A stretch of 64,000 bases of DNA. Origin: an uncultured Williamsia sp. GTDB lineage: Bacteria; Actinomycetota; Actinomycetes; Mycobacteriales; Mycobacteriaceae. Location: the NCBI RefSeq assembly GCF_947494875.1, contig NZ_CANLWM010000003.1, positions 186,001-250,000 of the forward strand. The letters are read 5' to 3'. The notes beneath the pieces were generated by a model. It ran no database searches and was not told where the DNA came from. It saw only the letters and a program-made list of their open reading frames with translations. This document shows positions 1 through 64,000 of the stretch, piece by piece. The position numbers and the translations under genes were made by a program. Position 1 is the first letter of the stretch. Each line of letters begins with the position of its first letter.

Positions 1-525
1 CGCTCTCCCCCATGTCAGCATCTGCTCGGGGGTGACCCGCACCCCGACGAGTTCGGCGACGGCCTGGACGGGGAGGCGGGTGGCGAAGTCCGCGACGCCG
101 TCGAAGGTGTCGCGGGTCAACAGTCGGTCGACGGTCGCGGCCGCCTCGCGCTCGAGCGTCGGCAGCGACGGCCGGATCGCGCGGGAGGTCAGCGACTGCA
201 TCAGGATCATGCGCCGCTTCATGTGGGTGTCGCCGTCGCTGGCCAGGGTCGTGAAGTGCCCCAGCGTGTTCGCGACCGGGTTGGCCGCGACGCCCTTGCC
301 GCTGCGGTACGTCGCGTCATCGCGGAGCGCCGCCCGCACGTCGTCGAAGCGTCCCATCGCGAACACCCGATGACGTGGGAGCCACACCACCGGTCCGCTG
401 TCGCGGATCAGGCGGTAGACCTCCTGGGAGTTGTCGACGGCGTGATCGCCGTAGAGGTCGACGTCGACGACGGGCGCGCCTCGATACACGCGACGCCCCG
501 TGCGCGCTGCGGTGGGGATTCTCAA
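1..525 (-). CDS. Cytochrome P450, N-terminal part (cut by window edge)
   Basis: The minus-strand frame runs open from 525 to the window edge and encodes about 175 residues of a soluble bacterial P450. It shows the usual N-terminal pattern: a short lead, the stretch VYRLIRDSGPVVWLPRHRVF, then RFDDVRAALRD and a helix C-type segment HMKRRM. The heme-binding cysteine and I-helix lie beyond the window, so the subfamily cannot be given. I chose a TTG start because GGAGG sits seven bases upstream; the ATG further upstream is in another frame and soon meets a stop. It follows the DUF2236 gene on the same strand after 83 bases and may share its transcript. Confidence 0.8.
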   Translation of the reverse strand, partial: MRIPTAARTGRRVYRGAPVVDVDLYGDHAVDNSQEVYRLIRDSGPVVWLPRHRVFAMGRFDDVRAALRDDATYRSGKGVAANPVANTLGHFTTLASDGDTHMKRRMILMQSLTSRAIRPSLPTLEREAAATVDRLLTRDTFDGVADFATRLPVQAVAELVGVRVTPEQMLTWGRA

Positions 526-608
526 CTGGACACCTCCGTCATAGATGACGAAATCTTCACCTAGGGTGTCCATCGGTGTCAACGAGGCGGGTTCGTGCCG
601 CCTGTCGG

Positions 609-1493
609 TCAGGTCTGGAGTGCCTGCTGCTCTGCTGCTCCGACCTCGCCGGAGCCCAGCGCCCAGCGGATGGCCGTGGTCATCGCGATGCCACCGGCAC
701 GGACGGCGGTCGCCTCGGTCACCGGGAGGTAAGGCAGGCGCAGAGGGAACCGTGTCCACCACGGCATCATCGACACCGCGACGGACGACAGCAGGCCGTA
801 CGCCGGCCGTAGGGCGATCGGGATCGGCGGGGTCAGCAGGATGAACCGGGCCGTGCGCCGGGCAGCCGTGGTCCCCCGCAACTCGTGACGGTAGGACAAG
901 AGCGCGGCGTCGAGCTCGGCCACCGACTCGGGTACGTCCGTGGCGCCCAGGCCCCGTGCGACAAACGCGGTCTGGCGGACGTACTCGTCCCGGCCCGCCG
1001 CGTCGAGCGGATGCGCACCGTACCGATCGTGCGCGCGCAGGAAGCTGTCGATCTCCGCCACGTGCACCCAGCGGAGCAGGTGGGGGTCGGACGCTGCGTA
1101 CGGTCGCCCGTCCGGAGCGACCCCGGTGATCCGCTTGTGCACCGCGCGGACGATCCGGATGGCGCGGTCCGCATCCTCGATGGTCCCGAAGGTCGTCTCC
1201 GCGAGGAACGTGCTGGTCCTCTGCAGGCGACCCCACGGGTCACCGCGATACCCCGAGTGTTCGTCCACGGCGGCCATGGCCAACGGGTGCAACGACTGCA
1301 GCAGCAGAGCGCGCATGCCGCCGACGAACATCGCTGCGTCGCTGTGCACCCGGTAGATCGCGGAGCTTGGCGCAAAGCGGCGCGGACCGGGAGTCAGGTG
1401 GATCCGATCGCGACGCGCGGGTCCCTCGTCGCCGGCGACGCGGTCGAAGATCATCTCGCCGACACGCTGCTGGACCGATCCGAACGGGGTCAT
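609..1493 (-). CDS. DUF2236 / MpaB-family oxygenase-like protein
   Basis: The 294-residue protein has the pattern of the DUF2236 (oxygenase MpaB, latex-clearing protein-like) superfamily. An early block reads LLLQSLHPLAMAAVDEHSGY, followed by GDPWGRLQRTSTFLAETTFG, then HKRITG, LLRWVHVAEIDSF and YRHELR. Some relatives are heme-dependent oxygenases with histidine ligands. Several histidines are present here, but cofactor binding is not shown by the sequence. There is no signal peptide; the C-terminal part has hydrophobic helices. It probably heads a short minus-strand unit with the P450, and an MFS exporter is divergent from it. The substrate is unknown. Confidence 0.8.
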   Translation of the reverse strand: MTPFGSVQQRVGEMIFDRVAGDEGPARRDRIHLTPGPRRFAPSSAIYRVHSDAAMFVGGMRALLLQSLHPLAMAAVDEHSGYRGDPWGRLQRTSTFLAETTFGTIEDADRAIRIVRAVHKRITGVAPDGRPYAASDPHLLRWVHVAEIDSFLRAHDRYGAHPLDAAGRDEYVRQTAFVARGLGATDVPESVAELDAALLSYRHELRGTTAARRTARFILLTPPIPIALRPAYGLLSSVAVSMMPWWTRFPLRLPYLPVTEATAVRAGGIAMTTAIRWALGSGEVGAAEQQALQT

Positions 1494-1642
1494 CCATCCA
1501 GTCTGCGCCTCCTCCGCGTGGGCCCGACTTCCTCACGACCCCATCGCCGCGCCGACGACAGCGGGACGACAGCGCCTGACAGGGCGACGACAGCGGCGCT
1601 TTCTAGCGTCCTGACTCGAACCCCGACCCGAGAGGAGACACC

Positions 1643-3100
1643 ATGAGTCTCGCCCCGGCCGCGTCCCCCGAGACCGCCACCCGTACCTACACGTCGCTGT
1701 CCGCGGCGTGGATCCCCCTCGCCGCGCTCTGCCTCGCGTTCTTCGTCGAGATGGTCGACAACACATTGCTGTCCATCGCCCTGCCGACCATCGGTCGCGC
1801 CTTGGGCGGCGGCACCACCGACCTGCAGTGGGTCACCGGTGCCTACTCGCTCACCTTCGGTGGGTTGTTGCTCACCGCCGGTTCCGTCGCCGATCGGTTC
1901 GGTCGGCGTCGTGTGCTGTTGGTGGGTCTCGCCGCGTTCGGTCTGATCAGCCTGATGGTGCTCGCCGTCGACTCGACGGGCGAGTTGATCGCGTTGCGAG
2001 CAGCGCTCGGCGTGGCCGCCGCCGCGATGGCCCCGATCACGAACTCGCTCGTCTTCCGGCTCTTCGATGACAAGACGCTGCGCATGCGCGCGATGACCGT
2101 GATGATCACCGTCGGCATGGCCGGCTTCGTCCTCGGGCCCCTGCTCGGAGGAACCGCACTGGCGCACGTCCGGTGGGAGTGGCTCCTCGTCGTCAACGCC
2201 CCCATCGCGCTGATCGCCGGTCTCGGCGTGCGCTACGGCGTCACCGCGGACAGCCGTGACGGTCTCACTGCCGACAGGCTGGATTTCCCCGGGGCTCTGC
2301 TCAGCATCGTCGCGATCGGGCTGGCGTGCTGGTCGCTGACGAGCGGCGTCGACAACGGCTGGACGGCGCCGATCACCGTGCTGTCGATCGTCGGTGCGAT
2401 CTCCACCGCCGTCGCGTTCGGATGGCACGAACGGCGCAGTGCAACACCGATGCTCGATCTCACGCTCTTCTCGAACGGCACCGTACGCGGCGCCGCGATC
2501 GCGCAAGTCGGCACGTCGATCGCGATGGCCGCTGTGATGTTCGGCCTCATCCTGCACTTCCAGTACGCCTACGGGTGGAGTCCGGTACGCGCCGGACTGG
2601 CCAACCTCCCCATCATCGTGACGATGCTGCTCGCGTCACCGCTCTCGGAGAAGCTCGTCGCGCGGTTCGGGCACCGGATCGCCTGCCTGATCGGAGCCGG
2701 CTTCCTTGCGGCGTCTCTGGCGGGACTGTCGTGGGGTGTGTCCCACGGCTATGCGGTGATCGCCGCGTCGATGGTCCTGATGACCATCGGGCTGCGGACC
2801 GTGATGACCATCTGCGCCGTCGCGCTCGTCGACGCGATGCCCGCCAACCGCACGTCGATGGGCACGGCGCTCAACGACACCGCCCAGGAGGTCGGGACCA
2901 GCGTCGGTACCGCCGTCGTCGGAACCGCCATCGCGGTACTCGTGACCGCGCAACTGCCGCCCGGCACATGGAGTTCGACGCTCGTCGACGCGTTCTACCA
3001 CGGCGAGCGCATCACCTACGCGGTGCTGGCCGTCGTGGTCGGCGTCATCGCTGCCGTCGGGGCGCTCACCCTCACCGACTCGCGCACTGTCGAGGAGTGA
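1643..3100 (+). CDS. MFS drug-type exporter (DHA2, 14-TM class)
   Basis: The 485-residue polytopic membrane protein fits the DHA2 branch of the major facilitator superfamily, which exports drugs or metabolites by proton antiport. The first helix carries FFVEMVDNTLLSIALPTI, the usual D-x-x-x-x-NVALP-like motif. The loop SVADRFGRRRVLLVG is the motif A equivalent, and TVMITVGMAGFVLGPLLGG is the antiporter motif C region. The length suits 14 helices. The ATG follows GAGAGGAG at good spacing. It is divergent from the DUF2236 gene and stands alone; no regulator is adjacent. The transported compound cannot be told. Confidence 0.9.
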   Translation: MSLAPAASPETATRTYTSLSAAWIPLAALCLAFFVEMVDNTLLSIALPTIGRALGGGTTDLQWVTGAYSLTFGGLLLTAGSVADRFGRRRVLLVGLAAFGLISLMVLAVDSTGELIALRAALGVAAAAMAPITNSLVFRLFDDKTLRMRAMTVMITVGMAGFVLGPLLGGTALAHVRWEWLLVVNAPIALIAGLGVRYGVTADSRDGLTADRLDFPGALLSIVAIGLACWSLTSGVDNGWTAPITVLSIVGAISTAVAFGWHERRSATPMLDLTLFSNGTVRGAAIAQVGTSIAMAAVMFGLILHFQYAYGWSPVRAGLANLPIIVTMLLASPLSEKLVARFGHRIACLIGAGFLAASLAGLSWGVSHGYAVIAASMVLMTIGLRTVMTICAVALVDAMPANRTSMGTALNDTAQEVGTSVGTAVVGTAIAVLVTAQLPPGTWSSTLVDAFYHGERITYAVLAVVVGVIAAVGALTLTDSRTVEE

Positions 3101-3124
3101 CCGCCCCGGCGGCCTACGATTCGC

Positions 3125-3430
3125 CTACCGGCGAACGAGTTTCACGATGAACAGCAGGATGACCGCCCCCAGCAGGGCGGTGAGGAACGTGAAGAACCAT
3201 CCTCCACTTGCGGTGTCGAACGCGAAGCTGAGCAGGAATCCGCCGAGGAACGCGCCGATCACACCGACGACGATGTTGAGGCCGATCCCCATCTGCTTGT
3301 CGGTGCCCATGATCTTGCTGGCGATCCACCCGGCGAGACCGCCGATGATGATGTAGCCGATGATGCCGACGCTGGTGGTGGTGGTCGATCGCGCGGCCAA
3401 GACCTCGACTGCTGCTGCGGTGGTGCTCAT
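3125..3430 (-). CDS. GlsB/YeaQ/YmgE family small membrane protein
   Basis: This 101-residue protein has three glycine-rich transmembrane helices (about residues 21-38, 45-66 and 75-96). The first carries IGGLAGWIASKIMG, the hallmark of the transglycosylase-associated GlsB/YeaQ/YmgE family. Members are stress-induced inner-membrane proteins of unclear mechanism. I used the ATG at 3430 rather than a longer upstream frame, because the family starts just before the first helix and AAAGGA lies upstream. It is convergent with the MFS gene, 24 bases away. Confidence 0.85.
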   Translation of the reverse strand: MSTTAAAVEVLAARSTTTTSVGIIGYIIIGGLAGWIASKIMGTDKQMGIGLNIVVGVIGAFLGGFLLSFAFDTASGGWFFTFLTALLGAVILLFIVKLVRR

Positions 3431-3582
3431 GAAGGGAACGTCCTTTGCGTGACGGTCGCACGCCTGCATGGCTCGAGGCAGGCACGCGGGTGAAATGTAC
3501 GGTTTGCTCCGCATGATCTACCCGGTGTGCGGCCGCGTGAAACGTCGTCCGATGGTCCCGGTGCGCGCGAACGCGCGGGCCG

Positions 3583-4317
3583 TCAGTCGTGCCTGTCGGC
3601 GGTGTGGTGGGGCGCGAGGTCGGTCGGCGCCGCCAGGTGGGCCATCTCGTCGCGCCGACGGCGTGTGACGGCGATGATCCGGATGCCCACCACGCTGATG
3701 ACGACGGCTGCGACGACGGTCCCGATCGTGATCGGCGTGCTCTGTGCCGCGGTGATGCCTTCGGTGAGCAGCCAGGCTGCGAAGGCGAGGAACAGGGCTG
3801 CGGCGCCGAGGGCGATGGTGCGTTCGGGCAGTTTCTTGCCCAGTGCCATGCCGACGACGATGGCCAGTGCGTCGGCGAGGACCATGCCGACGGTGGAGCC
3901 GATCCAGACGCCGAGCCAGTTGTGGTCGGTGGACAGGGTGATGGTGGCGAGCATGGTCTTGTCGCCGAGTTCGGCGAGGAAGAACGACGACATGACGGCC
4001 AGCAGCACCGAGGTGCTGGTGCGGGAGGCCTTGTTCTGTTCGTCGGCGTCGAGTTCGTCACCGCGGATGGTCCAGATCGCGAAGACGAGCATCGCGAGGC
4101 CACCGACGATCGAGATGAGGTCGGTCGGGATCGACAGGCCCAGGAAGTGGCCGACGACGACGGAGACGGCGTGTACGGCGGTGGTGGCGATGGTGATGCC
4201 GGCGAGCACGACCCACCAGCGGTAGCGCAGGGCGTAGGTCATCGCCATCAGCTGAGACTTGTCGCCGAGTTCGGCGACGAAGACGACGCCGAAACTGATC
4301 AGCAGGGCGGTGAACAT
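3583..4317 (-). CDS. GDT1/TMEM165 (UPF0016) family cation transporter
   Basis: The 244-residue membrane protein carries the two E-x-G-D-K-(T/S) signatures of the GDT1 family, at E16-S21 and E116-T121, exactly 100 residues apart as expected of a duplicated three-helix repeat. Family members move manganese or calcium, and bacterial ones such as MneA export manganese. A charged cytoplasmic linker (about residues 87-101) separates the halves. It is transcribed alone; a perfect inverted repeat, CTTAC-G-GTAAG, lies 20 bases upstream of the ATG. Ion specificity is inferred from the family. Confidence 0.88.
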   Translation of the reverse strand: MFTALLISFGVVFVAELGDKSQLMAMTYALRYRWWVVLAGITIATTAVHAVSVVVGHFLGLSIPTDLISIVGGLAMLVFAIWTIRGDELDADEQNKASRTSTSVLLAVMSSFFLAELGDKTMLATITLSTDHNWLGVWIGSTVGMVLADALAIVVGMALGKKLPERTIALGAAALFLAFAAWLLTEGITAAQSTPITIGTVVAAVVISVVGIRIIAVTRRRRDEMAHLAAPTDLAPHHTADRHD

Positions 4318-4336
4318 GAGATGAGGTTAGGAAACC

Positions 4337-4347
4337 CTTACGGTAAG
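4337..4347. promoter_or_regulatory. Perfect 11-bp inverted repeat upstream of the GDT1 gene
   Basis: CTTAC-G-GTAAG is symmetrical about position 4342, 20 bases before the GDT1 start codon. Its arms resemble repeats near 7704, 18425 and 20183, but here there is only one copy. The regulator is unknown. Confidence 0.35.
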
Positions 4348-4439
4348 TGCAACAGTTCCTCATTCCGTACAAACCGCTGCGCAGGCTCGGAAGAAATGAG
4401 TTCGGAGAACCGAACTCGGCGGTGTCCGCAGGTCAGGCG

Positions 4440-5891
4440 TCAGAGTTGCGCCGTCGCGAGGAGGAGATCCTCGGCTGCGGCGGTGGCCTCCGGCACCGAG
4501 GTCGCGATGCGGACCCGGGCGTCGAGCCGGTCGTCGCGAGGCGCGGGTGCGGCTGCGGTCCCGTGACGATCGGGCGGATCCAGGGCCGCATCCGGGTCGA
4601 TCACGACCCAGCCGGTGCCGTCCCCGGCCCGCAGGCGCATGAGTCCGATCAGCAGCCGCCGGGACACCTCGTCCACGGTCCCGACGCGACTCATGTCGAA
4701 CACGACGACATCCGCGCGGTCGCCCAGCGATTCGACCCGGCGGACGACGCTCTCCACCCCGGAGAAGGTGAGGTCGCCCTGCAGTTGCAGGACGCGGATG
4801 CGGTCACGATGGGCGCGCAGGAACCCTGCCTCGCGGGCGGTACGGTCTCGGGTGCTCGGTTCCCACTCCCGACCGTCGAAGACGGATCGGATGGTCACCC
4901 TGCTCTCGCGAGCGACTGTGAACATGTGGAGGCCGAGATCGTCGGACAACAGACGGCATGCACGCACGCCGCGCACCGAGTTGCCGTGCTGGTCCAGGCG
5001 TGGCGAGAACACGCCGATACCCAGCTGCCCCGGAAGCACCGCCAGGATGCCGCCGCCGACGCCGCTCTTCGCGGGCAGGCCGACCGTCGTCACCCAGTCC
5101 CCCGCGCCGTCGTACATGCCGCACGTCGTCATCACGCTCAGGACGCGTCGCACCACGTCGCCCTCGATCATCCGTCGACCGGTCCGGGGATTGACTCCCC
5201 CGTTGGCGAACGTCGACCCGATGACGGCCAGGTCGTCGGTGGTCACGCGGATCGAGCACTGTCGCACATAGAGATCCACCGCTGCCTGAGGGTGGGAGGG
5301 GAAGACACCGAAACTCTCCAGCATGTACGCGATCGCGCGGTTGCGTGAGCCGGTGGCCATCTCCGAGCGGTAGACGGCGTCGTCCATGGACAGTCGTCGG
5401 CCCGCGCACCCCGAGTAGAAGTCGAGGATGCGGGCGAACGCGGCGTCGAGGTGCGGTGCCCACTCCTCGCGTGAGGTCGGCCGATCCGGCAGGGTCTCAG
5501 GCCTAATGAGCAGAGCCGCCGCGGTGAGGGCGCCGGCGTTGATCATGGGGTTGCGCGGGTGCCGCGACGACGTGTCGACGCTGACCTCGTTGAACGCCTC
5601 ACCCGACGGTTCCACGCCGATGTGGGAGTCGACGAGCTGCACCCCGTACTCGGCCAACACCAGCGCGTAGGTCAACGCTTTCGAGATCGACTGGATCGTG
5701 AACTCGGTGGTCGTGTCGCCGGCCGAATAGATGTGTCCGTCATGGACCACCAACGACAGCGCGAACCGGTCCGGGTCGACGGAGGCGAGCTCCGGGATGT
5801 AGTCGGCGACAGCACCCTCGTGGAGAGGGACGCAGCCGGACTCGATCCGTGCGAGGTACTGCTCGACCACCGATGTCACAGCCGCCATCAC
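4440..5891 (-). CDS. glsA: Glutaminase A with C-terminal STAS domain
   Basis: Glutaminase hydrolyses glutamine to glutamate and ammonia. Residues 1 to about 310 are a serine-dependent beta-lactamase-fold glutaminase. The catalytic S-x-x-K is S68-K71 in FTIQSISK, with family blocks NPMINAGAL, YRSEMATGSRNRAIAYML, and TCGMYDGAGDW with GLPAKSGVGGGI. Residues about 360-470 form a STAS domain (VLQLQGDLTFSGV, VVFDMSRVGTVD), a layout seen in other actinobacterial glutaminases. The position where SpoIIAA-type antagonists have a phosphorylatable serine reads D-E-V, so phospho-switching is doubtful. It follows the reductase-like gene by 27 bases and probably ends the folE-containing minus-strand unit. 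Confidence 0.93.
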   Translation of the reverse strand: MMAAVTSVVEQYLARIESGCVPLHEGAVADYIPELASVDPDRFALSLVVHDGHIYSAGDTTTEFTIQSISKALTYALVLAEYGVQLVDSHIGVEPSGEAFNEVSVDTSSRHPRNPMINAGALTAAALLIRPETLPDRPTSREEWAPHLDAAFARILDFYSGCAGRRLSMDDAVYRSEMATGSRNRAIAYMLESFGVFPSHPQAAVDLYVRQCSIRVTTDDLAVIGSTFANGGVNPRTGRRMIEGDVVRRVLSVMTTCGMYDGAGDWVTTVGLPAKSGVGGGILAVLPGQLGIGVFSPRLDQHGNSVRGVRACRLLSDDLGLHMFTVARESRVTIRSVFDGREWEPSTRDRTAREAGFLRAHRDRIRVLQLQGDLTFSGVESVVRRVESLGDRADVVVFDMSRVGTVDEVSRRLLIGLMRLRAGDGTGWVVIDPDAALDPPDRHGTAAAPAPRDDRLDARVRIATSVPEATAAAEDLLLATAQL

Positions 5892-5918
5892 AGCAGACCG
5901 ACCGCGTCGTCGGGTGTC

Positions 5919-6998
5919 TCAGGGTGCGTGGCGTCGGCCCTGCCGCGTAGCCACGGCGCGGCCGAGGACGGGCTCGAGCAGTCCGGGTGCGCTGTCCACG
6001 ACATGAGGGATGGCGTTCACGATCGCCTGCGCGGTGAACGACAACGACGGGACCGACTTCTCGTCGGGGCCCTGGTCGAAACACATCTGCAGTCGCAAGC
6101 TGGGTCGGCCGACGATGCGATGCACCATGGCCGCGTCGCCCTCGGGGGCGGGCCAGGCGTCGGGCCAGGGAGTGGTCGAGACGGTCGCGAAGTACTGGAC
6201 CGACACGACCGGCTCTCCGCCGACCACGCCGGCGAGCTGCCACCGATGCCCGTTGACGGTTCCCTGCGGGATCGTCTCCAGTGCGGTGGGCTGGTCCGTG
6301 GTGGCGAGGATCGTCTCCCAATCCAGCTCGACGGAGTCGAGCTGGACGCCGAGGATGTCGGCCACGTATCGGACGACGGGCTCCCAGTCGTGACGCACCT
6401 TGCCCGAGGCGATCCGGGCGGGCACGTGGCCGTCGGGTTTCCCGAACCCCATGGACTCGTGGAGGACGTCCCACAGCGGGTACGCCCGATCCATCCCGAC
6501 CGCGTATTCGTCCATCCGGTACGAGTCGACGCGTCCGGCTCCCGCGAAGAGGGTGACCGGCAGGTGCATGCTGACCACGCCGGGCTCACACCCCGAGGCG
6601 TAGAAGGTGGAACCACCCTCGTCGCAGGCCGCGGCGAGCTGTTCGCGGTACTGAACGGGCGCGGCGGGCGGGTAGACCATGGGGATGGTCGCGATGGTGA
6701 CGACGTTGATCCCCGCCCGCAGAAGTGTGGCGATCTCGTCGTAGGCCTCGTCCTCACGGCCGACGGCAGATCGGCAGTAGCAGAAGCAGTCCGGCTTCGC
6801 GGCGAGGACGGCGTCGAAGTCGTCGGAGGCTGTGACGCCGGTGTCCGGGAGGCCACACAGGCTGCCGGCGTCACGGCCGACCTTGCGCGCGGACGACACC
6901 ACGAGCCCGGTCAGGTCGAGGTCCGGGTCCGTGATGAGTCCACGCAGCGCCTCGCGCCCGGTGATCCCGGTTCCGGCGTGCACCACCGAGTAGTTCAT
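5919..6998 (-). CDS. Dihydrodipicolinate reductase-like NAD(P)-binding protein (copy 1)
   Basis: The 359-residue protein starts with a Rossmann-like segment (VVHAGTGITGREALRGL) and has the architecture of actinobacterial proteins annotated as dihydrodipicolinate reductase or NAD(P)H-dependent amine-dehydrogenase-like. The central domain has FYASGCEPGVVSMHLPVTL, matching the GxxPGY/F region of the two paralogues at 59615 and 60812. It is not the lysine-pathway DapB, being longer and lacking that catalytic loop. The closest characterised relative I can name is the 2,4-diaminopentanoate dehydrogenase group; the substrate here is unknown. It is 27 bases from folE and 27 from glsA, all on one strand. 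Confidence 0.75.
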   Translation of the reverse strand: MNYSVVHAGTGITGREALRGLITDPDLDLTGLVVSSARKVGRDAGSLCGLPDTGVTASDDFDAVLAAKPDCFCYCRSAVGREDEAYDEIATLLRAGINVVTIATIPMVYPPAAPVQYREQLAAACDEGGSTFYASGCEPGVVSMHLPVTLFAGAGRVDSYRMDEYAVGMDRAYPLWDVLHESMGFGKPDGHVPARIASGKVRHDWEPVVRYVADILGVQLDSVELDWETILATTDQPTALETIPQGTVNGHRWQLAGVVGGEPVVSVQYFATVSTTPWPDAWPAPEGDAAMVHRIVGRPSLRLQMCFDQGPDEKSVPSLSFTAQAIVNAIPHVVDSAPGLLEPVLGRAVATRQGRRHAP

Positions 6999-7025
6999 GT
7001 CGTCGAATTCCCTTGTCTCCGTGTG

Positions 7026-7631
7026 TCAGCGCCGTTGGATGAGTCGGATCGCCTCACCGCGGCTCAGCGGGCTCTGCTGGAAGATGCCGCGCACGGCGGA
7101 GGTGGTGGTGCTCGCGCCGGGTTTGCGGATGCCGCGCATCGCCATGCACAGGTGCTCGGCCTCGATCACCACGATCACCCCGCGCGGCTCGAGCTTGCGG
7201 ACCAGGGCGTCGGCGATCTGCGTGGTCAACCGCTCCTGCACCTGCGGGCGCTTGGCGTACAGGTCCACCACCCGCGCCAGCTTCGACAACCCGGTCACCT
7301 GACCCGTGGCGCCCGGGATGTACCCGACGTGCGCCACGCCGTGGAACGACACCAGATGGTGCTCACAGGTCGAGTACATCGGGATGTCCTTGACCAGCAC
7401 CAACTCGTCGTGCCCGACGTCGAACGTCGTGGCGAGGACCTCGTCGGGATCCACCCAGAGGCCGGCGAACATCTCCTTGTAGGCACGCGCCACCCGCGCG
7501 GGCGTGTCCTTCAACCCGTCGCGCTCGGGGTCCTCCCCCATCGCGAGCAACAGTTCGCGGACCGCGGCCTCGGCACGAGGCTGGTCGAACCCGCCGACGG
7601 CCGACTGATCGCGCGCGTCGGTCGTCGTCAC
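7026..7631 (-). CDS. folE: GTP cyclohydrolase I
   Basis: This enzyme converts GTP to 7,8-dihydroneopterin triphosphate, the first step of folate synthesis. The 201-residue protein has the complete type I signature: [12 protein letters not shown] supplies the zinc cysteine and histidine, [10 protein letters not shown] the second zinc cysteine, and [12 protein letters not shown] the substrate-binding helix. The length matches mycobacterial FolE. I placed the start at the GTG preceded by GGGAGG, not at a frame that continues into the kinase gene. No other folate gene is adjacent; downstream are a reductase-like protein and a glutaminase. Confidence 0.96.
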
Positions 7632-7703
7632 TGCCCACCGTCCTCCCGGGACGGTCCCGCCCCGTTGTGCGCGCCGGACGACCATCACGCCGCCACGAGA
7701 GCG

Positions 7704-7726
7704 CTTACCGTAACACTTACAGTAGG
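7704..7726. promoter_or_regulatory. Paired TTAC-n-GTA repeats upstream of folE
   Basis: CTTACCGTAAC and CTTACAGTAGG are two near-palindromes whose centres are 12 bases apart. They overlap the stop codon of the upstream kinase gene and lie about 75 bases before the folE start. The same two-site layout with the same 12-base period recurs at 20183-20205 and, more degenerate, at 18412-18435. Confidence 0.4.
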
Positions 7727-8253
7727 CGGCCCTCGGTGGGGTCGGACCCGTCAGATGTCGTCCGGAGCAGGTCGTCGACGACGTCCTCGACCGGCCGGGT
7801 CGCGTCGATGACGGTGGACCTGCTCGGCCACCTGTCGGGTTCCCGATGGAGTCGGAGGACGAGGTCGCGTTCGCCGGGTGTCGCCCCGAACTCGGTGGCG
7901 GGGCGGCTCTCCAGTCGGCGCCACAGGGTCGTCTCGTCGATCTGCAGCACGACGATCTCGTCGAACACGTCGAGGACCTCGTCGAGGTTCCGGGCGTCAC
8001 CGCAGACGACGACGATGTCGCCGTCGTCGGCGACGGCGAGGTCACGCGCTCGGGTCACGTCCCACAGGTGATGCCAGTGGGGCGGCCGCGCGGTCACCGA
8101 CGTCGGCAGCCGCTCACCCGTCTGCGGGTCACCCTGGTAGGCGAGGTCGCGATCGCCGTCGACGGTCCGGACGCCGCGTCGTTCGAGCTCGCGGCGAACC
8201 GTCGACTTGCCCGTGCACGAGCCGCCGGTGACCAGGATTATTCGACCCGCCAC
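7717..8253 (-). CDS. P-loop nucleotide kinase-like protein
   Basis: The 178-residue protein has a Walker A motif GGSCTGKS at residues 10-17, the aspartate pair DGDRD shortly after, and a late arginine-rich lid-like region ([13 protein letters not shown]). This is the layout of small AAA_18/shikimate-kinase-like nucleoside or sugar kinases. [11 protein letters not shown] fits the Walker B strand. The substrate is unknown. A longer frame exists, but it would overlap the methyltransferase; the GTG at 8253 lies seven bases after that gene's stop and just before the first strand. It is translationally close to the methyltransferase gene. Confidence 0.65.
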
Positions 8254-8260
8254 GGGGTGC

Positions 8261-8884
8261 TCAGAGGTAGCGACCGACAGCCCAGGCGCGGGCAGCGTCG
8301 GGTCCGACGACGTCGACCTCGGCGCCGTCGGCGTACAGCGTCGTCTGCACGACGACACCGGTCTCGATCGCCTCGTCCCACGCGCGGATCACGCCCTCGC
8401 CCCACGGCCTGTGCGGCAGGAGGTCGTCGATGACCAGGACGGTCTCACCGTCGGAGAGACGTGCCATGTTGCGGATGTCGGCACTCGCCACCTCATAGGT
8501 GTGGCCACCGTCGACGAAGACGAGGTCGAACGTCTCGCCCGGGTGCGCGTCCGCGTACTCCGGCACGGTCGACAGTGAGTCACCGATGATCAAGGTGTGC
8601 CGACCGGGGAAGTCCGCGTCGATCTGGGCCTTCGCCCTCGAGCCGTATGCGTGCTCGCCCAGGTCGAAGGACGTGACGGTGACATCGGGATGTGCGCTGA
8701 GGAAGGCGTGGGTGGAGAAGCCGGCGTTGAAACCGATCTCGACGACCCGACGGATACCCGGCGCCTCGGCCAGGGTCCTCAGCGCGGCGAGTTCGGTCTC
8801 GCTCGCCGAGCCCTCGACGTACTGCCCGTTCGCGCGGGCGTCGTCGACGATGTCCTGCAACTGCTGAAAGCCCATGTGCCCCAT
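8261..8884 (-). CDS. Class I SAM-dependent methyltransferase (Methyltransf_24 type)
   Basis: The roughly 207-residue protein shows the class I methyltransferase order: motif I RRVVEIGFNAGFSTHAFLS, acidic loop SFDLGEHAYGS, then GETFDLVFVDGGHTYE and LSDGETVLVIDDLLPHRPWG. The VDGGH motif is typical of the Methyltransf_24 group related to catechol- and caffeoyl-CoA O-methyltransferases. The exact start is uncertain: ATG at 8884 is preferred, with GTG at 8902 and ATG at 8875 as alternatives. It is the first gene of a minus-strand run that continues through the kinase and folE. The acceptor is unknown. Confidence 0.75.
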   Translation of the reverse strand: MGHMGFQQLQDIVDDARANGQYVEGSASETELAALRTLAEAPGIRRVVEIGFNAGFSTHAFLSAHPDVTVTSFDLGEHAYGSRAKAQIDADFPGRHTLIIGDSLSTVPEYADAHPGETFDLVFVDGGHTYEVASADIRNMARLSDGETVLVIDDLLPHRPWGEGVIRAWDEAIETGVVVQTTLYADGAEVDVVGPDAARAWAVGRYL

Positions 8885-9066
8885 CCTGAGACCGAGAGGC
8901 ACCTCGTCGGCCTCGACCGAATGATCTTATGACCGAGACCCGCGTACGCTGCGATCGCACTGATCGGCCTGCAGTCCTCGGGCGAACGATTCGGCTTCCG
9001 GCTCGTCTCGCTACTCCGGTGTGGTGGTCCGAGAGACGGAACCGCGCGCGCTCACGTCGTCAATCG

Positions 9067-9585
9067 TCACCGTGCATCGGTGTCCGCGGACCCAGTCGAT
9101 CGTGCACTCATCTCTGCGTCCAGTCGCAGCAGGCCGGGGCCGTCGCCCGCGATCATGCCGACGCGCCCCACAATCTCGTCGACTTTTGCCTCTTCTTCCA
9201 GCTGTTCGGTGAGAAACCACGTCAGCAGGGGTCGCGAGTCCAGATCGTCGGTGGCCTCGGATTGGCGGTACAGCGACCGAATCGCGGTCGAGACCCGCTC
9301 CTCGTGGGCACGTGCCGTCTCGAAGCACTCGAGCACACTGGAAACCGACACGCTGGGCGACGGAATCGTGCCGATCACGGCATGGTTCCCGCGGTCGGTG
9401 AGGTGGTCGATGAACTTCTCGGCATGCCGGTTCTCCTCTTCCGCCTGACGTCTGAGCCAGGTGGCCATGCCCCGGAGGTCGCGCATGTCCATCTCGATGG
9501 CGAGCTGACGGTAGACGACAGCCGACTCGAGTTCCAGTGTGATCTGGGCATTGAAGTCGGCTTCGAGTGCCGTGCTCATCCTCAT
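9067..9585 (-). CDS. Ferritin-like iron storage protein
   Basis: The 172-residue four-helix protein carries ferroxidase-site residues. The first helix has LELESAVVYRQLA, the second AEEENRHAEKFIDHL (the ExxH of the di-iron site), and helices C and D follow with HEERVSTAI and TWFLTEQLEEEAKVDEI. This matches bacterial non-heme ferritin (Ftn/BfrB type), which oxidises Fe(II) and stores it in a 24-mer cage. No heme-ligand methionine typical of bacterioferritin was recognised. Starts at 9585 and 9579 are both possible. It is monocistronic; no clear iron box was found upstream. Confidence 0.88.
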   Translation of the reverse strand: MRMSTALEADFNAQITLELESAVVYRQLAIEMDMRDLRGMATWLRRQAEEENRHAEKFIDHLTDRGNHAVIGTIPSPSVSVSSVLECFETARAHEERVSTAIRSLYRQSEATDDLDSRPLLTWFLTEQLEEEAKVDEIVGRVGMIAGDGPGLLRLDAEMSARSTGSADTDAR

Positions 9586-9710
9586 GGATCGCGAGCGTAG
9601 TCGTATGACGCACGGACAGTGACCTTTCCCGAAACCACAACAGTAAGACCATTGGGGACGGGGACGAGGATTCCGCCGGCCGTCGACGGAGGGAATGGTC
9701 GGCACCCTTC

Positions 9711-10748
9711 CTAGTGCGTCTGCGCGTCGACGCGAGGACTCACCTGCGTACCCAGCAGTTCGATGCCCTGCAGCATCGCGTCGTGCGGCAGCTTGGTGTT
9801 GGTCATCTGCACGGTGAGTCGCGCGAGGCCACCCAGGTCATCGGAGACGCGCGCGATCTTCTCCGCGACGGTCTGCGGTGATCCGACGAACATCGCCCCG
9901 TGCGGACCGGCCATCGCGTCGAACTCGGCGCGTCCGGGCGCCCCGAACCCGCGTTCCCGACCGATCCGGCCGAACAGGTCGGCCCACCCTGGGTAGGCCG
10001 CCGCGACCGCCTCGTCGTCGGTGTCGGCGACGAGGCCGGGCGCGTGCACCCCGACCGGCAGCTGCGACGGATCGAAGCCCGACCGCTCGCCCGCCTGCCG
10101 GTAGAGATCCACGAGCGGACGGAAGCGACGGGGCTCACCACCGATGATCGCGACCATCAGCGGCAGGCCGAGCATGCCCGCGCGGACGAAGGACTCGGGG
10201 CTGCCACCGACACCCAGCCACATCGGGATCGGGTCCTGCACCGGCCGCGGGTGGACACCCTGACCGCTCAGCGACGGTCGGTGCGGACCACTCCACGTGA
10301 CCGACCCGGGGTTCTCGCGGATCCGGAGCAGGAGGTCGAGTTTGGCGGCGAAGAGGGAGTCGTAGTCCTGCAGGTCGAGCCCGAACAGCGGGAACGCCTC
10401 GGTGAACGACCCTCGGCCGACGACCATCTCGGCCCGTCCCCCGGAGATCAGGTCGATGGTGGCGAACTGCTGGTGCAGCCGCACGGGGTCGTCGGCGGAC
10501 AGCACCGACACCGCACTCGTCAGCCGGATGCGCTCCGTTCGCGCCGCGGCGGCACCCAGGAGGATCGTCGGCGCCGAGTCGTAGAACTCGGCGCGGTGAT
10601 GCTCACCGATCCCGTAGACGTCGACGCCCGACCGGTCGGCGAGCTCGACCTCCTCGAGCAGGTGGGCCACCCGCTGACGGGCTCCGATCTCGCGGCCGGT
10701 GTCGTACTCGACGACGGCCGACACGAAGTTGTCGATGCCGATCTGCAC
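9711..10748 (-). CDS. LLM-class flavin-dependent oxidoreductase
   Basis: The 345-residue protein is a luciferase-like monooxygenase-fold enzyme. It contains GIGEHHRAEFYDSAPTILL near the N terminus, SGGRAEMVVGRGSF (the flavin phosphate region), LDLLLRIRENPGSVTWSG and PIPMWLGVGGSPESFVRAG. Relatives use FMN or F420; the EHH after the first strand is common in the FMN alkanal-type group, but the cofactor is not certain. The GTG start lies four bases after the stop of the tiny upstream gene, so the two are probably coupled, and both belong to the TetR unit. The substrate is unknown. Confidence 0.85.
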   Translation of the reverse strand: MQIGIDNFVSAVVEYDTGREIGARQRVAHLLEEVELADRSGVDVYGIGEHHRAEFYDSAPTILLGAAAARTERIRLTSAVSVLSADDPVRLHQQFATIDLISGGRAEMVVGRGSFTEAFPLFGLDLQDYDSLFAAKLDLLLRIRENPGSVTWSGPHRPSLSGQGVHPRPVQDPIPMWLGVGGSPESFVRAGMLGLPLMVAIIGGEPRRFRPLVDLYRQAGERSGFDPSQLPVGVHAPGLVADTDDEAVAAAYPGWADLFGRIGRERGFGAPGRAEFDAMAGPHGAMFVGSPQTVAEKIARVSDDLGGLARLTVQMTNTKLPHDAMLQGIELLGTQVSPRVDAQTH

Positions 10749-10752
10749 CCGC

Positions 10753-10887
10753 TCAGTCCGTCTCGTCGTCGTGGTCGTCGAGCTCACGGGTGGCCATCCC
10801 GCCACTGCCACCGTGGTCGGCGGGACCCGGTGCCGGCTGCTCACGCTTGTCGTCGTCGTCCTGATGGTCGGTCGTGTCGTCGGTCAT
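10753..10887 (-). CDS. Small acidic protein, 44 residues, unknown
   Basis: A 44-residue frame starts MTDDTTDHQDDDDK and ends ELDDHDDETD; about a third of its residues are Asp or Glu and it has several histidines. Its ATG overlaps the stop of the TetR gene (TGATG) and its own stop lies just before the LLM gene's GTG, so position favours real translation, or at least translational coupling. It has no hydrophobic segment and no cysteine. Low complexity in GC-rich DNA means it could be a spurious frame that only bridges the two genes. No family recognised. Confidence 0.45.
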   Translation of the reverse strand: MTDDTTDHQDDDDKREQPAPGPADHGGSGGMATRELDDHDDETD

Positions 10888-11498
10888 CAGACCATTGTGT
10901 CCGCGACGGAGGACCCGGGGCCGGATCGCGCCGCCCGGCGGCAGCGCGCGACCGTCGTCTCGATCACCGCGGCGAGTTCGTCGACGACGGTGTCGCGGTC
11001 CATGTCGCCGGACGCCGCGGCGGCTGCGAGGGCCTCGGCTGCTCCGAGCATCCCGGTGAGCGCCGCCGGCGTGAGCGTCGCACCGTTGCGAGCACCGCCC
11101 AGGACGGTGGTGAGCTGCTCGGCGTACGCGAGGTCGGAACGTCGCTTGAACTGGGCGAGTTCCGGTGTCCCCTCCAGCGCGGCGGCCACGCCGACGAGTT
11201 CGCGCCCCTGGGTCACGACGCAGTCGACGAACGACGCCGCGATGGCACGCGCACGACCGCGAACGCTCGAACCCGCCCGCGTGACGGCGGCCGCGAGTGC
11301 TGCGTTCTGGCGTTCGTCGTACTCCTCGAACAAGGCCACGAGCAATGCGTCTCTCGACGGGAAGTGGCTGTAGACAACCGGTTTGGTGATCCCTGCGGCC
11401 GTCGCCAGACGGCCGAGCGTCAGATCGTCAGCGCCGTGGTCGCGGACGATCGACCATGCGATCGCCACCAGCTGATCGAACCGATCCTGACGCGCCAT
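10887..11498 (-). CDS. TetR-family transcriptional regulator
   Basis: The 203-residue protein has an N-terminal TetR helix-turn-helix (about residues 20-55: LTLGRLATAAGITKPVVYSH) and a helical ligand-binding C-terminal domain. The start at ATG 11498 gives the usual short lead before the first helix; the frame remains open upstream through the operator region but has no family support there. It is divergent from a flavodoxin-fold oxidoreductase and co-directional with the LLM gene, so it likely represses both through the direct repeat at 11543-11567. The ligand is unknown, plausibly an electrophile or quinone. Confidence 0.88.
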   Translation of the reverse strand: MARQDRFDQLVAIAWSIVRDHGADDLTLGRLATAAGITKPVVYSHFPSRDALLVALFEEYDERQNAALAAAVTRAGSSVRGRARAIAASFVDCVVTQGRELVGVAAALEGTPELAQFKRRSDLAYAEQLTTVLGGARNGATLTPAALTGMLGAAEALAAAAASGDMDRDTVVDELAAVIETTVARCRRAARSGPGSSVADTMV

Positions 11499-11542
11499 GC
11501 GTTCACGGGCCACCGGCCGCACCTGCGATTCTGTGTACCATC

Positions 11543-11567
11543 GGTAACCTACTATTGGTAACTTACC
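11543..11567. promoter_or_regulatory. Direct repeat GGTAACnTAC, putative TetR operator
   Basis: GGTAACCTAC and GGTAACTTAC repeat with a 14-base period between the divergent TetR (start 11498) and oxidoreductase (start 11599) genes. The spacer contains TACTAT, a possible -10 element. Position between a TetR gene and its divergent neighbour is the main argument. Confidence 0.55.
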
Positions 11568-11598
11568 CACACGGTAGTCGCAGAAGGGACCGTCCGTC

Positions 11599-12207
11599 AT
11601 GACCGCTCTCGTCGTCGTAGCCCATCCCGACCGGGACTCCCTGACCCACCATGCGGCCGAGCGGATCCGCGCCGCTCTGCGGGATCGCGGTGTGAGCGCG
11701 GAGATCGCCGACCTCTGGGCCGAGGGGTTCGACCCTCGGTTCTCGCCGGCCGACAGGCGCCGTTACGCAGAGGACGCCCCGCTGCCCGACGACGTGCGGG
11801 CCGAGCAGGATCGCCTCGACGGGGTCGACGACCTGGTCCTGGTGTTCCCCGTCTACTGGTGGTCGATGCCGGCGTTGCTGAAGGGCTGGGTCGACCGCGT
11901 GTTCATCCGCGGCTGGGCGTTCGACGATCGTGTCTCGCCGTTCAGGGCCATGTTGGGCCACCTCACCGTCCATCTCGTGATGCTGGCGGACGACGACGCC
12001 GACGGGTTCCGCCGGCGCGGTTACGACACCGCGATGTCGACGCAGATCGAGACGGGGGTGCTCGGCTACTGCGGCGCTGTCACCGGGGTGGTCGCCACCG
12101 TCCACGGATCGGAGACCGCGACCGACGTCGCGTCGCGGACACAGGAGATCGCCGACGCCATCGGGCGCCACGCCCGGTCGGACGCCGCCGATCTCGCGCT
12201 GCGCTGA
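11599..12207 (+). CDS. NAD(P)H-dependent oxidoreductase, flavodoxin-like fold
   Basis: The 202-residue protein fits the NQO1/KefF/MdaB-like family of FMN- or FAD-dependent NAD(P)H:quinone reductases. It begins TALVVVAHPDRDSLTHHAAE, the phosphate-binding loop of the family, and has FPVYWWSMPALLKGWVDRVF, the flavin-contact segment. RGWAFDD follows. Such enzymes make two-electron reductions of quinones or azo dyes. Divergent from the TetR gene with a shared operator region, it is probably induced by the TetR ligand. GAAGGGA precedes the start. Confidence 0.88.
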   Translation: MTALVVVAHPDRDSLTHHAAERIRAALRDRGVSAEIADLWAEGFDPRFSPADRRRYAEDAPLPDDVRAEQDRLDGVDDLVLVFPVYWWSMPALLKGWVDRVFIRGWAFDDRVSPFRAMLGHLTVHLVMLADDDADGFRRRGYDTAMSTQIETGVLGYCGAVTGVVATVHGSETATDVASRTQEIADAIGRHARSDAADLALR

Positions 12208-12231
12208 GGTGACGGCGTAGCGTCGTCCGCG

Positions 12232-12528
12232 ATGTGGATCGGATGGATAGAGGTCGATTTCCTGCTCGGTGACGTGCACTCCCTCAAGGAGAAGCGGTCG
12301 GTGGTGCGTCCCGTGGTCTCCGAGATGCGACGGCGGTTCGCGGTCTCGGCCGCTGAGGTCGACCATCTCGATCTGCACCGCCGTACCACGGTCGGCGCGT
12401 CGGTGGTCGCCCCCGACAGCGCGCACATCACCGAGATCCTCGACCAGATCGAACGGCATGCGGCGAGTCGCCCCGAACTGCAGCTGCTCTCGGTACGTCG
12501 TCGGCTTGTCCGCGCCGACGAGATCTGA
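12232..12528 (+). CDS. DUF503 family protein
   Basis: A 98-residue protein matching the DUF503 (YlxP-like) family: it begins MWIGWIEVDFLLGDVHSLKEKRSVVRPVV, with the HSLKxKRxxV signature and a later RRTTVGASVVA strand. YlxP-type proteins often neighbour rbfA and infB and have been linked to ribosome maturation, but no such neighbour is here. It begins 24 bases after the oxidoreductase and ends at a terminator-like hairpin. Confidence 0.82.
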   Translation: MWIGWIEVDFLLGDVHSLKEKRSVVRPVVSEMRRRFAVSAAEVDHLDLHRRTTVGASVVAPDSAHITEILDQIERHAASRPELQLLSVRRRLVRADEI

Positions 12529-12547
12529 CATCGACCCGAGACGAGGA

Positions 12548-12580
12548 ACGCCCGCCCCCGCGATCGGTGGGGACGGGCGT
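12548..12580. terminator. Hairpin between convergent genes
   Basis: ACGCCCG-C-CCCC pairs with GGGG-A-CGGGCGT around a short loop, with one mismatch. It lies between the convergent DUF503 and SRPBCC genes. No T-run follows, as is common in actinobacteria. Confidence 0.55.
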
Positions 12581-12593
12581 GCGACGCGTGGCG

Positions 12594-13058
12594 TCAGGCC
12601 GTGGCTGCGGCGGCGAGACGTCCGAGGGTGTCCTGGAGCTGCTGTTCGGTGACCAAAGGGAAGCCGACCTGTTCGAGCAGCTTCTTGTCCTCCACCTTCG
12701 ACCAGTCGTAGGTGTGGCGCACCAGGGTCTCGTTCGGGCCCTGGGACTCCAACTCCCACACCCACTCCCATCCGGGGGGCTCGGTGCCGGCCGGCGCCGT
12801 CTTCCACGCGAGCAGCTTGTCCTTGGCGTAGCCGGTGACGTGGTTGTCGGTCTGGTACTGGCCGCCCATGTGGGCGCCCTCCATGTTCATGGTGAACACG
12901 TCACCGACCTTCTGGATGCGGTCGGCGTGGTCGACGCCGCGGATGAACCCCGCTCCGTCGAGTTCCTGATGACGGTCCGGGTTGGAGAGGACGTCGAATA
13001 TCGCGTCCACGGGTGCCTCGATGGTGCGTTCGACGGTGACGTGCGTGGTGTCGGTCAT
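12594..13058 (-). CDS. SRPBCC-domain (polyketide cyclase/START-like) protein
   Basis: The 154-residue protein is a helix-grip SRPBCC domain: VTVERTIEAPVDAIFDVLSNPDRHQELD is the classic first strand and helix of Polyketide_cyc2 proteins, and GWEWVWELESQGPNETLVRHTYDW forms the later strands. These domains bind hydrophobic ligands; the role is unknown. ATG 13058 was chosen because the domain begins immediately after it. It is transcribed alone and divergent from the aquaporin gene. Confidence 0.8.
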   Translation of the reverse strand: MTDTTHVTVERTIEAPVDAIFDVLSNPDRHQELDGAGFIRGVDHADRIQKVGDVFTMNMEGAHMGGQYQTDNHVTGYAKDKLLAWKTAPAGTEPPGWEWVWELESQGPNETLVRHTYDWSKVEDKKLLEQVGFPLVTEQQLQDTLGRLAAAATA

Positions 13059-13237
13059 GGAACCCACCCTGCCCGCGATTGCGACAGGCGGCAATCACGT
13101 CGGCCGGACCGGGCGATGTGGACCGCCGAGAACGCGTGATGTAGATCACACGGCCCTTCTTCGTGCTGAACCGCACGCGTGCTGCGACTACATCGTCGAT
13201 CCGGAAGACGTTCGGACGAGAGGAACAGGTGGATCCC

Positions 13238-13960
13238 ATGACAGACACGCAGAGCCGGAACCGACTCGTGACGCCCGTCCTGGCCGAGGCGATCGGGACT
13301 GCGGTCCTGGTCATCGGCGGTGTGGGTACAGCGGTCCTCGCCGGGAAGACAGTCGGCACCCTCGGCATCGCACTGGCCTTCGGCCTGACGCTGGCCGCGC
13401 TGGTCTACGCGATCGGGCCCATCTCGGGCTGCCACGTCAACCCCGCCGTCACCCTCGCCATGGCTCTGCGTCGCCGGATCTCACCCACCGAGGCGGTCGG
13501 GTACGTGGTGGCACAGGTGGTCGGCGCGATCGTCGGTGCCGCCATCGTGCTCCTCGTCGCCTCCGGTCGACCGGGCTACTCGATCGACGTCGACGGTCTC
13601 GGGACGAACGGGTACGGCGCACAGTCGACCGGCGGTTACGGTCTGCTCCCGGTGGCGGTCATCGAGATCGTCCTGACGGCCGTGCTGGTGCTGGTCGTGT
13701 TCGCGGCGACCGACTCGATCGCCACCCCGGCAGGCGCCGGCGTCGCCATCGGCGCGACGCTCGTCGTCGCACACCTCATCGCCATCGGGATCGACTCGAC
13801 GTCGGTCAACCCGGCACGCTCGCTCGGGCCGGCGCTCTTCGCGGGGGGCACCGCACTCGCCCACCTCTGGGTCTTCATCGTCTTCCCGCTGGTCGGCGGT
13901 GCCGTGGGCGCTGTGCTGCACCTGCTCATCTCCGGCCGCAAGGAGGCCGTCGCGGCATGA
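13238..13960 (+). CDS. Aquaporin, MIP family
   Basis: The 240-residue six-helix channel has both NPA motifs, at N68-A70 (GCHVNPAVTLA) and N191-A193 (SVNPARSLGP), with the selectivity-filter arginine R194 directly after the second. The length and motifs suit an AqpZ-type water channel more than a glycerol facilitator, which would normally show NPA followed by RDxGPR. The ATG at 13238 is preceded by GAGAGGAACAGG. It is convergent with the acetate transporter gene, 22 bases away. Confidence 0.92.
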   Translation: MTDTQSRNRLVTPVLAEAIGTAVLVIGGVGTAVLAGKTVGTLGIALAFGLTLAALVYAIGPISGCHVNPAVTLAMALRRRISPTEAVGYVVAQVVGAIVGAAIVLLVASGRPGYSIDVDGLGTNGYGAQSTGGYGLLPVAVIEIVLTAVLVLVVFAATDSIATPAGAGVAIGATLVVAHLIAIGIDSTSVNPARSLGPALFAGGTALAHLWVFIVFPLVGGAVGAVLHLLISGRKEAVAA

Positions 13961-13982
13961 TCGCGTGGCGCCCGCCGTCCGA

Positions 13983-14642
13983 TCACCGGACGAGCGGGCG
14001 ACCCAGCGGGAGCGCCGAGCCTCCGGTCTCCTCCCAGAGGGCGGCGACGTAGTAGTACACGACGAACGCGACGAAGAGGAAGACCGCGACGCCCCCCGCG
14101 TGCACGATCGCGCGGCTGTCCGCGGCCGTGCCCACGAGCAGCAGCGCGAGCGCGATGTCGACGACACCGAGCAGCGCCGGGTAGGTCCAGGGGAGGCGGA
14201 GAGTCAGGACGGTGAGCAGGCCGATCGTCAGGAGCCAACTGCCGAGCCAGAGCTCCGTGGTCTGCGTGGCATCGCCGCCGGAGATCCCGAACCAGTTGTG
14301 CGTCAGACCGATCGACAGCACCGCGTAGCTGCCGTAGAAGCCGAAGAAGATCGCGTAGACGGTCGCGTTGACGTTCTGCCGCAGCGCGGCCGCCCAGATG
14401 GTCGCGAGCAGCAGGCCGACGGAGGTCGCCGAGAGCAGGATCGGCACGGCGGCAGCGCCGTTGTGCACCACGCCCGTGTTCGTGAACCCGAGACCCACCG
14501 CTCCGGCGATGATCAGGGGCAGGGCGACGAGGCCCGGATTGCCCTCGCGCTCCGGAACCCCTCCCGACGAAGCCGCGTCGTCTGCGTGCGGAACGGTCAC
14601 TGCGGCTGTCGGAGGTGCCGGGCGATCGGAGATGGCGGTCAT
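13983..14642 (-). CDS. GPR1/FUN34/YaaH family acetate transporter
   Basis: The 219-residue membrane protein has six hydrophobic helices and the pattern of SatP/YaaH acetate or succinate transporters: GNPGLVALPLIIAGAVGLGF at the N terminus in place of the NPAPLGLxGF motif, FFGFYGSYAVLSIG in the middle, and ALPLGRPLV at the end, matching TVLPIGE of SatP. A roughly 35-residue Ala/Pro-rich cytoplasmic lead precedes helix 1. The start follows AGAAGGA. Substrate assignment rests on the family. Confidence 0.82.
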   Translation of the reverse strand: MTAISDRPAPPTAAVTVPHADDAASSGGVPEREGNPGLVALPLIIAGAVGLGFTNTGVVHNGAAAVPILLSATSVGLLLATIWAAALRQNVNATVYAIFFGFYGSYAVLSIGLTHNWFGISGGDATQTTELWLGSWLLTIGLLTVLTLRLPWTYPALLGVVDIALALLLVGTAADSRAIVHAGGVAVFLFVAFVVYYYVAALWEETGGSALPLGRPLVR

Positions 14643-14841
14643 GGGGTCCTTCTGCTCGTCGGAGGTGGCTGACGCTAGCGCCGGATCTCGCGCGAGCCGA
14701 GCCTTCCGATCACCCCGAGCCGTTCTCTCGTCACGCCCGCCGTGACGATGCCGCGAGCCACGACGTTCCTCTGAGGACCGAACCTGTCCTGAATCGTTCC
14801 TAGCGTCATCCCTGTTCGCCACACCACGACAGGAGAAACCG

Positions 14842-16308
14842 ATGACGACAGCATCGATCGACCCGGTTCGCGACGACCCGGCCGGCCCGGCGTCGCAGCC
14901 CACGACAACACGCTCCCCCGTGGGCCGCGCCCGCACCGTCGCGCTGATCTGCCTGCTGGCAGCGTCGTTCATGGAGCTGATGGACGCGACGGTGGTCAAC
15001 GTCGCGCTGAACACCCTGCAGCGCGATCTGGGTGTGTCACCCGTGAGCCTGCAGTGGGTGGTCGCGGGCTATCCCCTCGCCTACGCGGTCGGGCTGATCC
15101 TGGGTGCCCGCCTGGGTGACAACGTCGGCCGACGGCGGGTCTTCGTGATCGGACTGGCCGCGTTCGGCGCGGCGTCACTGGCCTGCGGGTTGGCCGATGG
15201 GCCGGTGGAGTTGGTGGTCTTCCGACTCGTCCAGGGCGCTGCGGCTGCACTGATGGTCCCGCAGGTGCTGAGCAACATCCAGGTCCTCTACCCGCCGGCC
15301 GAACGCGGCCGCGCCATGGGTCTGTTCACGTCGGTGATCGGTCTGGCCGCCGTCGTCGGTCCCGTGCTGGGCGCGGTGATCACCAGCGGTGACTGGTTCG
15401 GCCTGAGCTGGCGGCCGATCTTCCTGGTGAACGTCCCGCTGGCCGCGGCGGCGATCGTCGCCGCACTCGCGTTCATCCCGGAGACGCGCGCAGACCGGCA
15501 CTCCCCCATCACCGCGGGCTCGGCGCTGCTGCTGGCCGGATCGCTCGTCGCCGTGATGCTGCCGATCACGCTCGGCCCCGAGAACGACTGGCCGCTGTGG
15601 GGATTCGGTGTCATCGCGCTGGGTGTCCTCGGGCTCGCGGCGTTCGCACGTCGCCAGAGTGTCCTCGCGCGGTCGGGGGTGGAGGCGATGGTCCCGCCGG
15701 CGCTGTTCGGGTCGGCGTCGTTCGCTCGCGGAGTCGGGGCCTTCGCGCTCCTCATGGTGCCGACGGGAGGCTACTTCCTGGTGCAGTCGCTGCACGTCCA
15801 GGCGGCGCTCGGGTGGTCGGTCCTGCACACCGGACTGATGTGGATCCCGTTCTCCCTCGCCGTGCCGGTCTCGGCAGGGCTGGCGGCGACGGTTCTGGCC
15901 GACCGCCTCGGCAAGCACGTCCTGCAGCTGGGCGGCGTCGTCCTGGTCGCGGGGATGGGGCTGATGATCATGGCCGAGGGTTCGACGCACCCGGGCGTGT
16001 GGTTCGCGGTCGCGCTGGTGGTCGCGGGTCTCGGGTTCGGCGCGATCGTCGGTTCGTCGGGACTGCTCGTCCTGCACGACGTCCCGGTGCGGCTGGCCGG
16101 TGCGGCCTCCGGCGTGTTCACCACGGCGCAGGCGCTGTCGGTGGCGCTCGGCGCCGCGGTCGTCGGCACGGTCTACACCTCGGTGTCCGCGTCCGACGGG
16201 CTCGAGTCGGGCTATCGCGCGGCGTTCGTCGTGATGATGGCGCTGATCACCGCCGGTGCCGTTGCGGCGCAGGCGATGCCACGGCGTGAGGTGCCGTCCG
16301 AATCCTGA
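14842..16308 (+). CDS. MFS drug-type exporter (DHA2, 14-TM class), second copy
   Basis: The 488-residue protein belongs to the same DHA2 group as the one at 1643. It has FMELMDATVVNVALNTLQ in helix 1, ARLGDNVGRRRVFVIG as motif A and GLAAVVGPVLGAVI as motif C. A 35-residue charged lead precedes helix 1. AGGAGAAACC precedes the ATG. It ends at a strong hairpin, so it is probably monocistronic. Typical roles are efflux of dyes, antibiotics or fatty-acid-like compounds; the substrate here is unknown. Confidence 0.9.
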   Translation: MTTASIDPVRDDPAGPASQPTTTRSPVGRARTVALICLLAASFMELMDATVVNVALNTLQRDLGVSPVSLQWVVAGYPLAYAVGLILGARLGDNVGRRRVFVIGLAAFGAASLACGLADGPVELVVFRLVQGAAAALMVPQVLSNIQVLYPPAERGRAMGLFTSVIGLAAVVGPVLGAVITSGDWFGLSWRPIFLVNVPLAAAAIVAALAFIPETRADRHSPITAGSALLLAGSLVAVMLPITLGPENDWPLWGFGVIALGVLGLAAFARRQSVLARSGVEAMVPPALFGSASFARGVGAFALLMVPTGGYFLVQSLHVQAALGWSVLHTGLMWIPFSLAVPVSAGLAATVLADRLGKHVLQLGGVVLVAGMGLMIMAEGSTHPGVWFAVALVVAGLGFGAIVGSSGLLVLHDVPVRLAGAASGVFTTAQALSVALGAAVVGTVYTSVSASDGLESGYRAAFVVMMALITAGAVAAQAMPRREVPSES

Positions 16309-16319
16309 CTCACAGGGTT

Positions 16320-16354
16320 GTCGATCCCGCAGGCGAGATGCCTGCGGGATCGAC
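16320..16354. terminator. Strong terminator hairpin, 15-bp stem
   Basis: GTCGATCCCGCAGGC pairs perfectly with GCCTGCGGGATCGAC around a five-base loop, 11 bases after the MFS stop and 5 bases before the convergent gene's stop. It probably works in both directions. Confidence 0.85.
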
Positions 16355-16359
16355 GCGTC

Positions 16360-16908
16360 TCATCCAGCTATCCGCTGCAGGAGGCCGCGTCCGACCTCCG
16401 CGGGACGGTACTGCTCGGCCGCGAAGGCACTCGTCGCCACGATCGCGCCCGTGAGGGCAGGGATGACCCACTGCAGTCGCGCGAGCATCCGTTGTGCCGA
16501 CGCGACGTCGGGCGGTGTCGCCGAGCTCGGTTCGGTCGCTCCGGCAGCCGCCACGGCGCCGTGGTCGGACACGGTGCTACCGAGCAGTCGCGCCCACCCG
16601 GTGACACCGAGAGCGGCGGCGGTCAGCGCTGTCTTGGTGATCGCCATGGTCGGTACTCCCTGTTGAGCGCGAACGCGCCCCAGGTCGTGTCGCAGCAGCC
16701 CGGCCGCACCGACGAGGTGTGCGCCGATCGCCGCGGCGTTGACCGGTGTCCACCGGTCCCACCCCGCGTTCGCGACCGCGCCGGCCGACTCCTGGTCTCC
16801 GGCGCTCTTCGAGGCGGGGTTCAGCGCAACCGCGTTCGCGAGGGTGCCGCCGAACCAGGCGGCGCCGCCCAGGTCGTGAAGCTGATGGAAAATCGTTGCG
16901 CGTGCCAT
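16360..16908 (-). CDS. Conserved hypothetical membrane protein
   Basis: A 182-residue protein with no family that I can name. It starts MARATIFHQLHDLGGAAWFGG, has small-residue-rich hydrophobic segments near residues 12-28, 55-72 and 88-110, a Pro/Ala-rich loop, and a last hydrophobic helix near residues 143-162 (WVIPALTGAIVATSAFAAEQ). Several membrane-spanning segments are likely. The GlyTrpPheGlyGly start and codon use are consistent with a real gene, and its frame is closed off by the terminator. It stands alone. Confidence 0.7.
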   Translation of the reverse strand: MARATIFHQLHDLGGAAWFGGTLANAVALNPASKSAGDQESAGAVANAGWDRWTPVNAAAIGAHLVGAAGLLRHDLGRVRAQQGVPTMAITKTALTAAALGVTGWARLLGSTVSDHGAVAAAGATEPSSATPPDVASAQRMLARLQWVIPALTGAIVATSAFAAEQYRPAEVGRGLLQRIAG

Positions 16909-17110
16909 GATCTCGCTTTCGTGGGAACTGGTCGATCAGATCGCCGGGTACCCGGAAGGGGCCGCCGGAAACCTGGAGGTCACGGACCGGTGAGGTGTCG
17001 CGGCGGGGCGGCGGTCACCCGGGTCGACTCCACGACGTCACCGATGGTCGAGTCGAGGTCGTCGTCGCGTCGCGGCACACGGACGAGACGCCCTGAGTGG
17101 TCGGCTGCGC

Positions 17111-17131
17111 TACAGTGATAACGCCATTCTC
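17111..17131 (+). promoter_or_regulatory. -10 box abutting operator A, upstream of amidohydrolase 17192
   Basis: TACAGT (17111-17116) is followed directly by GATAACGCCATTCTC (17117-17131), a 12/12 match to the consensus GAnAAyGnCrTTnTC shared by other leaders in this window. The same -10/operator abutment occurs at 63815-63835. Nothing else of note was seen in the 283-base gap here. Confidence 0.6.
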
Positions 17132-17191
17132 ATATTCGTGTAAGCATCGTCTCGGCCTGCGGGTCGGAGGCGGCTGTCGAAGGAGCGTCCA

Positions 17192-18379
17192 GTGACCGCT
17201 GACATCATGATCGTGTCGCCCGACGACCACCTGGTCGAGCCGGCCGACCTGTGGACGAGCAGGTTGCCCTCGCGCTACAGGGATGTCGGCCCCCACATCG
17301 TCCGACACCGTGGACTGATGGACCCGTCGGTCACCTCCGACGTCGCGTTCATCGACACCGAGGACGGTCGCGAGGCGGACATCTGGCACTACGAGGACTC
17401 GATCATCCCGATCCCCCTCATCAGCGCGGCGGTGGGATACGAGCTCGACGAGCTCTCGACCGACCCGATCACCTACGAGGAGATGCGCCCGGGGTGCTAC
17501 CGCCCGGAGGACCGGATCGCCGACATGGACGTAGCCGGTATCGAGGCGTCGGCGTGTTTCCCGAACACCTTGGTCCGCTTCTGCGGTCAGCGGTTCCTCC
17601 ACGCCAAGGATAAGGACCTGTCGCTGCTGTGTGTCCGCGCCTACAACGACTTCCAGATCGACGAGTGGGGAGCGTCGTCGAACGGTCGCCTCATCCCGTT
17701 GGGGATCATCCCCCTGTGGGACGTGCAGCTCGCGGTGGCCGAGGTGGAGCGCGTCGCGGCGAAGGGCATGAAGGCGGTCTGTTTCTCCGAGCTCCCGGCA
17801 CGACTCGACCTGCCGTCGATCCACAGCGGCTACTGGGACCCGTTCTTCGCCGCGTGTGAGCGCAACGACGTCGGGATCATGCTGCACATCGGCTCGAGCT
17901 CCTCGCTCACCAAGTCGTCGCCCGACGCGCCCCATGTCGTGACCAGCGCCCTGATGGCGGTGAACTGCACCATCGCCCTGGTCGACTGGCTGTTCTCGGC
18001 GAAGCTGATGCAGTTCCCGAAGCTCAAGATCGCGTTCGCCGAGGCCCAGGCCGGCTGGATCCCCTACTACCTGCAGCGTGTCGACGAGGTGTGGGAGGAC
18101 CGTCGGGCGTGGGGTGGCATCCACCCGCTGCTCACCGAGCCGCCGAGCAGCCAGGTCCCCGGTCGGGTCTGGTTCTCCACGTTCGGCGACCCGGTCGCCT
18201 TCCGCATCCTCGATCTGGTCGGACCCGACCAGCTCATGTTCGAGACGGACTACCCGCACAACGACACCAACTGGCCGCACAGCACCGAGGTCGCGAACAA
18301 GGCGACGGCGGGCCTCGACGAGGAGACCAAGCGGAAGGTGTTGTCGACGAACGCGAAGAACTTCTTCGGCATCGCGTGA
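17192..18379 (+). CDS. ACMSD-like amidohydrolase (metal-dependent TIM barrel), copy 1
   Basis: The 395-residue protein belongs to the amidohydrolase 2 group related to aminocarboxymuconate semialdehyde decarboxylase. The first strand gives SPDDHLVEP (metal-binding D-x-H), the middle GIMLHIGSSS supplies the barrel histidine, and LMFETDYPHNDTNWP carries the late metal-binding aspartate. These enzymes make non-oxidative decarboxylation or C-C/C-O hydrolysis; the substrate is unknown. The GTG start follows AAGGAG. It is preceded by operator A and, with the genes at 35633, 41277 and 63947, forms a paralogous set in this region. Confidence 0.85.
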   Translation: MTADIMIVSPDDHLVEPADLWTSRLPSRYRDVGPHIVRHRGLMDPSVTSDVAFIDTEDGREADIWHYEDSIIPIPLISAAVGYELDELSTDPITYEEMRPGCYRPEDRIADMDVAGIEASACFPNTLVRFCGQRFLHAKDKDLSLLCVRAYNDFQIDEWGASSNGRLIPLGIIPLWDVQLAVAEVERVAAKGMKAVCFSELPARLDLPSIHSGYWDPFFAACERNDVGIMLHIGSSSSLTKSSPDAPHVVTSALMAVNCTIALVDWLFSAKLMQFPKLKIAFAEAQAGWIPYYLQRVDEVWEDRRAWGGIHPLLTEPPSSQVPGRVWFSTFGDPVAFRILDLVGPDQLMFETDYPHNDTNWPHSTEVANKATAGLDEETKRKVLSTNAKNFFGIA

Positions 18380-18411
18380 CGCCGAGCCGGGCGCAGGCGG
18401 CCTTCAGCACC

Positions 18412-18435
18412 GTGTGTTGAATGCACTACAGTAAG
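18412..18435. promoter_or_regulatory. Degenerate paired repeat upstream of TetR gene 18509
   Basis: ACTACAGTAAG (18425-18435) aligns with the TTACAGTA half at 7716 and 20195, and GAATG twelve bases upstream aligns with CTTACCGAATG at 20183. It lies about 75 bases before the TetR start, so autoregulation is plausible. Confidence 0.35.
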
Positions 18436-18508
18436 GGCCTTGCGCTCGGCTCGGTCGCCGGGCCGGTCGGCGGTGGTCGTCGGCGACGGCACGATGGAGA
18501 CGAGACGG

Positions 18509-19216
18509 ATGGCAGAAGCGCGGACAGCGTCGGCACCGAAGAAGACGCGACGACCTCGCGGATCGATCTCGGCCGACGACATCGTCGCCGCGGCGTTCGA
18601 GGTGGCCGAGAAGGTCACGCTCGCGAAGCTGAGCATGCCCATGCTCGCCCGCCATCTCGACGTCGGCGTCACCAGCATCTACTGGTACTTCCGACGCAAG
18701 GAAGAACTGCTGGACGCCATGACCCAGCGGGCGAGCGACGAATACCACTTCGTCACACCGTTCGTGGAGGGCGCGGACTGGAAGTCGAGTCTGCGCAACC
18801 ACTTCCACAAGATGCGTGAGACATTCCGTGCGCATCCCGTGCTGGTCGAACTCATCCTGCTCCGCGCTCGGGCCGTGAGCCCCGCCGCGCTGGCGGCGAC
18901 GGGTGAGAAGTTCGAGGCGATGGTCCAGACCATGGCCGAGGCCGGATTCGATCAGGACGACGCTCTCACCGTGTACATGTCGCTCTCGGAGCACAGCAGT
19001 GGCGCCGCCATCGGTCAGTACCTGCGGACCGTCCAGCGGGACGCCGAAGGGGTCGACGCGCCGACCGACATCGTGTCCACGCCGGTCGCGCAGCGACTTG
19101 CCGAGGCAGGCCGGTCCACCCACGGGATCGAGGACGCGGTGTTCGAGTACACGCTGGAGGCGATCCTCGACCGCGCCGAGAGCCTGATCAGGACGGGTGC
19201 GAAATCCGGTCGATGA
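18509..19216 (+). CDS. TetR-family transcriptional regulator
   Basis: A 235-residue regulator. After a basic lead (KKTRRPRGSIS) it has a TetR helix-turn-helix with SMPMLARHLDVGVTSIYWYF and RRKEELLDAM, then a TetR C-terminal helical domain of the larger TetR_C type. I chose the ATG at 18509, since GGAG lies nine bases upstream; ATG 18494 is an alternative. Its 3' end overlaps the convergent hydrolase gene by 29 bases. It could control itself and the 20261-22062 unit, whose leaders share a repeat. Confidence 0.85.
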   Translation: MAEARTASAPKKTRRPRGSISADDIVAAAFEVAEKVTLAKLSMPMLARHLDVGVTSIYWYFRRKEELLDAMTQRASDEYHFVTPFVEGADWKSSLRNHFHKMRETFRAHPVLVELILLRARAVSPAALAATGEKFEAMVQTMAEAGFDQDDALTVYMSLSEHSSGAAIGQYLRTVQRDAEGVDAPTDIVSTPVAQRLAEAGRSTHGIEDAVFEYTLEAILDRAESLIRTGAKSGR

Positions 19217-20138
19217 CCGCGTGCAGGATGCCGGCGAGCGCGATCGGCTGATCCCCCTGCACCGAGTGCCCGGCGTCCTCGACCTCGATGACGTCGACGG
19301 TGGGGTCCGCCGCGCGCAGTCGCGCCACGTCCTCCTCGTCGACGAAGGCCGAACGGGATCCGCGGACGACTGTGGTGTGCACGCCCGGGGTGATCACGCT
19401 TCCCCAGAGTGACGTCGGGTCGAACCGTGCCGGGACGTCGTAGCGCCAGCGCCATCGCCCGTCGTCGCCGGGAGCCGCGTTGTGCAGCACCCCGCGCCGG
19501 ATCGCTGCCCGGGACCGGGTCGGCGAGGCGGCGTGGGTCGCGTCGACCATCTCGCCGAGCGAGGCGAAGTCGCGCGGCCCCTCCATCAGGATCGTGGCGT
19601 CCCGGGACTCACGGGACATCGACGCAGCCCGTTCCGCCGACGACGGTGTCACGTCGACGAGGACCCGTCCGACCTGCCGGGTGCCTGCCCGTCCGAGGGC
19701 GATCGCGGTGAGCCCGCCCAGAGACATCCCCACGACCACTCGGGGATCGACGCCGGCGCGGGTCAGGAACCCGCCGACCGCGGTCGCATTGCGCTCGGGG
19801 CCGTAGTCGTGGTCGTCGCGCCACGGCGATCGACCGTGTCCCGGCAGGTCGATCGCCATCGCGGTGACCTCGCCGCGCGCCGACAGGGCGAGGAGAACGG
19901 CGTCCCAGGTGTGCGCGTTCTGGCCCGCGCCGTGCAGGAGCACCACGTCGACGTCGCCCGTCCCCCATCGCACCGCGCTGATCTCCCCGTCGTCGACACG
20001 TTCGACGGCCGGGTCGACCCATGCGATGCCGAACTCCTCCGCGGTCTCGGGCAGCAGGGCGAACTCGGACGCGGCGTGGGTCCGGGCAGCGTGCAGATCG
20101 GACTCGAGGTGGTCGTTCGACGGCGATGTCGGGGTCAC
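19188..20138 (-). CDS. Alpha/beta hydrolase
   Basis: The 316-residue protein has an alpha/beta-hydrolase core: VVLLHGAGQNAHTWD supplies the HGxG oxyanion motif, DLPGHGRSPW follows, GMSLGGLTAIA carries the nucleophile elbow G-x-S-x-G, and EDAGHSVQGDQP supplies the catalytic histidine. The acid is probably in the strand VVRGSRSAFVDEEDV. Such enzymes hydrolyse esters, lactones or C-C bonds of meta-cleavage products. The start is GTG at 20138. It is divergent from the 20261 gene and shares the repeat at 20183, so it may be coregulated with the synthetase at 20569. Confidence 0.88.
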   Translation of the reverse strand: MTPTSPSNDHLESDLHAARTHAASEFALLPETAEEFGIAWVDPAVERVDDGEISAVRWGTGDVDVVLLHGAGQNAHTWDAVLLALSARGEVTAMAIDLPGHGRSPWRDDHDYGPERNATAVGGFLTRAGVDPRVVVGMSLGGLTAIALGRAGTRQVGRVLVDVTPSSAERAASMSRESRDATILMEGPRDFASLGEMVDATHAASPTRSRAAIRRGVLHNAAPGDDGRWRWRYDVPARFDPTSLWGSVITPGVHTTVVRGSRSAFVDEEDVARLRAADPTVDVIEVEDAGHSVQGDQPIALAGILHAVIDRISHPS

Positions 20139-20182
20139 AGGCGAATCCCTCGCAGAATTTGCAGCGCACCGAGTCCGGGGCG

Positions 20183-20205
20183 CTTACCGAATGATTTACA
20201 GTATG
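20183..20205. promoter_or_regulatory. Paired repeat between hydrolase and 20261 genes
   Basis: CTTACCGAATG and TTTACAGTATG have centres 12 bases apart, the same layout as at 7704-7726. TACAGT could also serve as the -10 box of the rightward promoter, about 60 bases before the start at 20261. Confidence 0.4.
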
Positions 20206-20260
20206 GCTTTGAGTATCGGGCTCGCGAGAGGCGGGCCCCGTCACGAAAGCAGGTCGCGCC

Positions 20261-20557
20261 ATGGCACTGTCGGTCGGCACCCACCTTCGCACCCCGTCGA
20301 GCGCGGCGGAGGTGATCGTCGTCCGCGGGCCGGACGTCGACGGCGAACTGCAGTGTCACGGGGGCGTGATGGGCCCGGACGCCACCGCCGGTGACGTCAC
20401 CGATCCCGACGCGCCGCAGCTCGCCATGGGCAAGCGCTACACCGACGAGGCGACGGGCCTCGAGGTGCTCATCGTCAAGCCGGGTGCCGGTCCGCTGGCG
20501 TTCGCGGGGCGTGAGCTCGCCCTGCGCGAGGCCAAGCCGCTCCCGGCCTCGGACTGA
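20261..20557 (+). CDS. Small conserved-looking protein of unknown function
   Basis: A 98-residue protein with no recognised family. It is rich in Gly, Val and acidic residues, with one cysteine in ELQCHGGVMGP, a Met-Gly-Lys-Arg-Tyr segment in the middle and a strand-rich C-terminal half (GLEVLIVKPGAGPLAFAGRE). No signal peptide or membrane helix is visible. The start is preceded by a weak GA-rich region. Eleven bases separate it from the acyl-CoA synthetase, so the two are likely cotranscribed and it may assist that step. Confidence 0.6.
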   Translation: MALSVGTHLRTPSSAAEVIVVRGPDVDGELQCHGGVMGPDATAGDVTDPDAPQLAMGKRYTDEATGLEVLIVKPGAGPLAFAGRELALREAKPLPASD

Positions 20558-20568
20558 GAGGGTCGGCC

Positions 20569-22062
20569 GTGAACCTGTCGATGCTGCTCGACATCGTCGC
20601 CGCCGGATGCGGTGACCGTGTCCTCCTCGGTGACGTCGAGTCCGGACTGACCGGTGCCGAACTCGACCGCCGCGCCACCCTCGGCGCCCATGTGCTCCTC
20701 GACGCCGGCGTCGACACCGTCGCCTACCTCGCCGACAACGGGCCGGATTTCGCGGTAACCCTGTTCGCCGCCGCCCGGGCCGGCATCCCCTTCCTGCCGA
20801 TGAACTTCCGGTTGGCCTCCGAGCAGATCGACGAGATCGTGAGTCGACGGGCGCGTCCCCTCGTGATCGGGAACGGCCACCGACCCTCGCACGGTTCGTT
20901 CATGTCGATCGAGGACTGGTCCGCCGCGACCGCCGTCGCCGCCGAGCCCCCCACGCGGGCGTTGCCGTTCGCCGCGTTCGACGAGCCGGCGGTGTTGCTG
21001 ATGACGAGCGGCACGACAGCGGCTCCGAAGACCGCCGTGCTCCGCCACGAGAACCTCACCTCCTACATCATCAACACCGTCGAGTTCGCGTCGGCTCCGC
21101 CGGACAGTTCGATCCTGGTGAGTGTGCCGCCCTATCACATCGCGGCCGTGGCGAACGTGCTCAGTAACCTCTACGCGGGACGGCGACTGGTCTACCTGAC
21201 CAAGTTCGACGCCGGCGCCTGGATCGACATCGCACGTGCGCAGGCGGTGACCAACGCGATGGTGGTGCCGACGATGCTGGCGCGGATCGTCGACGAGTTG
21301 ACGACGCGCGGCGAGAACGGCCCGGACACCCTCCGGACGCTGTCCTACGGCGGCGCCAAGGTCTCCCCGACGGTGCTGGCAAACGCCCTCGAGTTGTTCC
21401 CCGAGACCGGTTTCGTCAACGGGTACGGCCTCACCGAGACGGCGTCGTCGATCGCGGTCCTGGGACCCGACGACCACCGCACCGCGCAGCGCAGCGACGT
21501 CCCCGAGGTCCGCGCTCGGTTGGCGTCGGTCGGCAAGCCGCTTCCCGAGGTGACCATCGAGGTGCACGACCCGGACGGTCGTCCCTGTCCCCCCGGGGTC
21601 GAGGGAGACATCGTCGTCCGTGGCGGCCAGATCGCGGGCGCGTACGCCGAGAAGGGCAGCCTGGTCGACGCCGACGGGTGGTTCCACACCCGCGACCTGG
21701 GTCACTTCGACGCCGACGGGTATCTCTTCGTCCACGGCCGTGCCGACGACACGATCATCCGCGGCGGGGAGAACATCGCCCCCGCCGAGATCGAGGACGT
21801 CCTCGTCGGACACCCCGAGGTGCACGAGTGTGCCGTGGCGGGCGTGCCCGACGACGAGTGGGGACATCGGATCGCCGCGTTCGTCGTGCTGACCCCGGGC
21901 GCGACGACCGGGGCGTCCGATCTGCGGCAGTGGGTCCGCGACCGACTGCGCGGATCGAAGACGCCGTCGGACGTCGTCTTCGTCGAGGAACTGCCGACGA
22001 CGGCCACGGGCAAGCTGCTGCGGCGCGAACTCGTCAAGCTGGTCGCGACACCGGCCTCCTAG
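20569..22062 (+). CDS. Acyl-CoA synthetase (FadD-like, ANL family)
   Basis: This enzyme would activate a carboxylic acid to its CoA thioester through an acyl-AMP. The 497-residue protein has the ANL motifs in order: LLMTSGTTAAPKT (phosphate loop), VNGYGLTETASS, the hinge region FVHGRADDTIIRGGENI, and the C-terminal catalytic lysine in TATGKLLRREL. The start is GTG. It is transcribed with the small gene at 20261 and ends at a strong hairpin facing another synthetase gene. Acyl specificity cannot be inferred. Confidence 0.9.
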   Translation: MNLSMLLDIVAAGCGDRVLLGDVESGLTGAELDRRATLGAHVLLDAGVDTVAYLADNGPDFAVTLFAAARAGIPFLPMNFRLASEQIDEIVSRRARPLVIGNGHRPSHGSFMSIEDWSAATAVAAEPPTRALPFAAFDEPAVLLMTSGTTAAPKTAVLRHENLTSYIINTVEFASAPPDSSILVSVPPYHIAAVANVLSNLYAGRRLVYLTKFDAGAWIDIARAQAVTNAMVVPTMLARIVDELTTRGENGPDTLRTLSYGGAKVSPTVLANALELFPETGFVNGYGLTETASSIAVLGPDDHRTAQRSDVPEVRARLASVGKPLPEVTIEVHDPDGRPCPPGVEGDIVVRGGQIAGAYAEKGSLVDADGWFHTRDLGHFDADGYLFVHGRADDTIIRGGENIAPAEIEDVLVGHPEVHECAVAGVPDDEWGHRIAAFVVLTPGATTGASDLRQWVRDRLRGSKTPSDVVFVEELPTTATGKLLRRELVKLVATPAS

Positions 22063-22072
22063 ACCCGTCGAT

Positions 22073-22102
22073 CCCGGGGCCCTGCCGCCGCAGGGCCCCG
22101 GG
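22073..22102. terminator. Bidirectional terminator hairpin, 13-bp stem
   Basis: CCCGGGGCCCTGC pairs perfectly with GCAGGGCCCCGGG around a four-base loop, between two convergent acyl-CoA synthetase genes. Confidence 0.85.
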
Positions 22103-22106
22103 GGCG

Positions 22107-23648
22107 TCACCCCAGACGGGCGGCGCGCTCCACGGGTCGGCCCGCCGCGAGGTCGGCCAGCGTCTTGCGGTCGATCTTGCCGTTCGCGTTGACCGGCAGG
22201 GGTTCTCCCCAGGAGACCAACTCCTCCGGGATCTTGTACTTCGGCAGCCCGGCGTCGACCAGTGCGCCCGAGATCCGCGCCAGCGGGATCGCGGCGTCCG
22301 CGACGACGGCGATCGCCAGACGTTCTCCGGTCTTGTCGTCGGGGACCGAGTACGCGGCACAGTCGCGCACACCGTCGATCGCGTTGACCGCCGATTCCAC
22401 CTCGGCCACAGGGATCTTCATGCCGTTGCGGATGACGATGTCCCGCAGGCGTCCCACGATGCGCAGGTGCCCGTCGACCATCTCCGCCGCGTCGCCGGTG
22501 TGGAACCACTCGTCGTCCAGCGCGGCGGTCGCGACGGGATCGGTGTAGCCGAGGAACGCATGCGGTCCCCGGATACAGCATTCGGTCGGGTCGAGGTCCG
22601 ATCCGATGCGGACGTCCACGTCGTCGAGGGGTGCGCCGTCGTGGTGGTGACGTACCGCCGCTGGGTCGTCGCGTCGCCCGCAGGTGCTCACCGGCACCTC
22701 CGACGACCCGTAGGCGCGCAGCACGACGATCCCGAACTCCTCTTCCGCCCGGCGGACGATGCGGTCGTCGAGCATGGTGCCGCCGAGGAAGACCGCCCGC
22801 AGCGTGGTCGACTCCCCCGCCGCGGCCGTCGCCGCCAGCATCGTGTCGAGCAGGCGGTCGGGACCCCCGTACCAGGTGCATCGCTGCGACGTCAGCCACT
22901 GCGCGGACCGCTCCGGATGCCACCGCGCCTCGAGCACGACAGGGATCGTGAGCAACGGGGCGACGAACAGCGCCTGCAGCACCCCGGTCACCGACGACAG
23001 CGGACTGATGAGGAAGATCCGGTCGTCGGAGGTGAGCTCGGCGCCGGCGATGTAGTTGACGCTCGCCTTCTGGAGCGTGCTGAGCGAGTGCACCACGCCC
23101 TTCGGCGCGGACGTCGTCCCCGACGTGAACAGCACGAACGACGGGTCGTCGCCCGCGCGCCGTGCCACCACGTCGTCGCCGTCCGACGACGCCTCGTCCT
23201 CGAGGTCGATCACGGTCAGCAGGTCCGTCACCTCGTCGGGCACCGGACGGCCGGGAGCCACGGCGAACCGCACCGCCGACCCCTCGACGACGTCGCGGAT
23301 GTGCGCCGGCCCCGCGTTGTCCGCCACGACCAGCACGACCGCGTCGACACGGGTCGCCGCGTGCACCGCCACGACCGAGCCCAGATCGTTGCCGACGATG
23401 AGCAGGACGGGCACGTCACGGCCCACCCCGGCCCGGGCGAGGCGTCGCGCCGCGCGTCCGACCAGAGCGTCGAGCCGGGCGTAGGTGACCGTTCCGGCGT
23501 CACGGTCGACGACCGCGTCCGCGTCGGGCATCCGTGCCGCGGCCTCCGCGACCACGTCGATCGGGTCGCCCGTCCAGAAACCGTCGGCGCGGTAGGCGCT
23601 TCGTCGACGGTCGGCGCGTTCGCGAGCGGGGGCGAGAAGATCGGGCAC
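22107..23648 (-). CDS. Acyl-CoA synthetase (FadD-like, ANL family)
   Basis: The 513-residue ligase has VLFTSGTTSAPKGVVHS as its phosphate loop, LRAYGSSEVPVSTCG in place of the usual YGxTE, GRLRDIVIRNGMKI as the hinge and VNANGKIDRKTL with the C-terminal lysine. I placed the start at the GTG 23648, preceded by CAGGAG; the frame continues upstream but into the shared leader. It is divergent from an SDR gene, only 62 bases away, with two operator-like palindromes in between. Confidence 0.9.
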   Translation of the reverse strand: MPDLLAPARERADRRRSAYRADGFWTGDPIDVVAEAAARMPDADAVVDRDAGTVTYARLDALVGRAARRLARAGVGRDVPVLLIVGNDLGSVVAVHAATRVDAVVLVVADNAGPAHIRDVVEGSAVRFAVAPGRPVPDEVTDLLTVIDLEDEASSDGDDVVARRAGDDPSFVLFTSGTTSAPKGVVHSLSTLQKASVNYIAGAELTSDDRIFLISPLSSVTGVLQALFVAPLLTIPVVLEARWHPERSAQWLTSQRCTWYGGPDRLLDTMLAATAAAGESTTLRAVFLGGTMLDDRIVRRAEEEFGIVVLRAYGSSEVPVSTCGRRDDPAAVRHHHDGAPLDDVDVRIGSDLDPTECCIRGPHAFLGYTDPVATAALDDEWFHTGDAAEMVDGHLRIVGRLRDIVIRNGMKIPVAEVESAVNAIDGVRDCAAYSVPDDKTGERLAIAVVADAAIPLARISGALVDAGLPKYKIPEELVSWGEPLPVNANGKIDRKTLADLAAGRPVERAARLG

Positions 23649-23670
23649 ATCGGCTCCTGTGTCTGGAGGG

Positions 23671-23707
23671 GGTAACGCCGTTGTCAGAATAGAGAATGTA
23701 TCCTCTC
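23671..23707. promoter_or_regulatory. Operator A site and a second palindrome, divergent leader
   Basis: GGTAACGCCGTTGTC (23671-23685) matches the operator A consensus at 11 of 12 positions. GAGAATGTATCCTCTC (23692-23707) has similar arms but a longer spacer and ends three bases before the SDR start. Both lie in the 62-base gap between the FadD and SDR genes. Confidence 0.55.
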
Positions 23708-23710
23708 GCC

Positions 23711-24574
23711 ATGCCAGCAATGACTTTCGACGATCAGGTCGCCATCGTGACCGGCGCGGGGAACGGCCTGGGACGGTGCCATGCACTCGAGTTGGCCCGT
23801 CGTGGCGCCCTGGTGGTGGTCAACGACCTGGGTGCGTCCGTCACCGGCGACGGGTCGTCGTCCTCGGCGGCGCAGACGGTCGTCGACGAGATCACCGCCG
23901 AGGGTGGGCGTGCCGTGGCCAGCACCGATTCGGTGGCGACCACGGAGGGCGCGAAGGCGATCGTCGCGACGGCCGTCGAGGCGTTCGGTCGGGTGGACAT
24001 CCTGGTCAACAACGCCGGGATCCTGCGGGACGCCGCGATGGCCAAGATGACCGCCGACGAGTTCGACGCGGTCATCGCCGTGCACCTGCGGGGCGGATTC
24101 AACATGATCGCCGAGGTGTGGCCGATCATGCGGGAGCAGAACTACGGCCGGATCATCCAGACGAGCTCGGGCACAGGGCTCTTCGGCAACTTCGGCCAGA
24201 CCAACTACGCGGCGGCCAAGATGGGCCTCGTCGGGATGATGCACGTGCTCGCCATCGAGGGTGAGCGTCGCGGCATCGCGATCAACGCGATCGCCCCGAT
24301 CGCCCGCACCCGGATGACCGAGAAGATCATGGGTGAGGCGGCCAAGGATCTCGACCCCGAGCTGGTGACCCCGGTGGTCGTCTACCTCGCGCACCGGTCG
24401 TGCGACCGCACGGCCCACATCTACTCGGTGGGTGGCGGTCGTGTGGCGCGCGTGTTCATCGGCGTGACCGAGGGTGTCACCAACCGTGAGATCACCGCGG
24501 AGTCCGTCGCCGAGGCGATCGACGACATCGACGCGACGGAGACCTTCACCGTGCGCGGTGGCCCGACGCCCTGA
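23711..24574 (+). CDS. SDR, HSD17B4/MFE-2-like (3R)-hydroxyacyl-CoA dehydrogenase type
   Basis: A 287-residue classical short-chain dehydrogenase: VTGAGNGLGRCHALELARRG is the cofactor loop, VNDLGAS the acidic residue favouring NAD, LVNNAGILRD the NNAG motif, and TSSGTGLFGNFGQTNYAAAK holds Ser, Tyr and Lys of the active site. The insertion and the tail (YLAHRSCDRTAHIYSVGGG) match the dehydrogenase domain of peroxisomal multifunctional enzyme type 2 and its bacterial homologues, which oxidise (3R)-hydroxyacyl-CoAs in beta-oxidation of branched or steroid side chains. The start is ATG 23711 or 23720; a leaderless transcript is possible. Confidence 0.88.
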   Translation: MPAMTFDDQVAIVTGAGNGLGRCHALELARRGALVVVNDLGASVTGDGSSSSAAQTVVDEITAEGGRAVASTDSVATTEGAKAIVATAVEAFGRVDILVNNAGILRDAAMAKMTADEFDAVIAVHLRGGFNMIAEVWPIMREQNYGRIIQTSSGTGLFGNFGQTNYAAAKMGLVGMMHVLAIEGERRGIAINAIAPIARTRMTEKIMGEAAKDLDPELVTPVVVYLAHRSCDRTAHIYSVGGGRVARVFIGVTEGVTNREITAESVAEAIDDIDATETFTVRGGPTP

Positions 24575-24582
24575 CGTCGGGC
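24561..24582. terminator. Hairpin overlapping SDR stop codon
   Basis: GCCCGACG pairs with CGTCGGGC around a six-base loop containing the TGA stop, between the convergent SDR and enoyl-CoA hydratase genes. Confidence 0.5.
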
Positions 24583-24586
24583 GGGA

Positions 24587-25396
24587 TCACCGGCCGCGGA
24601 ACCGCGGTTCGCGCTTCTCGCGGAACGCGGCGATCCCCTCGGCCAGGTCGTCGGTGGCCGCGACCGTCTCCTGCGCCCACGCCTCCTGGTCGAACGCGCG
24701 GGACCGGTCGGACTCCGGCGCGACGGCGAGAAGCCGCTTGATCTGTGCGAGCGCCACGCCCGGCCCGGACGCGAGGCGCTGCGCCATCGCGTCGGCCTCA
24801 GTGCGGGTGTCCGCGGGTTCGGTGACCCTGGTGGCGATGGCGAGCCGGCCGCATCCCTCGGCGTCGAGTGGCTCGGCGAGCATGAGTATCTCGGCGGCGC
24901 GGCGCTGCCCGACCGCCCGCGTGAGCAGGTGTATCGCGCCTGCGTCGGGCAGGATGCCGCGGCGGACGAACGGCGCCACGAGCGTGGCGGTCGAGGACAT
25001 CACGACGAGATCGCACGCGAGGACGAGACTCATCCCCGCCCCCGCCGCGGTCCCGGTCACCGCGGCCACGACCGGCGTGTCGCAGTCGATGATCGCCGCG
25101 ACGAGCCGTTGCCACCCGTCACGCAGCGTCCTGGCGACGTCGCCCGATCGGTGGTCGGAGCGCGGCGGCGTGGCGCTGAGGTCGGCACCGGTGCAGAAGT
25201 GGCGATCCCCCGCTGCCGCGAGCACGACCGCCCGGACCTCGGTATCGCGGCGGACGTCCTCGAAGGCCCGCGCGAGGTCGTCGCGCATCGCCGGGGTGAG
25301 TGCGTTCCCCCGTGTGGGATTGGCGATCTCGATCGTCCGGACGCCGTCCGGCGCCGTCGTCGTGCGGACCTGTCGCTCCTCTGTCGCCACCGGCAC
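24587..25396 (-). CDS. Enoyl-CoA hydratase/isomerase family protein
   Basis: The 269-residue crotonase-fold protein has the oxyanion-hole segments HFCTGADLSAT and AAVTGTAAGAGMSLVLACDL, then ILPDAGAIHLLTRAVGQRRA. At the second catalytic position the usual Glu is replaced (PFVRRGILPDAGA), so a standard hydratase mechanism with two glutamates is not certain; isomerase or other crotonase chemistry is possible. The C terminus EGIAAFREKREPRFRGR is typical. The GTG start is nine bases from operator A, and the gene is divergent from the MaoC operon. Confidence 0.87.
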   Translation of the reverse strand: MPVATEERQVRTTTAPDGVRTIEIANPTRGNALTPAMRDDLARAFEDVRRDTEVRAVVLAAAGDRHFCTGADLSATPPRSDHRSGDVARTLRDGWQRLVAAIIDCDTPVVAAVTGTAAGAGMSLVLACDLVVMSSTATLVAPFVRRGILPDAGAIHLLTRAVGQRRAAEILMLAEPLDAEGCGRLAIATRVTEPADTRTEADAMAQRLASGPGVALAQIKRLLAVAPESDRSRAFDQEAWAQETVAATDDLAEGIAAFREKREPRFRGR

Positions 25397-25404
25397 AGCC
25401 TAGC

Positions 25405-25419
25405 GATAATGGCGCTCTC
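25405..25419. promoter_or_regulatory. Operator A site between ECH and MaoC operon
   Basis: GATAATGGCGCTCTC matches 11 of the 12 fixed positions of GAnAAyGnCrTTnTC. It sits nine bases from the leftward GTG start and 51 bases before the rightward start at 25471. The following bases CTCATAATCG resemble CTCATATTCG after the 17117 site. Confidence 0.55.
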
Positions 25420-25470
25420 ATAATCGGATATGCTGTTCACGCTCGCGCCGCTGCGGGCAGAGGAGGCGTC

Positions 25471-26712
25471 GTGACATCGACCGTCGGACAGATCACCGAT
25501 GAGGCCGTCGACCGACTCCGATCCACGATCGGTGTCGCGGTGCCGCATGTCGCGCCGCCGCACTACCTGTCCCCCAATCACGACGCCTTCCGCCACGTCG
25601 CGGAGAGCTACGGCGACGACAACCCGCTCTGGTGGGACGAGTCATACGCGGCGCAGACCCGATGGCAGGGCGCCATGGCCCCGCCCGCCCTGATCGGTGG
25701 CGACTCGCTCGTTGGCGAGGACGAGGTCACGGAGAAGCCCGACGGCGTCGGCGGCGACCCCTTGCGTGGCGTGCACGCCTTCTACGCCTCGTCCGCGCGG
25801 GAGTGGTGGGCGCCCCTGCGGCCGAACCGACGGGTCCACCGCCGCAACGCCCTCGTCGCCGCGCTCGACAAGTCCAGCTCGTTCGCCGCACGCGCGATCC
25901 ACGAGTGGTCTGCGCAGGTGTTCGCCGATGACGAGGGGGCCATGCTCGCGGGCCAGTACCGCAACATGATCCGGACCGAGCGGACGAAGGCTCGCGCCAC
26001 GAAGAAGTACGAGTCGATCGAGTTGAAGACCTGGTCCGACGACGAGATCGCCGAGATCGATCGCGCCTACGCCGCCGAGTGTCGCCGGGGCGGCACACCG
26101 CGCCTGTGGGAGGACGTCTCCGAGGGGGACACGCTCGGTCCCCTGATCAAGGGCCCCCTGACGGTCACCGACATGGTCTGCTGGCACGTCGGGATGGGCA
26201 CCGGGATGTACCGGGTGCGTCCGCTGCGACTGGCATGGGAGAACCGTCGGCGGATCCCCCGCTTCTACTCCGCGGGCCCCGACAACGTCCCCGACGTGCA
26301 GCAGCGCGTCCACTGGGATCCCACGGCGGCACGCGCGGCCGGCAACCCGACCACCTTCGACTACGGGCGCATGCGGGAGACCTGGCTGATCCACCTCTGC
26401 ACCGACTGGATGGGTGACGACGCCTGGCTGTGGAAGCTCGAGTGCGAGTTCCGCCTGTTCAACTATGTCGGCGACCTGCACACCGTCACCGGGACGGTGA
26501 CCCGCAAGTATCTCGCCGAGGGTGGCCGCCCGGCCGTCGACGTGCGACTCGAGGCCCGCAACCAGCGCGGTGTCGTCACGGCGCCGGGTGAGGCGACGAT
26601 CCTGCTGCCCAGTTCCGAGCACGGACAGGTGCGCCTTCCCGACCCGCCCGGCAACGCGACGTCGCTCGCGGGCGTTCTCGACGCGGTCATCGACGACTTC
26701 GCGGACCGGTGA
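25471..26712 (+). CDS. Double-hotdog MaoC/FAS1-like dehydratase domain protein
   Basis: A 413-residue protein with two hotdog halves. The N-terminal half resembles the FAS1-like dehydratase (MaoC_dehydrat_N) domain, with YGDDNPLWWDESYA and PPALIGG. A long middle segment leads to a C-terminal MaoC-like region with GPLTVTDMVCWHVGMGTG. The size suits actinobacterial double-domain (R)-hydratases acting on bulky acyl-CoAs. A convincing D-x4-H hydratase motif is not obvious in the C-terminal half, so catalysis is inferred. AGGAGG precedes the GTG start. It is the first gene of a five-gene operon in which every junction overlaps. Confidence 0.8.
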   Translation: MTSTVGQITDEAVDRLRSTIGVAVPHVAPPHYLSPNHDAFRHVAESYGDDNPLWWDESYAAQTRWQGAMAPPALIGGDSLVGEDEVTEKPDGVGGDPLRGVHAFYASSAREWWAPLRPNRRVHRRNALVAALDKSSSFAARAIHEWSAQVFADDEGAMLAGQYRNMIRTERTKARATKKYESIELKTWSDDEIAEIDRAYAAECRRGGTPRLWEDVSEGDTLGPLIKGPLTVTDMVCWHVGMGTGMYRVRPLRLAWENRRRIPRFYSAGPDNVPDVQQRVHWDPTAARAAGNPTTFDYGRMRETWLIHLCTDWMGDDAWLWKLECEFRLFNYVGDLHTVTGTVTRKYLAEGGRPAVDVRLEARNQRGVVTAPGEATILLPSSEHGQVRLPDPPGNATSLAGVLDAVIDDFADR

Positions 26713-27524
26713 GGGACATGGGCTACCAGAGCGCCGAAGGCCTCGTCGCCGACCGGGACGGAGCCGTGCTGCGCCTGTCGCTCGACCGTCCGGACCGTCG
26801 CAACGCGGTGAGCGACGCGATGCTCGAGGCGATGATCGACGACCTCGTCACCGCGAACAGCGACGAGGACGTTCGCGTCATCGTGATCGACTCCACGGGA
26901 GACGATTTCTGCTCCGGTGCCGACCTCATCGCGCGCAACGCCAAGTCCGACCGCAAACCCCGGGTCGGGTCGACGCAGCGTCGCATGCCGAGCAAGGCCA
27001 ACCGGCTGATCCCTCTGCTGACCCAGACACAGGTGCCCGTGGTCACCGTCGTCCGCGGCTGGGCAGCCGGACTGGGCTTCCACATCGCGCTCGCCTCGGA
27101 CTTCTGCATCGCCGCCGACGACAGCCGTTTCTGGGAACCGTTCATGGCCCGGGGGTTCACCCCCGACAGCGGGGCGGCGTGGCTGCTCCCCCGCCTGATC
27201 GGTCTGGTCCGCACGCGGCAGCTGCTGATGTTGGGCGAGGAGATCGACGGTGCGACGGCCGCCGACTGGGGGATCATCCACCGTTCGGTCCCCGCCGGTG
27301 TTCTCGACTCCGCGGCAACCGAACTCGTCGACGGCCTGGCGGCCGCACCGACCGTCGCACTCGGACTGACCAAGTGGTTGCTGCACACCGGCGGTGGCCT
27401 CGATCTCGAACGCCACCTCCACAACGAGGCCATGGCGCTCGAGTTGTCGAGTCGCAGTGATGATTTCAAGGAAGGGCTCGCCGCCTTCCGGGAGAAGCGG
27501 GCAACGGGGTTCCAGGGACGATGA
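26709..27524 (+). CDS. Enoyl-CoA hydratase/isomerase family protein
   Basis: A 271-residue crotonase: VLRLSLDRPDRRNAVSDAM, FCSGADLIARNAKSD and VTVVRGWAAGLGFHIALASD form the CoA and oxyanion pocket, followed by RGFTPDSGAAWLLPRLIGL. The place of the second catalytic Glu reads Asp-Ser-Gly (PDSGA), so it may be an isomerase or altered member rather than a classic hydratase. The start GTG overlaps the previous stop (GTGA); ATG 26718 is an alternative. It ends in an ATGA overlap with the acyl-CoA dehydrogenase. Confidence 0.88.
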   Translation: MRDMGYQSAEGLVADRDGAVLRLSLDRPDRRNAVSDAMLEAMIDDLVTANSDEDVRVIVIDSTGDDFCSGADLIARNAKSDRKPRVGSTQRRMPSKANRLIPLLTQTQVPVVTVVRGWAAGLGFHIALASDFCIAADDSRFWEPFMARGFTPDSGAAWLLPRLIGLVRTRQLLMLGEEIDGATAADWGIIHRSVPAGVLDSAATELVDGLAAAPTVALGLTKWLLHTGGGLDLERHLHNEAMALELSSRSDDFKEGLAAFREKRATGFQGR

Positions 27525-28768
27525 CCAGGGTCGAGATCACCGAACAGAGCACGCCCGACGAGGTCGTGGAGGTGGTCCGCGCCTGGGTGGCCGACGCCGT
27601 CCCCGGTACCTGGCGCGAGGCCGCGGCGCAGGGACGCGACGCCCTGCGACGCGTCCGGTCCCGGGAGGACTACGAGAAGTGGTACCCCGCGTTCGGCGAC
27701 TCCGGGCTCGTCGTCCCCACCTGGCGATACGAGCACGGCGGCCTGGGCGTCTCGGCCGATGTCGCCCGCGTCATCGATCGCGAACTGCGGCCGCTCAACC
27801 TCCGTCGTCTGAACCCGCTCGGCCTGCACAATGCCGCGGCCGCCCTGTTCGCGCACGGGACCGAGGAGCAGCGCCGACGGTTCCTGCCCCCGATGGTGCG
27901 CAACGACGAGAAGTGGTGCCAGCTCTTCAGCGAGCCCGGTGCCGGCAGCGATCTGGCGTCCCTGGCCACGAAGGCCGTCAGGTCCGGTGACGAGTGGATC
28001 GTCACCGGCCAGAAGGTGTGGACCACCTGGGCCCACGTGTCCGACTTCGCGATCCTGCTGGCCCGCACCGATCCCGATCAGCCCAAACACAAGGGCATGA
28101 CGTACTTCCTGCTCGATCTCCATCAGCCCGGGGTCGACGTGCGACCGCTGCGGCAGATCACCGGTGACTCCGAGTTCAACGAGGTCTTCCTCGACGGCGC
28201 CCGTATCCCCGACGCGCACCGGGTCGGCGAGGCCGGCGACGGGTGGCGGGTGAGCGCGTCGACCCTGTCCAGCGAGCGTCAGATGGTCTCGAGCTCGGGT
28301 TCCGGAGGCGCGGGACGGCTCGGCGGGTCGGGCGCCGACTCCCTCATCGCGACGGCGCGGCGTACCGGACGCTGGGACGACCCGCTCGTCCGGCGGGATG
28401 TGATGCGCCTGTGGGCGCAGGAGCAGCTCGCGGAGTGGACGAACGATCGCATCCGCGCGACGGTCGCGGCCGGGGGATCCCCGGGCGCGGCGTCCTCGAT
28501 CGGCAAGGTGCACCAGGCCACGCTGAACCAGCGGATCCAGGACCTGACCGTCGAGCTCATCGGCGCCGACGCGCTCGCGTGGGAACGCACCGACGACCCC
28601 GACCACCTGCCCCGCGAGGTGCGCGGCATGCTCCGGAGCCGCGCCAACACCACCGAGGGCGGCACCAGCGACATCAACAAGAACATCCTGGGCGAGCGGG
28701 TCCTGCGCCTCCCCCGGGAACCAGACCCGTACAAGGGCGTCCCCTGGAAGGACATCCCGCGGTCATGA
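27521..28768 (+). CDS. Acyl-CoA dehydrogenase
   Basis: The 415-residue flavoprotein would oxidise an acyl-CoA to the 2-enoyl-CoA. It has CQLFSEPGAGSDLASL and WIVTGQKVWTTWAH, the FAD-binding central strands, then GLxxERxxx-like ASTLSSERQMVSS. The C-terminal motif NTTEGGTSDINKNILGERVL keeps a Glu at the place of the catalytic base in medium-chain enzymes, so this subunit may be catalytically complete alone. ATGA overlaps join it to both neighbours. Confidence 0.9.
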   Translation: MTRVEITEQSTPDEVVEVVRAWVADAVPGTWREAAAQGRDALRRVRSREDYEKWYPAFGDSGLVVPTWRYEHGGLGVSADVARVIDRELRPLNLRRLNPLGLHNAAAALFAHGTEEQRRRFLPPMVRNDEKWCQLFSEPGAGSDLASLATKAVRSGDEWIVTGQKVWTTWAHVSDFAILLARTDPDQPKHKGMTYFLLDLHQPGVDVRPLRQITGDSEFNEVFLDGARIPDAHRVGEAGDGWRVSASTLSSERQMVSSSGSGGAGRLGGSGADSLIATARRTGRWDDPLVRRDVMRLWAQEQLAEWTNDRIRATVAAGGSPGAASSIGKVHQATLNQRIQDLTVELIGADALAWERTDDPDHLPREVRGMLRSRANTTEGGTSDINKNILGERVLRLPREPDPYKGVPWKDIPRS

Positions 28769-30414
28769 TGTCGTTCCAGCGACTGATCGTGTCGGTCGAC
28801 GAGGGCGTCGGATGGCTCACCCTGAATCGACCGGACTCGGGGAACGCCTTCGACAACACGATGCTCGACGAGCTCGAGATCGCCTGGACACAACTCGACG
28901 CCGACCCCGAGGTGCGTGCGATCGTCGTCACCGGCGCCGGCCGACAGTTCTGTACGGGCATGGACGTCGTGCAGGTGTCTCGCGACCGTGACGCCATGCG
29001 GCGACACTCGCGCCGGACCCGCGACGCGCAGCTGCGCATCTCGTCGTGGCACTGCGGTGTGTGGAAACCGGTGATCGCGGCCGTCAACGGGGTCGTCGCA
29101 GGCGGCGGGCTGCACCTCGTCGTCGACGCCGACATCGTGATCGCCTCCAGCGCGGCGTCGTTCGTGGATCCCCACGTCTCGGTCGGCCAGGCGGTCGCCT
29201 ACGAGGCGATCACGATGCTGCGGAAGTCGCCGATGGAGGCCACCACACGGATGGCCCTGGTCGGTCGGGCCGAGCGGATCAGCGCGCAGCGGGCGTTCGA
29301 CCTCGGCGTCGTCGGCGAGGTGGTCCACCCCGACGACCTGTGTCACGCCGCGCACCGCACCGCGCTCGCCGTGGCCGCGAACCCGCCGTCGGCGGTCCGT
29401 GCATCGAAACGCGCCCTGTGGCGGGCTCTGGAGGTGGGGACGACGCAGGCACTCACCGAGGCCGCCGACACCATCCGCGCCCGTGTGGAGTCCGCGGACC
29501 GACACCACAGCGTGACGACCCGCATCCGTGAGCGTGCAGGCATCGCCACGGTGCCGAGAACACCTGTCTCACAACCGTCCCCGCCCGAGAGGACCCTGTC
29601 GATGGACTCCGACGCCCCCTACGAGCGCCTGATCGTCGAGCGTCGCGGCCCCGTGGGCTGGATCATCAACAACCGGCCCGAACGACTGAACGCCTACGAC
29701 GCCACGATGCGCGCCGAGTTCCCCCGCGCGTGGCGCGAACTCGACGACGACCCCGACGTGCGGGTCATCGTGCACACCGGCAACGGACGCGCGTTCATGG
29801 CCGGCGCGGACGTCGACGAACTCGACGGTGAGTCCGTCCAGGAGTTCGCCGACACCATGGCGAACCTCGATCTACGCCTGACCGCGTGGCACATGCGGGT
29901 CGGGAAGCCGGTCATCGTCGCGGTGAACGGTGTCTGCGCCGGCGGCGGGCTGCACTGGGTGGCCGACGCCGACATCGTGATGGCCGCGCGGACCGCGTCC
30001 TTCGTCGACCCGCACGTCTCGATCGGTCAGGTCAGTGCCCTCGAGACGATCGCCCTCATGCGCAAGGTCCCCGCGGAGGCGGTGTTGCGCATGGCCCTAG
30101 TCGGCAGCGGCGAGCGCCTCAGCGCGGAACGTGCCCACCAGATCGGCATGGTGGGACAGCTGGTCGACACACCCGAGGAACTGCGCGAGGCGGCGCAGGA
30201 ACTGGGCGAGAAGATCGCCCGCAACTCCCCCAGCGCGATGCGGGCCACCAAGCGAGCGTTGTGGGGTGCGCTCGAGGAGGGCCTGACCGATGCCTGTCGG
30301 ACCGGGGCACGCCATCTGACGTCGATGTGGGGACATCCCGATCAGGACGAGGGACCCAAGGCGTTCGCCGAGAAGCGGGAGCCGGTGTGGCTACCCGCGG
30401 AGAGGGAGTCATGA
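28765..30414 (+). CDS. Tandem enoyl-CoA hydratase fusion (two crotonase domains)
   Basis: One uninterrupted frame of 549 residues holds two full crotonase domains, about residues 1-265 and 280-549, that are clearly paralogous: both have AAVNG/VAVNG-V-x-AGGGLH, ADIV, SFVDPHVS(V/I)GQ, and ASKRALWRALE or ATKRALWGALE. In each the PEI-Glu position is His (DPH), while a Glu occurs in the next segment (YEAITML, LETIALM), so the chemistry may not be simple hydration. The Pro/Ser-rich linker (about residues 260-278) looks like translated spacer; GAGAGG and an in-frame ATG at 29602 remain within it and could give the second domain separately. The start overlaps the dehydrogenase stop, and the end overlaps the synthetase (ATGA). 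Confidence 0.85.
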   Translation: MMSFQRLIVSVDEGVGWLTLNRPDSGNAFDNTMLDELEIAWTQLDADPEVRAIVVTGAGRQFCTGMDVVQVSRDRDAMRRHSRRTRDAQLRISSWHCGVWKPVIAAVNGVVAGGGLHLVVDADIVIASSAASFVDPHVSVGQAVAYEAITMLRKSPMEATTRMALVGRAERISAQRAFDLGVVGEVVHPDDLCHAAHRTALAVAANPPSAVRASKRALWRALEVGTTQALTEAADTIRARVESADRHHSVTTRIRERAGIATVPRTPVSQPSPPERTLSMDSDAPYERLIVERRGPVGWIINNRPERLNAYDATMRAEFPRAWRELDDDPDVRVIVHTGNGRAFMAGADVDELDGESVQEFADTMANLDLRLTAWHMRVGKPVIVAVNGVCAGGGLHWVADADIVMAARTASFVDPHVSIGQVSALETIALMRKVPAEAVLRMALVGSGERLSAERAHQIGMVGQLVDTPEELREAAQELGEKIARNSPSAMRATKRALWGALEEGLTDACRTGARHLTSMWGHPDQDEGPKAFAEKREPVWLPAERES

Positions 30415-31883
30415 CACTCGCCGACCTGCTCGACAACGGCCCCACCGAGCCGGTGCACCTTGTCGACCGGACGGTGCCGCGCGACGAGTTGACGGCGTTG
30501 CGCGACGAGATCGCCGTCGCGCTCACCGGTCTCGACATGCAAAGCGGGCACATCGCGGCGGTCATGCTGGGCAACACCTCCTCGACCATCGCCACGCTCT
30601 TCGGTGTCTGGTCCGCGAGAGGGGTCTACGCCCCGCTGAACCCACGGGCCGCCGACCCCGAGATCACCTCGCAGCTCGAGACCCTGGGCCCGCTGGTCGT
30701 GATCACCGACGCCGCGCTCGCGCCTCGATTCGACGTGCACCGGGCGGCCGGGCTGCATCTCGTCGTCGTCGACGGCGACACGGTCACCGCCCACCCGTCC
30801 GACGCGGCGACGCCCGCCCCGCCGCGGTTCGACGACGACGTGGCGTTGCTGCAGTTCACCTCCGGGACGACGGGCCGTCCGAAGCCCGTGCCACTGCGAC
30901 ACTCCACGGTCCTCGATCTCGTCGACCGTCTGCAGGCCCGCCTGCGGGGTCGGAAGTCGGGTGAGAAGTCGTCCGCACCGAGCACACCGATGCCGAACCT
31001 CGTGCCGCTCTCCCTGTCGCTGTGGGCGGGTATCTATCAGGTCATCTTCGCGTTCCGTGCGGGCGCGGGCGTGGTGCTCATGGACCGGTTCGAGCCGGTC
31101 GAGTTCGCGACGCTGGTGCGGCGCCACGGCATCCGCTCGACGGTGCTGCCGCCGGCGGCTCTCACCATGACGGTGCAGTCCGAGGAGGTCACCGATCTCG
31201 CGCCGCTGCGGATCGTGCGCAGCATCACCGCGCCGCTGTCCCCGGTGGTCGCCCGGCGCTTCTACGAGAAGTTCGGCGTGATGGTCCTGAACTCCTACGG
31301 CCAGACCGAGCTCGGTGGCGAGGTCGTGGGGTGGTCGGCTGCGGACTCCCGAGAGTTCGGTGCGGACAAGATCGGGTCGGTCGGACGGCCGCTCCCCGGT
31401 ATCGAGGTGCGGATCGACGAGGGCGAGGTCGTGGTGCGGACACCGAGCACCGCTGCGGGACGGGTGGACTCGTCTTTGCTCGACCGCCTCGCCGAGGGCG
31501 GCTGGTTCCACACCGGGGATCTCGGATGGCTCGACGAGGATGGCTTCCTGTGGCTCGACGGACGCGTGTCGGACATGATCAACCGGGGCGGACTCAAGGT
31601 GTTCCCCGGTGTGGTCGAGGACGTCCTGCTCGCCTGTGACGGTGTCGCGGACGCCGCCGTGGTGGGGGTGCCCGACGAGCGGGTCGGCGAACTGCCCTGG
31701 GGCTTCGTGGTGCGGTCGACCGCCGATGTCGACGAGGCCGCCGTCACGCAGTGGTGCCGCGACCACCTCACCCCCTACCGGGTGCCTGCCCGACTGGTCT
31801 TCGTCGACGAGTTGCCCCGCAACGACGTCGGCAAGGTCCTCAAACGCGAGCTGTCCGCGCTGGCGGAGACGATGCTGGCCTGA
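30411..31883 (+). CDS. Acyl-CoA synthetase (FadD-like, ANL family)
   Basis: The 490-residue ligase has LLQFTSGTTGRPKPVPLRH, LNSYGQTELGGE, LDGRVSDMINRGGLKV and the C-terminal RNDVGKVLKREL. It is the last gene of the 25471-31883 operon, joined by ATGA to the crotonase fusion, with GAGAGGGAG before its start. The operon content (hotdog, crotonases, dehydrogenase, synthetase) is a complete beta-oxidation set, so it probably activates that pathway's acid. It is convergent with another synthetase, 15 bases away. Confidence 0.9.
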   Translation: MTLADLLDNGPTEPVHLVDRTVPRDELTALRDEIAVALTGLDMQSGHIAAVMLGNTSSTIATLFGVWSARGVYAPLNPRAADPEITSQLETLGPLVVITDAALAPRFDVHRAAGLHLVVVDGDTVTAHPSDAATPAPPRFDDDVALLQFTSGTTGRPKPVPLRHSTVLDLVDRLQARLRGRKSGEKSSAPSTPMPNLVPLSLSLWAGIYQVIFAFRAGAGVVLMDRFEPVEFATLVRRHGIRSTVLPPAALTMTVQSEEVTDLAPLRIVRSITAPLSPVVARRFYEKFGVMVLNSYGQTELGGEVVGWSAADSREFGADKIGSVGRPLPGIEVRIDEGEVVVRTPSTAAGRVDSSLLDRLAEGGWFHTGDLGWLDEDGFLWLDGRVSDMINRGGLKVFPGVVEDVLLACDGVADAAVVGVPDERVGELPWGFVVRSTADVDEAAVTQWCRDHLTPYRVPARLVFVDELPRNDVGKVLKRELSALAETMLA

Positions 31884-31898
31884 GAGACGTCGGCGGCG

Positions 31899-33452
31899 TC
31901 AGGGGGTCGGTGCCGGCGCCGCGAGGTCGGACCGCAGGACGGTCTTGAGGACCTTGCCCGACGGGTTGCGCGGCAACGCCTCCACGATGCGCACCTCGTC
32001 GGGATGCTTGTGCCGGGACAGACCTGCCTGGGTGCAGTGTCGTCGGAGGTCGTCGAGAGTCGGTGGGTCGTCGGGGCGGTCGGGCACCACGACGGCGCAG
32101 ACACGCTCCCCCATCCGCACGTCGGGCAGCCCGACCACGGCGACGTCGGACACCGACGGGTGCCCTGCCACCACCTCCTCGACCTCGCGCGCCGAGATCG
32201 TCTCGGCGTTGCGGAGGATCGCGTCCTTGATACGCCCGGTGACGACGACGTTGCCGTCGGCGTCGATCCGTCCGAGGTCGCCCGTGCAGAACCACCCGTC
32301 CTCGTCGAACGCCGCCTTGTCGAGGGAAGCGTCGACGTATCCCTGGAAGCACTGCGGGCCCCGCAGTCGGAGCTCACCCTCGTGTCCGGGGTCGACGTCG
32401 AGACCGTCGGCACCCACGACCCGCACGCGGACGCCGGACACCGGCCTGCCCGCGGTGTGGTCCAGCACGTCCAGCGGTGCGTCGGGAGTGGCCGACGCCG
32501 CGACGGGGAACTCGGTGAGCCCCCACGCATTCGCGACGCCGGGAACGCCGAGGTGGCGCCGGATCTGTGCGGACAACGCGGTGGTCACAGGTGCCCCGCC
32601 CCCGACGCATCCGCGGAGGTCGGGGAAGAGCCGGTGGTCGGGGTCGGCCTTCTGCGCCTGGACGAACGCGTGGAAGAACGGCGTCGCGCTGCCGAGCAGC
32701 GTCGGGCGGTGCCGTGCCATGGCCACCGGCGTCGCCACGGGGTCGAAGGTGTCGAAGAGGACCAGCTGCATCCCCGTCCGCAGTGAGGCCGCCAGCATCG
32801 ACGCCCCGCCGATGTGCGACACGGGGAACGCGACCGGGTTCACGTCGGCGCTGCTCGCCCCGACCATCTCGACGATCCCGGTGGTGCTGGCGATGATCGA
32901 GTCATCCGTGTGCCGAGCGCCTTTCGGGTCCGAGGTCGTCCCCGAGGTGTAGAAGACCCATCGCACGTCGCCGCCCGTACCCCCGCACGGGGTGTCGAGC
33001 CGGGCGTCGGGGTCGAGGTCGATCCGCAGCCGCGAGGAGATGGGCGGGGTCTCTACGTCGAGCGCGATGATGCGGGGCGCCGGCGTGTCCGTGACCGACT
33101 CGACGAGGGCGACGTGGTCGACCCCGCGCCACGACGTCGGGACGATCACCGTCGCCGGTGACAGCTCGCGCATGGCCACCGCGAGTTCGCGTTCCCGCCA
33201 GATCGGCAGAATCGGGTTCTGCACGGCGCCGATCCGCGTCAACGCGGTCATGACGACCATCGTCTCGAGGCAGGTGGGCAGTTGCCACGACACCGTCGAG
33301 CCGGGTGCGACGCCGAGGTCGGCCAACCACCGTGCGGTCGCCTCCGCGAGGTCACGGAGTTCGCCGCACGTGAGACCTCTCCCGTGGTCGTCGGTCAGTA
33401 CGACGGCGTCCGGGGTGCGGTCCGCGGCGTCGACGAGCAGATCCCAGTACAT
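31899..33452 (-). CDS. Acyl-CoA synthetase (FadD-like, ANL family)
   Basis: The 517-residue ligase has WVFYTSGTTSDPKGARHTDD, ANAWGLTEFPV, VTGRIKDAILRNAETI and RNPSGKVLKTVL. The start ATG 33452 lies 14 bases after the stop of the acyl-CoA dehydrogenase; the upstream extension in frame is not supported. It is the last gene of the minus-strand operon amidohydrolase, dehydrogenase beta-type, dehydrogenase alpha-type, synthetase (36826 to 31899). Confidence 0.9.
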   Translation of the reverse strand: MYWDLLVDAADRTPDAVVLTDDHGRGLTCGELRDLAEATARWLADLGVAPGSTVSWQLPTCLETMVVMTALTRIGAVQNPILPIWRERELAVAMRELSPATVIVPTSWRGVDHVALVESVTDTPAPRIIALDVETPPISSRLRIDLDPDARLDTPCGGTGGDVRWVFYTSGTTSDPKGARHTDDSIIASTTGIVEMVGASSADVNPVAFPVSHIGGASMLAASLRTGMQLVLFDTFDPVATPVAMARHRPTLLGSATPFFHAFVQAQKADPDHRLFPDLRGCVGGGAPVTTALSAQIRRHLGVPGVANAWGLTEFPVAASATPDAPLDVLDHTAGRPVSGVRVRVVGADGLDVDPGHEGELRLRGPQCFQGYVDASLDKAAFDEDGWFCTGDLGRIDADGNVVVTGRIKDAILRNAETISAREVEEVVAGHPSVSDVAVVGLPDVRMGERVCAVVVPDRPDDPPTLDDLRRHCTQAGLSRHKHPDEVRIVEALPRNPSGKVLKTVLRSDLAAPAPTP

Positions 33453-33466
33453 CGGTCCCCCACCGA

Positions 33467-34669
33467 TCAGGCGGACGGAAGTCGCAACCGTCGCTTGGAC
33501 AGGATGTTCCTCATCATTTCCGAGCTGCCGCCCGAGACCGTGTAGGCCCGGGACCACAACCAGCACTCGCGGAGTCGTCGACGTGCCTCGCGGAGGGCGT
33601 CGTCGTCGCGTCCACCGCATTCGACGGCCGCGGAGAGCTGCGTCCCGTGGGCCGAGAGCCGGTGATAGGTGTCGGCGAAGCTCAGCTTGGCGATCGACGA
33701 GTCGCCGGGTTCGTCGTTGCCGGCCAGCATCTGCTCGACGTGGTCGTCGATGAAGGCCTTGGCGGCCTCGACCTCACACGCGAACGTGGCCAGCCGGTGC
33801 CGGATGTCGGCGCTCTCGATCGCGGGCCGACCGTCGATGTCGCCGAGCCGCGCGACGGTGACGAGATCCTCCACGAGGAGTTCGAGCAGGATCACGTTGC
33901 CGCCGATGCCGAACCGTTCGAAGTCCAGGCCGGCCATGATCACCGACCACCCCGACCCGACGTCGCCGACGACCGCGTCGGGACCGACACGGACGTCGTC
34001 GAGCACCACCTCGTTGACCTCGTGCGCGCCGCCGATGGTGCGGATCGCACGCGCCTGCACCCCCGGGGAGCGCATGGGCACGACGAAGACGGTCAGGCCC
34101 TTGTGCCGCCGCGAGTCGGGGTCGGTCCGGACGAGCGCGAGACCCTTGTCGGCCCAGTGCCCGTCGGTGATCCAGAGCTTCGCGCCGGAGATGATCCAGT
34201 CGCCGTCGGGTTGACGGACCCCGCGCGTCCGCACGGCTGCGATGTCGCTGCCGGCGTCCGGCTCGCTGAGGAGCTGGCACCAGACGTCCTCGGACCTACG
34301 GATGGGCGGCAGGTGGGTGCGCTTCTGCTCCTCGGTGCCGAAGTGCAGGATCACGTGGGCGGCGAGGTTGACCTGGTCGACCGGTCGCGGCGCCCGGGCG
34401 CGCACGATCTCCTCGGCCACGATGCGGTCGCGTAGGGGATGGTGGTCGGGGTCGCCACCGTGTTCCACCGGCCAGTCGGCGCCGATCAACTTCTCGGCGA
34501 ACAGCAGGGCGAACCACTGCCGCAGCATGGCCTCCTGCTCGGCGTTCTCCGGTGCGCGGTGCCCCTCGCGCGCGACGATGGCGGGCGCGTTCGCGGCGAC
34601 GAAATCGCGGACGCGTTCCCGGAACTCGGTGAGCTGCTCGACGGACGGCCGCGACAGGGTGGTCACCAT
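33467..34669 (-). CDS. Acyl-CoA dehydrogenase, FAD-binding (alpha-type) subunit
   Basis: The 400-residue protein has the flavin and substrate segments CQLLSEPDAGSDIAAVRTRG and WIISGAKLWITDGHW, and GGAHEVNEVVLDDVRV. At the C terminus TVSGGSSEMMRNILSKRRL replaces the Y-E-G catalytic motif with V-S-G. Heteromeric alpha2beta2 steroid-type dehydrogenases pair such a subunit with a shorter one, and the 320-residue neighbour is a fitting partner. ATG 34669 overlaps the neighbour's stop; GTG 34666 is the alternative. Confidence 0.88.
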   Translation of the reverse strand: MVTTLSRPSVEQLTEFRERVRDFVAANAPAIVAREGHRAPENAEQEAMLRQWFALLFAEKLIGADWPVEHGGDPDHHPLRDRIVAEEIVRARAPRPVDQVNLAAHVILHFGTEEQKRTHLPPIRRSEDVWCQLLSEPDAGSDIAAVRTRGVRQPDGDWIISGAKLWITDGHWADKGLALVRTDPDSRRHKGLTVFVVPMRSPGVQARAIRTIGGAHEVNEVVLDDVRVGPDAVVGDVGSGWSVIMAGLDFERFGIGGNVILLELLVEDLVTVARLGDIDGRPAIESADIRHRLATFACEVEAAKAFIDDHVEQMLAGNDEPGDSSIAKLSFADTYHRLSAHGTQLSAAVECGGRDDDALREARRRLRECWLWSRAYTVSGGSSEMMRNILSKRRLRLPSA

Positions 34670-35625
34670 CCCGACGCCCCCGCGTAGTCGACGGCGCTGC
34701 GCCGCGCGGTGCCGACGAGGACGGAGTTGTCGGTGACGCGTCGGAGATCGTGGTGCAAGGGGTACTCCCAGGAGAAGCCGATGCCGCCGGAGAGCTGGAC
34801 ACATTCGTCCACCATCGCGACGACCGAGGACATGACGAACGCGTGGGCCGCGGCGGCGAGCGGCACGGCCTCGACGTTCCCGCCCGGCTGCTCACCGAGT
34901 CGGCGTGCTGCCTTGGCGATCAGTGCACGGCATCGGACCTCGAACACGAGCAGGTCCGCGAGCCGGTGCTGGACTGCCTGGAAGGCGGCGATCGGTGAGC
35001 CGAAGGCGATGCGGTCGCGGAGATAGTCGACCAGTCTCTCGCGTGCCGCGGCGAGTGCGCCCACGGAGTCGGCGGCGACGAGCAACCGCGTGACCGCGGT
35101 CAGGACATGCGCCGCGCGGGCGTCGCCGATCTCCGTACACGGGTGGCGTGTCAGGTCGATCAGGACGCTGGGACGGTCCAGGTCGAGCGATGCGTCGTCG
35201 TCCGACGTCGCCAGCGGCACCGACTCGGACAGCCCGACGCCGTCCGGACCGAGGACGAGTACGAACTCCGCGACGTCGGCGTGCGTGACACGCACCGGCG
35301 CCCCGTGGACCGCCAGTGCCCCACACGTGGTCCCCGCGAGCAGTCCCGGCAGGAGTCGGTCGCGGAGGTCCGCCGTCGCCCAGGACACCGCCGTCGCACA
35401 CACCATCGACGACACCCACGGAGCGGTCGCGCGTGCGCGACCGAGCTCCTCGGCGATCACCGTGGCGACGAGCGGTTCCCAACCCGACCCGCCGCGGTCC
35501 TCCGCGACCAGCAGTCCGAGCCAGTCCATCGATCCGAGAGATCGCAGGTCGCTCCCCGACCCCGCCGCGAGGTACTCGCGCGCGGACTCGCGGACGAATG
35601 CGACGTCCAACGCATCGTCGTCCAT
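34663..35625 (-). CDS. Acyl-CoA dehydrogenase, short (beta-type) subunit
   Basis: At 320 residues it is shorter than a usual acyl-CoA dehydrogenase. The N-terminal helical domain is compressed (WLGLLVAEDRGGSGWEPL), the middle domain lacks the canonical S-E-P-x-A-G-S-D flavin loop, and the C-terminal domain has RIAFGSPIAAFQAVQHRLADL and LSGGIGFSWEYPLHHDLRR. This is the pattern of the non-canonical partner in heteromeric steroid-type dehydrogenases (FadE27/FadE29 class). It overlaps the alpha-type gene and follows the amidohydrolase by seven bases. Confidence 0.85.
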   Translation of the reverse strand: MDDDALDVAFVRESAREYLAAGSGSDLRSLGSMDWLGLLVAEDRGGSGWEPLVATVIAEELGRARATAPWVSSMVCATAVSWATADLRDRLLPGLLAGTTCGALAVHGAPVRVTHADVAEFVLVLGPDGVGLSESVPLATSDDDASLDLDRPSVLIDLTRHPCTEIGDARAAHVLTAVTRLLVAADSVGALAAARERLVDYLRDRIAFGSPIAAFQAVQHRLADLLVFEVRCRALIAKAARRLGEQPGGNVEAVPLAAAAHAFVMSSVVAMVDECVQLSGGIGFSWEYPLHHDLRRVTDNSVLVGTARRSAVDYAGASGW

Positions 35626-35632
35626 CGCGGTG

Positions 35633-36826
35633 TCAGCTACGGATCAGCAGGGCTTCGGCGTTGTCCCGCATGATGCGTCGCTTCGCGGCGTCGTCGAGGG
35701 GGTCGAGCAGCTTGACGAAGTCCGCCGGCTCGGCGAGCCCCTCGGCATGCGGGAAGTCCGAGCCCATGAGCAGGCACTCGTCGTACCCGAGGGCCTGGGC
35801 GATCGCGGGGGTGTCGTCCTCGGGATAGGGGACGACGCCGACGTGGCGGCGGAAGATCTCCGAGGGGCGCTCGGTGAGCGGGCCGCCGATCCACGGACCG
35901 TTGCGTCCCATGCCGCGGCTCTTGTCCATGTGGCGGACGAAGCCCGGCACCCACTCTGCCCCGTGTTCGGCGACGAGCACCTTCAGGCCGGGGAAGCGTC
36001 CGAAGAGGTTGTCGAAGATGAGAGCGGACAGCGTGTCCTCGATGGGGCGCTGACCGTAGATGTTCATCCACTGCCAGGCCGACATGTGCCACGCCGCGGG
36101 ATCGGGGTCGAGCCCCCACGCCGGCGAGATGGCCGAGAAGTACCAGTACGGCTGGATGTGGAAGACGAGCGTGCAGCCCGCCTCCTGCAGTCGTGCGTAG
36201 ATCGGGTCGAAGTAGGGATCGCCCGGGGACCGGCCGTAGGCAGGGCCCGTCGGGAGGAGGACCATCTTCGCGCCCTGCTCGATGATCGCCTCGGTCTCGG
36301 CGATGGCCGAGTCGAGGTCGCGCAGGGACAGCAGGGCGGTGGCGAAGATGCGGCCCTGGTGGTCGAAGCCCCACGTCTCGTCGAACCACCGGTTGAACGA
36401 CCGGAGGTTGGCGTAGAGGGCCTCGGTGTCGTCGACGTAGTGCTCGGCCGCCAGCGCCATGCCGGCGGGGAAGATGACCGCGCGCGCCACGTTCTGGCGG
36501 TCCATGATCTCCAGACGCGGGCCGCGCTCGAGGTACTCGGTGCGCATCGGCTCGGGCTGATAGGTCTCCTCGGGGTTGCCCGAACCCATCTGCTTGAGCA
36601 TCTCCTTCAGCGATCCCGGACGGTAGGCGAGGTCGAACCCGAGTCCGGCCTCGCTGTTGAAGGTCGCGATGCGGTGGCCGGCGAGGATCGCCTCCTTGCC
36701 GTCGCCACCCTTGACCGGGAGGATCGCGCGATCCAGGAACTTCGACGGGAGGTAGCGGGTGAAGGCGTCTCGCGTCTCGTAACAGTGCGTGTCACAGTCG
36801 AAGATTCCGTAGTCCAGGGTGGCCAT
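35633..36826 (-). CDS. ACMSD-like amidohydrolase, copy 2
   Basis: The 397-residue metal-dependent hydrolase has IFDCDTHCYETRDAF at the N terminus (D-x-D-x-H), TLVFHIQPYWYF for the barrel histidine, VAEHGAEWVPGF and LMGSDFPHAEGLAEP with the last metal aspartate. It is closer to copy 3 (41277) than to copy 1, sharing CYET/MYET, the ILAGHR-type loop and HAEGLAEP/HPEGIGDP. The ATG follows AAGGAG. It heads the operon with two acyl-CoA dehydrogenases and a synthetase, under the palindromes at 36847-36888. Confidence 0.86.
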   Translation of the reverse strand: MATLDYGIFDCDTHCYETRDAFTRYLPSKFLDRAILPVKGGDGKEAILAGHRIATFNSEAGLGFDLAYRPGSLKEMLKQMGSGNPEETYQPEPMRTEYLERGPRLEIMDRQNVARAVIFPAGMALAAEHYVDDTEALYANLRSFNRWFDETWGFDHQGRIFATALLSLRDLDSAIAETEAIIEQGAKMVLLPTGPAYGRSPGDPYFDPIYARLQEAGCTLVFHIQPYWYFSAISPAWGLDPDPAAWHMSAWQWMNIYGQRPIEDTLSALIFDNLFGRFPGLKVLVAEHGAEWVPGFVRHMDKSRGMGRNGPWIGGPLTERPSEIFRRHVGVVPYPEDDTPAIAQALGYDECLLMGSDFPHAEGLAEPADFVKLLDPLDDAAKRRIMRDNAEALLIRS

Positions 36827-36846
36827 CGAGCGAACTCCTTCGGTCC

Positions 36847-36888
36847 GAGAATTGCTGTTCTCACCTGACGCAAACAATACTATCGTTT
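36847..36888. promoter_or_regulatory. Operator A variant and a second long palindrome
   Basis: GAGAATTGCTGTTCTC (36847-36862) has operator A arms with a spacer one base longer. Ten bases on, AAACAATA-C-TATCGTTT (36872-36888) is a near-perfect 17-bp palindrome containing TACTAT. Both lie in the 148-base gap between the divergent amidohydrolase and synthetase operons. Confidence 0.55.
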
Positions 36889-36974
36889 CGCGAGATCGCC
36901 CGTATCGGGTCTGCTCGGATGAGCCGACCCGGTCGTGCGATCCCATCCCGACGACGTGAGTGAGGCCGCATCCG

Positions 36975-38642
36975 ATGCCGTTCCCCGACTACGTCCCCAC
37001 GATCCCGGTCATGCTCGACCGCGTCGTCCGGCAGCACGGCGACACCACCGCGATCGTGTGCGGTGGGGAGTCGGCCACCTACGCCGACCTGGCCGGCCGG
37101 TCCGCGCGTCTGGCCCGCACGCTGCTCGCACACGGGGTGGGCAAGGGAGACCACGTGGGGATCCTGATGCCGAACAGTGTCGACTGGGCCGTGGCCTATC
37201 TCGCGGTCACACGGATCGGCGCGGTCGCGGTGCCTCTCAACACGTTCTACCGCGCGTCGGAACTCGGCTGGACCGCCCGGCACGCGGACCTCTCGGCGAT
37301 CCTCGCGTGGCCGCGCTCGGCCAAGGTCGACTTCACCGCGACCCTCGAGGCGGCCTTCGACGGGTTGTCGACGCAGGTCCGCCCTGGCCGGTTGCGCATC
37401 CCGTCGGCCCCCTACCTGCGGACGGTGTTCGTCTGGGGTGAGAGCGACCGGCGCTGGGCCACGGCGGTCGTGGGCGACTCCACCGAGACCGGTCGCGGAC
37501 CCGACGGCGTCGACGACGACCTGCTCGCCGCCGTCGAGTCGGCCGTGGTGCCGTCCGACGACGCGCTCATCATCTACACGTCGGGCAGCACCGGTGACCC
37601 GAAGGGCCCGCGGCACACCCAGGGCACCGTGGTCCGCCACACCTTCAACCTGACGTCGGTGTACCTCGTGACCTCCGACGACGTGCTGTTCACGTCGATG
37701 CCGTTCTTCTGGGTGGGTGGGCTGATCACCGGACTGCACGCGGTCATGCACCACGGCGCCACCCTCGTGACCCAGGAGGCGTTCGACGCCGACGCGGCGG
37801 TCGATCTCATGCAGGACCACCGCGCCACCATCGCGCTGGGGTGGCCACAGCAGGGCAAGACGCTCGCCCAGAGCGCCACCGCCCGGGGCTCGGACCTCTC
37901 GTCCCTGCGCCGCACGAGCATGCCCGCTCTCGCCCCCGACATCGCGCCCCCGGCGACGGGCGCGCTGAACCTCGGGATGACCGAGACGTGCGGGATGCAC
38001 ATCGGCGCCGACCCCTATGTGGCGCAACCGGAATCGCGACGTGGGACGTTCGGGCAGTCGCTCGACGGGATGACCCACCGCATCGTCGACCCGGAGACGG
38101 GCGTGGACGTCGGACCCGGAGTCGAGGGCGAGATCTGGGTGCGCGGGGTCGCGCTGATGCAGGGCCTGTACAAGTTCGAGCGCGAGGAGACCTTCACGCC
38201 GGACGGATACCTCCGCACCGGCGACGCCGGGTTCGCCGACGCCGACGGGTGGATCACTTACACCGGTCGGCTCGGCGACATGATCAAGACGGGCTCGGGT
38301 GTCAACGTGACGCCCACCGAGGTGGAGGCCGCCCTGATGGGATGCGCGGGCGTGCAGGAGGCCTATGTCGCCGGCGTCGACGACCCCGATGCGGGGACGA
38401 TCGTCGGCGCGGCGCTGATCGCGGCGCCCGGGGCCGACCTCGACGTCGATGCGATCCGCACCGAGCTGAAGTCGACCCTGTCCGCCTACAAGATCCCGAA
38501 ACGCGTCACCGTGGTGGAGAAGGCCGCGCTGCCGTTCACCAGCACCGGCAAGATCAAGCGCCGTGACCTGGCGGTGATGCTCGCCGATCTCGCACCGGTC
38601 GGCCACAACACGACGACGGAGCATGCCCGTGCAGACCACTGA
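36975..38642 (+). CDS. Acyl-CoA synthetase (FadD-like, ANL family)
   Basis: The 555-residue ligase has LIIYTSGSTGDPKGPRHT, LNLGMTETCGMH in place of YGxTE, TGRLGDMIKTGSGVNV and the C-terminal FTSTGKIKRRDL. GAGTGAGG lies nine bases before ATG 36975; the in-frame GTG at 36960 is an alternative. It overlaps the next dehydrogenase gene by 20 bases and opens the operon synthetase, dehydrogenase, LLM oxidoreductase. Confidence 0.9.
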   Translation: MPFPDYVPTIPVMLDRVVRQHGDTTAIVCGGESATYADLAGRSARLARTLLAHGVGKGDHVGILMPNSVDWAVAYLAVTRIGAVAVPLNTFYRASELGWTARHADLSAILAWPRSAKVDFTATLEAAFDGLSTQVRPGRLRIPSAPYLRTVFVWGESDRRWATAVVGDSTETGRGPDGVDDDLLAAVESAVVPSDDALIIYTSGSTGDPKGPRHTQGTVVRHTFNLTSVYLVTSDDVLFTSMPFFWVGGLITGLHAVMHHGATLVTQEAFDADAAVDLMQDHRATIALGWPQQGKTLAQSATARGSDLSSLRRTSMPALAPDIAPPATGALNLGMTETCGMHIGADPYVAQPESRRGTFGQSLDGMTHRIVDPETGVDVGPGVEGEIWVRGVALMQGLYKFEREETFTPDGYLRTGDAGFADADGWITYTGRLGDMIKTGSGVNVTPTEVEAALMGCAGVQEAYVAGVDDPDAGTIVGAALIAAPGADLDVDAIRTELKSTLSAYKIPKRVTVVEKAALPFTSTGKIKRRDLAVMLADLAPVGHNTTTEHARADH

Positions 38643-39762
38643 GTCCATGTCCCCCACGGAACTCGCCGAGTTCCGGGACACCGTGCGGCAGTGGCTCACC
38701 CGCCACTCCCCCATCGCGACGGTCCGCGACACCATGGACGGCCCCGACGGCTGGGATCGCGCGCTGCACACCGCGTTGGCCACGGAGTTGGGTGTGCTCG
38801 GCGTGGCGGTCCCCGAGGAGTACGGGGGTGCCGGCGCGGGCCTGCCCGAACTGGCGTCCGTCCAGGAGGAGCTGGGCGCCGCGTTGACGTGTTCGCCGGT
38901 CTTCGGGTCGATCGTGCTGGCGGCGCAGACGCTGCTCGCCGTCGACGACCGGTCGGCGTGCGCCGATCTCCTCCCGGGCCTCGTCGACGGCAGCGTGACC
39001 GCGACGGTCGCCCTCAACGGCGAACTCGGGCCCTGGGACCCGGCCGCCGTGACTCTCACCGCGCAGGACGAGGCGGGTCGGGTGCAGGTGTCCGGGGTCC
39101 TGGAGAAGGTCGTCGACGGTGACCGCGCCGACGTCCTGCTCGTGGCCGCTCGCCGGGGCGACGAGATCCTGCTGGTCCGTGTCGCAGGTGACGCGGACGG
39201 CGTCCGCCGAGATGCGCTGACGACCCTCGACAGGACGCGCGGCATCGCCCGGGTGGTCCTCGACGCAGCCCCCGGTGACATCGTGGGCGACCCGGCGGGT
39301 ACCGCGTCGGCGCTGGCCCGGGCGTCGGATCTGGCCGTCGTCGGACTGGCCGCCGAACAGATCGGCGCGGCGCAGCAATGTCTGGACCTGGCGGTGGACT
39401 ACGCCCGCGACCGTATCCAGTTCGGCCGGGCGATCGGTAGTTTCCAGGCCGTGAAGCATCGATGCGCCGACATGCTGGTGGAGGTCGAGACGGCGCGCTC
39501 GGCCGTCGTCCACGCGACGCTCTGCACCGAGTCCGACGAACTCGCGGTGGCCGCCGCCGTGTGCGGCATGGTCTGCTCGGACACGTTCGCCGACGTCGCG
39601 TACAACGCGATGCGGGTGTTCGGCGGGATCGGCTTCACCTGGGAACACGACGCGCATCTGTACCTCCGCAGAGCCACGGCCGACCGCCTCATGTGGGGCA
39701 CGCCCGACCACCACGGCGAGCGGCTCGCGCAGCTCGTCGGCGACACCACCGGGAGCATGTGA
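38623..39762 (+). CDS. Acyl-CoA dehydrogenase
   Basis: The 379-residue protein has ELGVLGVAVPEEYGGAGAG, a middle domain without the canonical flavin loop, and RIQFGRAIGSFQAVKHRCAD with FGGIGFTWEHDAHLYLRRA at the end. This is the C-terminal pattern of the FadE27/FadE29-type subunits, so it may need a partner encoded elsewhere. The start overlaps the synthetase gene; ATG 38647, just after the synthetase stop, is a possible alternative. It is joined to the LLM gene by TGATG. Confidence 0.87.
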   Translation: MPVQTTESMSPTELAEFRDTVRQWLTRHSPIATVRDTMDGPDGWDRALHTALATELGVLGVAVPEEYGGAGAGLPELASVQEELGAALTCSPVFGSIVLAAQTLLAVDDRSACADLLPGLVDGSVTATVALNGELGPWDPAAVTLTAQDEAGRVQVSGVLEKVVDGDRADVLLVAARRGDEILLVRVAGDADGVRRDALTTLDRTRGIARVVLDAAPGDIVGDPAGTASALARASDLAVVGLAAEQIGAAQQCLDLAVDYARDRIQFGRAIGSFQAVKHRCADMLVEVETARSAVVHATLCTESDELAVAAAVCGMVCSDTFADVAYNAMRVFGGIGFTWEHDAHLYLRRATADRLMWGTPDHHGERLAQLVGDTTGSM

Positions 39763-40667
39763 TGGCCGTCGGGCTGATGATGGAACTGCCGACGCACCGG
39801 GTGGAGGCACCCGAGGAGTTCGTCACGGCGGCGGCGATCGCGGAGATCGCGGGCGCGGCAGAGTCGGCGGGGTACACCGGCGTCTACGTGACCGACCATC
39901 CCGCTCCGGACGCGAAGTGGCTCGACCACGGCGGGCACCACGCGCTCGACCCGTTCGTCGCACTGTCGTTCGCGGCCGCGGCGACCACCTCGCTCTCGCT
40001 GCTGACGAACATCTACATCGCGGCGTACCGCAACCCGTTCCTCAGCGCGAAACAGGTCCAGAGCCTGTCGGTGCTCAGCGGGCATCGCTTCATCCTGGGC
40101 GTCGGTGCCGGGTACCTGAAATCCGAGTTTCGTGCTCTCGGTGTTGATTTCGACACCCGCGGTGCCCTACTCGACGAGTCGCTGGAGGTTCTCAGGGCCG
40201 TCCTGGGGGGCGAGGACACCGCGTGGGAGGGCAGCTCGTTCTCGGCGCGCGGGGTACGCCTGCGTCCGGCGCTCCCCCCGGCGACCCCGCCGATCTGGGT
40301 GGGCGGCAACAGCAAGGCCGCCATCCGACGAGCGGTCGCGCGCCACGAGGGGTGGTCTCCCTTCAACACGTTCGGCTACTCCGCCACGACCCGCACCGCC
40401 GAGGTGTCCGATCTCGCAGAGCTCGAGGCCGCCATCGGATGGGCGCGGTCCTACGCGGACGAGATCGGACGCACGGCCCCGTTGGACGTCTGCTTCTCGG
40501 CGGGGCCGATCCTGAGCGGGCGGCGATCCGCCGACGAGCGTCGATCGGTGCTGGAGCGACTCGAGCAGATCGGGGTGACGCACGTGACCGTGGACTCCCG
40601 CGGCGACGACCGCGAAGAGGTCATCGGCAACCTGCGCGAGTTCGCCGCCGACGTCGTGCCGGACTGA
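39762..40667 (+). CDS. LLM-class oxidoreductase, probably F420-dependent
   Basis: The 301-residue protein is a luciferase-fold enzyme: GYTGVYVTDHPAPDAKWLD, LLTNIYIAAYRNPFLSAKQV, SGHRFILGVGAGYLKSEF and ATPPIWVGGNSKAAIRRAV. These blocks match the F420-type LLM subgroup (TIGR03619-like), common in mycobacteria and Gordonia. The ATG overlaps the dehydrogenase stop. It probably reduces or oxidises an intermediate of the same pathway; the reaction is unknown. Confidence 0.85.
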   Translation: MAVGLMMELPTHRVEAPEEFVTAAAIAEIAGAAESAGYTGVYVTDHPAPDAKWLDHGGHHALDPFVALSFAAAATTSLSLLTNIYIAAYRNPFLSAKQVQSLSVLSGHRFILGVGAGYLKSEFRALGVDFDTRGALLDESLEVLRAVLGGEDTAWEGSSFSARGVRLRPALPPATPPIWVGGNSKAAIRRAVARHEGWSPFNTFGYSATTRTAEVSDLAELEAAIGWARSYADEIGRTAPLDVCFSAGPILSGRRSADERRSVLERLEQIGVTHVTVDSRGDDREEVIGNLREFAADVVPD

Positions 40668-40677
40668 CCGGCCGTTC

Positions 40678-41127
40678 TCAGTCGGCCGCGGGCCGCATCC
40701 TGCTGTTCTCGGCGAAACCGTCGACGGAGATCCGACGGGACGCGAACAGCCACCGGCCGTCGGCGCCGGTGACGAACCGGTCGCGGTAGCGACCCCAGTG
40801 GTCGACGCCGGCGTCGGTGAAGACCGTGAAATAGCTGGTCGCAGCAGCGGAATCGGTCGTCACGTCGGAGATCGCGGTGCTGCTGACGTGGTGGTGCACG
40901 TACCGCGGGGCGGGCCGCCCGGTGTCGGGCAGGACCTGGGCCGCGAGCCCCGAGGCGATGTCGTCGGGTCCGACCATCGGGGGCCCGGCGGGCGTGCGCA
41001 GTTCGCCGTCGTCGGCGAAACACGCCGCGAGCCCGGGGAGATCGAACCGGTCGGTCGCGGCGGTGTAGCGCATCAACAGGTCCCGGATCTCCTCACGCGC
41101 CTGCACCTCGGTCGACTGCACGTCCAC
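40678..41127 (-). CDS. SnoaL/NTF2-like domain protein
   Basis: The 149-residue protein has an NTF2-like cone fold pattern: REEIRDLLMRYTAATDRFDL, ACFADDGELRTP, YVHHHVSSTAI and YRDRFVTGADGRWLFASRRI. Members are ketosteroid isomerase-like or ring-hydroxylating small-subunit-like; catalytic residues for either were not identified. The GTG start follows GGAAGGGGA. It is divergent from amidohydrolase copy 3 and shares operator A at 41213. It is convergent with the LLM gene. Confidence 0.82.
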   Translation of the reverse strand: MDVQSTEVQAREEIRDLLMRYTAATDRFDLPGLAACFADDGELRTPAGPPMVGPDDIASGLAAQVLPDTGRPAPRYVHHHVSSTAISDVTTDSAAATSYFTVFTDAGVDHWGRYRDRFVTGADGRWLFASRRISVDGFAENSRMRPAAD

Positions 41128-41212
41128 TCCCCTTCCGTTCGCATGGTGTCCGGGACGCCCGACTCCTGGACTGCGAGTTCACCAGCACTTCTGGCCCTCG
41201 ACCGTCAGCGAT

Positions 41213-41227
41213 GATAACGTCATTCTC
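41213..41227. promoter_or_regulatory. Operator A site between NTF2-like and amidohydrolase genes
   Basis: GATAACGTCATTCTC matches all 12 fixed positions of GAnAAyGnCrTTnTC and differs from the 17117 site only at the centre base. It lies 50 bases before the rightward start and 86 before the leftward one. Confidence 0.6.
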
Positions 41228-41276
41228 ACCCAGCGTTAACTGCTATTCCGCAGCTGCTCAGAGGAGGCTCTTCGTC

Positions 41277-42476
41277 ATGACGCCCCGGTCACTCGGTTAC
41301 CCGGTCTTCGACATCGACAACCACATGTACGAGACGTCGGACGCTCTCACCAAATACCTGCCACCCGAGCACAAGGGCAAGGTCGGCTACGTCTACACCA
41401 ACGGCCGTCCGAAGCTCGTGGTGAAGAACCGGATCAGCCACATGATCCCGAACCCGACGTTCGAGCGCGTGGCACGCCCGGGCAGCGCCGAGGACTACTT
41501 CCTCGGCAAGAACCCGGAGGGCAAGTCCTTCCGCGAGTTCATCGGCGAGGCGATGGACGTGCACCCCGGGTACCAGAACCCCGAGCCGCGCATCAAGCTC
41601 ATGGACGAGCTCGGTCTCGACCGCTGCGTCATGTACCCGACGCTGGCGAGTCTCATCGAGGAGCGCTCGACCGACGACGTCGTCCTCACCCACGCCGTCA
41701 TCCATGCGCTGAACGAGTGGATGCATGAGCACTGGACGTTCAATTACGAGGGACGCATCTTCGCGACGCCGGTCATCACGTTGTCGTTGGTGGACGAAGC
41801 GATCAAGGAGCTCGAGTGGATCCTCGAGCGCGGCGCCAAGACCTTCCTGGTGCGGCCGGCCCCCGTGCCGAGCCTCACCGGCGGCTCGCGGTCGATGGGT
41901 CTGCCGGAGTTCGATCCCTTCTGGCAGGCCGTCGTCGACGCCGACATCCCGGTGACCTTCCACGCCTCGGACAGCGGCTACCAGGACCACCTGATGGCCT
42001 GGGAGGGTGGCGACGAGTACCTGTCGTTCAAGCCCAGCGCGCTGCGCGAGGTCGTCATGGGTCACCGCGCGATCGAGGACACGCTCGCCGCTCTCGTGTG
42101 CCACGGTGCCCTGACGCGATTCCCCGATCTCAAGGTCCTGTGCGTGGAGAACGGCAGCGGCTGGGTCAAGGGTCTGCTCGACCAGCTCTCGGGCGCGTAC
42201 AACATCATGCCGAAGGAGTTCGACGAGCACCCGGTCGACGCCTTCAAGCGCAACGTCTACATCCACCCGTTCCTCGAGGACGACGTCCAGAGCATCGTCG
42301 AGATCATGGGTGCCGACCACGTCATGTTCGGGTCGGACTACCCGCACCCCGAGGGGATCGGCGACCCGATCAGTTTCGTCGACCGGCTCGACGGGATCTC
42401 CGAGGAGGACAAGCGGAAGATCATGGGCGGCACCGCCATGGATCTGCTGCACATCCCGGTCGACGCCACGGTCTGA
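41277..42476 (+). CDS. ACMSD-like amidohydrolase, copy 3
   Basis: The 399-residue protein has VFDIDNHMYETSDAL (D-x-D-x-H), IPVTFHASDSGYQDH for the barrel histidine, ENGSGWVKGLLDQL, and VMFGSDYPHPEGIGDP with the late metal aspartate. It is the closest paralogue of copy 2. AGAGGAGG lies upstream of ATG 41277, a few bases further than usual. It is followed after 82 bases by a MaoC gene. Decarboxylation or C-C hydrolysis of a catabolic intermediate is inferred from the family. Confidence 0.87.
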   Translation: MTPRSLGYPVFDIDNHMYETSDALTKYLPPEHKGKVGYVYTNGRPKLVVKNRISHMIPNPTFERVARPGSAEDYFLGKNPEGKSFREFIGEAMDVHPGYQNPEPRIKLMDELGLDRCVMYPTLASLIEERSTDDVVLTHAVIHALNEWMHEHWTFNYEGRIFATPVITLSLVDEAIKELEWILERGAKTFLVRPAPVPSLTGGSRSMGLPEFDPFWQAVVDADIPVTFHASDSGYQDHLMAWEGGDEYLSFKPSALREVVMGHRAIEDTLAALVCHGALTRFPDLKVLCVENGSGWVKGLLDQLSGAYNIMPKEFDEHPVDAFKRNVYIHPFLEDDVQSIVEIMGADHVMFGSDYPHPEGIGDPISFVDRLDGISEEDKRKIMGGTAMDLLHIPVDATV

Positions 42477-42558
42477 GCCGACTCGACCTCATCACGACGA
42501 CACGGTCGGTGCCCCCGGGTGCCGGCCGTGTCGTCGTATCCACACCGAAAGGACACCG

Positions 42559-43047
42559 ATGACATCCAGTGAGCAGACCGTCGTCACGTACACGGGCATC
42601 GACGCGTTCGAGGCCGCGGTCGGGAGCCATCTCGGGTACAGCGACTGGCGGGAGGTGACGCAGGATCAGGTCGACCTCTTCGCCGACGCCACCGGTGACC
42701 ACCAGTGGATCCACGTCGACCCGGTCCGCGCCGCGTCCGGCCCGTACAAGACCACGATCGCGCACGGCTACCTCACCCTGTCGATGGTGCCGCTGATGGT
42801 GCAGCAGATCTACCGCGTCACCGGGCTGGCCATGCAGGTCAACTACGGCGTCGACAAGCTGCGGTTCCCGGCACCCGTCCCGGTCGGGTCGCGGATCCGC
42901 TCCGGAGCCGAACTCGTGAAGGTCGAGCGCATCCCCCGCGGTGCCCGGTCGACCGTCCGTGTCACCGTCGAGGTCGAAGGCGGCAGCAAGCCGGCCTGCG
43001 TCGTGGACACGATCGCGATGATGGTCGAGGCCGAGCCCGGCGCGTGA
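42559..43047 (+). CDS. MaoC-family (R)-specific enoyl-CoA hydratase
   Basis: The 162-residue single-hotdog protein carries a complete hydratase 2 motif: VDLFADATGDHQWIHVDPVR, with the catalytic Asp and His, and GPYKTTIAHGYLTLSMVPLM, the substrate-tunnel helix. Such enzymes hydrate trans-2-enoyl-CoA to the (R)-3-hydroxy form, which the SDR at 23711 could then oxidise. AAAGGA precedes the ATG. It is the second gene of the amidohydrolase unit and ends at a hairpin. Confidence 0.9.
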   Translation: MTSSEQTVVTYTGIDAFEAAVGSHLGYSDWREVTQDQVDLFADATGDHQWIHVDPVRAASGPYKTTIAHGYLTLSMVPLMVQQIYRVTGLAMQVNYGVDKLRFPAPVPVGSRIRSGAELVKVERIPRGARSTVRVTVEVEGGSKPACVVDTIAMMVEAEPGA

Positions 43048-43068
43048 TTTCCTGACCCGCAGACCACT

Positions 43069-43099
43069 GTGGCCCGCCTCCGAGTCGGGGGCGGGCCAC
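43069..43099. terminator. Terminator hairpin, 10-bp stem
   Basis: GTGGCCCGCC pairs with GGCGGGCCAC around an 11-base loop, between the convergent MaoC and alcohol dehydrogenase genes. Confidence 0.75.
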
Positions 43100-43113
43100 G
43101 GTCCTCTGATCGC

Positions 43114-44283
43114 TCAGGTCAGGTCGAAGTCGATGACACCGCGGATGTTCGCGCCGGCACGAAGATCCTTCATCGCGACGTTGATGTCCTCGAGCCGATA
43201 GCGGTTGGTGATGAGCTCGTCGAGCTTGAGGGTCCCCGCCTCGTACATCGACAGCAGCATCGGCATGCTCGCCCGCGGGTTCATGTTGCCGTAGAGGACA
43301 CCCTTGAGGGTCTTGGCCGAGTTCACCATCTCGGCCAGCACCAGGGGCACCGACATCTCCGACACCGGGGTCATGCCCGTGAGCACGCACACGCCGCCCT
43401 TGCGGATCGACATCATGGCCTCCCCCACGAGTTCGGCGTGCACGACGCCCGCGGTGAGGATCAGCCGGTCCGCCATGACGCCCCAGGTGAGTTCGCGGAC
43501 GAGGTTGGTGGCCTCCCCGAGGTTCTCGGCGACATGCGTCGCGCCGAACGACGGTGCGATATCTCGCTTGGACTCGACGGGGTCGACGGCGATGACACGC
43601 TTGGCGCCTGCCGCGCGCGCACCCTGCACGGCGTTCATCCCGATCCCGCCGACGCCCACCACGATCACGGTGTCCCCGGGTTGCGTCCCCGCGGCGGTGG
43701 ATCCCGAACCGAAACCGGTGGTGACACCACAGGAGACGAGTGACGCGGCGTCGAGCGGGATCCAGTCGTGGATCTTGATGACCGACCGCGCGGACGCCAC
43801 CACGTACTCCGAGAACGTGCCCACCTGCATCATCGCCATCAGGTCCTGGTCGTCGTAGTGCCGACGAGGCGTGTGGTCGGTGGTCATCTTCTTGCTGTGG
43901 AGGAACTCCCCCACGTCGCACAGGTAGCTGAATCCCGTAGCGCACCAGCGACAGTTCCCGCAGGCGGGGATGAACGAGATGGCGACCCTATCGCCGGGCT
44001 TGACGTCCGTCACGCCCGGTCCGACCTTCTCGATGACGCCGGCGCCCTCGTGCCCGCCGAGCATCGGGAAGAAGTCCGGCGGATCCATCCCGAGCTCGCG
44101 CATCATGGCGGCGATGTCGTCGCTGAGAACGCTGTCACCCGTGGCGAAGTGGTCGTCGGAGTGGCAGATCCCCGCCACGGACATCTTCACCAGGACCTCG
44201 CCCGCGTGGGGTTCGTCGAGATCGATCTCCACGACGTCCCATTCACGGCCGACTCCCTGCAGAACCGCGGCCTTGCTCTTCAT
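43114..44283 (-). CDS. Zn-dependent, NDMA-type alcohol dehydrogenase
   Basis: The 389-residue medium-chain dehydrogenase has GICHSDDHFATGD and LGGHEGAGVIEKVG (catalytic zinc), PACGNCRWCATGFSYLC (four structural-zinc cysteines), and VVGVGGIGMNAVQGARAAGA (nicotinamide cofactor). The insertion between the zinc residues (VLSDDIAAMMRELGMDPPDF) is characteristic of the actinobacterial NDMA-dependent group, which holds its nicotinamide tightly and is linked to mycofactocin as electron acceptor. No mycofactocin gene is in the window. It ends the ALDH, CoA-transferase, P450, ADH operon and would oxidise the P450-made alcohol. Confidence 0.9.
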   Translation of the reverse strand: MKSKAAVLQGVGREWDVVEIDLDEPHAGEVLVKMSVAGICHSDDHFATGDSVLSDDIAAMMRELGMDPPDFFPMLGGHEGAGVIEKVGPGVTDVKPGDRVAISFIPACGNCRWCATGFSYLCDVGEFLHSKKMTTDHTPRRHYDDQDLMAMMQVGTFSEYVVASARSVIKIHDWIPLDAASLVSCGVTTGFGSGSTAAGTQPGDTVIVVGVGGIGMNAVQGARAAGAKRVIAVDPVESKRDIAPSFGATHVAENLGEATNLVRELTWGVMADRLILTAGVVHAELVGEAMMSIRKGGVCVLTGMTPVSEMSVPLVLAEMVNSAKTLKGVLYGNMNPRASMPMLLSMYEAGTLKLDELITNRYRLEDINVAMKDLRAGANIRGVIDFDLT

Positions 44284-44356
44284 GCTTCACTCCTTCTCCG
44301 GACGGCGCGTGCCGCCGGTTCGAACCGGTGGGGTGGGTACGGGTGGACGATCCGAC

Positions 44357-45577
44357 TCACCCGGAGACCCTGCGGATGGGGACGTTCTGCCACCCGAAGA
44401 CGTTTGCCATGCGGACCCGCTGCAGCCCGGCACGGTCGATCTCGAAGTGCGGCAACAGGTCCAGCAGGGCGTTGAACGCGATACGGCTCTCCAGCCGCGC
44501 CAGGGCCGCGCCGAGACACGAGTGCGCCCCGTAGCCGAATGCGATGTTCGGCCCGTTCGGGCGGATCCGGTTGATGTCGAAGGTGTCGGGGTCGTCGTAC
44601 ATGCGGTCGTCGCGCAGCGCCGCCCCGTTCATCAACAACATCGTGGTGTCCTTCGGGAGCGTCGTCCCGTGGATCTCGATGTCGCGGGTCAGGCTCCGGA
44701 CGTTGTACTGCGACGGTCCCTCCATTCGCAGTGCCTCCTCGACGGCGTCCGGGATCTTGTCGCGGTCGCCGCGCAGCTGCTGCCACTGCTCCGGGTGGTC
44801 GGCGAAGAGGACGAGGGCGTTCGCGACGAGCTTGGTCACCGTCTCGGCACCCGCCCCGCCGAGCATCGAGGTGAACATGGCGATCTCGATGTCGTCGAGC
44901 GAGACCTTCTCCCCGTCCCGCTCGACCTCGGCGCGGATCAGACCACTGATCATGTCGTCGCCGAGATCCTGTCGCTTGCGACCGATGAGCGAGTAGTAAT
45001 AGAGCCCCATGTCGTAGGCGGACTGGAGCCCCTCCGGCGTCATCTCGATGCTGCCGGGACGACGTTCCATCATCTGGTCGAGCCAGTGCCGGATCTGTTC
45101 GCGATCTTCCTGGGGCACACCGAGCATGGTGGTGATGACCTCGATCGGGAACAGCGCCGAGAAGTCCTGCACGAGGTCGAAACCGGCGTCGGCGTCGACC
45201 GCGCCGAGCGTGCGACCGACGATGTCGACGACCTTCTCCTCGAGTGCGGCGATCGCGCGGGGCGTGAACACCTTGTTCACGAGGTTGCGCAACACCTGAT
45301 GCTCCGGCGGGTCGAGATGGATGATCACGGGCGTGACCGTGATCAGCTTCTCCTCGGAGACGTGCATGTCGAGGGTCGCGCCCTTGGCCGAGGAGAAGGT
45401 GGCCGTGTCCTTGTACGCCGCCGCGACGTCCTCGTAGCGCGACAGCGCCCAGAAGTCCCACTTGTCGTTCCGGTAGAGGGGTGCCTCGTCGCGCAGCCGC
45501 TTGTAGGTGGACCACGCCCCGGTGAAGTAGTCGTCGGAGAACGGGTCGAACTCGACGGTGTCCGCCTGTGTCGTCAC
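44357..45577 (-). CDS. Cytochrome P450
   Basis: The 406-residue soluble P450 has the I-helix GGAGAETVTKLVANAL, the K-helix EEALR and the heme loop FGYGAHSCLGAALARLE, with C354 as the iron ligand. The lead EFDPFSDDYFTGAWSTYKRL is typical of actinobacterial CYPs. It would hydroxylate a hydrophobic substrate using a ferredoxin encoded elsewhere; no ferredoxin gene is adjacent. It lies between the alcohol dehydrogenase and the CoA-transferase on the same strand. Confidence 0.93.
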   Translation of the reverse strand: MTTQADTVEFDPFSDDYFTGAWSTYKRLRDEAPLYRNDKWDFWALSRYEDVAAAYKDTATFSSAKGATLDMHVSEEKLITVTPVIIHLDPPEHQVLRNLVNKVFTPRAIAALEEKVVDIVGRTLGAVDADAGFDLVQDFSALFPIEVITTMLGVPQEDREQIRHWLDQMMERRPGSIEMTPEGLQSAYDMGLYYYSLIGRKRQDLGDDMISGLIRAEVERDGEKVSLDDIEIAMFTSMLGGAGAETVTKLVANALVLFADHPEQWQQLRGDRDKIPDAVEEALRMEGPSQYNVRSLTRDIEIHGTTLPKDTTMLLMNGAALRDDRMYDDPDTFDINRIRPNGPNIAFGYGAHSCLGAALARLESRIAFNALLDLLPHFEIDRAGLQRVRMANVFGWQNVPIRRVSG

Positions 45578-45617
45578 GGTGATGTCGCCTCTGTTCGTGG
45601 GGGTTCGGTCGGGTGGG

Positions 45618-48002
45618 TCATCGACGGGCGAGGAGCTTGTCGCCGATGACCTGCGTCTCCCGCAGGTCGGCGATCTGCGCGTCGCCGAGTCCGACCTCGT
45701 GCAGCACCTCGTCGTTGTGCTGACCCAGGGTGGGTGCCGGCGCCCGGTGGTGGTGATCGGGCCCCGGGCTCATGCGGAACGGCCACCCGGGGAACTCCAG
45801 TTCGCCGCTGAGCGGGTGCGAGATCTCCTGGAAGTACCCGCGGTGTCGCAACTGCTCGTCGTCGTACATGCGGTCGGCCGTCATGACCTCGGTGACCGGG
45901 ACACCTGCGGCCCGCAAGGTGTCGACGATCTCGGGTCCGGTTCGCGCGGAGCACCATTTGCCGACGACGTCGTCGAACAGGTCGTGATGCGCCCTCCGGT
46001 CGGCCGCCGACGCGAGCGTGCGAGCCGCCGTGGCATCGGGGCCCACGATCGGCGTGATCGCGGCCCAGTCGTCGTCGTCGCGCACGGTGAGGGCCACGAA
46101 TCGACCCTCCTCGGAGGTCGGGTAGACACCCTGAGCCGCGACGGTGTCCCGGTTGCCCATGCGGGAGGGGACGTTCCCGGTGAGGCTGTACTCGATCACC
46201 TGCTCGGGGTTCGCGGCGGCCCCGGCCTCGATCTGCGCGACCTCGACGAGTTGGCCCTCACCGGTTCGCGCGCGGTGCGCCACCGCGGCGAGCAGGGCGA
46301 CGCAGGCGTGCACGCCGGCGATCGGATCGGCGGGACCCTGCAGGTTGCACGGATTGCCGTCGGGATACCCGGTGGCCCAGGTCATCCCGGACAGCTGCTC
46401 GAAGTTCAACGCCCAGCCGACCCAGTCGCGCCACGGGCCCTCGAGACCGAACCCGGGCATGCGGACCTCGATGACGTCGGGGTTGATCGCCCGGAGCGAC
46501 TCGTAGTCGAGACCGAACTGTTCGACGACCCGCGCCGAGAAGTTCTCGATCACGACGTCCGCCTCGCCGGCCATCCGCAGAGCGATCTCGCGACCCTCGG
46601 TGGAGTTGAGGTTCAAGGTGATGTCGCGCTTGTTCAGGTTCGTGCCCTGCCACAGCGCACCACGTTCGTAGGCGTCGTCGCCCTGGTAGAGCATCCCGCC
46701 GGAGTAGCGGTGGCTGTCCGGGCGCTGGATCGACTCGACCTTGACGACGTCGGCTCCGAGGGCGCCGAGGTAGCACGTGACGTACGCACCGGCCCAGAAG
46801 GTGCTCAGGTCGAACACGCGGAGGCCGGCGAGCGGACGCGCGGGATCTGTTGTGGCGTCGGCGCGGAAGCGTTCGGTGTCGAGCCAGGTGGTGTCGGCTG
46901 CCCCGAGCGAGGGCGCGGAGCCTGTCGGGTCGGCGGGGGTCGCCGACAGCCGGAACGCCGGTCCCGGTCGCGTGTAGCCGCGGCCGTCGAGCTCGGTCTC
47001 CACGAAGAACCCGCGCTGCTCGAACTGCGGACAGGAGAGGACGGTCCTGCCGTCGCAGACCGGTGTCGCGGGGATGCGCATCGCCTGGCACAGGGCGACG
47101 ATGTCCTCGACCTTGCGTTCGGCGACCCAGGGCTCGATGAGCGCGAAGAACTGCGCACGCTCGGGCCCGCCGATCATGATCGACATCTGGTGCTCGCCGA
47201 ATTCGATGCCGCCGACCATCGCGCAGACGTCGAGCCAGTTCTGACCGGTGAGGCAGTTGATGCCGACCCACCCGTCGGCCGCCGCGAGGACCCCGACCAT
47301 CGGCTGTGTCGACGACGTCGGCGGCAGACCCATCGACATCAACCGCTGGGCGACCAGCATCGGGTACGGCAGCGTCGACATCATCGCCTCGGCGACGGCC
47401 AGGTCCACCTCGACGACCCCGTCGCGTGCCGCGATCGGCAGCGCGGACAGCGTGGCGACCGCCACCCATGCGCCCGCGACGTACTCGGGGATCCGGCCAC
47501 CGGCGCCCACCGGCGTCCGACCGGGATCGCGCTCGGTGACCCATCCGGTCGCCGCCTGCATGGTCAGGGGGCTGGTCGGGACGCCCACCCGTGGCCCGGT
47601 CTGACCGAAGTCCGAGACACGCAAGACGACGAGCGGGTTGCCCAGTCCCTCGAGGGAGGCGTGGTCCACACCCCAGCGAGCCTGCTCCGTGCCGCCGGGC
47701 GGCAGCGACTCGATGAGGACATCGCAGTCGGCGATCAGGTCACGCACCACGCTGCGGTCCCGCGCGTCGTCGGGATCGACGGTGAGTCCGCGCTTGTCGG
47801 CGTTCACGTAGTCGAAGAGCCCGCCGTGCCGGGTCGCGACCGCCGTGTCGGCGGCGGACACGCGCTGACGCAGCACATCACCCGAACCCGTCTCGATCTT
47901 CACGACGTCCGCCCCCAGCGAACGCAGGAGACGGCATCCGTAGGGGGCGGCGATGTCCGACGCGATCTCGACGACCCGGAGCCCGACGAGGGAGCGGGTC
48001 AT
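45618..48002 (-). CDS. Tandem family III (CaiB/BaiF) CoA-transferase
   Basis: The 794-residue protein is two CaiB/BaiF domains in one chain, about residues 1-375 and 388-790. Each starts with the family's first strand and helix (LVGLRVVEIASDIAAPYGC; LAGLRVFDLSTFWAGAYVT) followed by GADVVKIE or GADVVKVES, and (Y)VNADKRGLTVD or TNLNKRDITLN. Family III enzymes are usually dimers of about 400-residue subunits, so this is a fused dimer, as seen in other actinobacteria. The CoA donor and acceptor are unknown. ATG 48002 overlaps the aldehyde dehydrogenase stop. Confidence 0.88.
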   Translation of the reverse strand: MTRSLVGLRVVEIASDIAAPYGCRLLRSLGADVVKIETGSGDVLRQRVSAADTAVATRHGGLFDYVNADKRGLTVDPDDARDRSVVRDLIADCDVLIESLPPGGTEQARWGVDHASLEGLGNPLVVLRVSDFGQTGPRVGVPTSPLTMQAATGWVTERDPGRTPVGAGGRIPEYVAGAWVAVATLSALPIAARDGVVEVDLAVAEAMMSTLPYPMLVAQRLMSMGLPPTSSTQPMVGVLAAADGWVGINCLTGQNWLDVCAMVGGIEFGEHQMSIMIGGPERAQFFALIEPWVAERKVEDIVALCQAMRIPATPVCDGRTVLSCPQFEQRGFFVETELDGRGYTRPGPAFRLSATPADPTGSAPSLGAADTTWLDTERFRADATTDPARPLAGLRVFDLSTFWAGAYVTCYLGALGADVVKVESIQRPDSHRYSGGMLYQGDDAYERGALWQGTNLNKRDITLNLNSTEGREIALRMAGEADVVIENFSARVVEQFGLDYESLRAINPDVIEVRMPGFGLEGPWRDWVGWALNFEQLSGMTWATGYPDGNPCNLQGPADPIAGVHACVALLAAVAHRARTGEGQLVEVAQIEAGAAANPEQVIEYSLTGNVPSRMGNRDTVAAQGVYPTSEEGRFVALTVRDDDDWAAITPIVGPDATAARTLASAADRRAHHDLFDDVVGKWCSARTGPEIVDTLRAAGVPVTEVMTADRMYDDEQLRHRGYFQEISHPLSGELEFPGWPFRMSPGPDHHHRAPAPTLGQHNDEVLHEVGLGDAQIADLRETQVIGDKLLARR

Positions 48003-49456
48003 GCCGGCGACCCGATGGCCTTGGGTTCCATGTAGGTGCGCAAACCCATCTCGCCGCCCTCGCGGCCGATCCCGCTCTGTCCGAACCCGCCGAAGGGTGC
48101 GTCGCCCGGCGTGGTGCCGTTGATCGACACCTGGCCGGTCCGCATGCGCCGGGCGATCGCGAGCGCACGGTCGGTGTCGGTGCCCCAGACCGCCCCGCCG
48201 AGGCCGTACTGCGAGTCGTTGGCGATCGCGACTGCCTCGTCGTCGGACTCGTAGGACAGCACGGTGAGGACCGGACCGAACACCTCTTCCTGGGCGATGT
48301 GATCGGAGCTTCGCACGCCCGTCACGATCGTCGGGGCATAGAAGTGCCCGGCGCCCGCGTCGACACGGTGTCCCCCGGTGGCGACGGTTGCTCCGTCGGA
48401 CACGGCCTTGTCGACCATGGTGCTGACGCGCTCGAGGTGATCGGCGCTGATCAAGGGACCCATGTCGACGTCACCGGCCACAGGGTCGCCGACGGTCACC
48501 TTCTCGGCGAGGGAGACCAGGCGGGCGACGATGTCGTCGTGTCGTGACGCGGGCACGACGAGCCGACTGTTGAGGATGCACGCCTGTCCCGCGTGCAGGG
48601 TGCATCCCTCGAACAGCAACCGCGCCATGGTCTCGTCGTCGAGATCGGCGTCGTCGAGGATGATCGACGCCGACTTGCCGCCCAGTTCGAGCAGGACGCG
48701 CTTCATCGTCCGCGCCGCCGCGGCCATGACCGACCGGCCCACCGCCGAACTGCCCGTGAAGCTGACCATGTCCACGCGGGGGTCGGTGGTGAGCAGCTCG
48801 GACCCCTCGAGCGAGCTGGGTGTCACCACGTTGACGACCCCGGCGGGGATGTCGGTCTGTTCGTCGATGATCGTCGCCAGCGCGAGCGCCGAGAGCGGTG
48901 TCAGCGGCGACGGCTTCAGCACCACCGTGTTGCCCGCGGCGAGGGCGTTGCCCACCTTCATCGCGTTCAGGGTGTGCGGGAAGTTCCAGGGCGTCAGGAC
49001 CGACACGACGCCCAAGGGCTCGTACCGGAGAAGGGTGGTGCCGGCCGCGCCCCACGCGGGGATCGCGCTCTCCACGGGCTCCGCCGCCAGTTCGGCGTTG
49101 CGCAACGCCATGATCGCCGGGGCGTCGATCTGGAAGAGGCGCTCGTTCTCGGTGCATCCCCACTCGTGCTTCGCCAGTGCGAGGAGATCGTCGCCGGCGC
49201 CGAGCAGGGCGTTCGCGAGCTGCTGGACGTGCTCGGCGCGTTCCTTGGGATCGAGGCCGGACCAGCCGCCGTCGTCGAACGCCCGACGGGCCGCGCCGAT
49301 CGCCGCGTCGACCTGGCCGGTGCTCGCGTCCGGGGCCATCGCGACGGTCTCACCGTTCCCGGGGCGGATGTCGGCGTACCGGCCACCCTCGGGTTCCTGC
49401 CATGCGCCGTCGATGTACACGCCATAGGAACGATCGGCCAGAACCGAATCAGACAT
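47999..49456 (-). CDS. Aldehyde dehydrogenase
   Basis: The 485-residue NAD(P)-dependent dehydrogenase has LTPWNFPHTLNAMKVGNALA, VSFTGSSAVGRSVM, LLELGGKSASIIL with the general-base Glu, HAGQACILNSRLVV with the nucleophilic Cys, and EEVFGPVLTVLSYE. It would oxidise an aldehyde to the acid, after the alcohol dehydrogenase in the same operon. I chose ATG 49456, behind AGGATGG; the long upstream extension is not supported. It is divergent from the igr-like operon. Confidence 0.93.
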   Translation of the reverse strand: MSDSVLADRSYGVYIDGAWQEPEGGRYADIRPGNGETVAMAPDASTGQVDAAIGAARRAFDDGGWSGLDPKERAEHVQQLANALLGAGDDLLALAKHEWGCTENERLFQIDAPAIMALRNAELAAEPVESAIPAWGAAGTTLLRYEPLGVVSVLTPWNFPHTLNAMKVGNALAAGNTVVLKPSPLTPLSALALATIIDEQTDIPAGVVNVVTPSSLEGSELLTTDPRVDMVSFTGSSAVGRSVMAAAARTMKRVLLELGGKSASIILDDADLDDETMARLLFEGCTLHAGQACILNSRLVVPASRHDDIVARLVSLAEKVTVGDPVAGDVDMGPLISADHLERVSTMVDKAVSDGATVATGGHRVDAGAGHFYAPTIVTGVRSSDHIAQEEVFGPVLTVLSYESDDEAVAIANDSQYGLGGAVWGTDTDRALAIARRMRTGQVSINGTTPGDAPFGGFGQSGIGREGGEMGLRTYMEPKAIGSPA

Positions 49457-49607
49457 CTGCCATCCTGCTGTCGGTGGGTGAACGACACATTGTGAACACA
49501 TGACGCGCGCCGTAGTCAATGATGCTGGACCACGAAAGTCCGCTTCACGTGGGCCAATCCGTCGATCTTGACAGCTCGTGCGAGCGGAGTCCATGCTTGC
49601 GGGCGTC

Positions 49608-49636
49608 GTACATTCTCATCGTAAGTGTACGTTCTC
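49608..49636. promoter_or_regulatory. Direct repeat of operator A half-sites
   Basis: GTACATTCTC and GTACGTTCTC lie 19 bases apart in the divergent leader before the P450 at 49661. The CrTTCTC ends equal the right half of operator A, but no left half-sites were found, so binding is less certain. The rest of the 204-base gap shows nothing clear. Confidence 0.4.
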
Positions 49637-49660
49637 TGATCGCCGACAGGAGGCACATCG

Positions 49661-50851
49661 GTGCTGACCGACGTCCCGCTTCACACGCCCGAGTTCTTCG
49701 CGGGCAACCCCTACCCGGCATTCCGTGAGATGCGCGCGGGAGCGCGCGTGTGGTGGAACGACGTCACCAAGTTCTGGGCGCTGGTCCGATACGACGACAT
49801 CCGGTTCGTCTCGTCGAACCCGGCGCTGTTCTCGTCGGCGAAGGGGATCATCATCCCCGAGGTCGACGGTGAGGAGCTGATCCAGCCCGAGAACCTCATC
49901 TTCACCGACCCGCCCCGTCACCGACAGTTGCGCAAGCTCATCAGCGCCGGCTTCACCCCTCGCCAGGTCGCGCTCCTGGCCGACGAGATCACGAAGATCG
50001 TGACGGGGATCTTCGACGAGATCGACACGACGCGGGAGTACAACTTCGCCGAGGACATCGCGGCCCCGCTCCCCACCCGGCTCATCGCGGACATGCTCGG
50101 TGCCCCGTCGACGGACTGGGAACAGTTCCGCCACTGGTCCGACGCGATCGTCGCTCTGAACGACCCCGACATCGAGCAGGACCCGCTCGAGGCCATGGCC
50201 GAGTTGTACGAGTACTTCCTGAAGCTGATCAACCTGCGCCGGGAGGGCGTCTCCACCGGCAAGACCGATCTCCTCGCGATCCTCGCGGCCGCCGAGGTCG
50301 ACGGTCTGAAGCTGACCGACGACGATCTGCTCGCGTTCTCGTTCCTCCTCCTGGTCGCCGGCAACGAGACGACGCGCAACCTCCTGGCCTTCGGCATGCT
50401 CAACCTCATCGAGAACCCCGATCAGTTCGCGCTGTTGCGGTCGGACCACTCCCTCATCCCGTCGGCGATCGAGGAGATGCTGCGGTACAACTCGCCCGTC
50501 GCGCACATGGCGCGCACCGCCACCGCCGACGTCGAGGTGGGCGGCCAGCTCATCAAGGAGGGTGACCGGGTCGCCATGCTCTACGGCGCCGCGAACCGCG
50601 ACGAGGACGTCTTCGGCGACGACGCCGAGGAGTTCATCATCACCCGTGACCCCAACCCGCACATCGCCTTCGGATACGGCGAGCACATGTGCCTGGGCGC
50701 TCAGCTGGCGCGACTCGAGGCGCGGATCTTCTTCGAGCAGTTCCTCACCCGGTTCTCCGACATCTCACTCGTCGGAGACATCACCCGTCTCCGAGCGACG
50801 ATGGTCCCGGGGGTCAAGAAGATGCCGGTACGACTGAAGGCAGGTGCCTGA
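49661..50851 (+). CDS. Cytochrome P450, first gene of igr-like operon
   Basis: The 396-residue P450 has LLVAGNETTRNLLAFG in the I-helix, EEMLRYNSPVAHMAR with ExxR, and FGYGEHMCLGAQLARLEAR with heme ligand C344. These motifs are shared with the CYP125/CYP142/CYP124 group, which oxidises sterol or branched lipid termini in mycobacteria, and its operon position equals that of cyp125 in the igr operon. Orthology is not proved. The GTG start follows ACAGGAGG. Its stop overlaps the next start (TGATG). Confidence 0.92.
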   Translation: MLTDVPLHTPEFFAGNPYPAFREMRAGARVWWNDVTKFWALVRYDDIRFVSSNPALFSSAKGIIIPEVDGEELIQPENLIFTDPPRHRQLRKLISAGFTPRQVALLADEITKIVTGIFDEIDTTREYNFAEDIAAPLPTRLIADMLGAPSTDWEQFRHWSDAIVALNDPDIEQDPLEAMAELYEYFLKLINLRREGVSTGKTDLLAILAAAEVDGLKLTDDDLLAFSFLLLVAGNETTRNLLAFGMLNLIENPDQFALLRSDHSLIPSAIEEMLRYNSPVAHMARTATADVEVGGQLIKEGDRVAMLYGAANRDEDVFGDDAEEFIITRDPNPHIAFGYGEHMCLGAQLARLEARIFFEQFLTRFSDISLVGDITRLRATMVPGVKKMPVRLKAGA

Positions 50852-52035
50852 TGGATTTCGACTACACCGACGAACAACTCGAGCTGCGCGAGAAGCTCCG
50901 GAGCGAACTCGACGCCGTCATGACGCCGGAACGTCAAGCGGCGATGGAGAACCGCCTGGAGGGCGGTCCCGCGGTCAAGGAGTGCCAGCGCGCCCTCGGC
51001 GACGCGAATCTTCTCGCGGTGTCGTGGCCCGAGGAGTACGGCGGCCGCGGGTTCTCCGCGATCGAGCAGTACCTCTTCTCCAACGAGGCCAAGCGTGTGA
51101 ACGCGCCGATCCCGATGATCACCCTGAACACCGTGGGCCCCACCCTGATGCAGTTCGGTTCTCAGCAGCAGAAGGATTTCTTCCTGCCGAAGATCCGGCA
51201 GGGTGAGCTCGACTTCGCCGTCGGGTACTCGGAACCCGGCGCCGGCAGTGACCTCGCCGCATTGCGAACCACCGCGGTGCGTGACGGCGACGAGTGGGTG
51301 ATCAACGGCTCCAAGATGTGGACGAGCGGTGCGGAGTTCGCCGACTACGTCTGGCTCGCTGCTCGGACGGACCCCACCCTGAAGAAGCACAAGGGTCTGA
51401 GCCTCTTCATCGTCCCGACCTCCGCGCCCGGGTTCTCGTGGAAGCCGTTGCGCACCATGCCCGGTGTGCAGACGTACTACACGTTCTACGACGACGTCCG
51501 CATCCCTGCGGAGAACCTGGTGCACGAGGTGAACGGCGGTTGGGCGCTCATCACGGCGCAGCTGAACCTCGAGCGTGCGGCGCTCGGCAACCTCGGTGCC
51601 ATCGAGCCCCTGTGGGAGAAGACGCTGGACTGGGCGCGCACCACGTCGCACGGTGGCGGGAAGGTGATCGACGAGCCCTGGGTGCAGTCGACCCTGGCGC
51701 GCGTCGAAGCCGAGATCGCGGCATACAAGCTCCTCAACCTTCGGGTGAACGCGTCGATCGGCTCCGGTGGTCTCGGGATGGCGCAGGCATCGGCGGCCAA
51801 GGTGTTCGGCACCGAACTGGTCCAGAAGGTGGCGCGCGAACTCCTCGAGGTGGTGGGGGCGAACGGTATCCGAGCGGGCGCCAACGCACCGCTGCGCGGT
51901 GCGTTGGAGACCGCCTATCGACAAGCGGTCATCACCACGTTCGGCGGGGGTGCCAACGAGGTCCAGCGCGACATCATCGCGATGGCCGGCCTCGGCATGC
52001 CCCGCGCCCCCCGCGACACCTCGTCCAAGAAGTGA
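50851..52035 (+). CDS. Acyl-CoA dehydrogenase, FAD-binding (FadE26/FadE28-like)
   Basis: The 394-residue protein has GYSEPGAGSDLAALRTTAVRD, WVINGSKMWTSGAEFADYV and PTSAPGFSWKPLRTMPG, and ends ITTFGGGANEVQRDIIAMAG. The TFGGG-x-NEVQRDII ending, without the Y-E-G catalytic motif, is that of mycobacterial FadE26, the FAD-binding subunit of a heteromeric steroid side-chain dehydrogenase. Its probable partner is the dehydrogenase at 53043. It overlaps the P450 gene by one base. Confidence 0.9.
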   Translation: MDFDYTDEQLELREKLRSELDAVMTPERQAAMENRLEGGPAVKECQRALGDANLLAVSWPEEYGGRGFSAIEQYLFSNEAKRVNAPIPMITLNTVGPTLMQFGSQQQKDFFLPKIRQGELDFAVGYSEPGAGSDLAALRTTAVRDGDEWVINGSKMWTSGAEFADYVWLAARTDPTLKKHKGLSLFIVPTSAPGFSWKPLRTMPGVQTYYTFYDDVRIPAENLVHEVNGGWALITAQLNLERAALGNLGAIEPLWEKTLDWARTTSHGGGKVIDEPWVQSTLARVEAEIAAYKLLNLRVNASIGSGGLGMAQASAAKVFGTELVQKVARELLEVVGANGIRAGANAPLRGALETAYRQAVITTFGGGANEVQRDIIAMAGLGMPRAPRDTSSKK

Positions 52036-52070
52036 CCCCGTCCCCCCCGATGACCCAGGAGTCCCCCACC

Positions 52071-52616
52071 GTGCCAGACAACGACGGTCTGCAGGCCCGG
52101 CTCGACGCGATGATCGGTCAGCCGACGTCGACCACCCCGGTGAGCCATGCGCCGGATCCGGTGAACCAGCCGATGATCCGCCACTGGGCCTACGCGCTCG
52201 ACGACATGAACCCGGCCTACCTCGACGCGGAGTTCGCCGAGAACTCGCGCTTCGGGGGCGTGGTCTCGTCGCCGGTCATGCTGCAGACGTGGACGATGCC
52301 CCCGCCCGAGCTCGTGCACCTCCACGAGCGCGGTGGGGTCCCGATCGTCGTGAAGGACAACCCGCTGCAGTTCCTCGCCGATGCGGGGTACACCGGCACC
52401 GTCGCCACCAACTCGGAGTTCGAGATCGAGCGTTATCCACGCGTGGGTGACGAGCTGACCGCGGAGACGGTGTTCGACGAGATCTCGACCGAGAAGAAGA
52501 CGGCCATGGGGACCGGGTTCTTCGTGACCTGGCTGACCACCTACCGCGATCAGGACGGCGAGGTGGTGGGGCGCCAGCGCTTCCGGACCCTGCGATTCAA
52601 GCCGGGCGCGAAGTGA
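52071..52616 (+). CDS. MaoC-like hotdog protein, ChsH2 N-domain-like
   Basis: The 181-residue protein is a FAS1-like dehydratase hotdog domain: MIRHWAYALDDMNPAYLD, GVVSSPVMLQTWTMPPP, TVATNSEFEIERYPRVGDEL and GTGFFVTWLTTYRDQDGE. It corresponds to the N-terminal half of ChsH2 in the igr operon, which with ChsH1 forms a heteromeric enoyl-CoA hydratase for the C3 side chain. The start is GTG 52071 because AGGAG lies nine bases before it; GTG 52032 and ATG 52050 are also in frame. It overlaps the DUF35 gene by GTGA. Confidence 0.83.
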   Translation: MPDNDGLQARLDAMIGQPTSTTPVSHAPDPVNQPMIRHWAYALDDMNPAYLDAEFAENSRFGGVVSSPVMLQTWTMPPPELVHLHERGGVPIVVKDNPLQFLADAGYTGTVATNSEFEIERYPRVGDELTAETVFDEISTEKKTAMGTGFFVTWLTTYRDQDGEVVGRQRFRTLRFKPGAK

Positions 52617-53041
52617 TCGGCACCCGGCTCGCGCCGACCATCAGCCCCGACACACAGTTCTTCTGGGACGGACTGCGCGACCACACCATCCTGATCCAGC
52701 AGTGTTCCGACTGCGGCACACGGCGATTCCCGCCGCGGCCGATGTGCTTCTCCTGTCAGTCACTGAAATGGGAGACCGTGACGGCGGCAGGCACCGGGAC
52801 CGTCCACAGCTTCGTCATGCCGCAGTACCCGCCGCTGCCCTTCTTCGAGTACCCCTACATCGTCGCCCTGATCGACCTCGACGAGGGCGTCCGACTGGTC
52901 TCGAACCTCACCGACGTCGCGCCCGACGACGTGCACATCGGCATGCCCGTGACGGCCTACTTCACGACGTTCGACACCCTCGACAAAGAGGAGCTGGTCC
53001 TGCACCAGTTCCGTCCGACCGCTGCGGCAGTGGGAGATTGA
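52613..53041 (+). CDS. DUF35 OB-fold/zinc-ribbon protein, ChsH2 C-domain-like
   Basis: The 142-residue protein has a rubredoxin-like zinc ribbon, C31-x2-C34 and C45-x2-C48, followed by an OB-fold (GTVHSFVMPQYPPLPFFEYP, DEGVRLVSNLTD). In mycobacteria this domain is the C-terminal part of ChsH2 and binds the thiolase-fold Ltp2 to make the active aldolase. Here it is a separate gene, between the hotdog gene and a dehydrogenase gene, with GTGA overlap. It probably docks with the protein at 54616. Confidence 0.87.
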   Translation: MIGTRLAPTISPDTQFFWDGLRDHTILIQQCSDCGTRRFPPRPMCFSCQSLKWETVTAAGTGTVHSFVMPQYPPLPFFEYPYIVALIDLDEGVRLVSNLTDVAPDDVHIGMPVTAYFTTFDTLDKEELVLHQFRPTAAAVGD

Positions 53042-53042
53042 C

Positions 53043-54170
53043 ATGGACTTCACCTTCACCGACGAGCAGGAAGCGATTCACGACGTCGCCCGGAAGCTCT
53101 TCGAGACGCGCGCGACACCCGAGCGTCTGACCGAGATCGAGGCCGGCGACGTCCGCTTCGACGCCGAGCTCTGGCAGGAACTCGCCGGTTCGGACCTGCT
53201 CGGGATCGCCCTGCCGGAGAGTGTCGGGGGCAACGGGGGTTCGTTGCTGGACCTGAGCATCGTCCTGGCCGAGGTGGGGTGGAGCGTGGCACCGGTCCCG
53301 GTGTACGCGTCACTGCTCCTCGGCGCCGACACGATCGCCCGCCACGGCGACGCCGACCAGGTGACCCAATGGCTGACCGGGGTCGGCGACGGCAGCCGCA
53401 TCCTGACGGCGGCGCTGTCCGAGCCGGGCGGCGGTGCCACCGTGGACACCACCTCGACACGCGCGACGTCCGACGGCACGGGCTGGCGGATCTCGGGTGC
53501 CAAGGAACTGGTACCCGCCGCGCAGATCGCCCATGCGGTGGTCGTACCGGCGCTGCTCGACGACGGCGACGTCGCCTTCTTCGTCGTGCCGACCGACGCC
53601 GCGGGCGTGAGTATCACGCCGGTCGCGACCACCAACGGCGAACCGCACGCCGACATCGACCTGGCAGACGTCGCCGTGGCGGCGGATCAGCGCATCGGTG
53701 CGACCACCTCGGGCCGAGAACTCCTGCGCGACCTCGTCATCCGCGCCCAGCTCGGCCTGGCGGCCGTCCAGATCGGCGTGACCGACCGCGCGTTGCAGCT
53801 CGCGGCGCAGTACACGACGCAGCGGGAACAGTTCGGTCGCCCGATCGGGTCGTTCCAGGCGGTGCAGCAACGACTCGCCGATGCGTTCATCGACGTCGAG
53901 TCGATCCGCTGGACGACCTTCCACGCGGCGTGGCTGTACTCCGAGGGCCGCGACGCCGAGCGTGAGGCGGCCATCGCCAAGTACTGGGCCGCGGAAGCGG
54001 GTCCGCGCGTGGTCGCGTCGGCGCAGCAGGTCCACGGCGGGATGGGCATCGATGTCACCTATCCCCTTCACCGGTACTTCCTGTGGGGCAAGACCTACGA
54101 GCTCAGCCTCGGCTCGGCCCCGCACCAGCTCGCCGAACTCGGCCACGGACTCGTAGGAGCGCACGCATGA
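53043..54170 (+). CDS. Acyl-CoA dehydrogenase, FadE29/FadE27-like subunit
   Basis: The 375-residue protein has DLLGIALPESVGGNGGSLL, a middle domain with the loop ALSEPGGGATVD in place of SEPGAGSD, then REQFGRPIGSFQAVQQRLADAF and VHGGMGIDVTYPLHRYFLWG. Its C-terminal half keeps the arginine and Q-x-x-G-G-x-G residues of the second flavin-binding partner. With 50851 it should form a heteromeric dehydrogenase. It overlaps the next gene by ATGA. Confidence 0.88.
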   Translation: MDFTFTDEQEAIHDVARKLFETRATPERLTEIEAGDVRFDAELWQELAGSDLLGIALPESVGGNGGSLLDLSIVLAEVGWSVAPVPVYASLLLGADTIARHGDADQVTQWLTGVGDGSRILTAALSEPGGGATVDTTSTRATSDGTGWRISGAKELVPAAQIAHAVVVPALLDDGDVAFFVVPTDAAGVSITPVATTNGEPHADIDLADVAVAADQRIGATTSGRELLRDLVIRAQLGLAAVQIGVTDRALQLAAQYTTQREQFGRPIGSFQAVQQRLADAFIDVESIRWTTFHAAWLYSEGRDAEREAAIAKYWAAEAGPRVVASAQQVHGGMGIDVTYPLHRYFLWGKTYELSLGSAPHQLAELGHGLVGAHA

Positions 54171-54619
54171 CCAGTACCACGTCCCCGGGCCGCACCCTGA
54201 CCGGCGCCGACGTCTCCGTCGGGGACGCGGTCACACCGATGTCGGTGAAGGTGACCACCACCTTGATCGTGGCCGGCGCCATCGCCTCCCGCGACTACAT
54301 GCCCGTTCACCACGACAAGGACTTCGCCACCGCGCAGGGGTCGCCGGACATCTTCCTGAACATCCTCACCACCAACGGGCTGTGCGTGAAATTTCTCCAC
54401 CAGTGGGCCGGCCCCGAGGCGATGGTCGCGAAACTGTCGGTGCGACTGGGAGTCCCGGCGTTCCCGAACAGTGACCTCGATTTCACCGGCACCGTGACCG
54501 CTGTCGAACCCGACGGCGACGGGCACCGCGTCGAGATCGATCTCGAGGGCGTCAACAACCTGGGGAAGCACGTGTACGGTACCGCGGCGCTGCACCTGCT
54601 GGACGGGCCTGCCCGGTGA
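54167..54619 (+). CDS. MaoC-family hydratase, ChsH1-like
   Basis: The 150-residue hotdog protein carries a hydratase-type motif, ASRDYMPVHHDKDFA, with Asp and His in the spacing used by ChsH1, and NGLCVKFLHQWAGPEAMVAK as the substrate helix. ChsH1 supplies the catalytic residues of the ChsH1-ChsH2 hydratase, so this and the 52071 protein are likely partners. GTGA links it to the aldolase gene. Confidence 0.87.
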   Translation: MTSTTSPGRTLTGADVSVGDAVTPMSVKVTTTLIVAGAIASRDYMPVHHDKDFATAQGSPDIFLNILTTNGLCVKFLHQWAGPEAMVAKLSVRLGVPAFPNSDLDFTGTVTAVEPDGDGHRVEIDLEGVNNLGKHVYGTAALHLLDGPAR

Positions 54620-55782
54620 CCGACACCATCGCTCGCAAGGCGGCTGTCGTCGGCATCGGCCAGACGGAGTACTCCAAGGAGTCCGGTCGTTCGGAACTGC
54701 AGCTGGCGTGCGAGGCCGTCAAGAGCGCCCTCGACGACGCCGGTCTGACGCCGTCCGACGTGGACGGGATGGTGACGTTCACGGTCGACTCGTCCGAGGA
54801 GATCGAGGTCGCGCGCAATCTCGGCATCGACGACCTCCACTTCTTCAGCCGCGTCCCGCACGGCGGCGGCGCCGCCGCCGGCACGGTCCTGCAGGCGGCG
54901 ATGGCCGTCGCGACGGGAATCGCCGACGTCGTCGTCTGCTATCGCGCGTTCAACGAGCGGTCGGGCCTGCGGTTCGGCGGCGCGGGCCGCGACCACACCA
55001 CCACTCCCCTCTGGCTCGCGCCGTACGCCCCGTTCGGTCTCATGACCCCCGCGGCGTGGGTGGCTCTGCACGCCCGGCGCTACATGGAGGCGTACGGGGT
55101 CACGAACGCCGACTTCGGCAAGATCTCCGTGATCGACCGCAAACACGCCGCGACCAATCCCGACGCCTGGTTCTACGAGAAGCCCATCACCATCGAGGAT
55201 CACCAGAAATCGCGGTGGATCATCGAACCCGTTCTCCGCCTGCTCGACTGCTGCCAGGAGAGTGACGGCGGTGTGGCGATGGTGGTGACCAGCGCGGAGC
55301 GTGCGAAGGACCTGAAGCAGCGACCCGCGGTGATCGCCGCCGCGGCACAGGGTGGTGGACGAGACGGCGAGGTGATGACGAGCTACTACCGCGACGACAT
55401 CACAGCGCTGCCCGAGATGGGGATCGTCGGCGACGCGCTCTGGACGCAGGCCGGACTCACGCCGCAGGACATCCAGACGGCCTTCCTGTACGACCACTTC
55501 ACGCCGTTCGTGTTCGTGCAGCTCGAGGAGCTCGGCTTCTGCGGACGGGGTGAGGCGAAGGACTTCGTCACGGTCGACGGGTTGTCGCTCGGCGGACACC
55601 TCCCCATCAACACCAACGGTGGCCTGCTCGGCGAGGCGTACATCCACGGGATGAACGGCATCGTCGAGGGAGTCCGGCAGATCCGCGGCACCTCGTACAA
55701 TCAGGTGCCGAACGTCGAGCACACGCTCGTCACGTCCGGTACGGGTGTTCCCACGAGTGGTCTGATCCTGGCCCAGCCGTGA
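54616..55782 (+). CDS. Ltp2-like thiolase-fold retro-aldolase
   Basis: The 388-residue protein is a thiolase-superfamily lipid-transfer-protein type. Y292 in FLYDHFTPF and Y342 in GEAYIHGMNG are 50 residues apart, as are the two active-site tyrosines (294 and 344) that I recall for Thermomonospora curvata Ltp2, and the cysteines of degradative thiolases are absent at the nucleophile position (VPHGGGAAAGT). Ltp2 removes propionyl-CoA from 17-hydroxy-steroid side-chain CoA by a retro-aldol step when bound to the DUF35 domain. The substrate here is unknown. It is the last enzyme of the operon. Confidence 0.9.
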   Translation: MTDTIARKAAVVGIGQTEYSKESGRSELQLACEAVKSALDDAGLTPSDVDGMVTFTVDSSEEIEVARNLGIDDLHFFSRVPHGGGAAAGTVLQAAMAVATGIADVVVCYRAFNERSGLRFGGAGRDHTTTPLWLAPYAPFGLMTPAAWVALHARRYMEAYGVTNADFGKISVIDRKHAATNPDAWFYEKPITIEDHQKSRWIIEPVLRLLDCCQESDGGVAMVVTSAERAKDLKQRPAVIAAAAQGGGRDGEVMTSYYRDDITALPEMGIVGDALWTQAGLTPQDIQTAFLYDHFTPFVFVQLEELGFCGRGEAKDFVTVDGLSLGGHLPINTNGGLLGEAYIHGMNGIVEGVRQIRGTSYNQVPNVEHTLVTSGTGVPTSGLILAQP

Positions 55783-55820
55783 AGGAATGATCAGTGGTGT
55801 CCGAGCGGGGATGGTGAGCG

Positions 55821-56432
55821 ATGATGGCGCACTCGTACAGCGTCGACATGCGCAACACCCTGATGGGAGCCGCGTTCACGTGCTTCCGTGACCGCGGGCT
55901 GGCGAAGACCACGATGAGCGACGTGGCCCGCGAGGCGAAGGTCTCGCGGAGCACGCTCTACCAGTACTTCACCGACAAGGAGCACCTCCTCGAGGCATGC
56001 GCCGAGACAGCCGCCGAGCGGTTCTACCAGCGGATGGCCCAGGCGATGGACGAGGGGAAGACCCTGCGCGACAGACTGGCCCTCGCGGCGGCGTTCGTCA
56101 CGTCGGCTCTGCGGGTCGTGGAAGGGCAACTCTTCTACGACCGCGACGAGGTCAACATCCTGCTCACGCGGAACTCCCGGGCGCTGCTCAAGGACTGTGC
56201 CGATTTCATCGGCCCGTACATCGCCGCTGCTCGGGTCACGGGTGAGGTGCGCCGCGACATCGACGTTCCCGCGGCCAGCGAGTGGTTCGCGCGGATGTTG
56301 TTCTCGCTCTTCACCACCCCGTCGCCGCTCTTCGACGTCAGCGACAGTGAACGCACGCGGGATTTCGTGGCGCAGTTCGTCGTCGACGGCTTCACGCCCG
56401 ATCCGTCCGCAGCCCGTCGACGACGCCCCTGA
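55821..56432 (+). CDS. TetR-family transcriptional regulator
   Basis: The 203-residue regulator begins with a TetR helix-turn-helix (about residues 28-52: TTMSDVAREAKVSRSTLYQY, then FTDKEHLLEA) and a helical C-terminal domain. It lies 38 bases after the aldolase gene on the same strand, so it may be cotranscribed with the igr-like operon and is one candidate for the operator A regulator. No palindrome is in its own short leader. It ends inside a terminator hairpin. Confidence 0.87.
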   Translation: MMAHSYSVDMRNTLMGAAFTCFRDRGLAKTTMSDVAREAKVSRSTLYQYFTDKEHLLEACAETAAERFYQRMAQAMDEGKTLRDRLALAAAFVTSALRVVEGQLFYDRDEVNILLTRNSRALLKDCADFIGPYIAAARVTGEVRRDIDVPAASEWFARMLFSLFTTPSPLFDVSDSERTRDFVAQFVVDGFTPDPSAARRRRP

Positions 56433-56452
56433 CCGGTGTCCGGGGCGTCGTC
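56419..56452. terminator. Terminator hairpin, 11-bp stem
   Basis: GACGACGCCCC pairs with GGGGCGTCGTC around a 12-base loop that contains the TetR stop codon, just before the convergent CoA-transferase gene's end. Confidence 0.75.
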
Positions 56453-56461
56453 GCGGTGAGC

Positions 56462-57682
56462 TCACACGATCGCGCCGGCCTCCTTGTGGCGGGCGATCGT
56501 CTCCCAGTCGAAACCCGCCTCGAGCAGCAGCATCTCGGTGTGCTGACCGTGTTCGGGCGCGCCCACCGGGACGGCGGGGGTCTCGTCGAACTGGACCGGG
56601 TTGGTCGGCAACGCGAACGGCGTGCCGTCCGAGGTCGTCATGGTGGCCATGTACCCGTTCGCGGTCACCGACGGATCGACGGCCACCTCGCCGGGCGTCT
56701 GGACGATGCCCCATGCCCCCGACACCCCGGCCAGCGCGGAACGCCACTCCTCGAGTGTGCGCTGGGCGAACGCCTCGTCCATCAGCTGGATGAGCGTCAC
56801 CCGGTTCGCGTAACGCGAGGCGTCGTCGACGAACCGCTCGTCGTCGATCAGCTGCGGCAGACCGATGGCGTGCATCGTCTCGGCGAAGAACTTCCCCATC
56901 TGCAGCATCATCAGCGTGACGAAGCGGTTGTCCTTCGTCCGGTAGTTGCCCACCAGCGGGTTGGGCGCGTCGGCGTGGGTGAAGGTCGGGGCGGGGTTGC
57001 CGCCGAACAGGTTCGCGATCGCGATGTCGGGGCCGAGGTTCCAGGCGGCCAGTCCGAGGAGCGACACGTCGACCACGGAGCCCTTGCCCGTCGTCTTCTG
57101 CTTGTACAGCGCTGCCGCGATGCCCCCGGCGATCGTCATGCCGCCCAAAAGATCTCCGAAGGCCGGGCGCGAACGCACGGTCTCCTCGGCGTCGGCCTCG
57201 GTCAGAGCGACCGCGATCCCGCCCCGGGACCAGTACGAGACACCGTCGTACCCGGGCTTGTCGGCGTCGTCGCCCTTCGGTCCGTGGCCGCTGCCGCGCA
57301 CGTACACTACGTCGGGCTTGACCGCGCGGATGTCCTCGACGTCGATCCCCAGCCGCGCACGGCGGCTGGGCAGGTAGCTGGTGAGGAACACGTCGCAGGT
57401 CTTCGCCAGGGCGTGCAGGACCTCCTGGCCACCCTCGGTCTGCAGATCGATGCCGATGGACCGCTTCCCGCGGTTGGGGATCTCGATCATGTAGTTGACG
57501 TTGCTGCCGGCGTCGACGATCCCGCTGGTCACCAGGCCGCGCTGCGGGTCACCGCCCACACGGGGTTCGACTTTGATGACCTCGGCGCCCCACTCCGCGA
57601 GAACCGCTCCCGCCGAGGGGACGAAGGTCCAGGCCGCGACCTCCAGCACGCGGACGCCGGCGAGGGGTCTGTCATCGGTCAT
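56462..57682 (-). CDS. Family III (CaiB/BaiF) CoA-transferase, single domain
   Basis: The 406-residue protein has LAGVRVLEVAAWTFVPSAGA, GAEVIKVEP, EIPNRGKRSIGIDLQ and KPDVVYVRGSGHGPKG, the family III CoA-transferase pattern. It is close in size to FRC and BbsEF subunits. It would move CoA between acids; donor and acceptor are unknown. I used the ATG 57682 where the domain begins. It is divergent from an SDR gene, with an operator A-like site and a palindrome between them. Confidence 0.88.
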   Translation of the reverse strand: MTDDRPLAGVRVLEVAAWTFVPSAGAVLAEWGAEVIKVEPRVGGDPQRGLVTSGIVDAGSNVNYMIEIPNRGKRSIGIDLQTEGGQEVLHALAKTCDVFLTSYLPSRRARLGIDVEDIRAVKPDVVYVRGSGHGPKGDDADKPGYDGVSYWSRGGIAVALTEADAEETVRSRPAFGDLLGGMTIAGGIAAALYKQKTTGKGSVVDVSLLGLAAWNLGPDIAIANLFGGNPAPTFTHADAPNPLVGNYRTKDNRFVTLMMLQMGKFFAETMHAIGLPQLIDDERFVDDASRYANRVTLIQLMDEAFAQRTLEEWRSALAGVSGAWGIVQTPGEVAVDPSVTANGYMATMTTSDGTPFALPTNPVQFDETPAVPVGAPEHGQHTEMLLLEAGFDWETIARHKEAGAIV

Positions 57683-57788
57683 GTGGCGATGCCTCCAGTT
57701 CGACTGTGCGGCAACCGATGGCGATCGCCTCATGATGGCCCGCGGCGTCGTGAAGTCGCCCACCGCGAGCCCGCGGGAAGAATAACAC

Positions 57789-57814
57789 TCTCGTTCGACG
57801 AGAACGCCCTTTCC
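57789..57814. promoter_or_regulatory. Palindrome and operator A-like site, divergent leader
   Basis: TCTCGT-TCG-ACGAGA (57789-57803) is a perfect 15-bp inverted repeat. It overlaps GAGAACGCCCTTTCC (57800-57814), which matches operator A at 10 of 12 positions. The rest of the 187-base gap between CoA-transferase and SDR genes shows nothing else clear. Confidence 0.45.
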
Positions 57815-57869
57815 GTACAGAGCTGCTCCACTAGACTTCCTGATGTTCATCACCGATGGAGGAGTGCCT

Positions 57870-58649
57870 GTGACCCAGGATGGGGCGACCATGACGGCTG
57901 CCGATCGGACCGTGCGAGACCTCGAGGGTGTGCGCATCCTGGTCGTGGGGGCGTCGTCGGGGATCGGGCAGGCATGTGCCACCGCCGCGGCCCGGCGGGG
58001 TGCCCGCACGGCGATCGCCGCGCGGCGCACCGACCTCCTCGACGAGATCGCCTCCAGGACCGGCGGGATCGCGCGCGCTCTCGACGTGTCCGACGCCGAC
58101 GAGGTCCGCCGTGTCGTCGGTGACGTGGCGAGCGCCATGGGTGGGCTGGACGCGGTGATCGTCACCAGCGCCGTCGCCCCCTTCGCGCGCGTCGACGAGA
58201 CCGACGCCACGACGTGGTTGCACGCGTTCTCGGTGAACAGCATCGGCGTCTCGAACGTGATGGAGTCCGCGCTGGCGCATCTCGATGCCGACGCGACCAT
58301 GCTGATCGCGTCGGCGCACGACGTCGGGAGACCACGTGCGGGTGTCGCCGCCTACAACGCGAGCAAGGCGGCCCTGAACGAGATGCTGCGGTCGTGGCGC
58401 GCGGAACGCCCGGAGTTGTCGCTGATCCGGGTCGACGTGGGACCGACGAAGGACACGGAGATCCTCCGTGGAGCCGACCGGGAGATGTTGGCGGAACTGT
58501 GGGACGGGTGGATGCACTCCGGTCAGGTGCCTGCCCAGATGTCGGCACTCGAGGATGTCGCGAACACGATCGTGTCGCTGCTCGCCATGGCGCGGGCCAA
58601 CCCGTCGGTGGTCCCCGAGGTCGTCGCGCTCGCGCCGCGATACCGCTGA
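57870..58649 (+). CDS. Short-chain dehydrogenase/reductase (divergent)
   Basis: The 259-residue SDR has ILVVGASSGIGQACATAAARRG as cofactor loop and ASAHDVGRPRAGVAAYNASK with Ser, Tyr and Lys of the active site. The NNAG motif is replaced by VTSAVAPF, which is unusual but tolerated. The GTG at 57870 follows GGAGGAG; ATG 57843 and ATG 57891 are also in frame. It ends before a strong hairpin. The substrate is unknown; hydroxyacyl or steroid alcohol oxidation would fit its place. Confidence 0.83.
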   Translation: MTQDGATMTAADRTVRDLEGVRILVVGASSGIGQACATAAARRGARTAIAARRTDLLDEIASRTGGIARALDVSDADEVRRVVGDVASAMGGLDAVIVTSAVAPFARVDETDATTWLHAFSVNSIGVSNVMESALAHLDADATMLIASAHDVGRPRAGVAAYNASKAALNEMLRSWRAERPELSLIRVDVGPTKDTEILRGADREMLAELWDGWMHSGQVPAQMSALEDVANTIVSLLAMARANPSVVPEVVALAPRYR

Positions 58650-58653
58650 CACG

Positions 58654-58688
58654 GGTGCGGCGGACCGTCGAGGACGGTCCGCCGCACC
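58654..58688. terminator. Bidirectional terminator hairpin, 16-bp stem
   Basis: GGTGCGGCGGACCGTC pairs perfectly with GACGGTCCGCCGCACC around a three-base loop, between two convergent SDR genes. Confidence 0.9.
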
Positions 58689-58701
58689 GGTACGTCGCGT
58701 G

Positions 58702-59535
58702 TCAGGCGTGCTTGGCGGTCTCCTCCGCCCAGTCGGCCTGGTGACGGCCCATGGTCATCGCGCCGTACCACCCGCCATCGGTCCACAGGATCGAGCCGCC
58801 CACGTAGGACATCCGAGGGCTCCCCAGGCAGACCAGCGGCCATGCCTGCTCCTCGGCTCGGGAGTAGCGACCGACCGGTCCCATCGCATCGTCGATGACG
58901 TCTTTGCCCATCAGGTCCTGGAAGGCCGGCATCATCGCGGTCTCCGTGGGTCCGGGGTTGATGCAGTTGATCCGGATGCCCTTCGGGGCGAGTTCGGGAT
59001 ACCACCACCCGACCCACGCGTCGATGACGTACTTGGAGTACGCGTATCCGCTCCAGTTCCAGGTGGCCTCGTTGGCCTGCAACCACTCGACGGCGGCATC
59101 GAAACCGGTCGTCTCGAGCAACTGCTTCGTCGTCGAGGTCTGCTTCTCCCAGCCGATCGCAGCCGAGGAGGAGATGACGCTGATCGCCGACCCCGTCGAC
59201 ATGTGGGGGACGAGCGACTCGGCGAGATGCCGTGCGCCGACGAAGTTCACGAGCATCGTGTCGAACTCGCTGAACGGCGGCCCCGGGAGTCCGGCGCAGC
59301 TGAAGAGACCGTCGATCGCCGTGTCGGTGATGGACGCGACGGCGGCGTCGATGGAGCCCTGATCGCGGAGATCGATCTGGACGAAGCGGTCCACCGACAC
59401 CGTCGGCTCCTTGATGTCCAGAGCGGTCACGCGCGCCCCGAGGTCGCCCAGGATGGCGGCCGTGGCCTCGCCCATCCCGGAGGCGGCGCCGGTGACCACC
59501 ACCCTCTTCCCCTTGTAGCCCAACGCATCATCCAT
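58702..59535 (-). CDS. SDR, 3-alpha-hydroxysteroid/coniferyl-alcohol dehydrogenase type
   Basis: The 277-residue SDR has VVVTGAASGMGEATAAILGD, LFSCAGLPGPPF in place of NNAG, ISSSAAIGW for the serine, SGYAYSKYV with Y-x3-K, and GIRINCINPGPTETAMMPAF. The shortened strand region and the long loop before the Tyr match bacterial 3-alpha-hydroxysteroid dehydrogenase/carbonyl reductase and its relatives. That gives a mild hint of steroid-type substrates. Its leader carries an operator A-like site 27 bases upstream. The reductase-like gene at 59615 is upstream on the same strand. Confidence 0.85.
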   Translation of the reverse strand: MDDALGYKGKRVVVTGAASGMGEATAAILGDLGARVTALDIKEPTVSVDRFVQIDLRDQGSIDAAVASITDTAIDGLFSCAGLPGPPFSEFDTMLVNFVGARHLAESLVPHMSTGSAISVISSSAAIGWEKQTSTTKQLLETTGFDAAVEWLQANEATWNWSGYAYSKYVIDAWVGWWYPELAPKGIRINCINPGPTETAMMPAFQDLMGKDVIDDAMGPVGRYSRAEEQAWPLVCLGSPRMSYVGGSILWTDGGWYGAMTMGRHQADWAEETAKHA

Positions 59536-59561
59536 GGTGACCTCCCTGGTCCGGTACTGGT

Positions 59562-59576
59562 GAGAACGATCTTCTC
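59562..59576. promoter_or_regulatory. Operator A-like palindrome upstream of SDR 58702
   Basis: GAGAA-CGATC-TTCTC has perfect five-base arms and matches the operator A consensus at 10 of 12 fixed positions. It lies 26 bases before the SDR start codon. Confidence 0.5.
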
Positions 59577-59614
59577 ACACGGCGGTGACGACGATCTCGT
59601 AGTGTCGGTGCGGG

Positions 59615-60673
59615 TCAGAACCGACCGACGAAGTCCGGGATGGTCGAAAGGTCGTAGAGACCGGGCTCTGCGGCCACCACCCGTGGGATCGCGTTGATCG
59701 CGTGCATGGCGGTGGCGAGGCACCCGAGTTCGGCGTGGTCCTCCACACCCTCGTCCCCGATCAGCAGGTGACACCGCATGTTCGGAGATCCCCGGTACGC
59801 GATCTCGTACCCCTCCTCCGCCGGCCAGTCCGGGGCGATGTCGTCGGCCATACGGGTGATGTGCTCCACCGCGATCTCGGTGCCGCCACAGTCGGCGACA
59901 ACGCCGAAACGCATGGCCGCGACCGTCCCGGCGGGAATCGTCCCCGCCGCCACGGTCAGCTCGCGCGGTGTCGTCGCGACGTGGCGGAACCCCTCGATCC
60001 CCTGGATGGTCAAGCCCAGCGCCGATGCGAGGACGGTGGCCGATCCCACCCAGGCGGCGGCCGCGTAGTCGGTGTTGGCGAGCAGTGGCGTCTGGTCGTC
60101 CGGAGCGTGTCCGAATCCCATGGTGGAGAACATCAGGTCCGTGCTGGCGTAGGTCGCGTAGCTCAACACCTCGCGCACGTCGATGCGGTCGGTCGACTGT
60201 GTCAGCCGGCTGAGGACGGGGGCGAGGGTCTCGGCGATGTAGCCGGGGTACAGGCCGAGGCCCAAGAAGGAGGACTGACCCTTCTCGCACGCAGCACGGA
60301 TGGAGTCCCCCAGTGAGCGGTGCAGCGAATCGGGGTGGACGAACCGGCTTCCCGTGGCGATCACGTTCTTGCCCGAGGCGAGGAGATCGCACACGTCGGC
60401 GAAACATCCCTGCAGGTCGGTCTCGACCTTTCCCATGTAGAGGACGACGTCTGCGTCCTCGGCGATCACCGCGCCACGGTCGGCGGTCGTGGCGACTCCG
60501 CGGGTCTCACCGCCGTAGATCTCGGAGACGTCGCGTCCGGCCTTGCCCTCGTCGTAGACACGGACCGCCACCAGTTCCAGATCGTCGCGATGAGCGATGT
60601 GCCGCAACGACATGGTGCCGGTGACACCCGTCGCCCACTGGATGACACGTGTACGCGCGCTGCTGTCAGCCAC
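59615..60673 (-). CDS. Dihydrodipicolinate reductase-like NAD(P)-binding protein (copy 2)
   Basis: The 352-residue protein starts with VIQWATGVTGTMSLRHIAHR, a Rossmann nucleotide loop of the form W-A-T-G-x-x-G, and has VIATGSRFVHPDSL and LGLGLYPGYIAETLAPVLSR, the GxxPGY block shared with its paralogues. I placed the start at the GTG 60673, with AAGGGG seven bases upstream; the frame runs on upstream without support. It is divergent from copy 3, and the palindrome at 60724 lies between them. The reaction is unknown. Confidence 0.8.
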   Translation of the reverse strand: MADSSARTRVIQWATGVTGTMSLRHIAHRDDLELVAVRVYDEGKAGRDVSEIYGGETRGVATTADRGAVIAEDADVVLYMGKVETDLQGCFADVCDLLASGKNVIATGSRFVHPDSLHRSLGDSIRAACEKGQSSFLGLGLYPGYIAETLAPVLSRLTQSTDRIDVREVLSYATYASTDLMFSTMGFGHAPDDQTPLLANTDYAAAAWVGSATVLASALGLTIQGIEGFRHVATTPRELTVAAGTIPAGTVAAMRFGVVADCGGTEIAVEHITRMADDIAPDWPAEEGYEIAYRGSPNMRCHLLIGDEGVEDHAELGCLATAMHAINAIPRVVAAEPGLYDLSTIPDFVGRF

Positions 60674-60723
60674 TTCGAGACCCCTTCGTCGCGATCGGCG
60701 AACATGAGGCCGACCAGCTGTCA

Positions 60724-60740
60724 ACATACATCGTGTAGGT
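60724..60740. promoter_or_regulatory. Palindrome between reductase-like copies 2 and 3
   Basis: ACATACA-TCG-TGTAGGT is a 17-bp inverted repeat with one mismatch. The surrounding TCAACATACA resembles TCAACCTACA at 63076, in the leader of a TetR gene. Confidence 0.45.
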
Positions 60741-60811
60741 AGGTGTCGGGGACCCCTCGGTGGACTTCGCGTCGTCCGTCCCCGATCGTGGTGCGGATGA
60801 TGGGACGGGTG

Positions 60812-61897
60812 ATGGACTCGACGAGAACCCCTGTGCGGCTGGTGGTGTGGGCGACCGGCGCGGTGGGTCGCGCGGCTCTGCACGAGATCATCGGCGACTC
60901 GCGGTACGAGCTCGTCGGCGTGCGTGTCTACAGCGCGGACAAGGTCGGCGTCGACGCCGCAGACCTCTGTGGGCGTTCCGATCCCACGGGTGTCACGGCG
61001 ACCGACTCGACCGACACGATCGTCGACCTCGGTGCCGACGTGATCCTGCACGCCGCCAGCAAGGCGCATCCGCACGACTCCAACCTCGACGACATCTGTC
61101 GACTGTTGTCGTCGGGCTCGGACGTGATCACGACGACGTCGTACGCCCACCTCGAGACGTGCGGCCCACAGACCCGGTCGGCGATTCTCGAGGCGTGCGC
61201 CGCCGGACACTCCCGATTCCACGCGGCCGGGGAGAATCCCGGGTTCATGTTCGAGCGGCTCGTCGCGACGGCGACGGGCCTCGTCAGCACCGTCGACCGC
61301 ATCGAACTCTTCGAGGCCACCGACGTGTCCGGCGTGAGCAGTCTGCCGATGCTCACCGACCTGATGGGGATGGGCCGGCCACCCGAGGAGGTCGAGGCGG
61401 ACGCACCGGTCCTGGCCACGCTCGATCTCGCCTACCGGCAGGCACTCGCCGCGACGGCGGACGTGTTCCGTGTCGACCTCGACGAGATCACACTGTCGGT
61501 GGAGAACACGACGATCGACCGGGACCTGACGGTGAGCGCCGGCGTGATCAGGGCGGGAACGGTTGTCGGGCGGCGGTTCTCGTGGACTGCCTCGCGCGGC
61601 GGCTCGCCGCTGCTGGCGATCCACGAGGAGTGGGTGCTCACCCGTGATCTCCCCCAGTGGGGTCTGCGTCCTCTCGCCGTCGGCGAGAAGGCCCCGCTCA
61701 TCCGGGCCGTGATCCACGGGGTGCCCTCGATCGAGCTGCAGCTCGACGTCGGCTACGACGATGTCCCGCCGGGACTGGCGGGCACGCTGCCCGGACACCT
61801 GATGATCGCGATGACCGCGGTCCGGGCGATCGACGACGTGCGGGCGTCCGAACCCGGCGTCGTCGTCGCGCCCGTCTTCGGTGCGATCAAGCTGTGA
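60812..61897 (+). CDS. Dihydrodipicolinate reductase-like NAD(P)-binding protein (copy 3)
   Basis: The 361-residue protein starts RLVVWATGAVGRAALHEIIG, has VITTTSYAHLETCG and FHAAGENPGFMFERLVATAT, and is the same family as copies 1 and 2. Its PGF block replaces PGY of copy 2. The start is uncertain: ATG 60812 is preferred, with ATG 60800, ATG 60797 and an upstream GTG also in frame. It is divergent from copy 2 and convergent with the substrate-binding protein gene. The function is unknown. Confidence 0.8.
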   Translation: MDSTRTPVRLVVWATGAVGRAALHEIIGDSRYELVGVRVYSADKVGVDAADLCGRSDPTGVTATDSTDTIVDLGADVILHAASKAHPHDSNLDDICRLLSSGSDVITTTSYAHLETCGPQTRSAILEACAAGHSRFHAAGENPGFMFERLVATATGLVSTVDRIELFEATDVSGVSSLPMLTDLMGMGRPPEEVEADAPVLATLDLAYRQALAATADVFRVDLDEITLSVENTTIDRDLTVSAGVIRAGTVVGRRFSWTASRGGSPLLAIHEEWVLTRDLPQWGLRPLAVGEKAPLIRAVIHGVPSIELQLDVGYDDVPPGLAGTLPGHLMIAMTAVRAIDDVRASEPGVVVAPVFGAIKL

Positions 61898-61904
61898 GCC
61901 GCCG

Positions 61905-61928
61905 TGCCCGGATCGTCAGACCCGGGCA
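61905..61928. terminator. Possible weak hairpin between convergent genes
   Basis: TGCCCGG can pair with CCGGGCA around a 10-base loop, overlapping the end of the substrate-binding protein gene. A seven-base stem in this GC-rich DNA is weak evidence. Confidence 0.3.
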
Positions 61929-63070
61929 GGGATGACGTCGGCCGAGATCTGCGGGAGCGCCACGCTCGGGGCGGCGTGGAAGACGTGCGCGCTCGCGTCG
62001 GGCAGGACGCGACGGGCGACGAGGTAGTCGACACCCATCCATCCCTGCCGGATGTACCGACCGAACTGGATGCACGTCCCGGGGGCGCCGCTGGCCGACG
62101 GGACGAACTTGATGTGCTCGATCGCGTCCTTGACCCCCTCTCCCGTCAGGGGTTTGGCGTTGCCGAGCGCCCGGCTGATGACGACGGCGACGTCACGACA
62201 CAGGGAGGGCATGAAGTACGCCGGTCGACGCCCGTAGCGCGCCTCGAAGCGGTCGAGGAAACGCTGTCCGACCTCGTTGCGCTCGTCGTAGCTGTCCAGG
62301 CCGATCCATCCCGACAGTTGCTTCATCCAGGTCCGGTTGATGTGGGCCAGCTCGAACGCGGTGGTCGTGTAGCGGGGCGGATCCCAGTCGATGGCCTCCA
62401 GGGCCGCGTTAAACCCCCACAGTCCATGTCCGAAACCGACGTGGACGACCGCGTCGGGTCCGCTGTCCCGCAGTGCGCGTACCGCGGCAGCCTTGTCGGA
62501 CTCGACCTGGGGGATGGCGACCGTGGTGAGGACGGTGATGCCGGCGTCGGCGTAGACACGTTCGGCGAACGCGAGGTACTCCTTGCCGATCAACGACGAC
62601 TCGTAGGCGATGGCGATGCGACGCCGATCGTCACCGATCAGCACGGACGCGAGCATCACCGGTTCCTCCGGCATCGATCCGTTGTTGAGCGCGAAGCACC
62701 ATTCGCCGAGTGCGCCCTCGGACCCGCAGATCGTGATGATCGGGACCTCGGCGACTCGTTCGACGTGTGGCCGCAGCGGGACGACGTTGTCCGAGACGTA
62801 CGGACCGAAGATGGCGAGACACCCCTCGGCGACGAGGTCGTCGAAGGCGTCGCGGACCGCCTTGAAGCTCCCGTTCGGCAGCCCGAGCACCTGCCGGTGC
62901 AGGATCTCGATCGGGCGGTCCACGAGCTTCGACTCGTACGCCTCGTCGAAGACCATCCGCAGTGCGTCGATCGCGTCGGTGTCGGCGCCACCTCCGGTCG
63001 GATAGTCGCTCAGATAACCGACTTTCAGCGGGACGACGGATCCGTAACCACGCGAGGAGTCATTGCTCAT
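61916..63070 (-). CDS. Leu/Ile/Val-binding-type ligand-binding protein without signal peptide
   Basis: The 384-residue protein has the type I periplasmic-binding fold of Peripla_BP_6 amino-acid or aromatic-acid receptors: LKVGYLSDYPTGGG, AVRDAFDDLVAEGCLAIFGP, VPIITICGSEGAL and RRIAIAYESSLIGKEYLAFAERVY. There is no hydrophobic leader or lipobox cysteine before the first strand (MSNDSSRGYGSVVPLK), so as written it stays in the cytoplasm, and no ABC permease or ATPase gene is nearby. A role as an intracellular ligand sensor or carrier is inference. It is divergent from a TetR gene, 40 bases away. Confidence 0.82.
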   Translation of the reverse strand: MSNDSSRGYGSVVPLKVGYLSDYPTGGGADTDAIDALRMVFDEAYESKLVDRPIEILHRQVLGLPNGSFKAVRDAFDDLVAEGCLAIFGPYVSDNVVPLRPHVERVAEVPIITICGSEGALGEWCFALNNGSMPEEPVMLASVLIGDDRRRIAIAYESSLIGKEYLAFAERVYADAGITVLTTVAIPQVESDKAAAVRALRDSGPDAVVHVGFGHGLWGFNAALEAIDWDPPRYTTTAFELAHINRTWMKQLSGWIGLDSYDERNEVGQRFLDRFEARYGRRPAYFMPSLCRDVAVVISRALGNAKPLTGEGVKDAIEHIKFVPSASGAPGTCIQFGRYIRQGWMGVDYLVARRVLPDASAHVFHAAPSVALPQISADVIPARV

Positions 63071-63075
63071 GCGGG

Positions 63076-63102
63076 TCAACCTACACGGCGAATGTTGGTA
63101 GG
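63076..63102. promoter_or_regulatory. Imperfect inverted repeat in TetR/binding-protein leader
   Basis: TCAACCTACA and TGTTGGTAGG flank a central CGGCGAA; CCTAC and GTAGG are perfect arms. It lies in the 40-base gap between divergent genes and resembles the palindrome at 60724. Confidence 0.45.
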
Positions 63103-63110
63103 CTGCGGCA

Positions 63111-63803
63111 ATGGCGCAACGCGGTGGGACCGCTTCGGAACGGGCGGCTCGGGCAGAGGTGACCCGACGACAGCTCGTGGACGCGGGGCGCGTCGTCTTC
63201 GCGCGTGACGGTTACGACGAGGTCGGCGTGGCCGACATCGTCGAGGAGTCCGGCGTCGGGACGCGGGGCGCCTTCTATCACCACTTCGCCGGCAAGCTGG
63301 ACCTCTTCCGCGAGGTCTACGCCGACGTCGAGCGCGATCTCGTGCTCCGCGCGATCGCCAGTCCCCCACCGGGATCGACGTGGGACCGGCTTCGCAACGG
63401 ACTGCACGACGTCGTCGATGCGGCCGCCGCGCCGGAGATCCGCCGCATCCTGTTCGAGGACGGACGTCGGGTGCTCGGGTGGGCGGAGACGCGTGCCGAC
63501 CGTCGCGGCGGGAGTTTCGCGATGATCCGGGACGCGCTCGTCGAGTGTGCCGACTCCGGGGTGATCGAGACCGACGACCCCGTGGCGCTGGCCCACGCCG
63601 TCATCGCCGTCGTGGAGGAATCGGCGATGATGACGCGATCCGATCGTTCGCGATCCACGTCGGCCCGACGCGCGAGAGCCTGTCTCGACCAGCTGCTCGA
63701 CGCGGTCTCGACACCGTCGGGCGCGGCGTCGACAGCGGGGCCGGAGGTGATCCCGAACCCGCGATCGCGGCGCCGGGCGGCGGACAAAGCTCCCCGCGGA
63801 TGA
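63111..63803 (+). CDS. TetR-family transcriptional regulator
   Basis: The 230-residue regulator has a TetR helix-turn-helix (VGVADIVEESGVGTRGAFYH, HFAGKLDLFREVY) and a TetR_C helical domain, with a Ser/Arg/Pro-rich, probably disordered tail from about residue 185. The 40-base gap to the divergent binding-protein gene carries an inverted repeat that it may bind. It could also act at 60724. Confidence 0.88.
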   Translation: MAQRGGTASERAARAEVTRRQLVDAGRVVFARDGYDEVGVADIVEESGVGTRGAFYHHFAGKLDLFREVYADVERDLVLRAIASPPPGSTWDRLRNGLHDVVDAAAAPEIRRILFEDGRRVLGWAETRADRRGGSFAMIRDALVECADSGVIETDDPVALAHAVIAVVEESAMMTRSDRSRSTSARRARACLDQLLDAVSTPSGAASTAGPEVIPNPRSRRRAADKAPRG

Positions 63804-63814
63804 CCATCGGACGC

Positions 63815-63835
63815 TATAGTGGAAATGCCGTTCTC
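63815..63835 (+). promoter_or_regulatory. -10 box abutting operator A, upstream of amidohydrolase copy 4
   Basis: TATAGT (63815-63820) is followed directly by GGAAATGCCGTTCTC (63821-63835), which matches operator A at 11 of 12 fixed positions. This is the same arrangement as at 17111-17131, in front of a gene of the same family. Confidence 0.6.
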
Positions 63836-63946
63836 GTCGTCGAGAAGCCGCTTTCGCAGGGGCGGTCGGATCGTTGCCACACCGCGGGATGATCCGGGCG
63901 GCGGCCCCCCGAGACAGAACCGAAGCGTGAGATCAAAGGAGACACC

Positions 63947-64000
63947 ATGCGCGCCGAAGACATGATCCTCGTGAGCGTGGACGACCATCTGGTCGAGCCA
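63947..64000 (+). CDS. ACMSD-like amidohydrolase, copy 4 (cut by window edge)
   Basis: Only 18 codons are present. The segment MILVSVDDHLVEP is nearly the same as MIVSPDDHLVEP of copy 1 at 17192 and carries the D-x-H metal motif. AAAGGAGAC lies before the ATG. The rest of the gene is outside the window. Confidence 0.8.
   Translation, partial: MRAEDMILVSVDDHLVEP

Follow-up and report, generated by a model that had tools for sequence, protein, structure and literature searches.

An operon of igr-like gene content with ChsH2 encoded by two separate genes in an uncultured Williamsia sp.

A 64,000-nucleotide stretch of DNA from an uncultured Williamsia sp. (in the following, the window) contains at positions 49661–55782 a seven-gene operon in which ChsH2 is genuinely encoded by two genes. 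In the literature searched, which includes few subscription papers, no description of such a natural split within an operon of this kind was found. The gene set is conserved and its carriers are mostly mycobacteria. The operon probably represents a self-contained module for a three-carbon side chain, in which the hydratase and the aldolase-DUF35 pair would form separate complexes and a steroid-like or other polycyclic isoprenoid is the most likely substrate.

All seven reading frames are open, tightly packed and located on the plus strand, in the order claimed by the initial annotation. The first gene (49661–50851, GTG start) encodes a CYP125/142/124-like cytochrome P450. It is followed by an acyl-CoA dehydrogenase in the position of FadE29 and CasL (ACADa, 50851–52035), a non-catalytic MaoC hot-dog protein equivalent to the N-terminal domain of ChsH2 (H2N, 52071–52616), a free DUF35 protein equivalent to the C-terminal domain of ChsH2 (52613–53041), an acyl-CoA dehydrogenase in the position of FadE28 and CasN (ACADb, 53043–54170), a catalytic MaoC hot-dog protein equivalent to ChsH1 and CasO (H1, 54167–54619) and an Ltp2-type aldolase (LTP, 54616–55782). 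This order, P450-ACADa-H2N-DUF35-ACADb-H1-LTP, is complete in 70 of 81 loci (the window and the best 80 of 249 named relatives), three of the 70 being close to a contig end. In seven reduced loci among the 81, H2N, DUF35, H1 and LTP are still found together, which indicates that these four travel as a unit. Neither dehydrogenase has a relative of at least 45% identity at these seven loci, the CoA-transferase described below is absent alongside and the P450 is absent in six of them. With the CoA-transferase and mostly also the P450 lacking beside the reduced copies, the full module is thus not found together at every locus.

Within the window, the stop codon of H2N and the start codon of the DUF35 gene share the sequence GTGA, an overlap of 4 nt that places DUF35 in the −1 frame. 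This arrangement would also suit an assembly frameshift, a pseudogene or a programmed frameshift, by which a fused ChsH2 would be misread as two genes. However, H2N and DUF35 are separate open reading frames in each of the 81 loci, with a gap that ranges from −4 to +3 nt and covers all three relative frames (gap modulo 3 equal to 2 in 70 loci, 1 in seven and 0 in four). In loci L071 and L074, DUF35 is even in frame with H2N, with a stop codon between the two. Since the relatives are separate throughout and in varying frames, an assembly frameshift or pseudogene is ruled out, and the variable frame equally disposes of a programmed −1 frameshift; the probability of any such misreading is negligible. 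Thus the two-gene ChsH2 proposed in the initial annotation, with a hot-dog protein starting at 52071 and a DUF35 protein at 52613, is confirmed, and a frameshift joining the two, which it had named as a possible refutation, is excluded. The two genes are also separate in 26 of 26 loci of another set, which overlaps with the 81 and was likewise picked by closeness to the H2N of the window, while ChsH2 is fused in all 14 comparison loci examined beside these 26.

The igr-like gene content is borne out by PDB and Pfam matches. With the exception of the P450, the best PDB match of every core enzyme is a chain from a side-chain enzyme entry. H2N has only two PDB matches, 4w78_A and 4wnb_A, both from ChsH1-ChsH2 entries (85 bits), and H1 matches 4wnb_B. 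The DUF35 protein matches 6ok1_B, named ChsH2(DUF35), with 124 bits and scores above the Pfam thresholds for zf-ChsH2 and OB_ChsH2_C, and LTP matches 6ok1_A with 566 bits. ACADa, which is 47% identical to the igr copy of the same genome, is closest to 4x28_A (397 bits), followed by Tcur3483; ACADb is closest to 6wy8_A (Tcur3481, 256 bits), followed by 4x28_D (222 bits). Entries 4x28 and 6wy8 represent the ChsE-type steroid enzyme pairs known from M. tuberculosis and T. curvata. For the P450, the highest PDB scores, 328 and 323 bits, go to two CYP125MRCA entries; the protein shares 46.4% identity with the first of these and 36–37% with four P450s of igr-order loci, where by convention more than 40% identity defines the CYP125 family.

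The residues at the catalytic positions are conserved as well. H1 carries the Asp43/His48 dyad (Asp/His in 28 of 28 window-type rows) and in H2N a Tyr replaces the catalytic His (29 of 29). Both proteins fit the residue pattern of the heteromeric ChsH1-ChsH2 hydratase, in which one subunit contributes an Asp/His dyad and the other has Tyr for His, as described in PMC11321319. The zinc-ribbon cysteines 31, 34, 45 and 48 of the DUF35 protein are intact, and all four are present in 29 of 29 window-type rows. In LTP, Tyr292 lies within a YDHF motif and Tyr342 follows at the 50-residue spacing seen in the initial annotation; Tyr292, Asp293, His294, Phe295 and Tyr342 are kept in 28 of 28 window-type rows, and the second tyrosine occupies the Tyr344 position, as in Ltp2-type retro-aldolases. 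According to PMC12329534, the combination of YDHF with a second Tyr is characteristic of TcLtp2, an enzyme for C3 chains, whereas CtSal acts on C5 chains; it is this aldolase type that suggests the departure of a three-carbon unit. The idea that the free DUF35 protein is a likely subunit of the aldolase is supported. Two reports describe that Sal copurifies with the DUF35 domain of Shy and not with its MaoC domain (PMC11321319), and that both activities of ChsH2 from Comamonas are retained when its MaoC and DUF35 domains are expressed apart (PMC12502768). Two single-chain structure models were poor, with a mean pLDDT of 55.9 and 63.6.

Divergently oriented to the operon, an aldehyde dehydrogenase (47999–49456, minus strand) and a two-domain class III (CaiB/BaiF) CoA-transferase (45618–48002, minus strand) are found. 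The start of the former was assigned to the ATG at 49456 on visual inspection; the automatically called reading frame extends to 49594. Downstream of the operon lies a TetR-family regulator (55821–56432, plus strand). Among the best 80 of 249 named loci, a relative of at least 45% identity is present in 80 for the aldehyde dehydrogenase, in 72 for the CoA-transferase and in 74 for the regulator. A 25-bp inverted repeat, CGTACA-N13-TGTACG (49607–49631), is situated 29 nt before the P450 start and is a candidate operator, to which the TetR protein may be linked. The pattern KACA-N13-TGTM occurs in 80 of 81 intergenic stretches, compared with about one in base shuffles, and the long form of the repeat is found at two places in the entire genome. 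Further neighbours recur in part of the same 80 loci: a second P450 (44357–45577, minus strand; 40 loci), an amidohydrolase-2 family protein (41211–42476, plus strand; 39 loci, median identity 79%), a MaoC-like protein of uncertain start (42310–43047, plus strand; 38 loci, 73%) and a second CoA-transferase (56462–58300, minus strand; 38 loci, 74%), whose family match runs from residue 213 on and whose true start is probably further in. The annotated conserved neighbours, which comprise all but clusters 20 and 21 and rarer families, include no β-oxidation thiolase or hydroxyacyl dehydrogenase. The aldehyde dehydrogenase and the CoA-transferase could serve another pathway.

Trees were built for LTP and H2N. 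The window-type aldolases form a clade of their own (support 99/100), apart from igr and cas rows, and so do the window-type hot-dog proteins (98/93), while neither tree settles the branching among the igr, cas and window-type clades. In a rapidly built tree of 58 aldolase rows without outgroups, 30 of the rows being split, the split and fused states require two changes, and a single split clade is not rejected by the AU test (p 0.203). Three changes are required in the H2N tree if the split forms are counted together with those lacking DUF35 and those with H2 fused to H1. This tree took 20 of 29 window-type rows and is midpoint rooted; the tool warned of meeting long branches, L205–L207 among them, so that the sister position of these three is not safe. 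The aldolase tree is confined to matches over 300 residues and 50% identity; L078 (cut by a contig end), L205–L207, L214–L216 and L218 are absent from it, and the outgroup OUT_L023 falls inside the ingroup on a very long branch. The window clade may have lost a ChsH2 fusion or may never have had one.

A proposed reaction sequence can be derived from the enzyme types. On a branched side chain, the P450 would hydroxylate a terminal methyl group, after which the divergent aldehyde dehydrogenase would carry the oxidation onward to the acid and the CoA-transferase would form the thioester. The ACADa/ACADb pair would then introduce the α,β double bond, and the H2N/H1 heteromer, with H2N as the inert, substrate-holding half and H1 as the catalytic half, would hydrate this bond, placing a tertiary alcohol at a carbon of the ring. 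Retro-aldol cleavage by LTP together with the separately encoded DUF35 protein would finally yield propionyl-CoA and a ring ketone. The linker that ties hydratase to aldolase in fused ChsH2 is absent from the window genes, and any contact between the two complexes would therefore be weaker. This gene anatomy fits the suggestion of the initial annotation that no tether is needed between hydratase and aldolase. The putative substrate is a steroid-like or other polycyclic isoprenoid with an isopropyl-type group directly on the ring, as suggested by the lack of a thiolase and a hydroxyacyl dehydrogenase among the annotated conserved neighbours.

It is possible, though on the unlikely side, that the operon is a second igr- or cas-like set that handles the usual C22-CoA intermediates of steroids but differs in inducer or ring decoration; the split would then be neutral, and the complex would still assemble non-covalently. 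Steroids are the substrates of those relatives whose function is known, the catalytic positions examined are unchanged, and an igr-type aldolase is present in all 23 carriers tested and in the genome of the window, which would be compatible with an exclusively steroid-related role alongside igr. However, a P450, an aldehyde dehydrogenase and a CoA-transferase come with the operon, which would be unexpected if the sterol pathway supplied a ready CoA ester; moreover, the inverted repeat is unlike the known KstR and KstR2 sites, and aldolase and hot-dog protein belong to a separate clade. In gene order the closest system is the bile-acid operon casLMNOP, with an identical succession ACADa-H2-ACADb-H1-LTP, and the window operon might be regarded as a variant of it with casM split. 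This is highly unlikely, since the C24 ligase CasG is over the cut-off in nine of nine cas-order genomes but in none of the 23 carriers tested, nor in the genome of the window itself, and bile-acid operon membership was rejected on this ground. In addition, the LTP and H2N trees both keep cas-order rows out of the clade formed by the window type, and the nine cas-order loci lack the P450 at the head of the window operon.

The preferred reading, a self-contained module with separate complexes, can be sharpened to a speculative and rather doubtful form: dedicated removal of a ring-borne isopropyl group from a cyclic isoprenoid, whether steroidal or not. This group would be turned into a 2-substituted propionyl-CoA by P450, aldehyde dehydrogenase and CoA-transferase, and a single round of dehydrogenation, hydration and retro-aldol cleavage would give propionyl-CoA and a ketone. 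Hydratase and aldolase-DUF35 would dissociate freely, unlike the tethered enzymes of igr and cas, and the reduced loci would borrow dehydrogenases from a second copy in the same genome. The operon suggests that a so far uncharacterised compound is catabolised with the help of a dedicated P450, an activation step and a probable regulator. It also bears on why ChsH2 has a DUF35 domain and on whether the tie between hydratase and aldolase is required to pull an unfavourable hydration forward. Many mycobacteria harbor the unfused version beside igr-type sets, so that tied and untied forms of one chemistry are open to comparison. Free DUF35 protein and aldolase are, moreover, candidate parts for steroid synthon production.

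Comparison with known systems revealed the same gene content (P450, two FadE, hot-dog proteins, DUF35, Ltp2) in the igr operon for the cholesterol side chain, which likewise has an inert/catalytic hot-dog pair, a YDHF-plus-Tyr aldolase and a DUF35 partner and, in some mycobacterial copies (L096, L220, L221, L223), a leading P450. However, igr follows the order chsE1-chsE2-chsH2-chsH1-ltp2, its ChsH2 is one MaoC-DUF35 protein, and its DUF35 lacks the zinc cysteines in nine of 11 rows so labelled; the divergent aldehyde dehydrogenase and CoA-transferase are a feature of the window operon. The canonical igr operon that the initial annotation proposed to look for is present elsewhere in the genome, with fused ChsH2, and the igr-type sets of carrier genomes are fused in the three mapped. 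Thus, of the earlier description as igr with altered order, the content stands, whereas the identity with igr does not, given the cas order, the separate igr operon and the own clades of LTP and H2N, by which the proteins are in part placed away from Igr. The casLMNOP operon of Rhodococcus jostii RHA1, for the C3 side chain of bile acids (CasL, M, N, O and P corresponding to locus tags RS28440 to RS28460 in PMC8399759), shares with the window the order, the four-Cys DUF35 and the enzyme types, but in the nine cas-order loci a single fused gene occupies the place of CasM. In one cas-order locus, on a Novosphingobium plasmid (L225), a P450 lies on the opposite strand behind the operon. The HBC operon atf1-chsH4 of Mycolicibacterium neoaurum likewise encodes a stand-alone DUF35 protein, the 138-aa ChsH4, next to an aldolase gene and together with a TetR regulator; as described in PMC10398937 (atf1, chsH4, chsE6, kstR3), this operon is without the hot-dog pair, and its aldolase acts on 22-OH-BNC-CoA, a role that sal1 took over. 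A man-made counterpart of the split is provided by ORF40-44 of Comamonas testosteroni TA441, where MaoC and DUF35 were separated, ChsH2 being fused in nature (PMC12502768). Finally, a locus on the Rhodococcus rhodochrous plasmid pGD02.2.1 (L226) has two hot-dog proteins, DUF35 and aldolase as separate genes, as in the window, and two CoA-transferases; its order is H2N-H1-DUF35-LTP, the stretch shown has no dehydrogenase pair, and its H2N is only 28% identical to that of the window.

The seven operon genes (49661–55782, + strand) lie on a single strand with hardly any intergenic space, and the coordinates in the initial annotation proved correct when the ORFs were re-read in the window. Its description of a split ChsH2, a single fused protein in the igr (cholesterol) and cas (bile-acid) operons, also holds: the inert hot-dog protein H2N (52071–52616, + strand) and the DUF35 protein (52613–53041, + strand) are separate ORFs with a common GTGA. 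Comparison with solved structures gave as best PDB matches 4w78_A and 4wnb_A for H2N, 6ok1_B for DUF35, 6ok1_A for the Ltp2-type aldolase (LTP), 4wnb_B for the catalytic hot-dog protein H1, 4x28_A for the acyl-CoA dehydrogenase ACADa, and 6wy8_A followed by 4x28_D for the second dehydrogenase, ACADb. The top match is thus a side-chain enzyme chain for every operon protein except the P450; 4x28 and 6wy8 are entries with a steroid role. For the P450, the top PDB chains come from two entries of CYP125MRCA, the first of which shares 46.4% identity across 390 query residues; about 80 bits below follow many P450s, including CYP124, CYP142 and CYP125.

Three kinds of operon emerge from the gene maps. 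The igr order is ACADb-ACADa-H2-H1-LTP and the cas order ACADa-H2-ACADb-H1-LTP, both with a fused H2; the latter agrees with the consecutive locus tags of CasL-M-N-O-P in PMC8399759. The window type has the cas order, a split H2, a P450 at the front and TetR behind; an aldehyde dehydrogenase and a CoA-transferase are encoded divergently from it. The initial reading as an igr operon with altered order is not supported, since the order is that of cas and a canonical igr operon, with fused H2 and igr order, is found on another contig of the same genome; its aldolase is 65–66% identical to the window LTP. A second aldolase match (68–71% identity) also occurs in 23/23 window-type genomes of the genus g29, with one stop each in G205, G252 and G296. 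These matches are taken as igr-type, and the three loci mapped (L220, L221 and L223) are all fused igr-order operons. A bile-acid operon is very unlikely as well: CasG (NF052580) is above cut-off in 9/9 cas-order genomes, and in none of the 23 window-type g29 genomes, none of the three igr-only genomes and not in the window's genome, G283 being outside the search set.

Nor do the trees, in which operon-type labels were assigned by gene order, bear out a grouping with igr proteins. All 28 window-type aldolases form one clade (99/100) outside the igr and cas rows, with no resolved branching among the three groups, and the H2N tree, which included 20 of 29 window-type rows, again unites them in one clade (98/93). 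In both trees the cas label needs four changes and the igr label three, because single rows (including L098, L212, L222 and L225) sit apart from their own label. Sisters of the window-type H2N clade (100/99, with the tool's long-branch warning) are L205–L207 from a MAG family, in which H2N is fused to H1 in one frame (L205: 2923–3882; L206: 7988–8923; L207: 5480–6442). The stretches fetched for these loci contain no DUF35 or aldolase; an Ltp2-like protein is encoded elsewhere in two of the three genomes.

The split itself is conserved. Named genomes were scanned for H2N relatives, and in the window plus the best 80 of 249 loci H2N and DUF35 are separate ORFs throughout (81/81), with a gap of −4 to +3 nt (−1 in 64) that occupies all three relative frames. 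An assembly frameshift as source of the split is therefore excluded, as is a fixed programmed frameshift, since the relative frame varies; the constantly narrow gap suggests translational coupling. Among 401 genomes of the same family, close H2N relatives (65–77% identity, open frames of 182–317 aa) occur in 23 g29 genomes, in G283 and in the window's own genome. Other matches at 1e-30 or better have 41–49% identity, and the mapped ones are all fused. By title, the best 80 of 249 named loci are nearly all assigned to Mycobacterium, Mycolicibacterium or Mycolicibacter, apart from Nocardia vaccinii, one MAG of Rhodococcus and one 'Mycobacteriaceae bacterium'; g29 therefore most likely corresponds to Mycobacterium sensu lato. 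Within the window's own genus the window type was seen in one of eight genomes, the one from which the window comes, so the window's copy may be a horizontal gain.

Tyr292-Asp-His-Phe and Tyr342 are kept in 28/28 window-type aldolases, confirming the two tyrosines initially noted; in PMC12329534 this pair is assigned to TcLtp2, active on C3 chains, in contrast to CtSal. H1 has Asp43 and His48 (28/28 rows), and H2N carries Tyr50 at the position of a His (29/29). The four Cys of DUF35 are present in 29/29 window-type and 14/14 cas-labelled rows and in only 2/11 igr-labelled rows, which come from igr-type loci such as the L021/L022 junction, L220, L221 and L223; the zinc-ribbon Cys are missing from the ChsH2 DUF35 of the other nine.

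At a threshold of at least 45% identity, the 80 named loci (best 80 of 249) contain relatives of the aldehyde dehydrogenase (80/80), TetR (74/80) and CoA-transferase (72/80). Relatives of a second P450 (40/80), an amidohydrolase-2 protein (39/80), a MaoC protein (38/80), a second CoA-transferase (38/80) and a CoA ligase (35/80) are nearly all in loci of the window-like subtype. The window encodes three amidohydrolase-2 family proteins (17192–18379, 35633–36946 and 41211–42476), all in a single catabolic stretch that also holds genes for several CoA ligases and acyl-CoA dehydrogenases and for a luciferase-like monooxygenase (39462–40667). Between the aldehyde dehydrogenase and P450 (or H2N), 80/81 loci contain the inverted repeat KACA-N13-TGTM, where base shuffles expect about one; it is a candidate operator of the adjoining TetR protein. 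The longer form CGKACA-N13-TGTMCG is found in 39/54 subtype-1 and 1/27 subtype-2 stretches. It occurs at two places in the window's genome, the operon and contig C2 (an 11,371-aa open frame lying either side there), the reversed control pattern at none. Repeated adenylation-domain matches mark the open frames of 7,540, 11,371, 12,590 and 4,607 aa on contigs C1, C2 and C7 as probable giant non-ribosomal peptide synthetases.

Seven of the 81 loci (L159, L160, L162, L164, L165, L178 and L184) retain H2N-DUF35-H1-LTP, with no relative of at least 45% identity to either dehydrogenase or the CoA-transferase and, in six, none to the P450 either. The L160 map leaves no space for the missing genes, and L085 and L091, mapped outside the 81, resemble these reduced copies. 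Judged from record titles, six of the seven are in genomes where the other subtype is present as well, in a complete copy. DUF35 was found in 81/81 loci. Since the reduced copies retain them together, the hydratase, DUF35 and aldolase genes behave as one unit.

The best explanation, which we regard as reasonably probable, is a self-contained module for removal of a three-carbon side chain; confidence is held at this level because the CoA-transferase is missing beside reduced copies and neighbour families are partly annotated. Hydroxylation by the P450 would be followed by oxidation of an aldehyde, transfer of CoA, dehydrogenation, hydration and retro-aldol cleavage. Because the annotated conserved neighbours include no beta-oxidation thiolase and no 3-hydroxyacyl-CoA dehydrogenase, a single excision would seem to be enough; for those short-chain dehydrogenase and enoyl-CoA hydratase genes of the window that were tested, the 80 named loci contain no relative at 45% identity. 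A ring beta carbon bonded to three carbons does not permit ketone formation, so that a retro-aldol step is required. Such a step points to a branched three-carbon unit directly on a ring, which a short-side-chain steroid or an isopropyl-bearing terpenoid would fit.

In other loci the gene maps reveal a fluid domain set, with triple fusion, H2N-H1 fusion and further splits (L217, L226). The MaoC-DUF35-MaoC triple fusion joins ChsH2 and ChsH1 in a single open frame (L219: 8076–9626; L222: 7169–8602), and the interdomain linker measures 13–49 residues in 28 fused or triple-fused relatives. On Rhodococcus rhodochrous plasmid pGD02.2.1 (L226: 4088–9167), H2N, H1, DUF35 and aldolase are separate and accompanied by two CoA-transferases, with FAD oxidoreductases and an MhpA-like hydroxylase as neighbours, perhaps a non-steroid pathway. 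In the mycobacterial loci L214–L216 (H2N near position 8000), H2N and H1 form an unfused pair accompanied by a double CoA-transferase, and neither an aldolase nor a DUF35 protein was matched. Two of these loci, L214 and L216, encode a P450 and an aldehyde dehydrogenase as well, and L214 in addition a Rieske oxygenase and a CoA ligase. In the window's genome, DUF35 and Ltp-like thiolase matches co-occur at C3 (262–277 kb), C10, C8 and C6, which suggests several aldolase or thiolase complexes.

The literature searched yielded no natural split of an Ltp2-type ChsH2 conserved in many species. The free DUF35 is likely a subunit of the aldolase, by analogy with three precedents: DUF35 accompanies the aldolase in Shy/Sal (PMC11321319), MaoC and DUF35 of Comamonas ChsH2 function when separately expressed (PMC12502768), and in atf1-chsH4 a free DUF35 adjoining a steroid aldolase is already known (PMC10398937). 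The idea of a free aldolase subunit is thus not wholly new.
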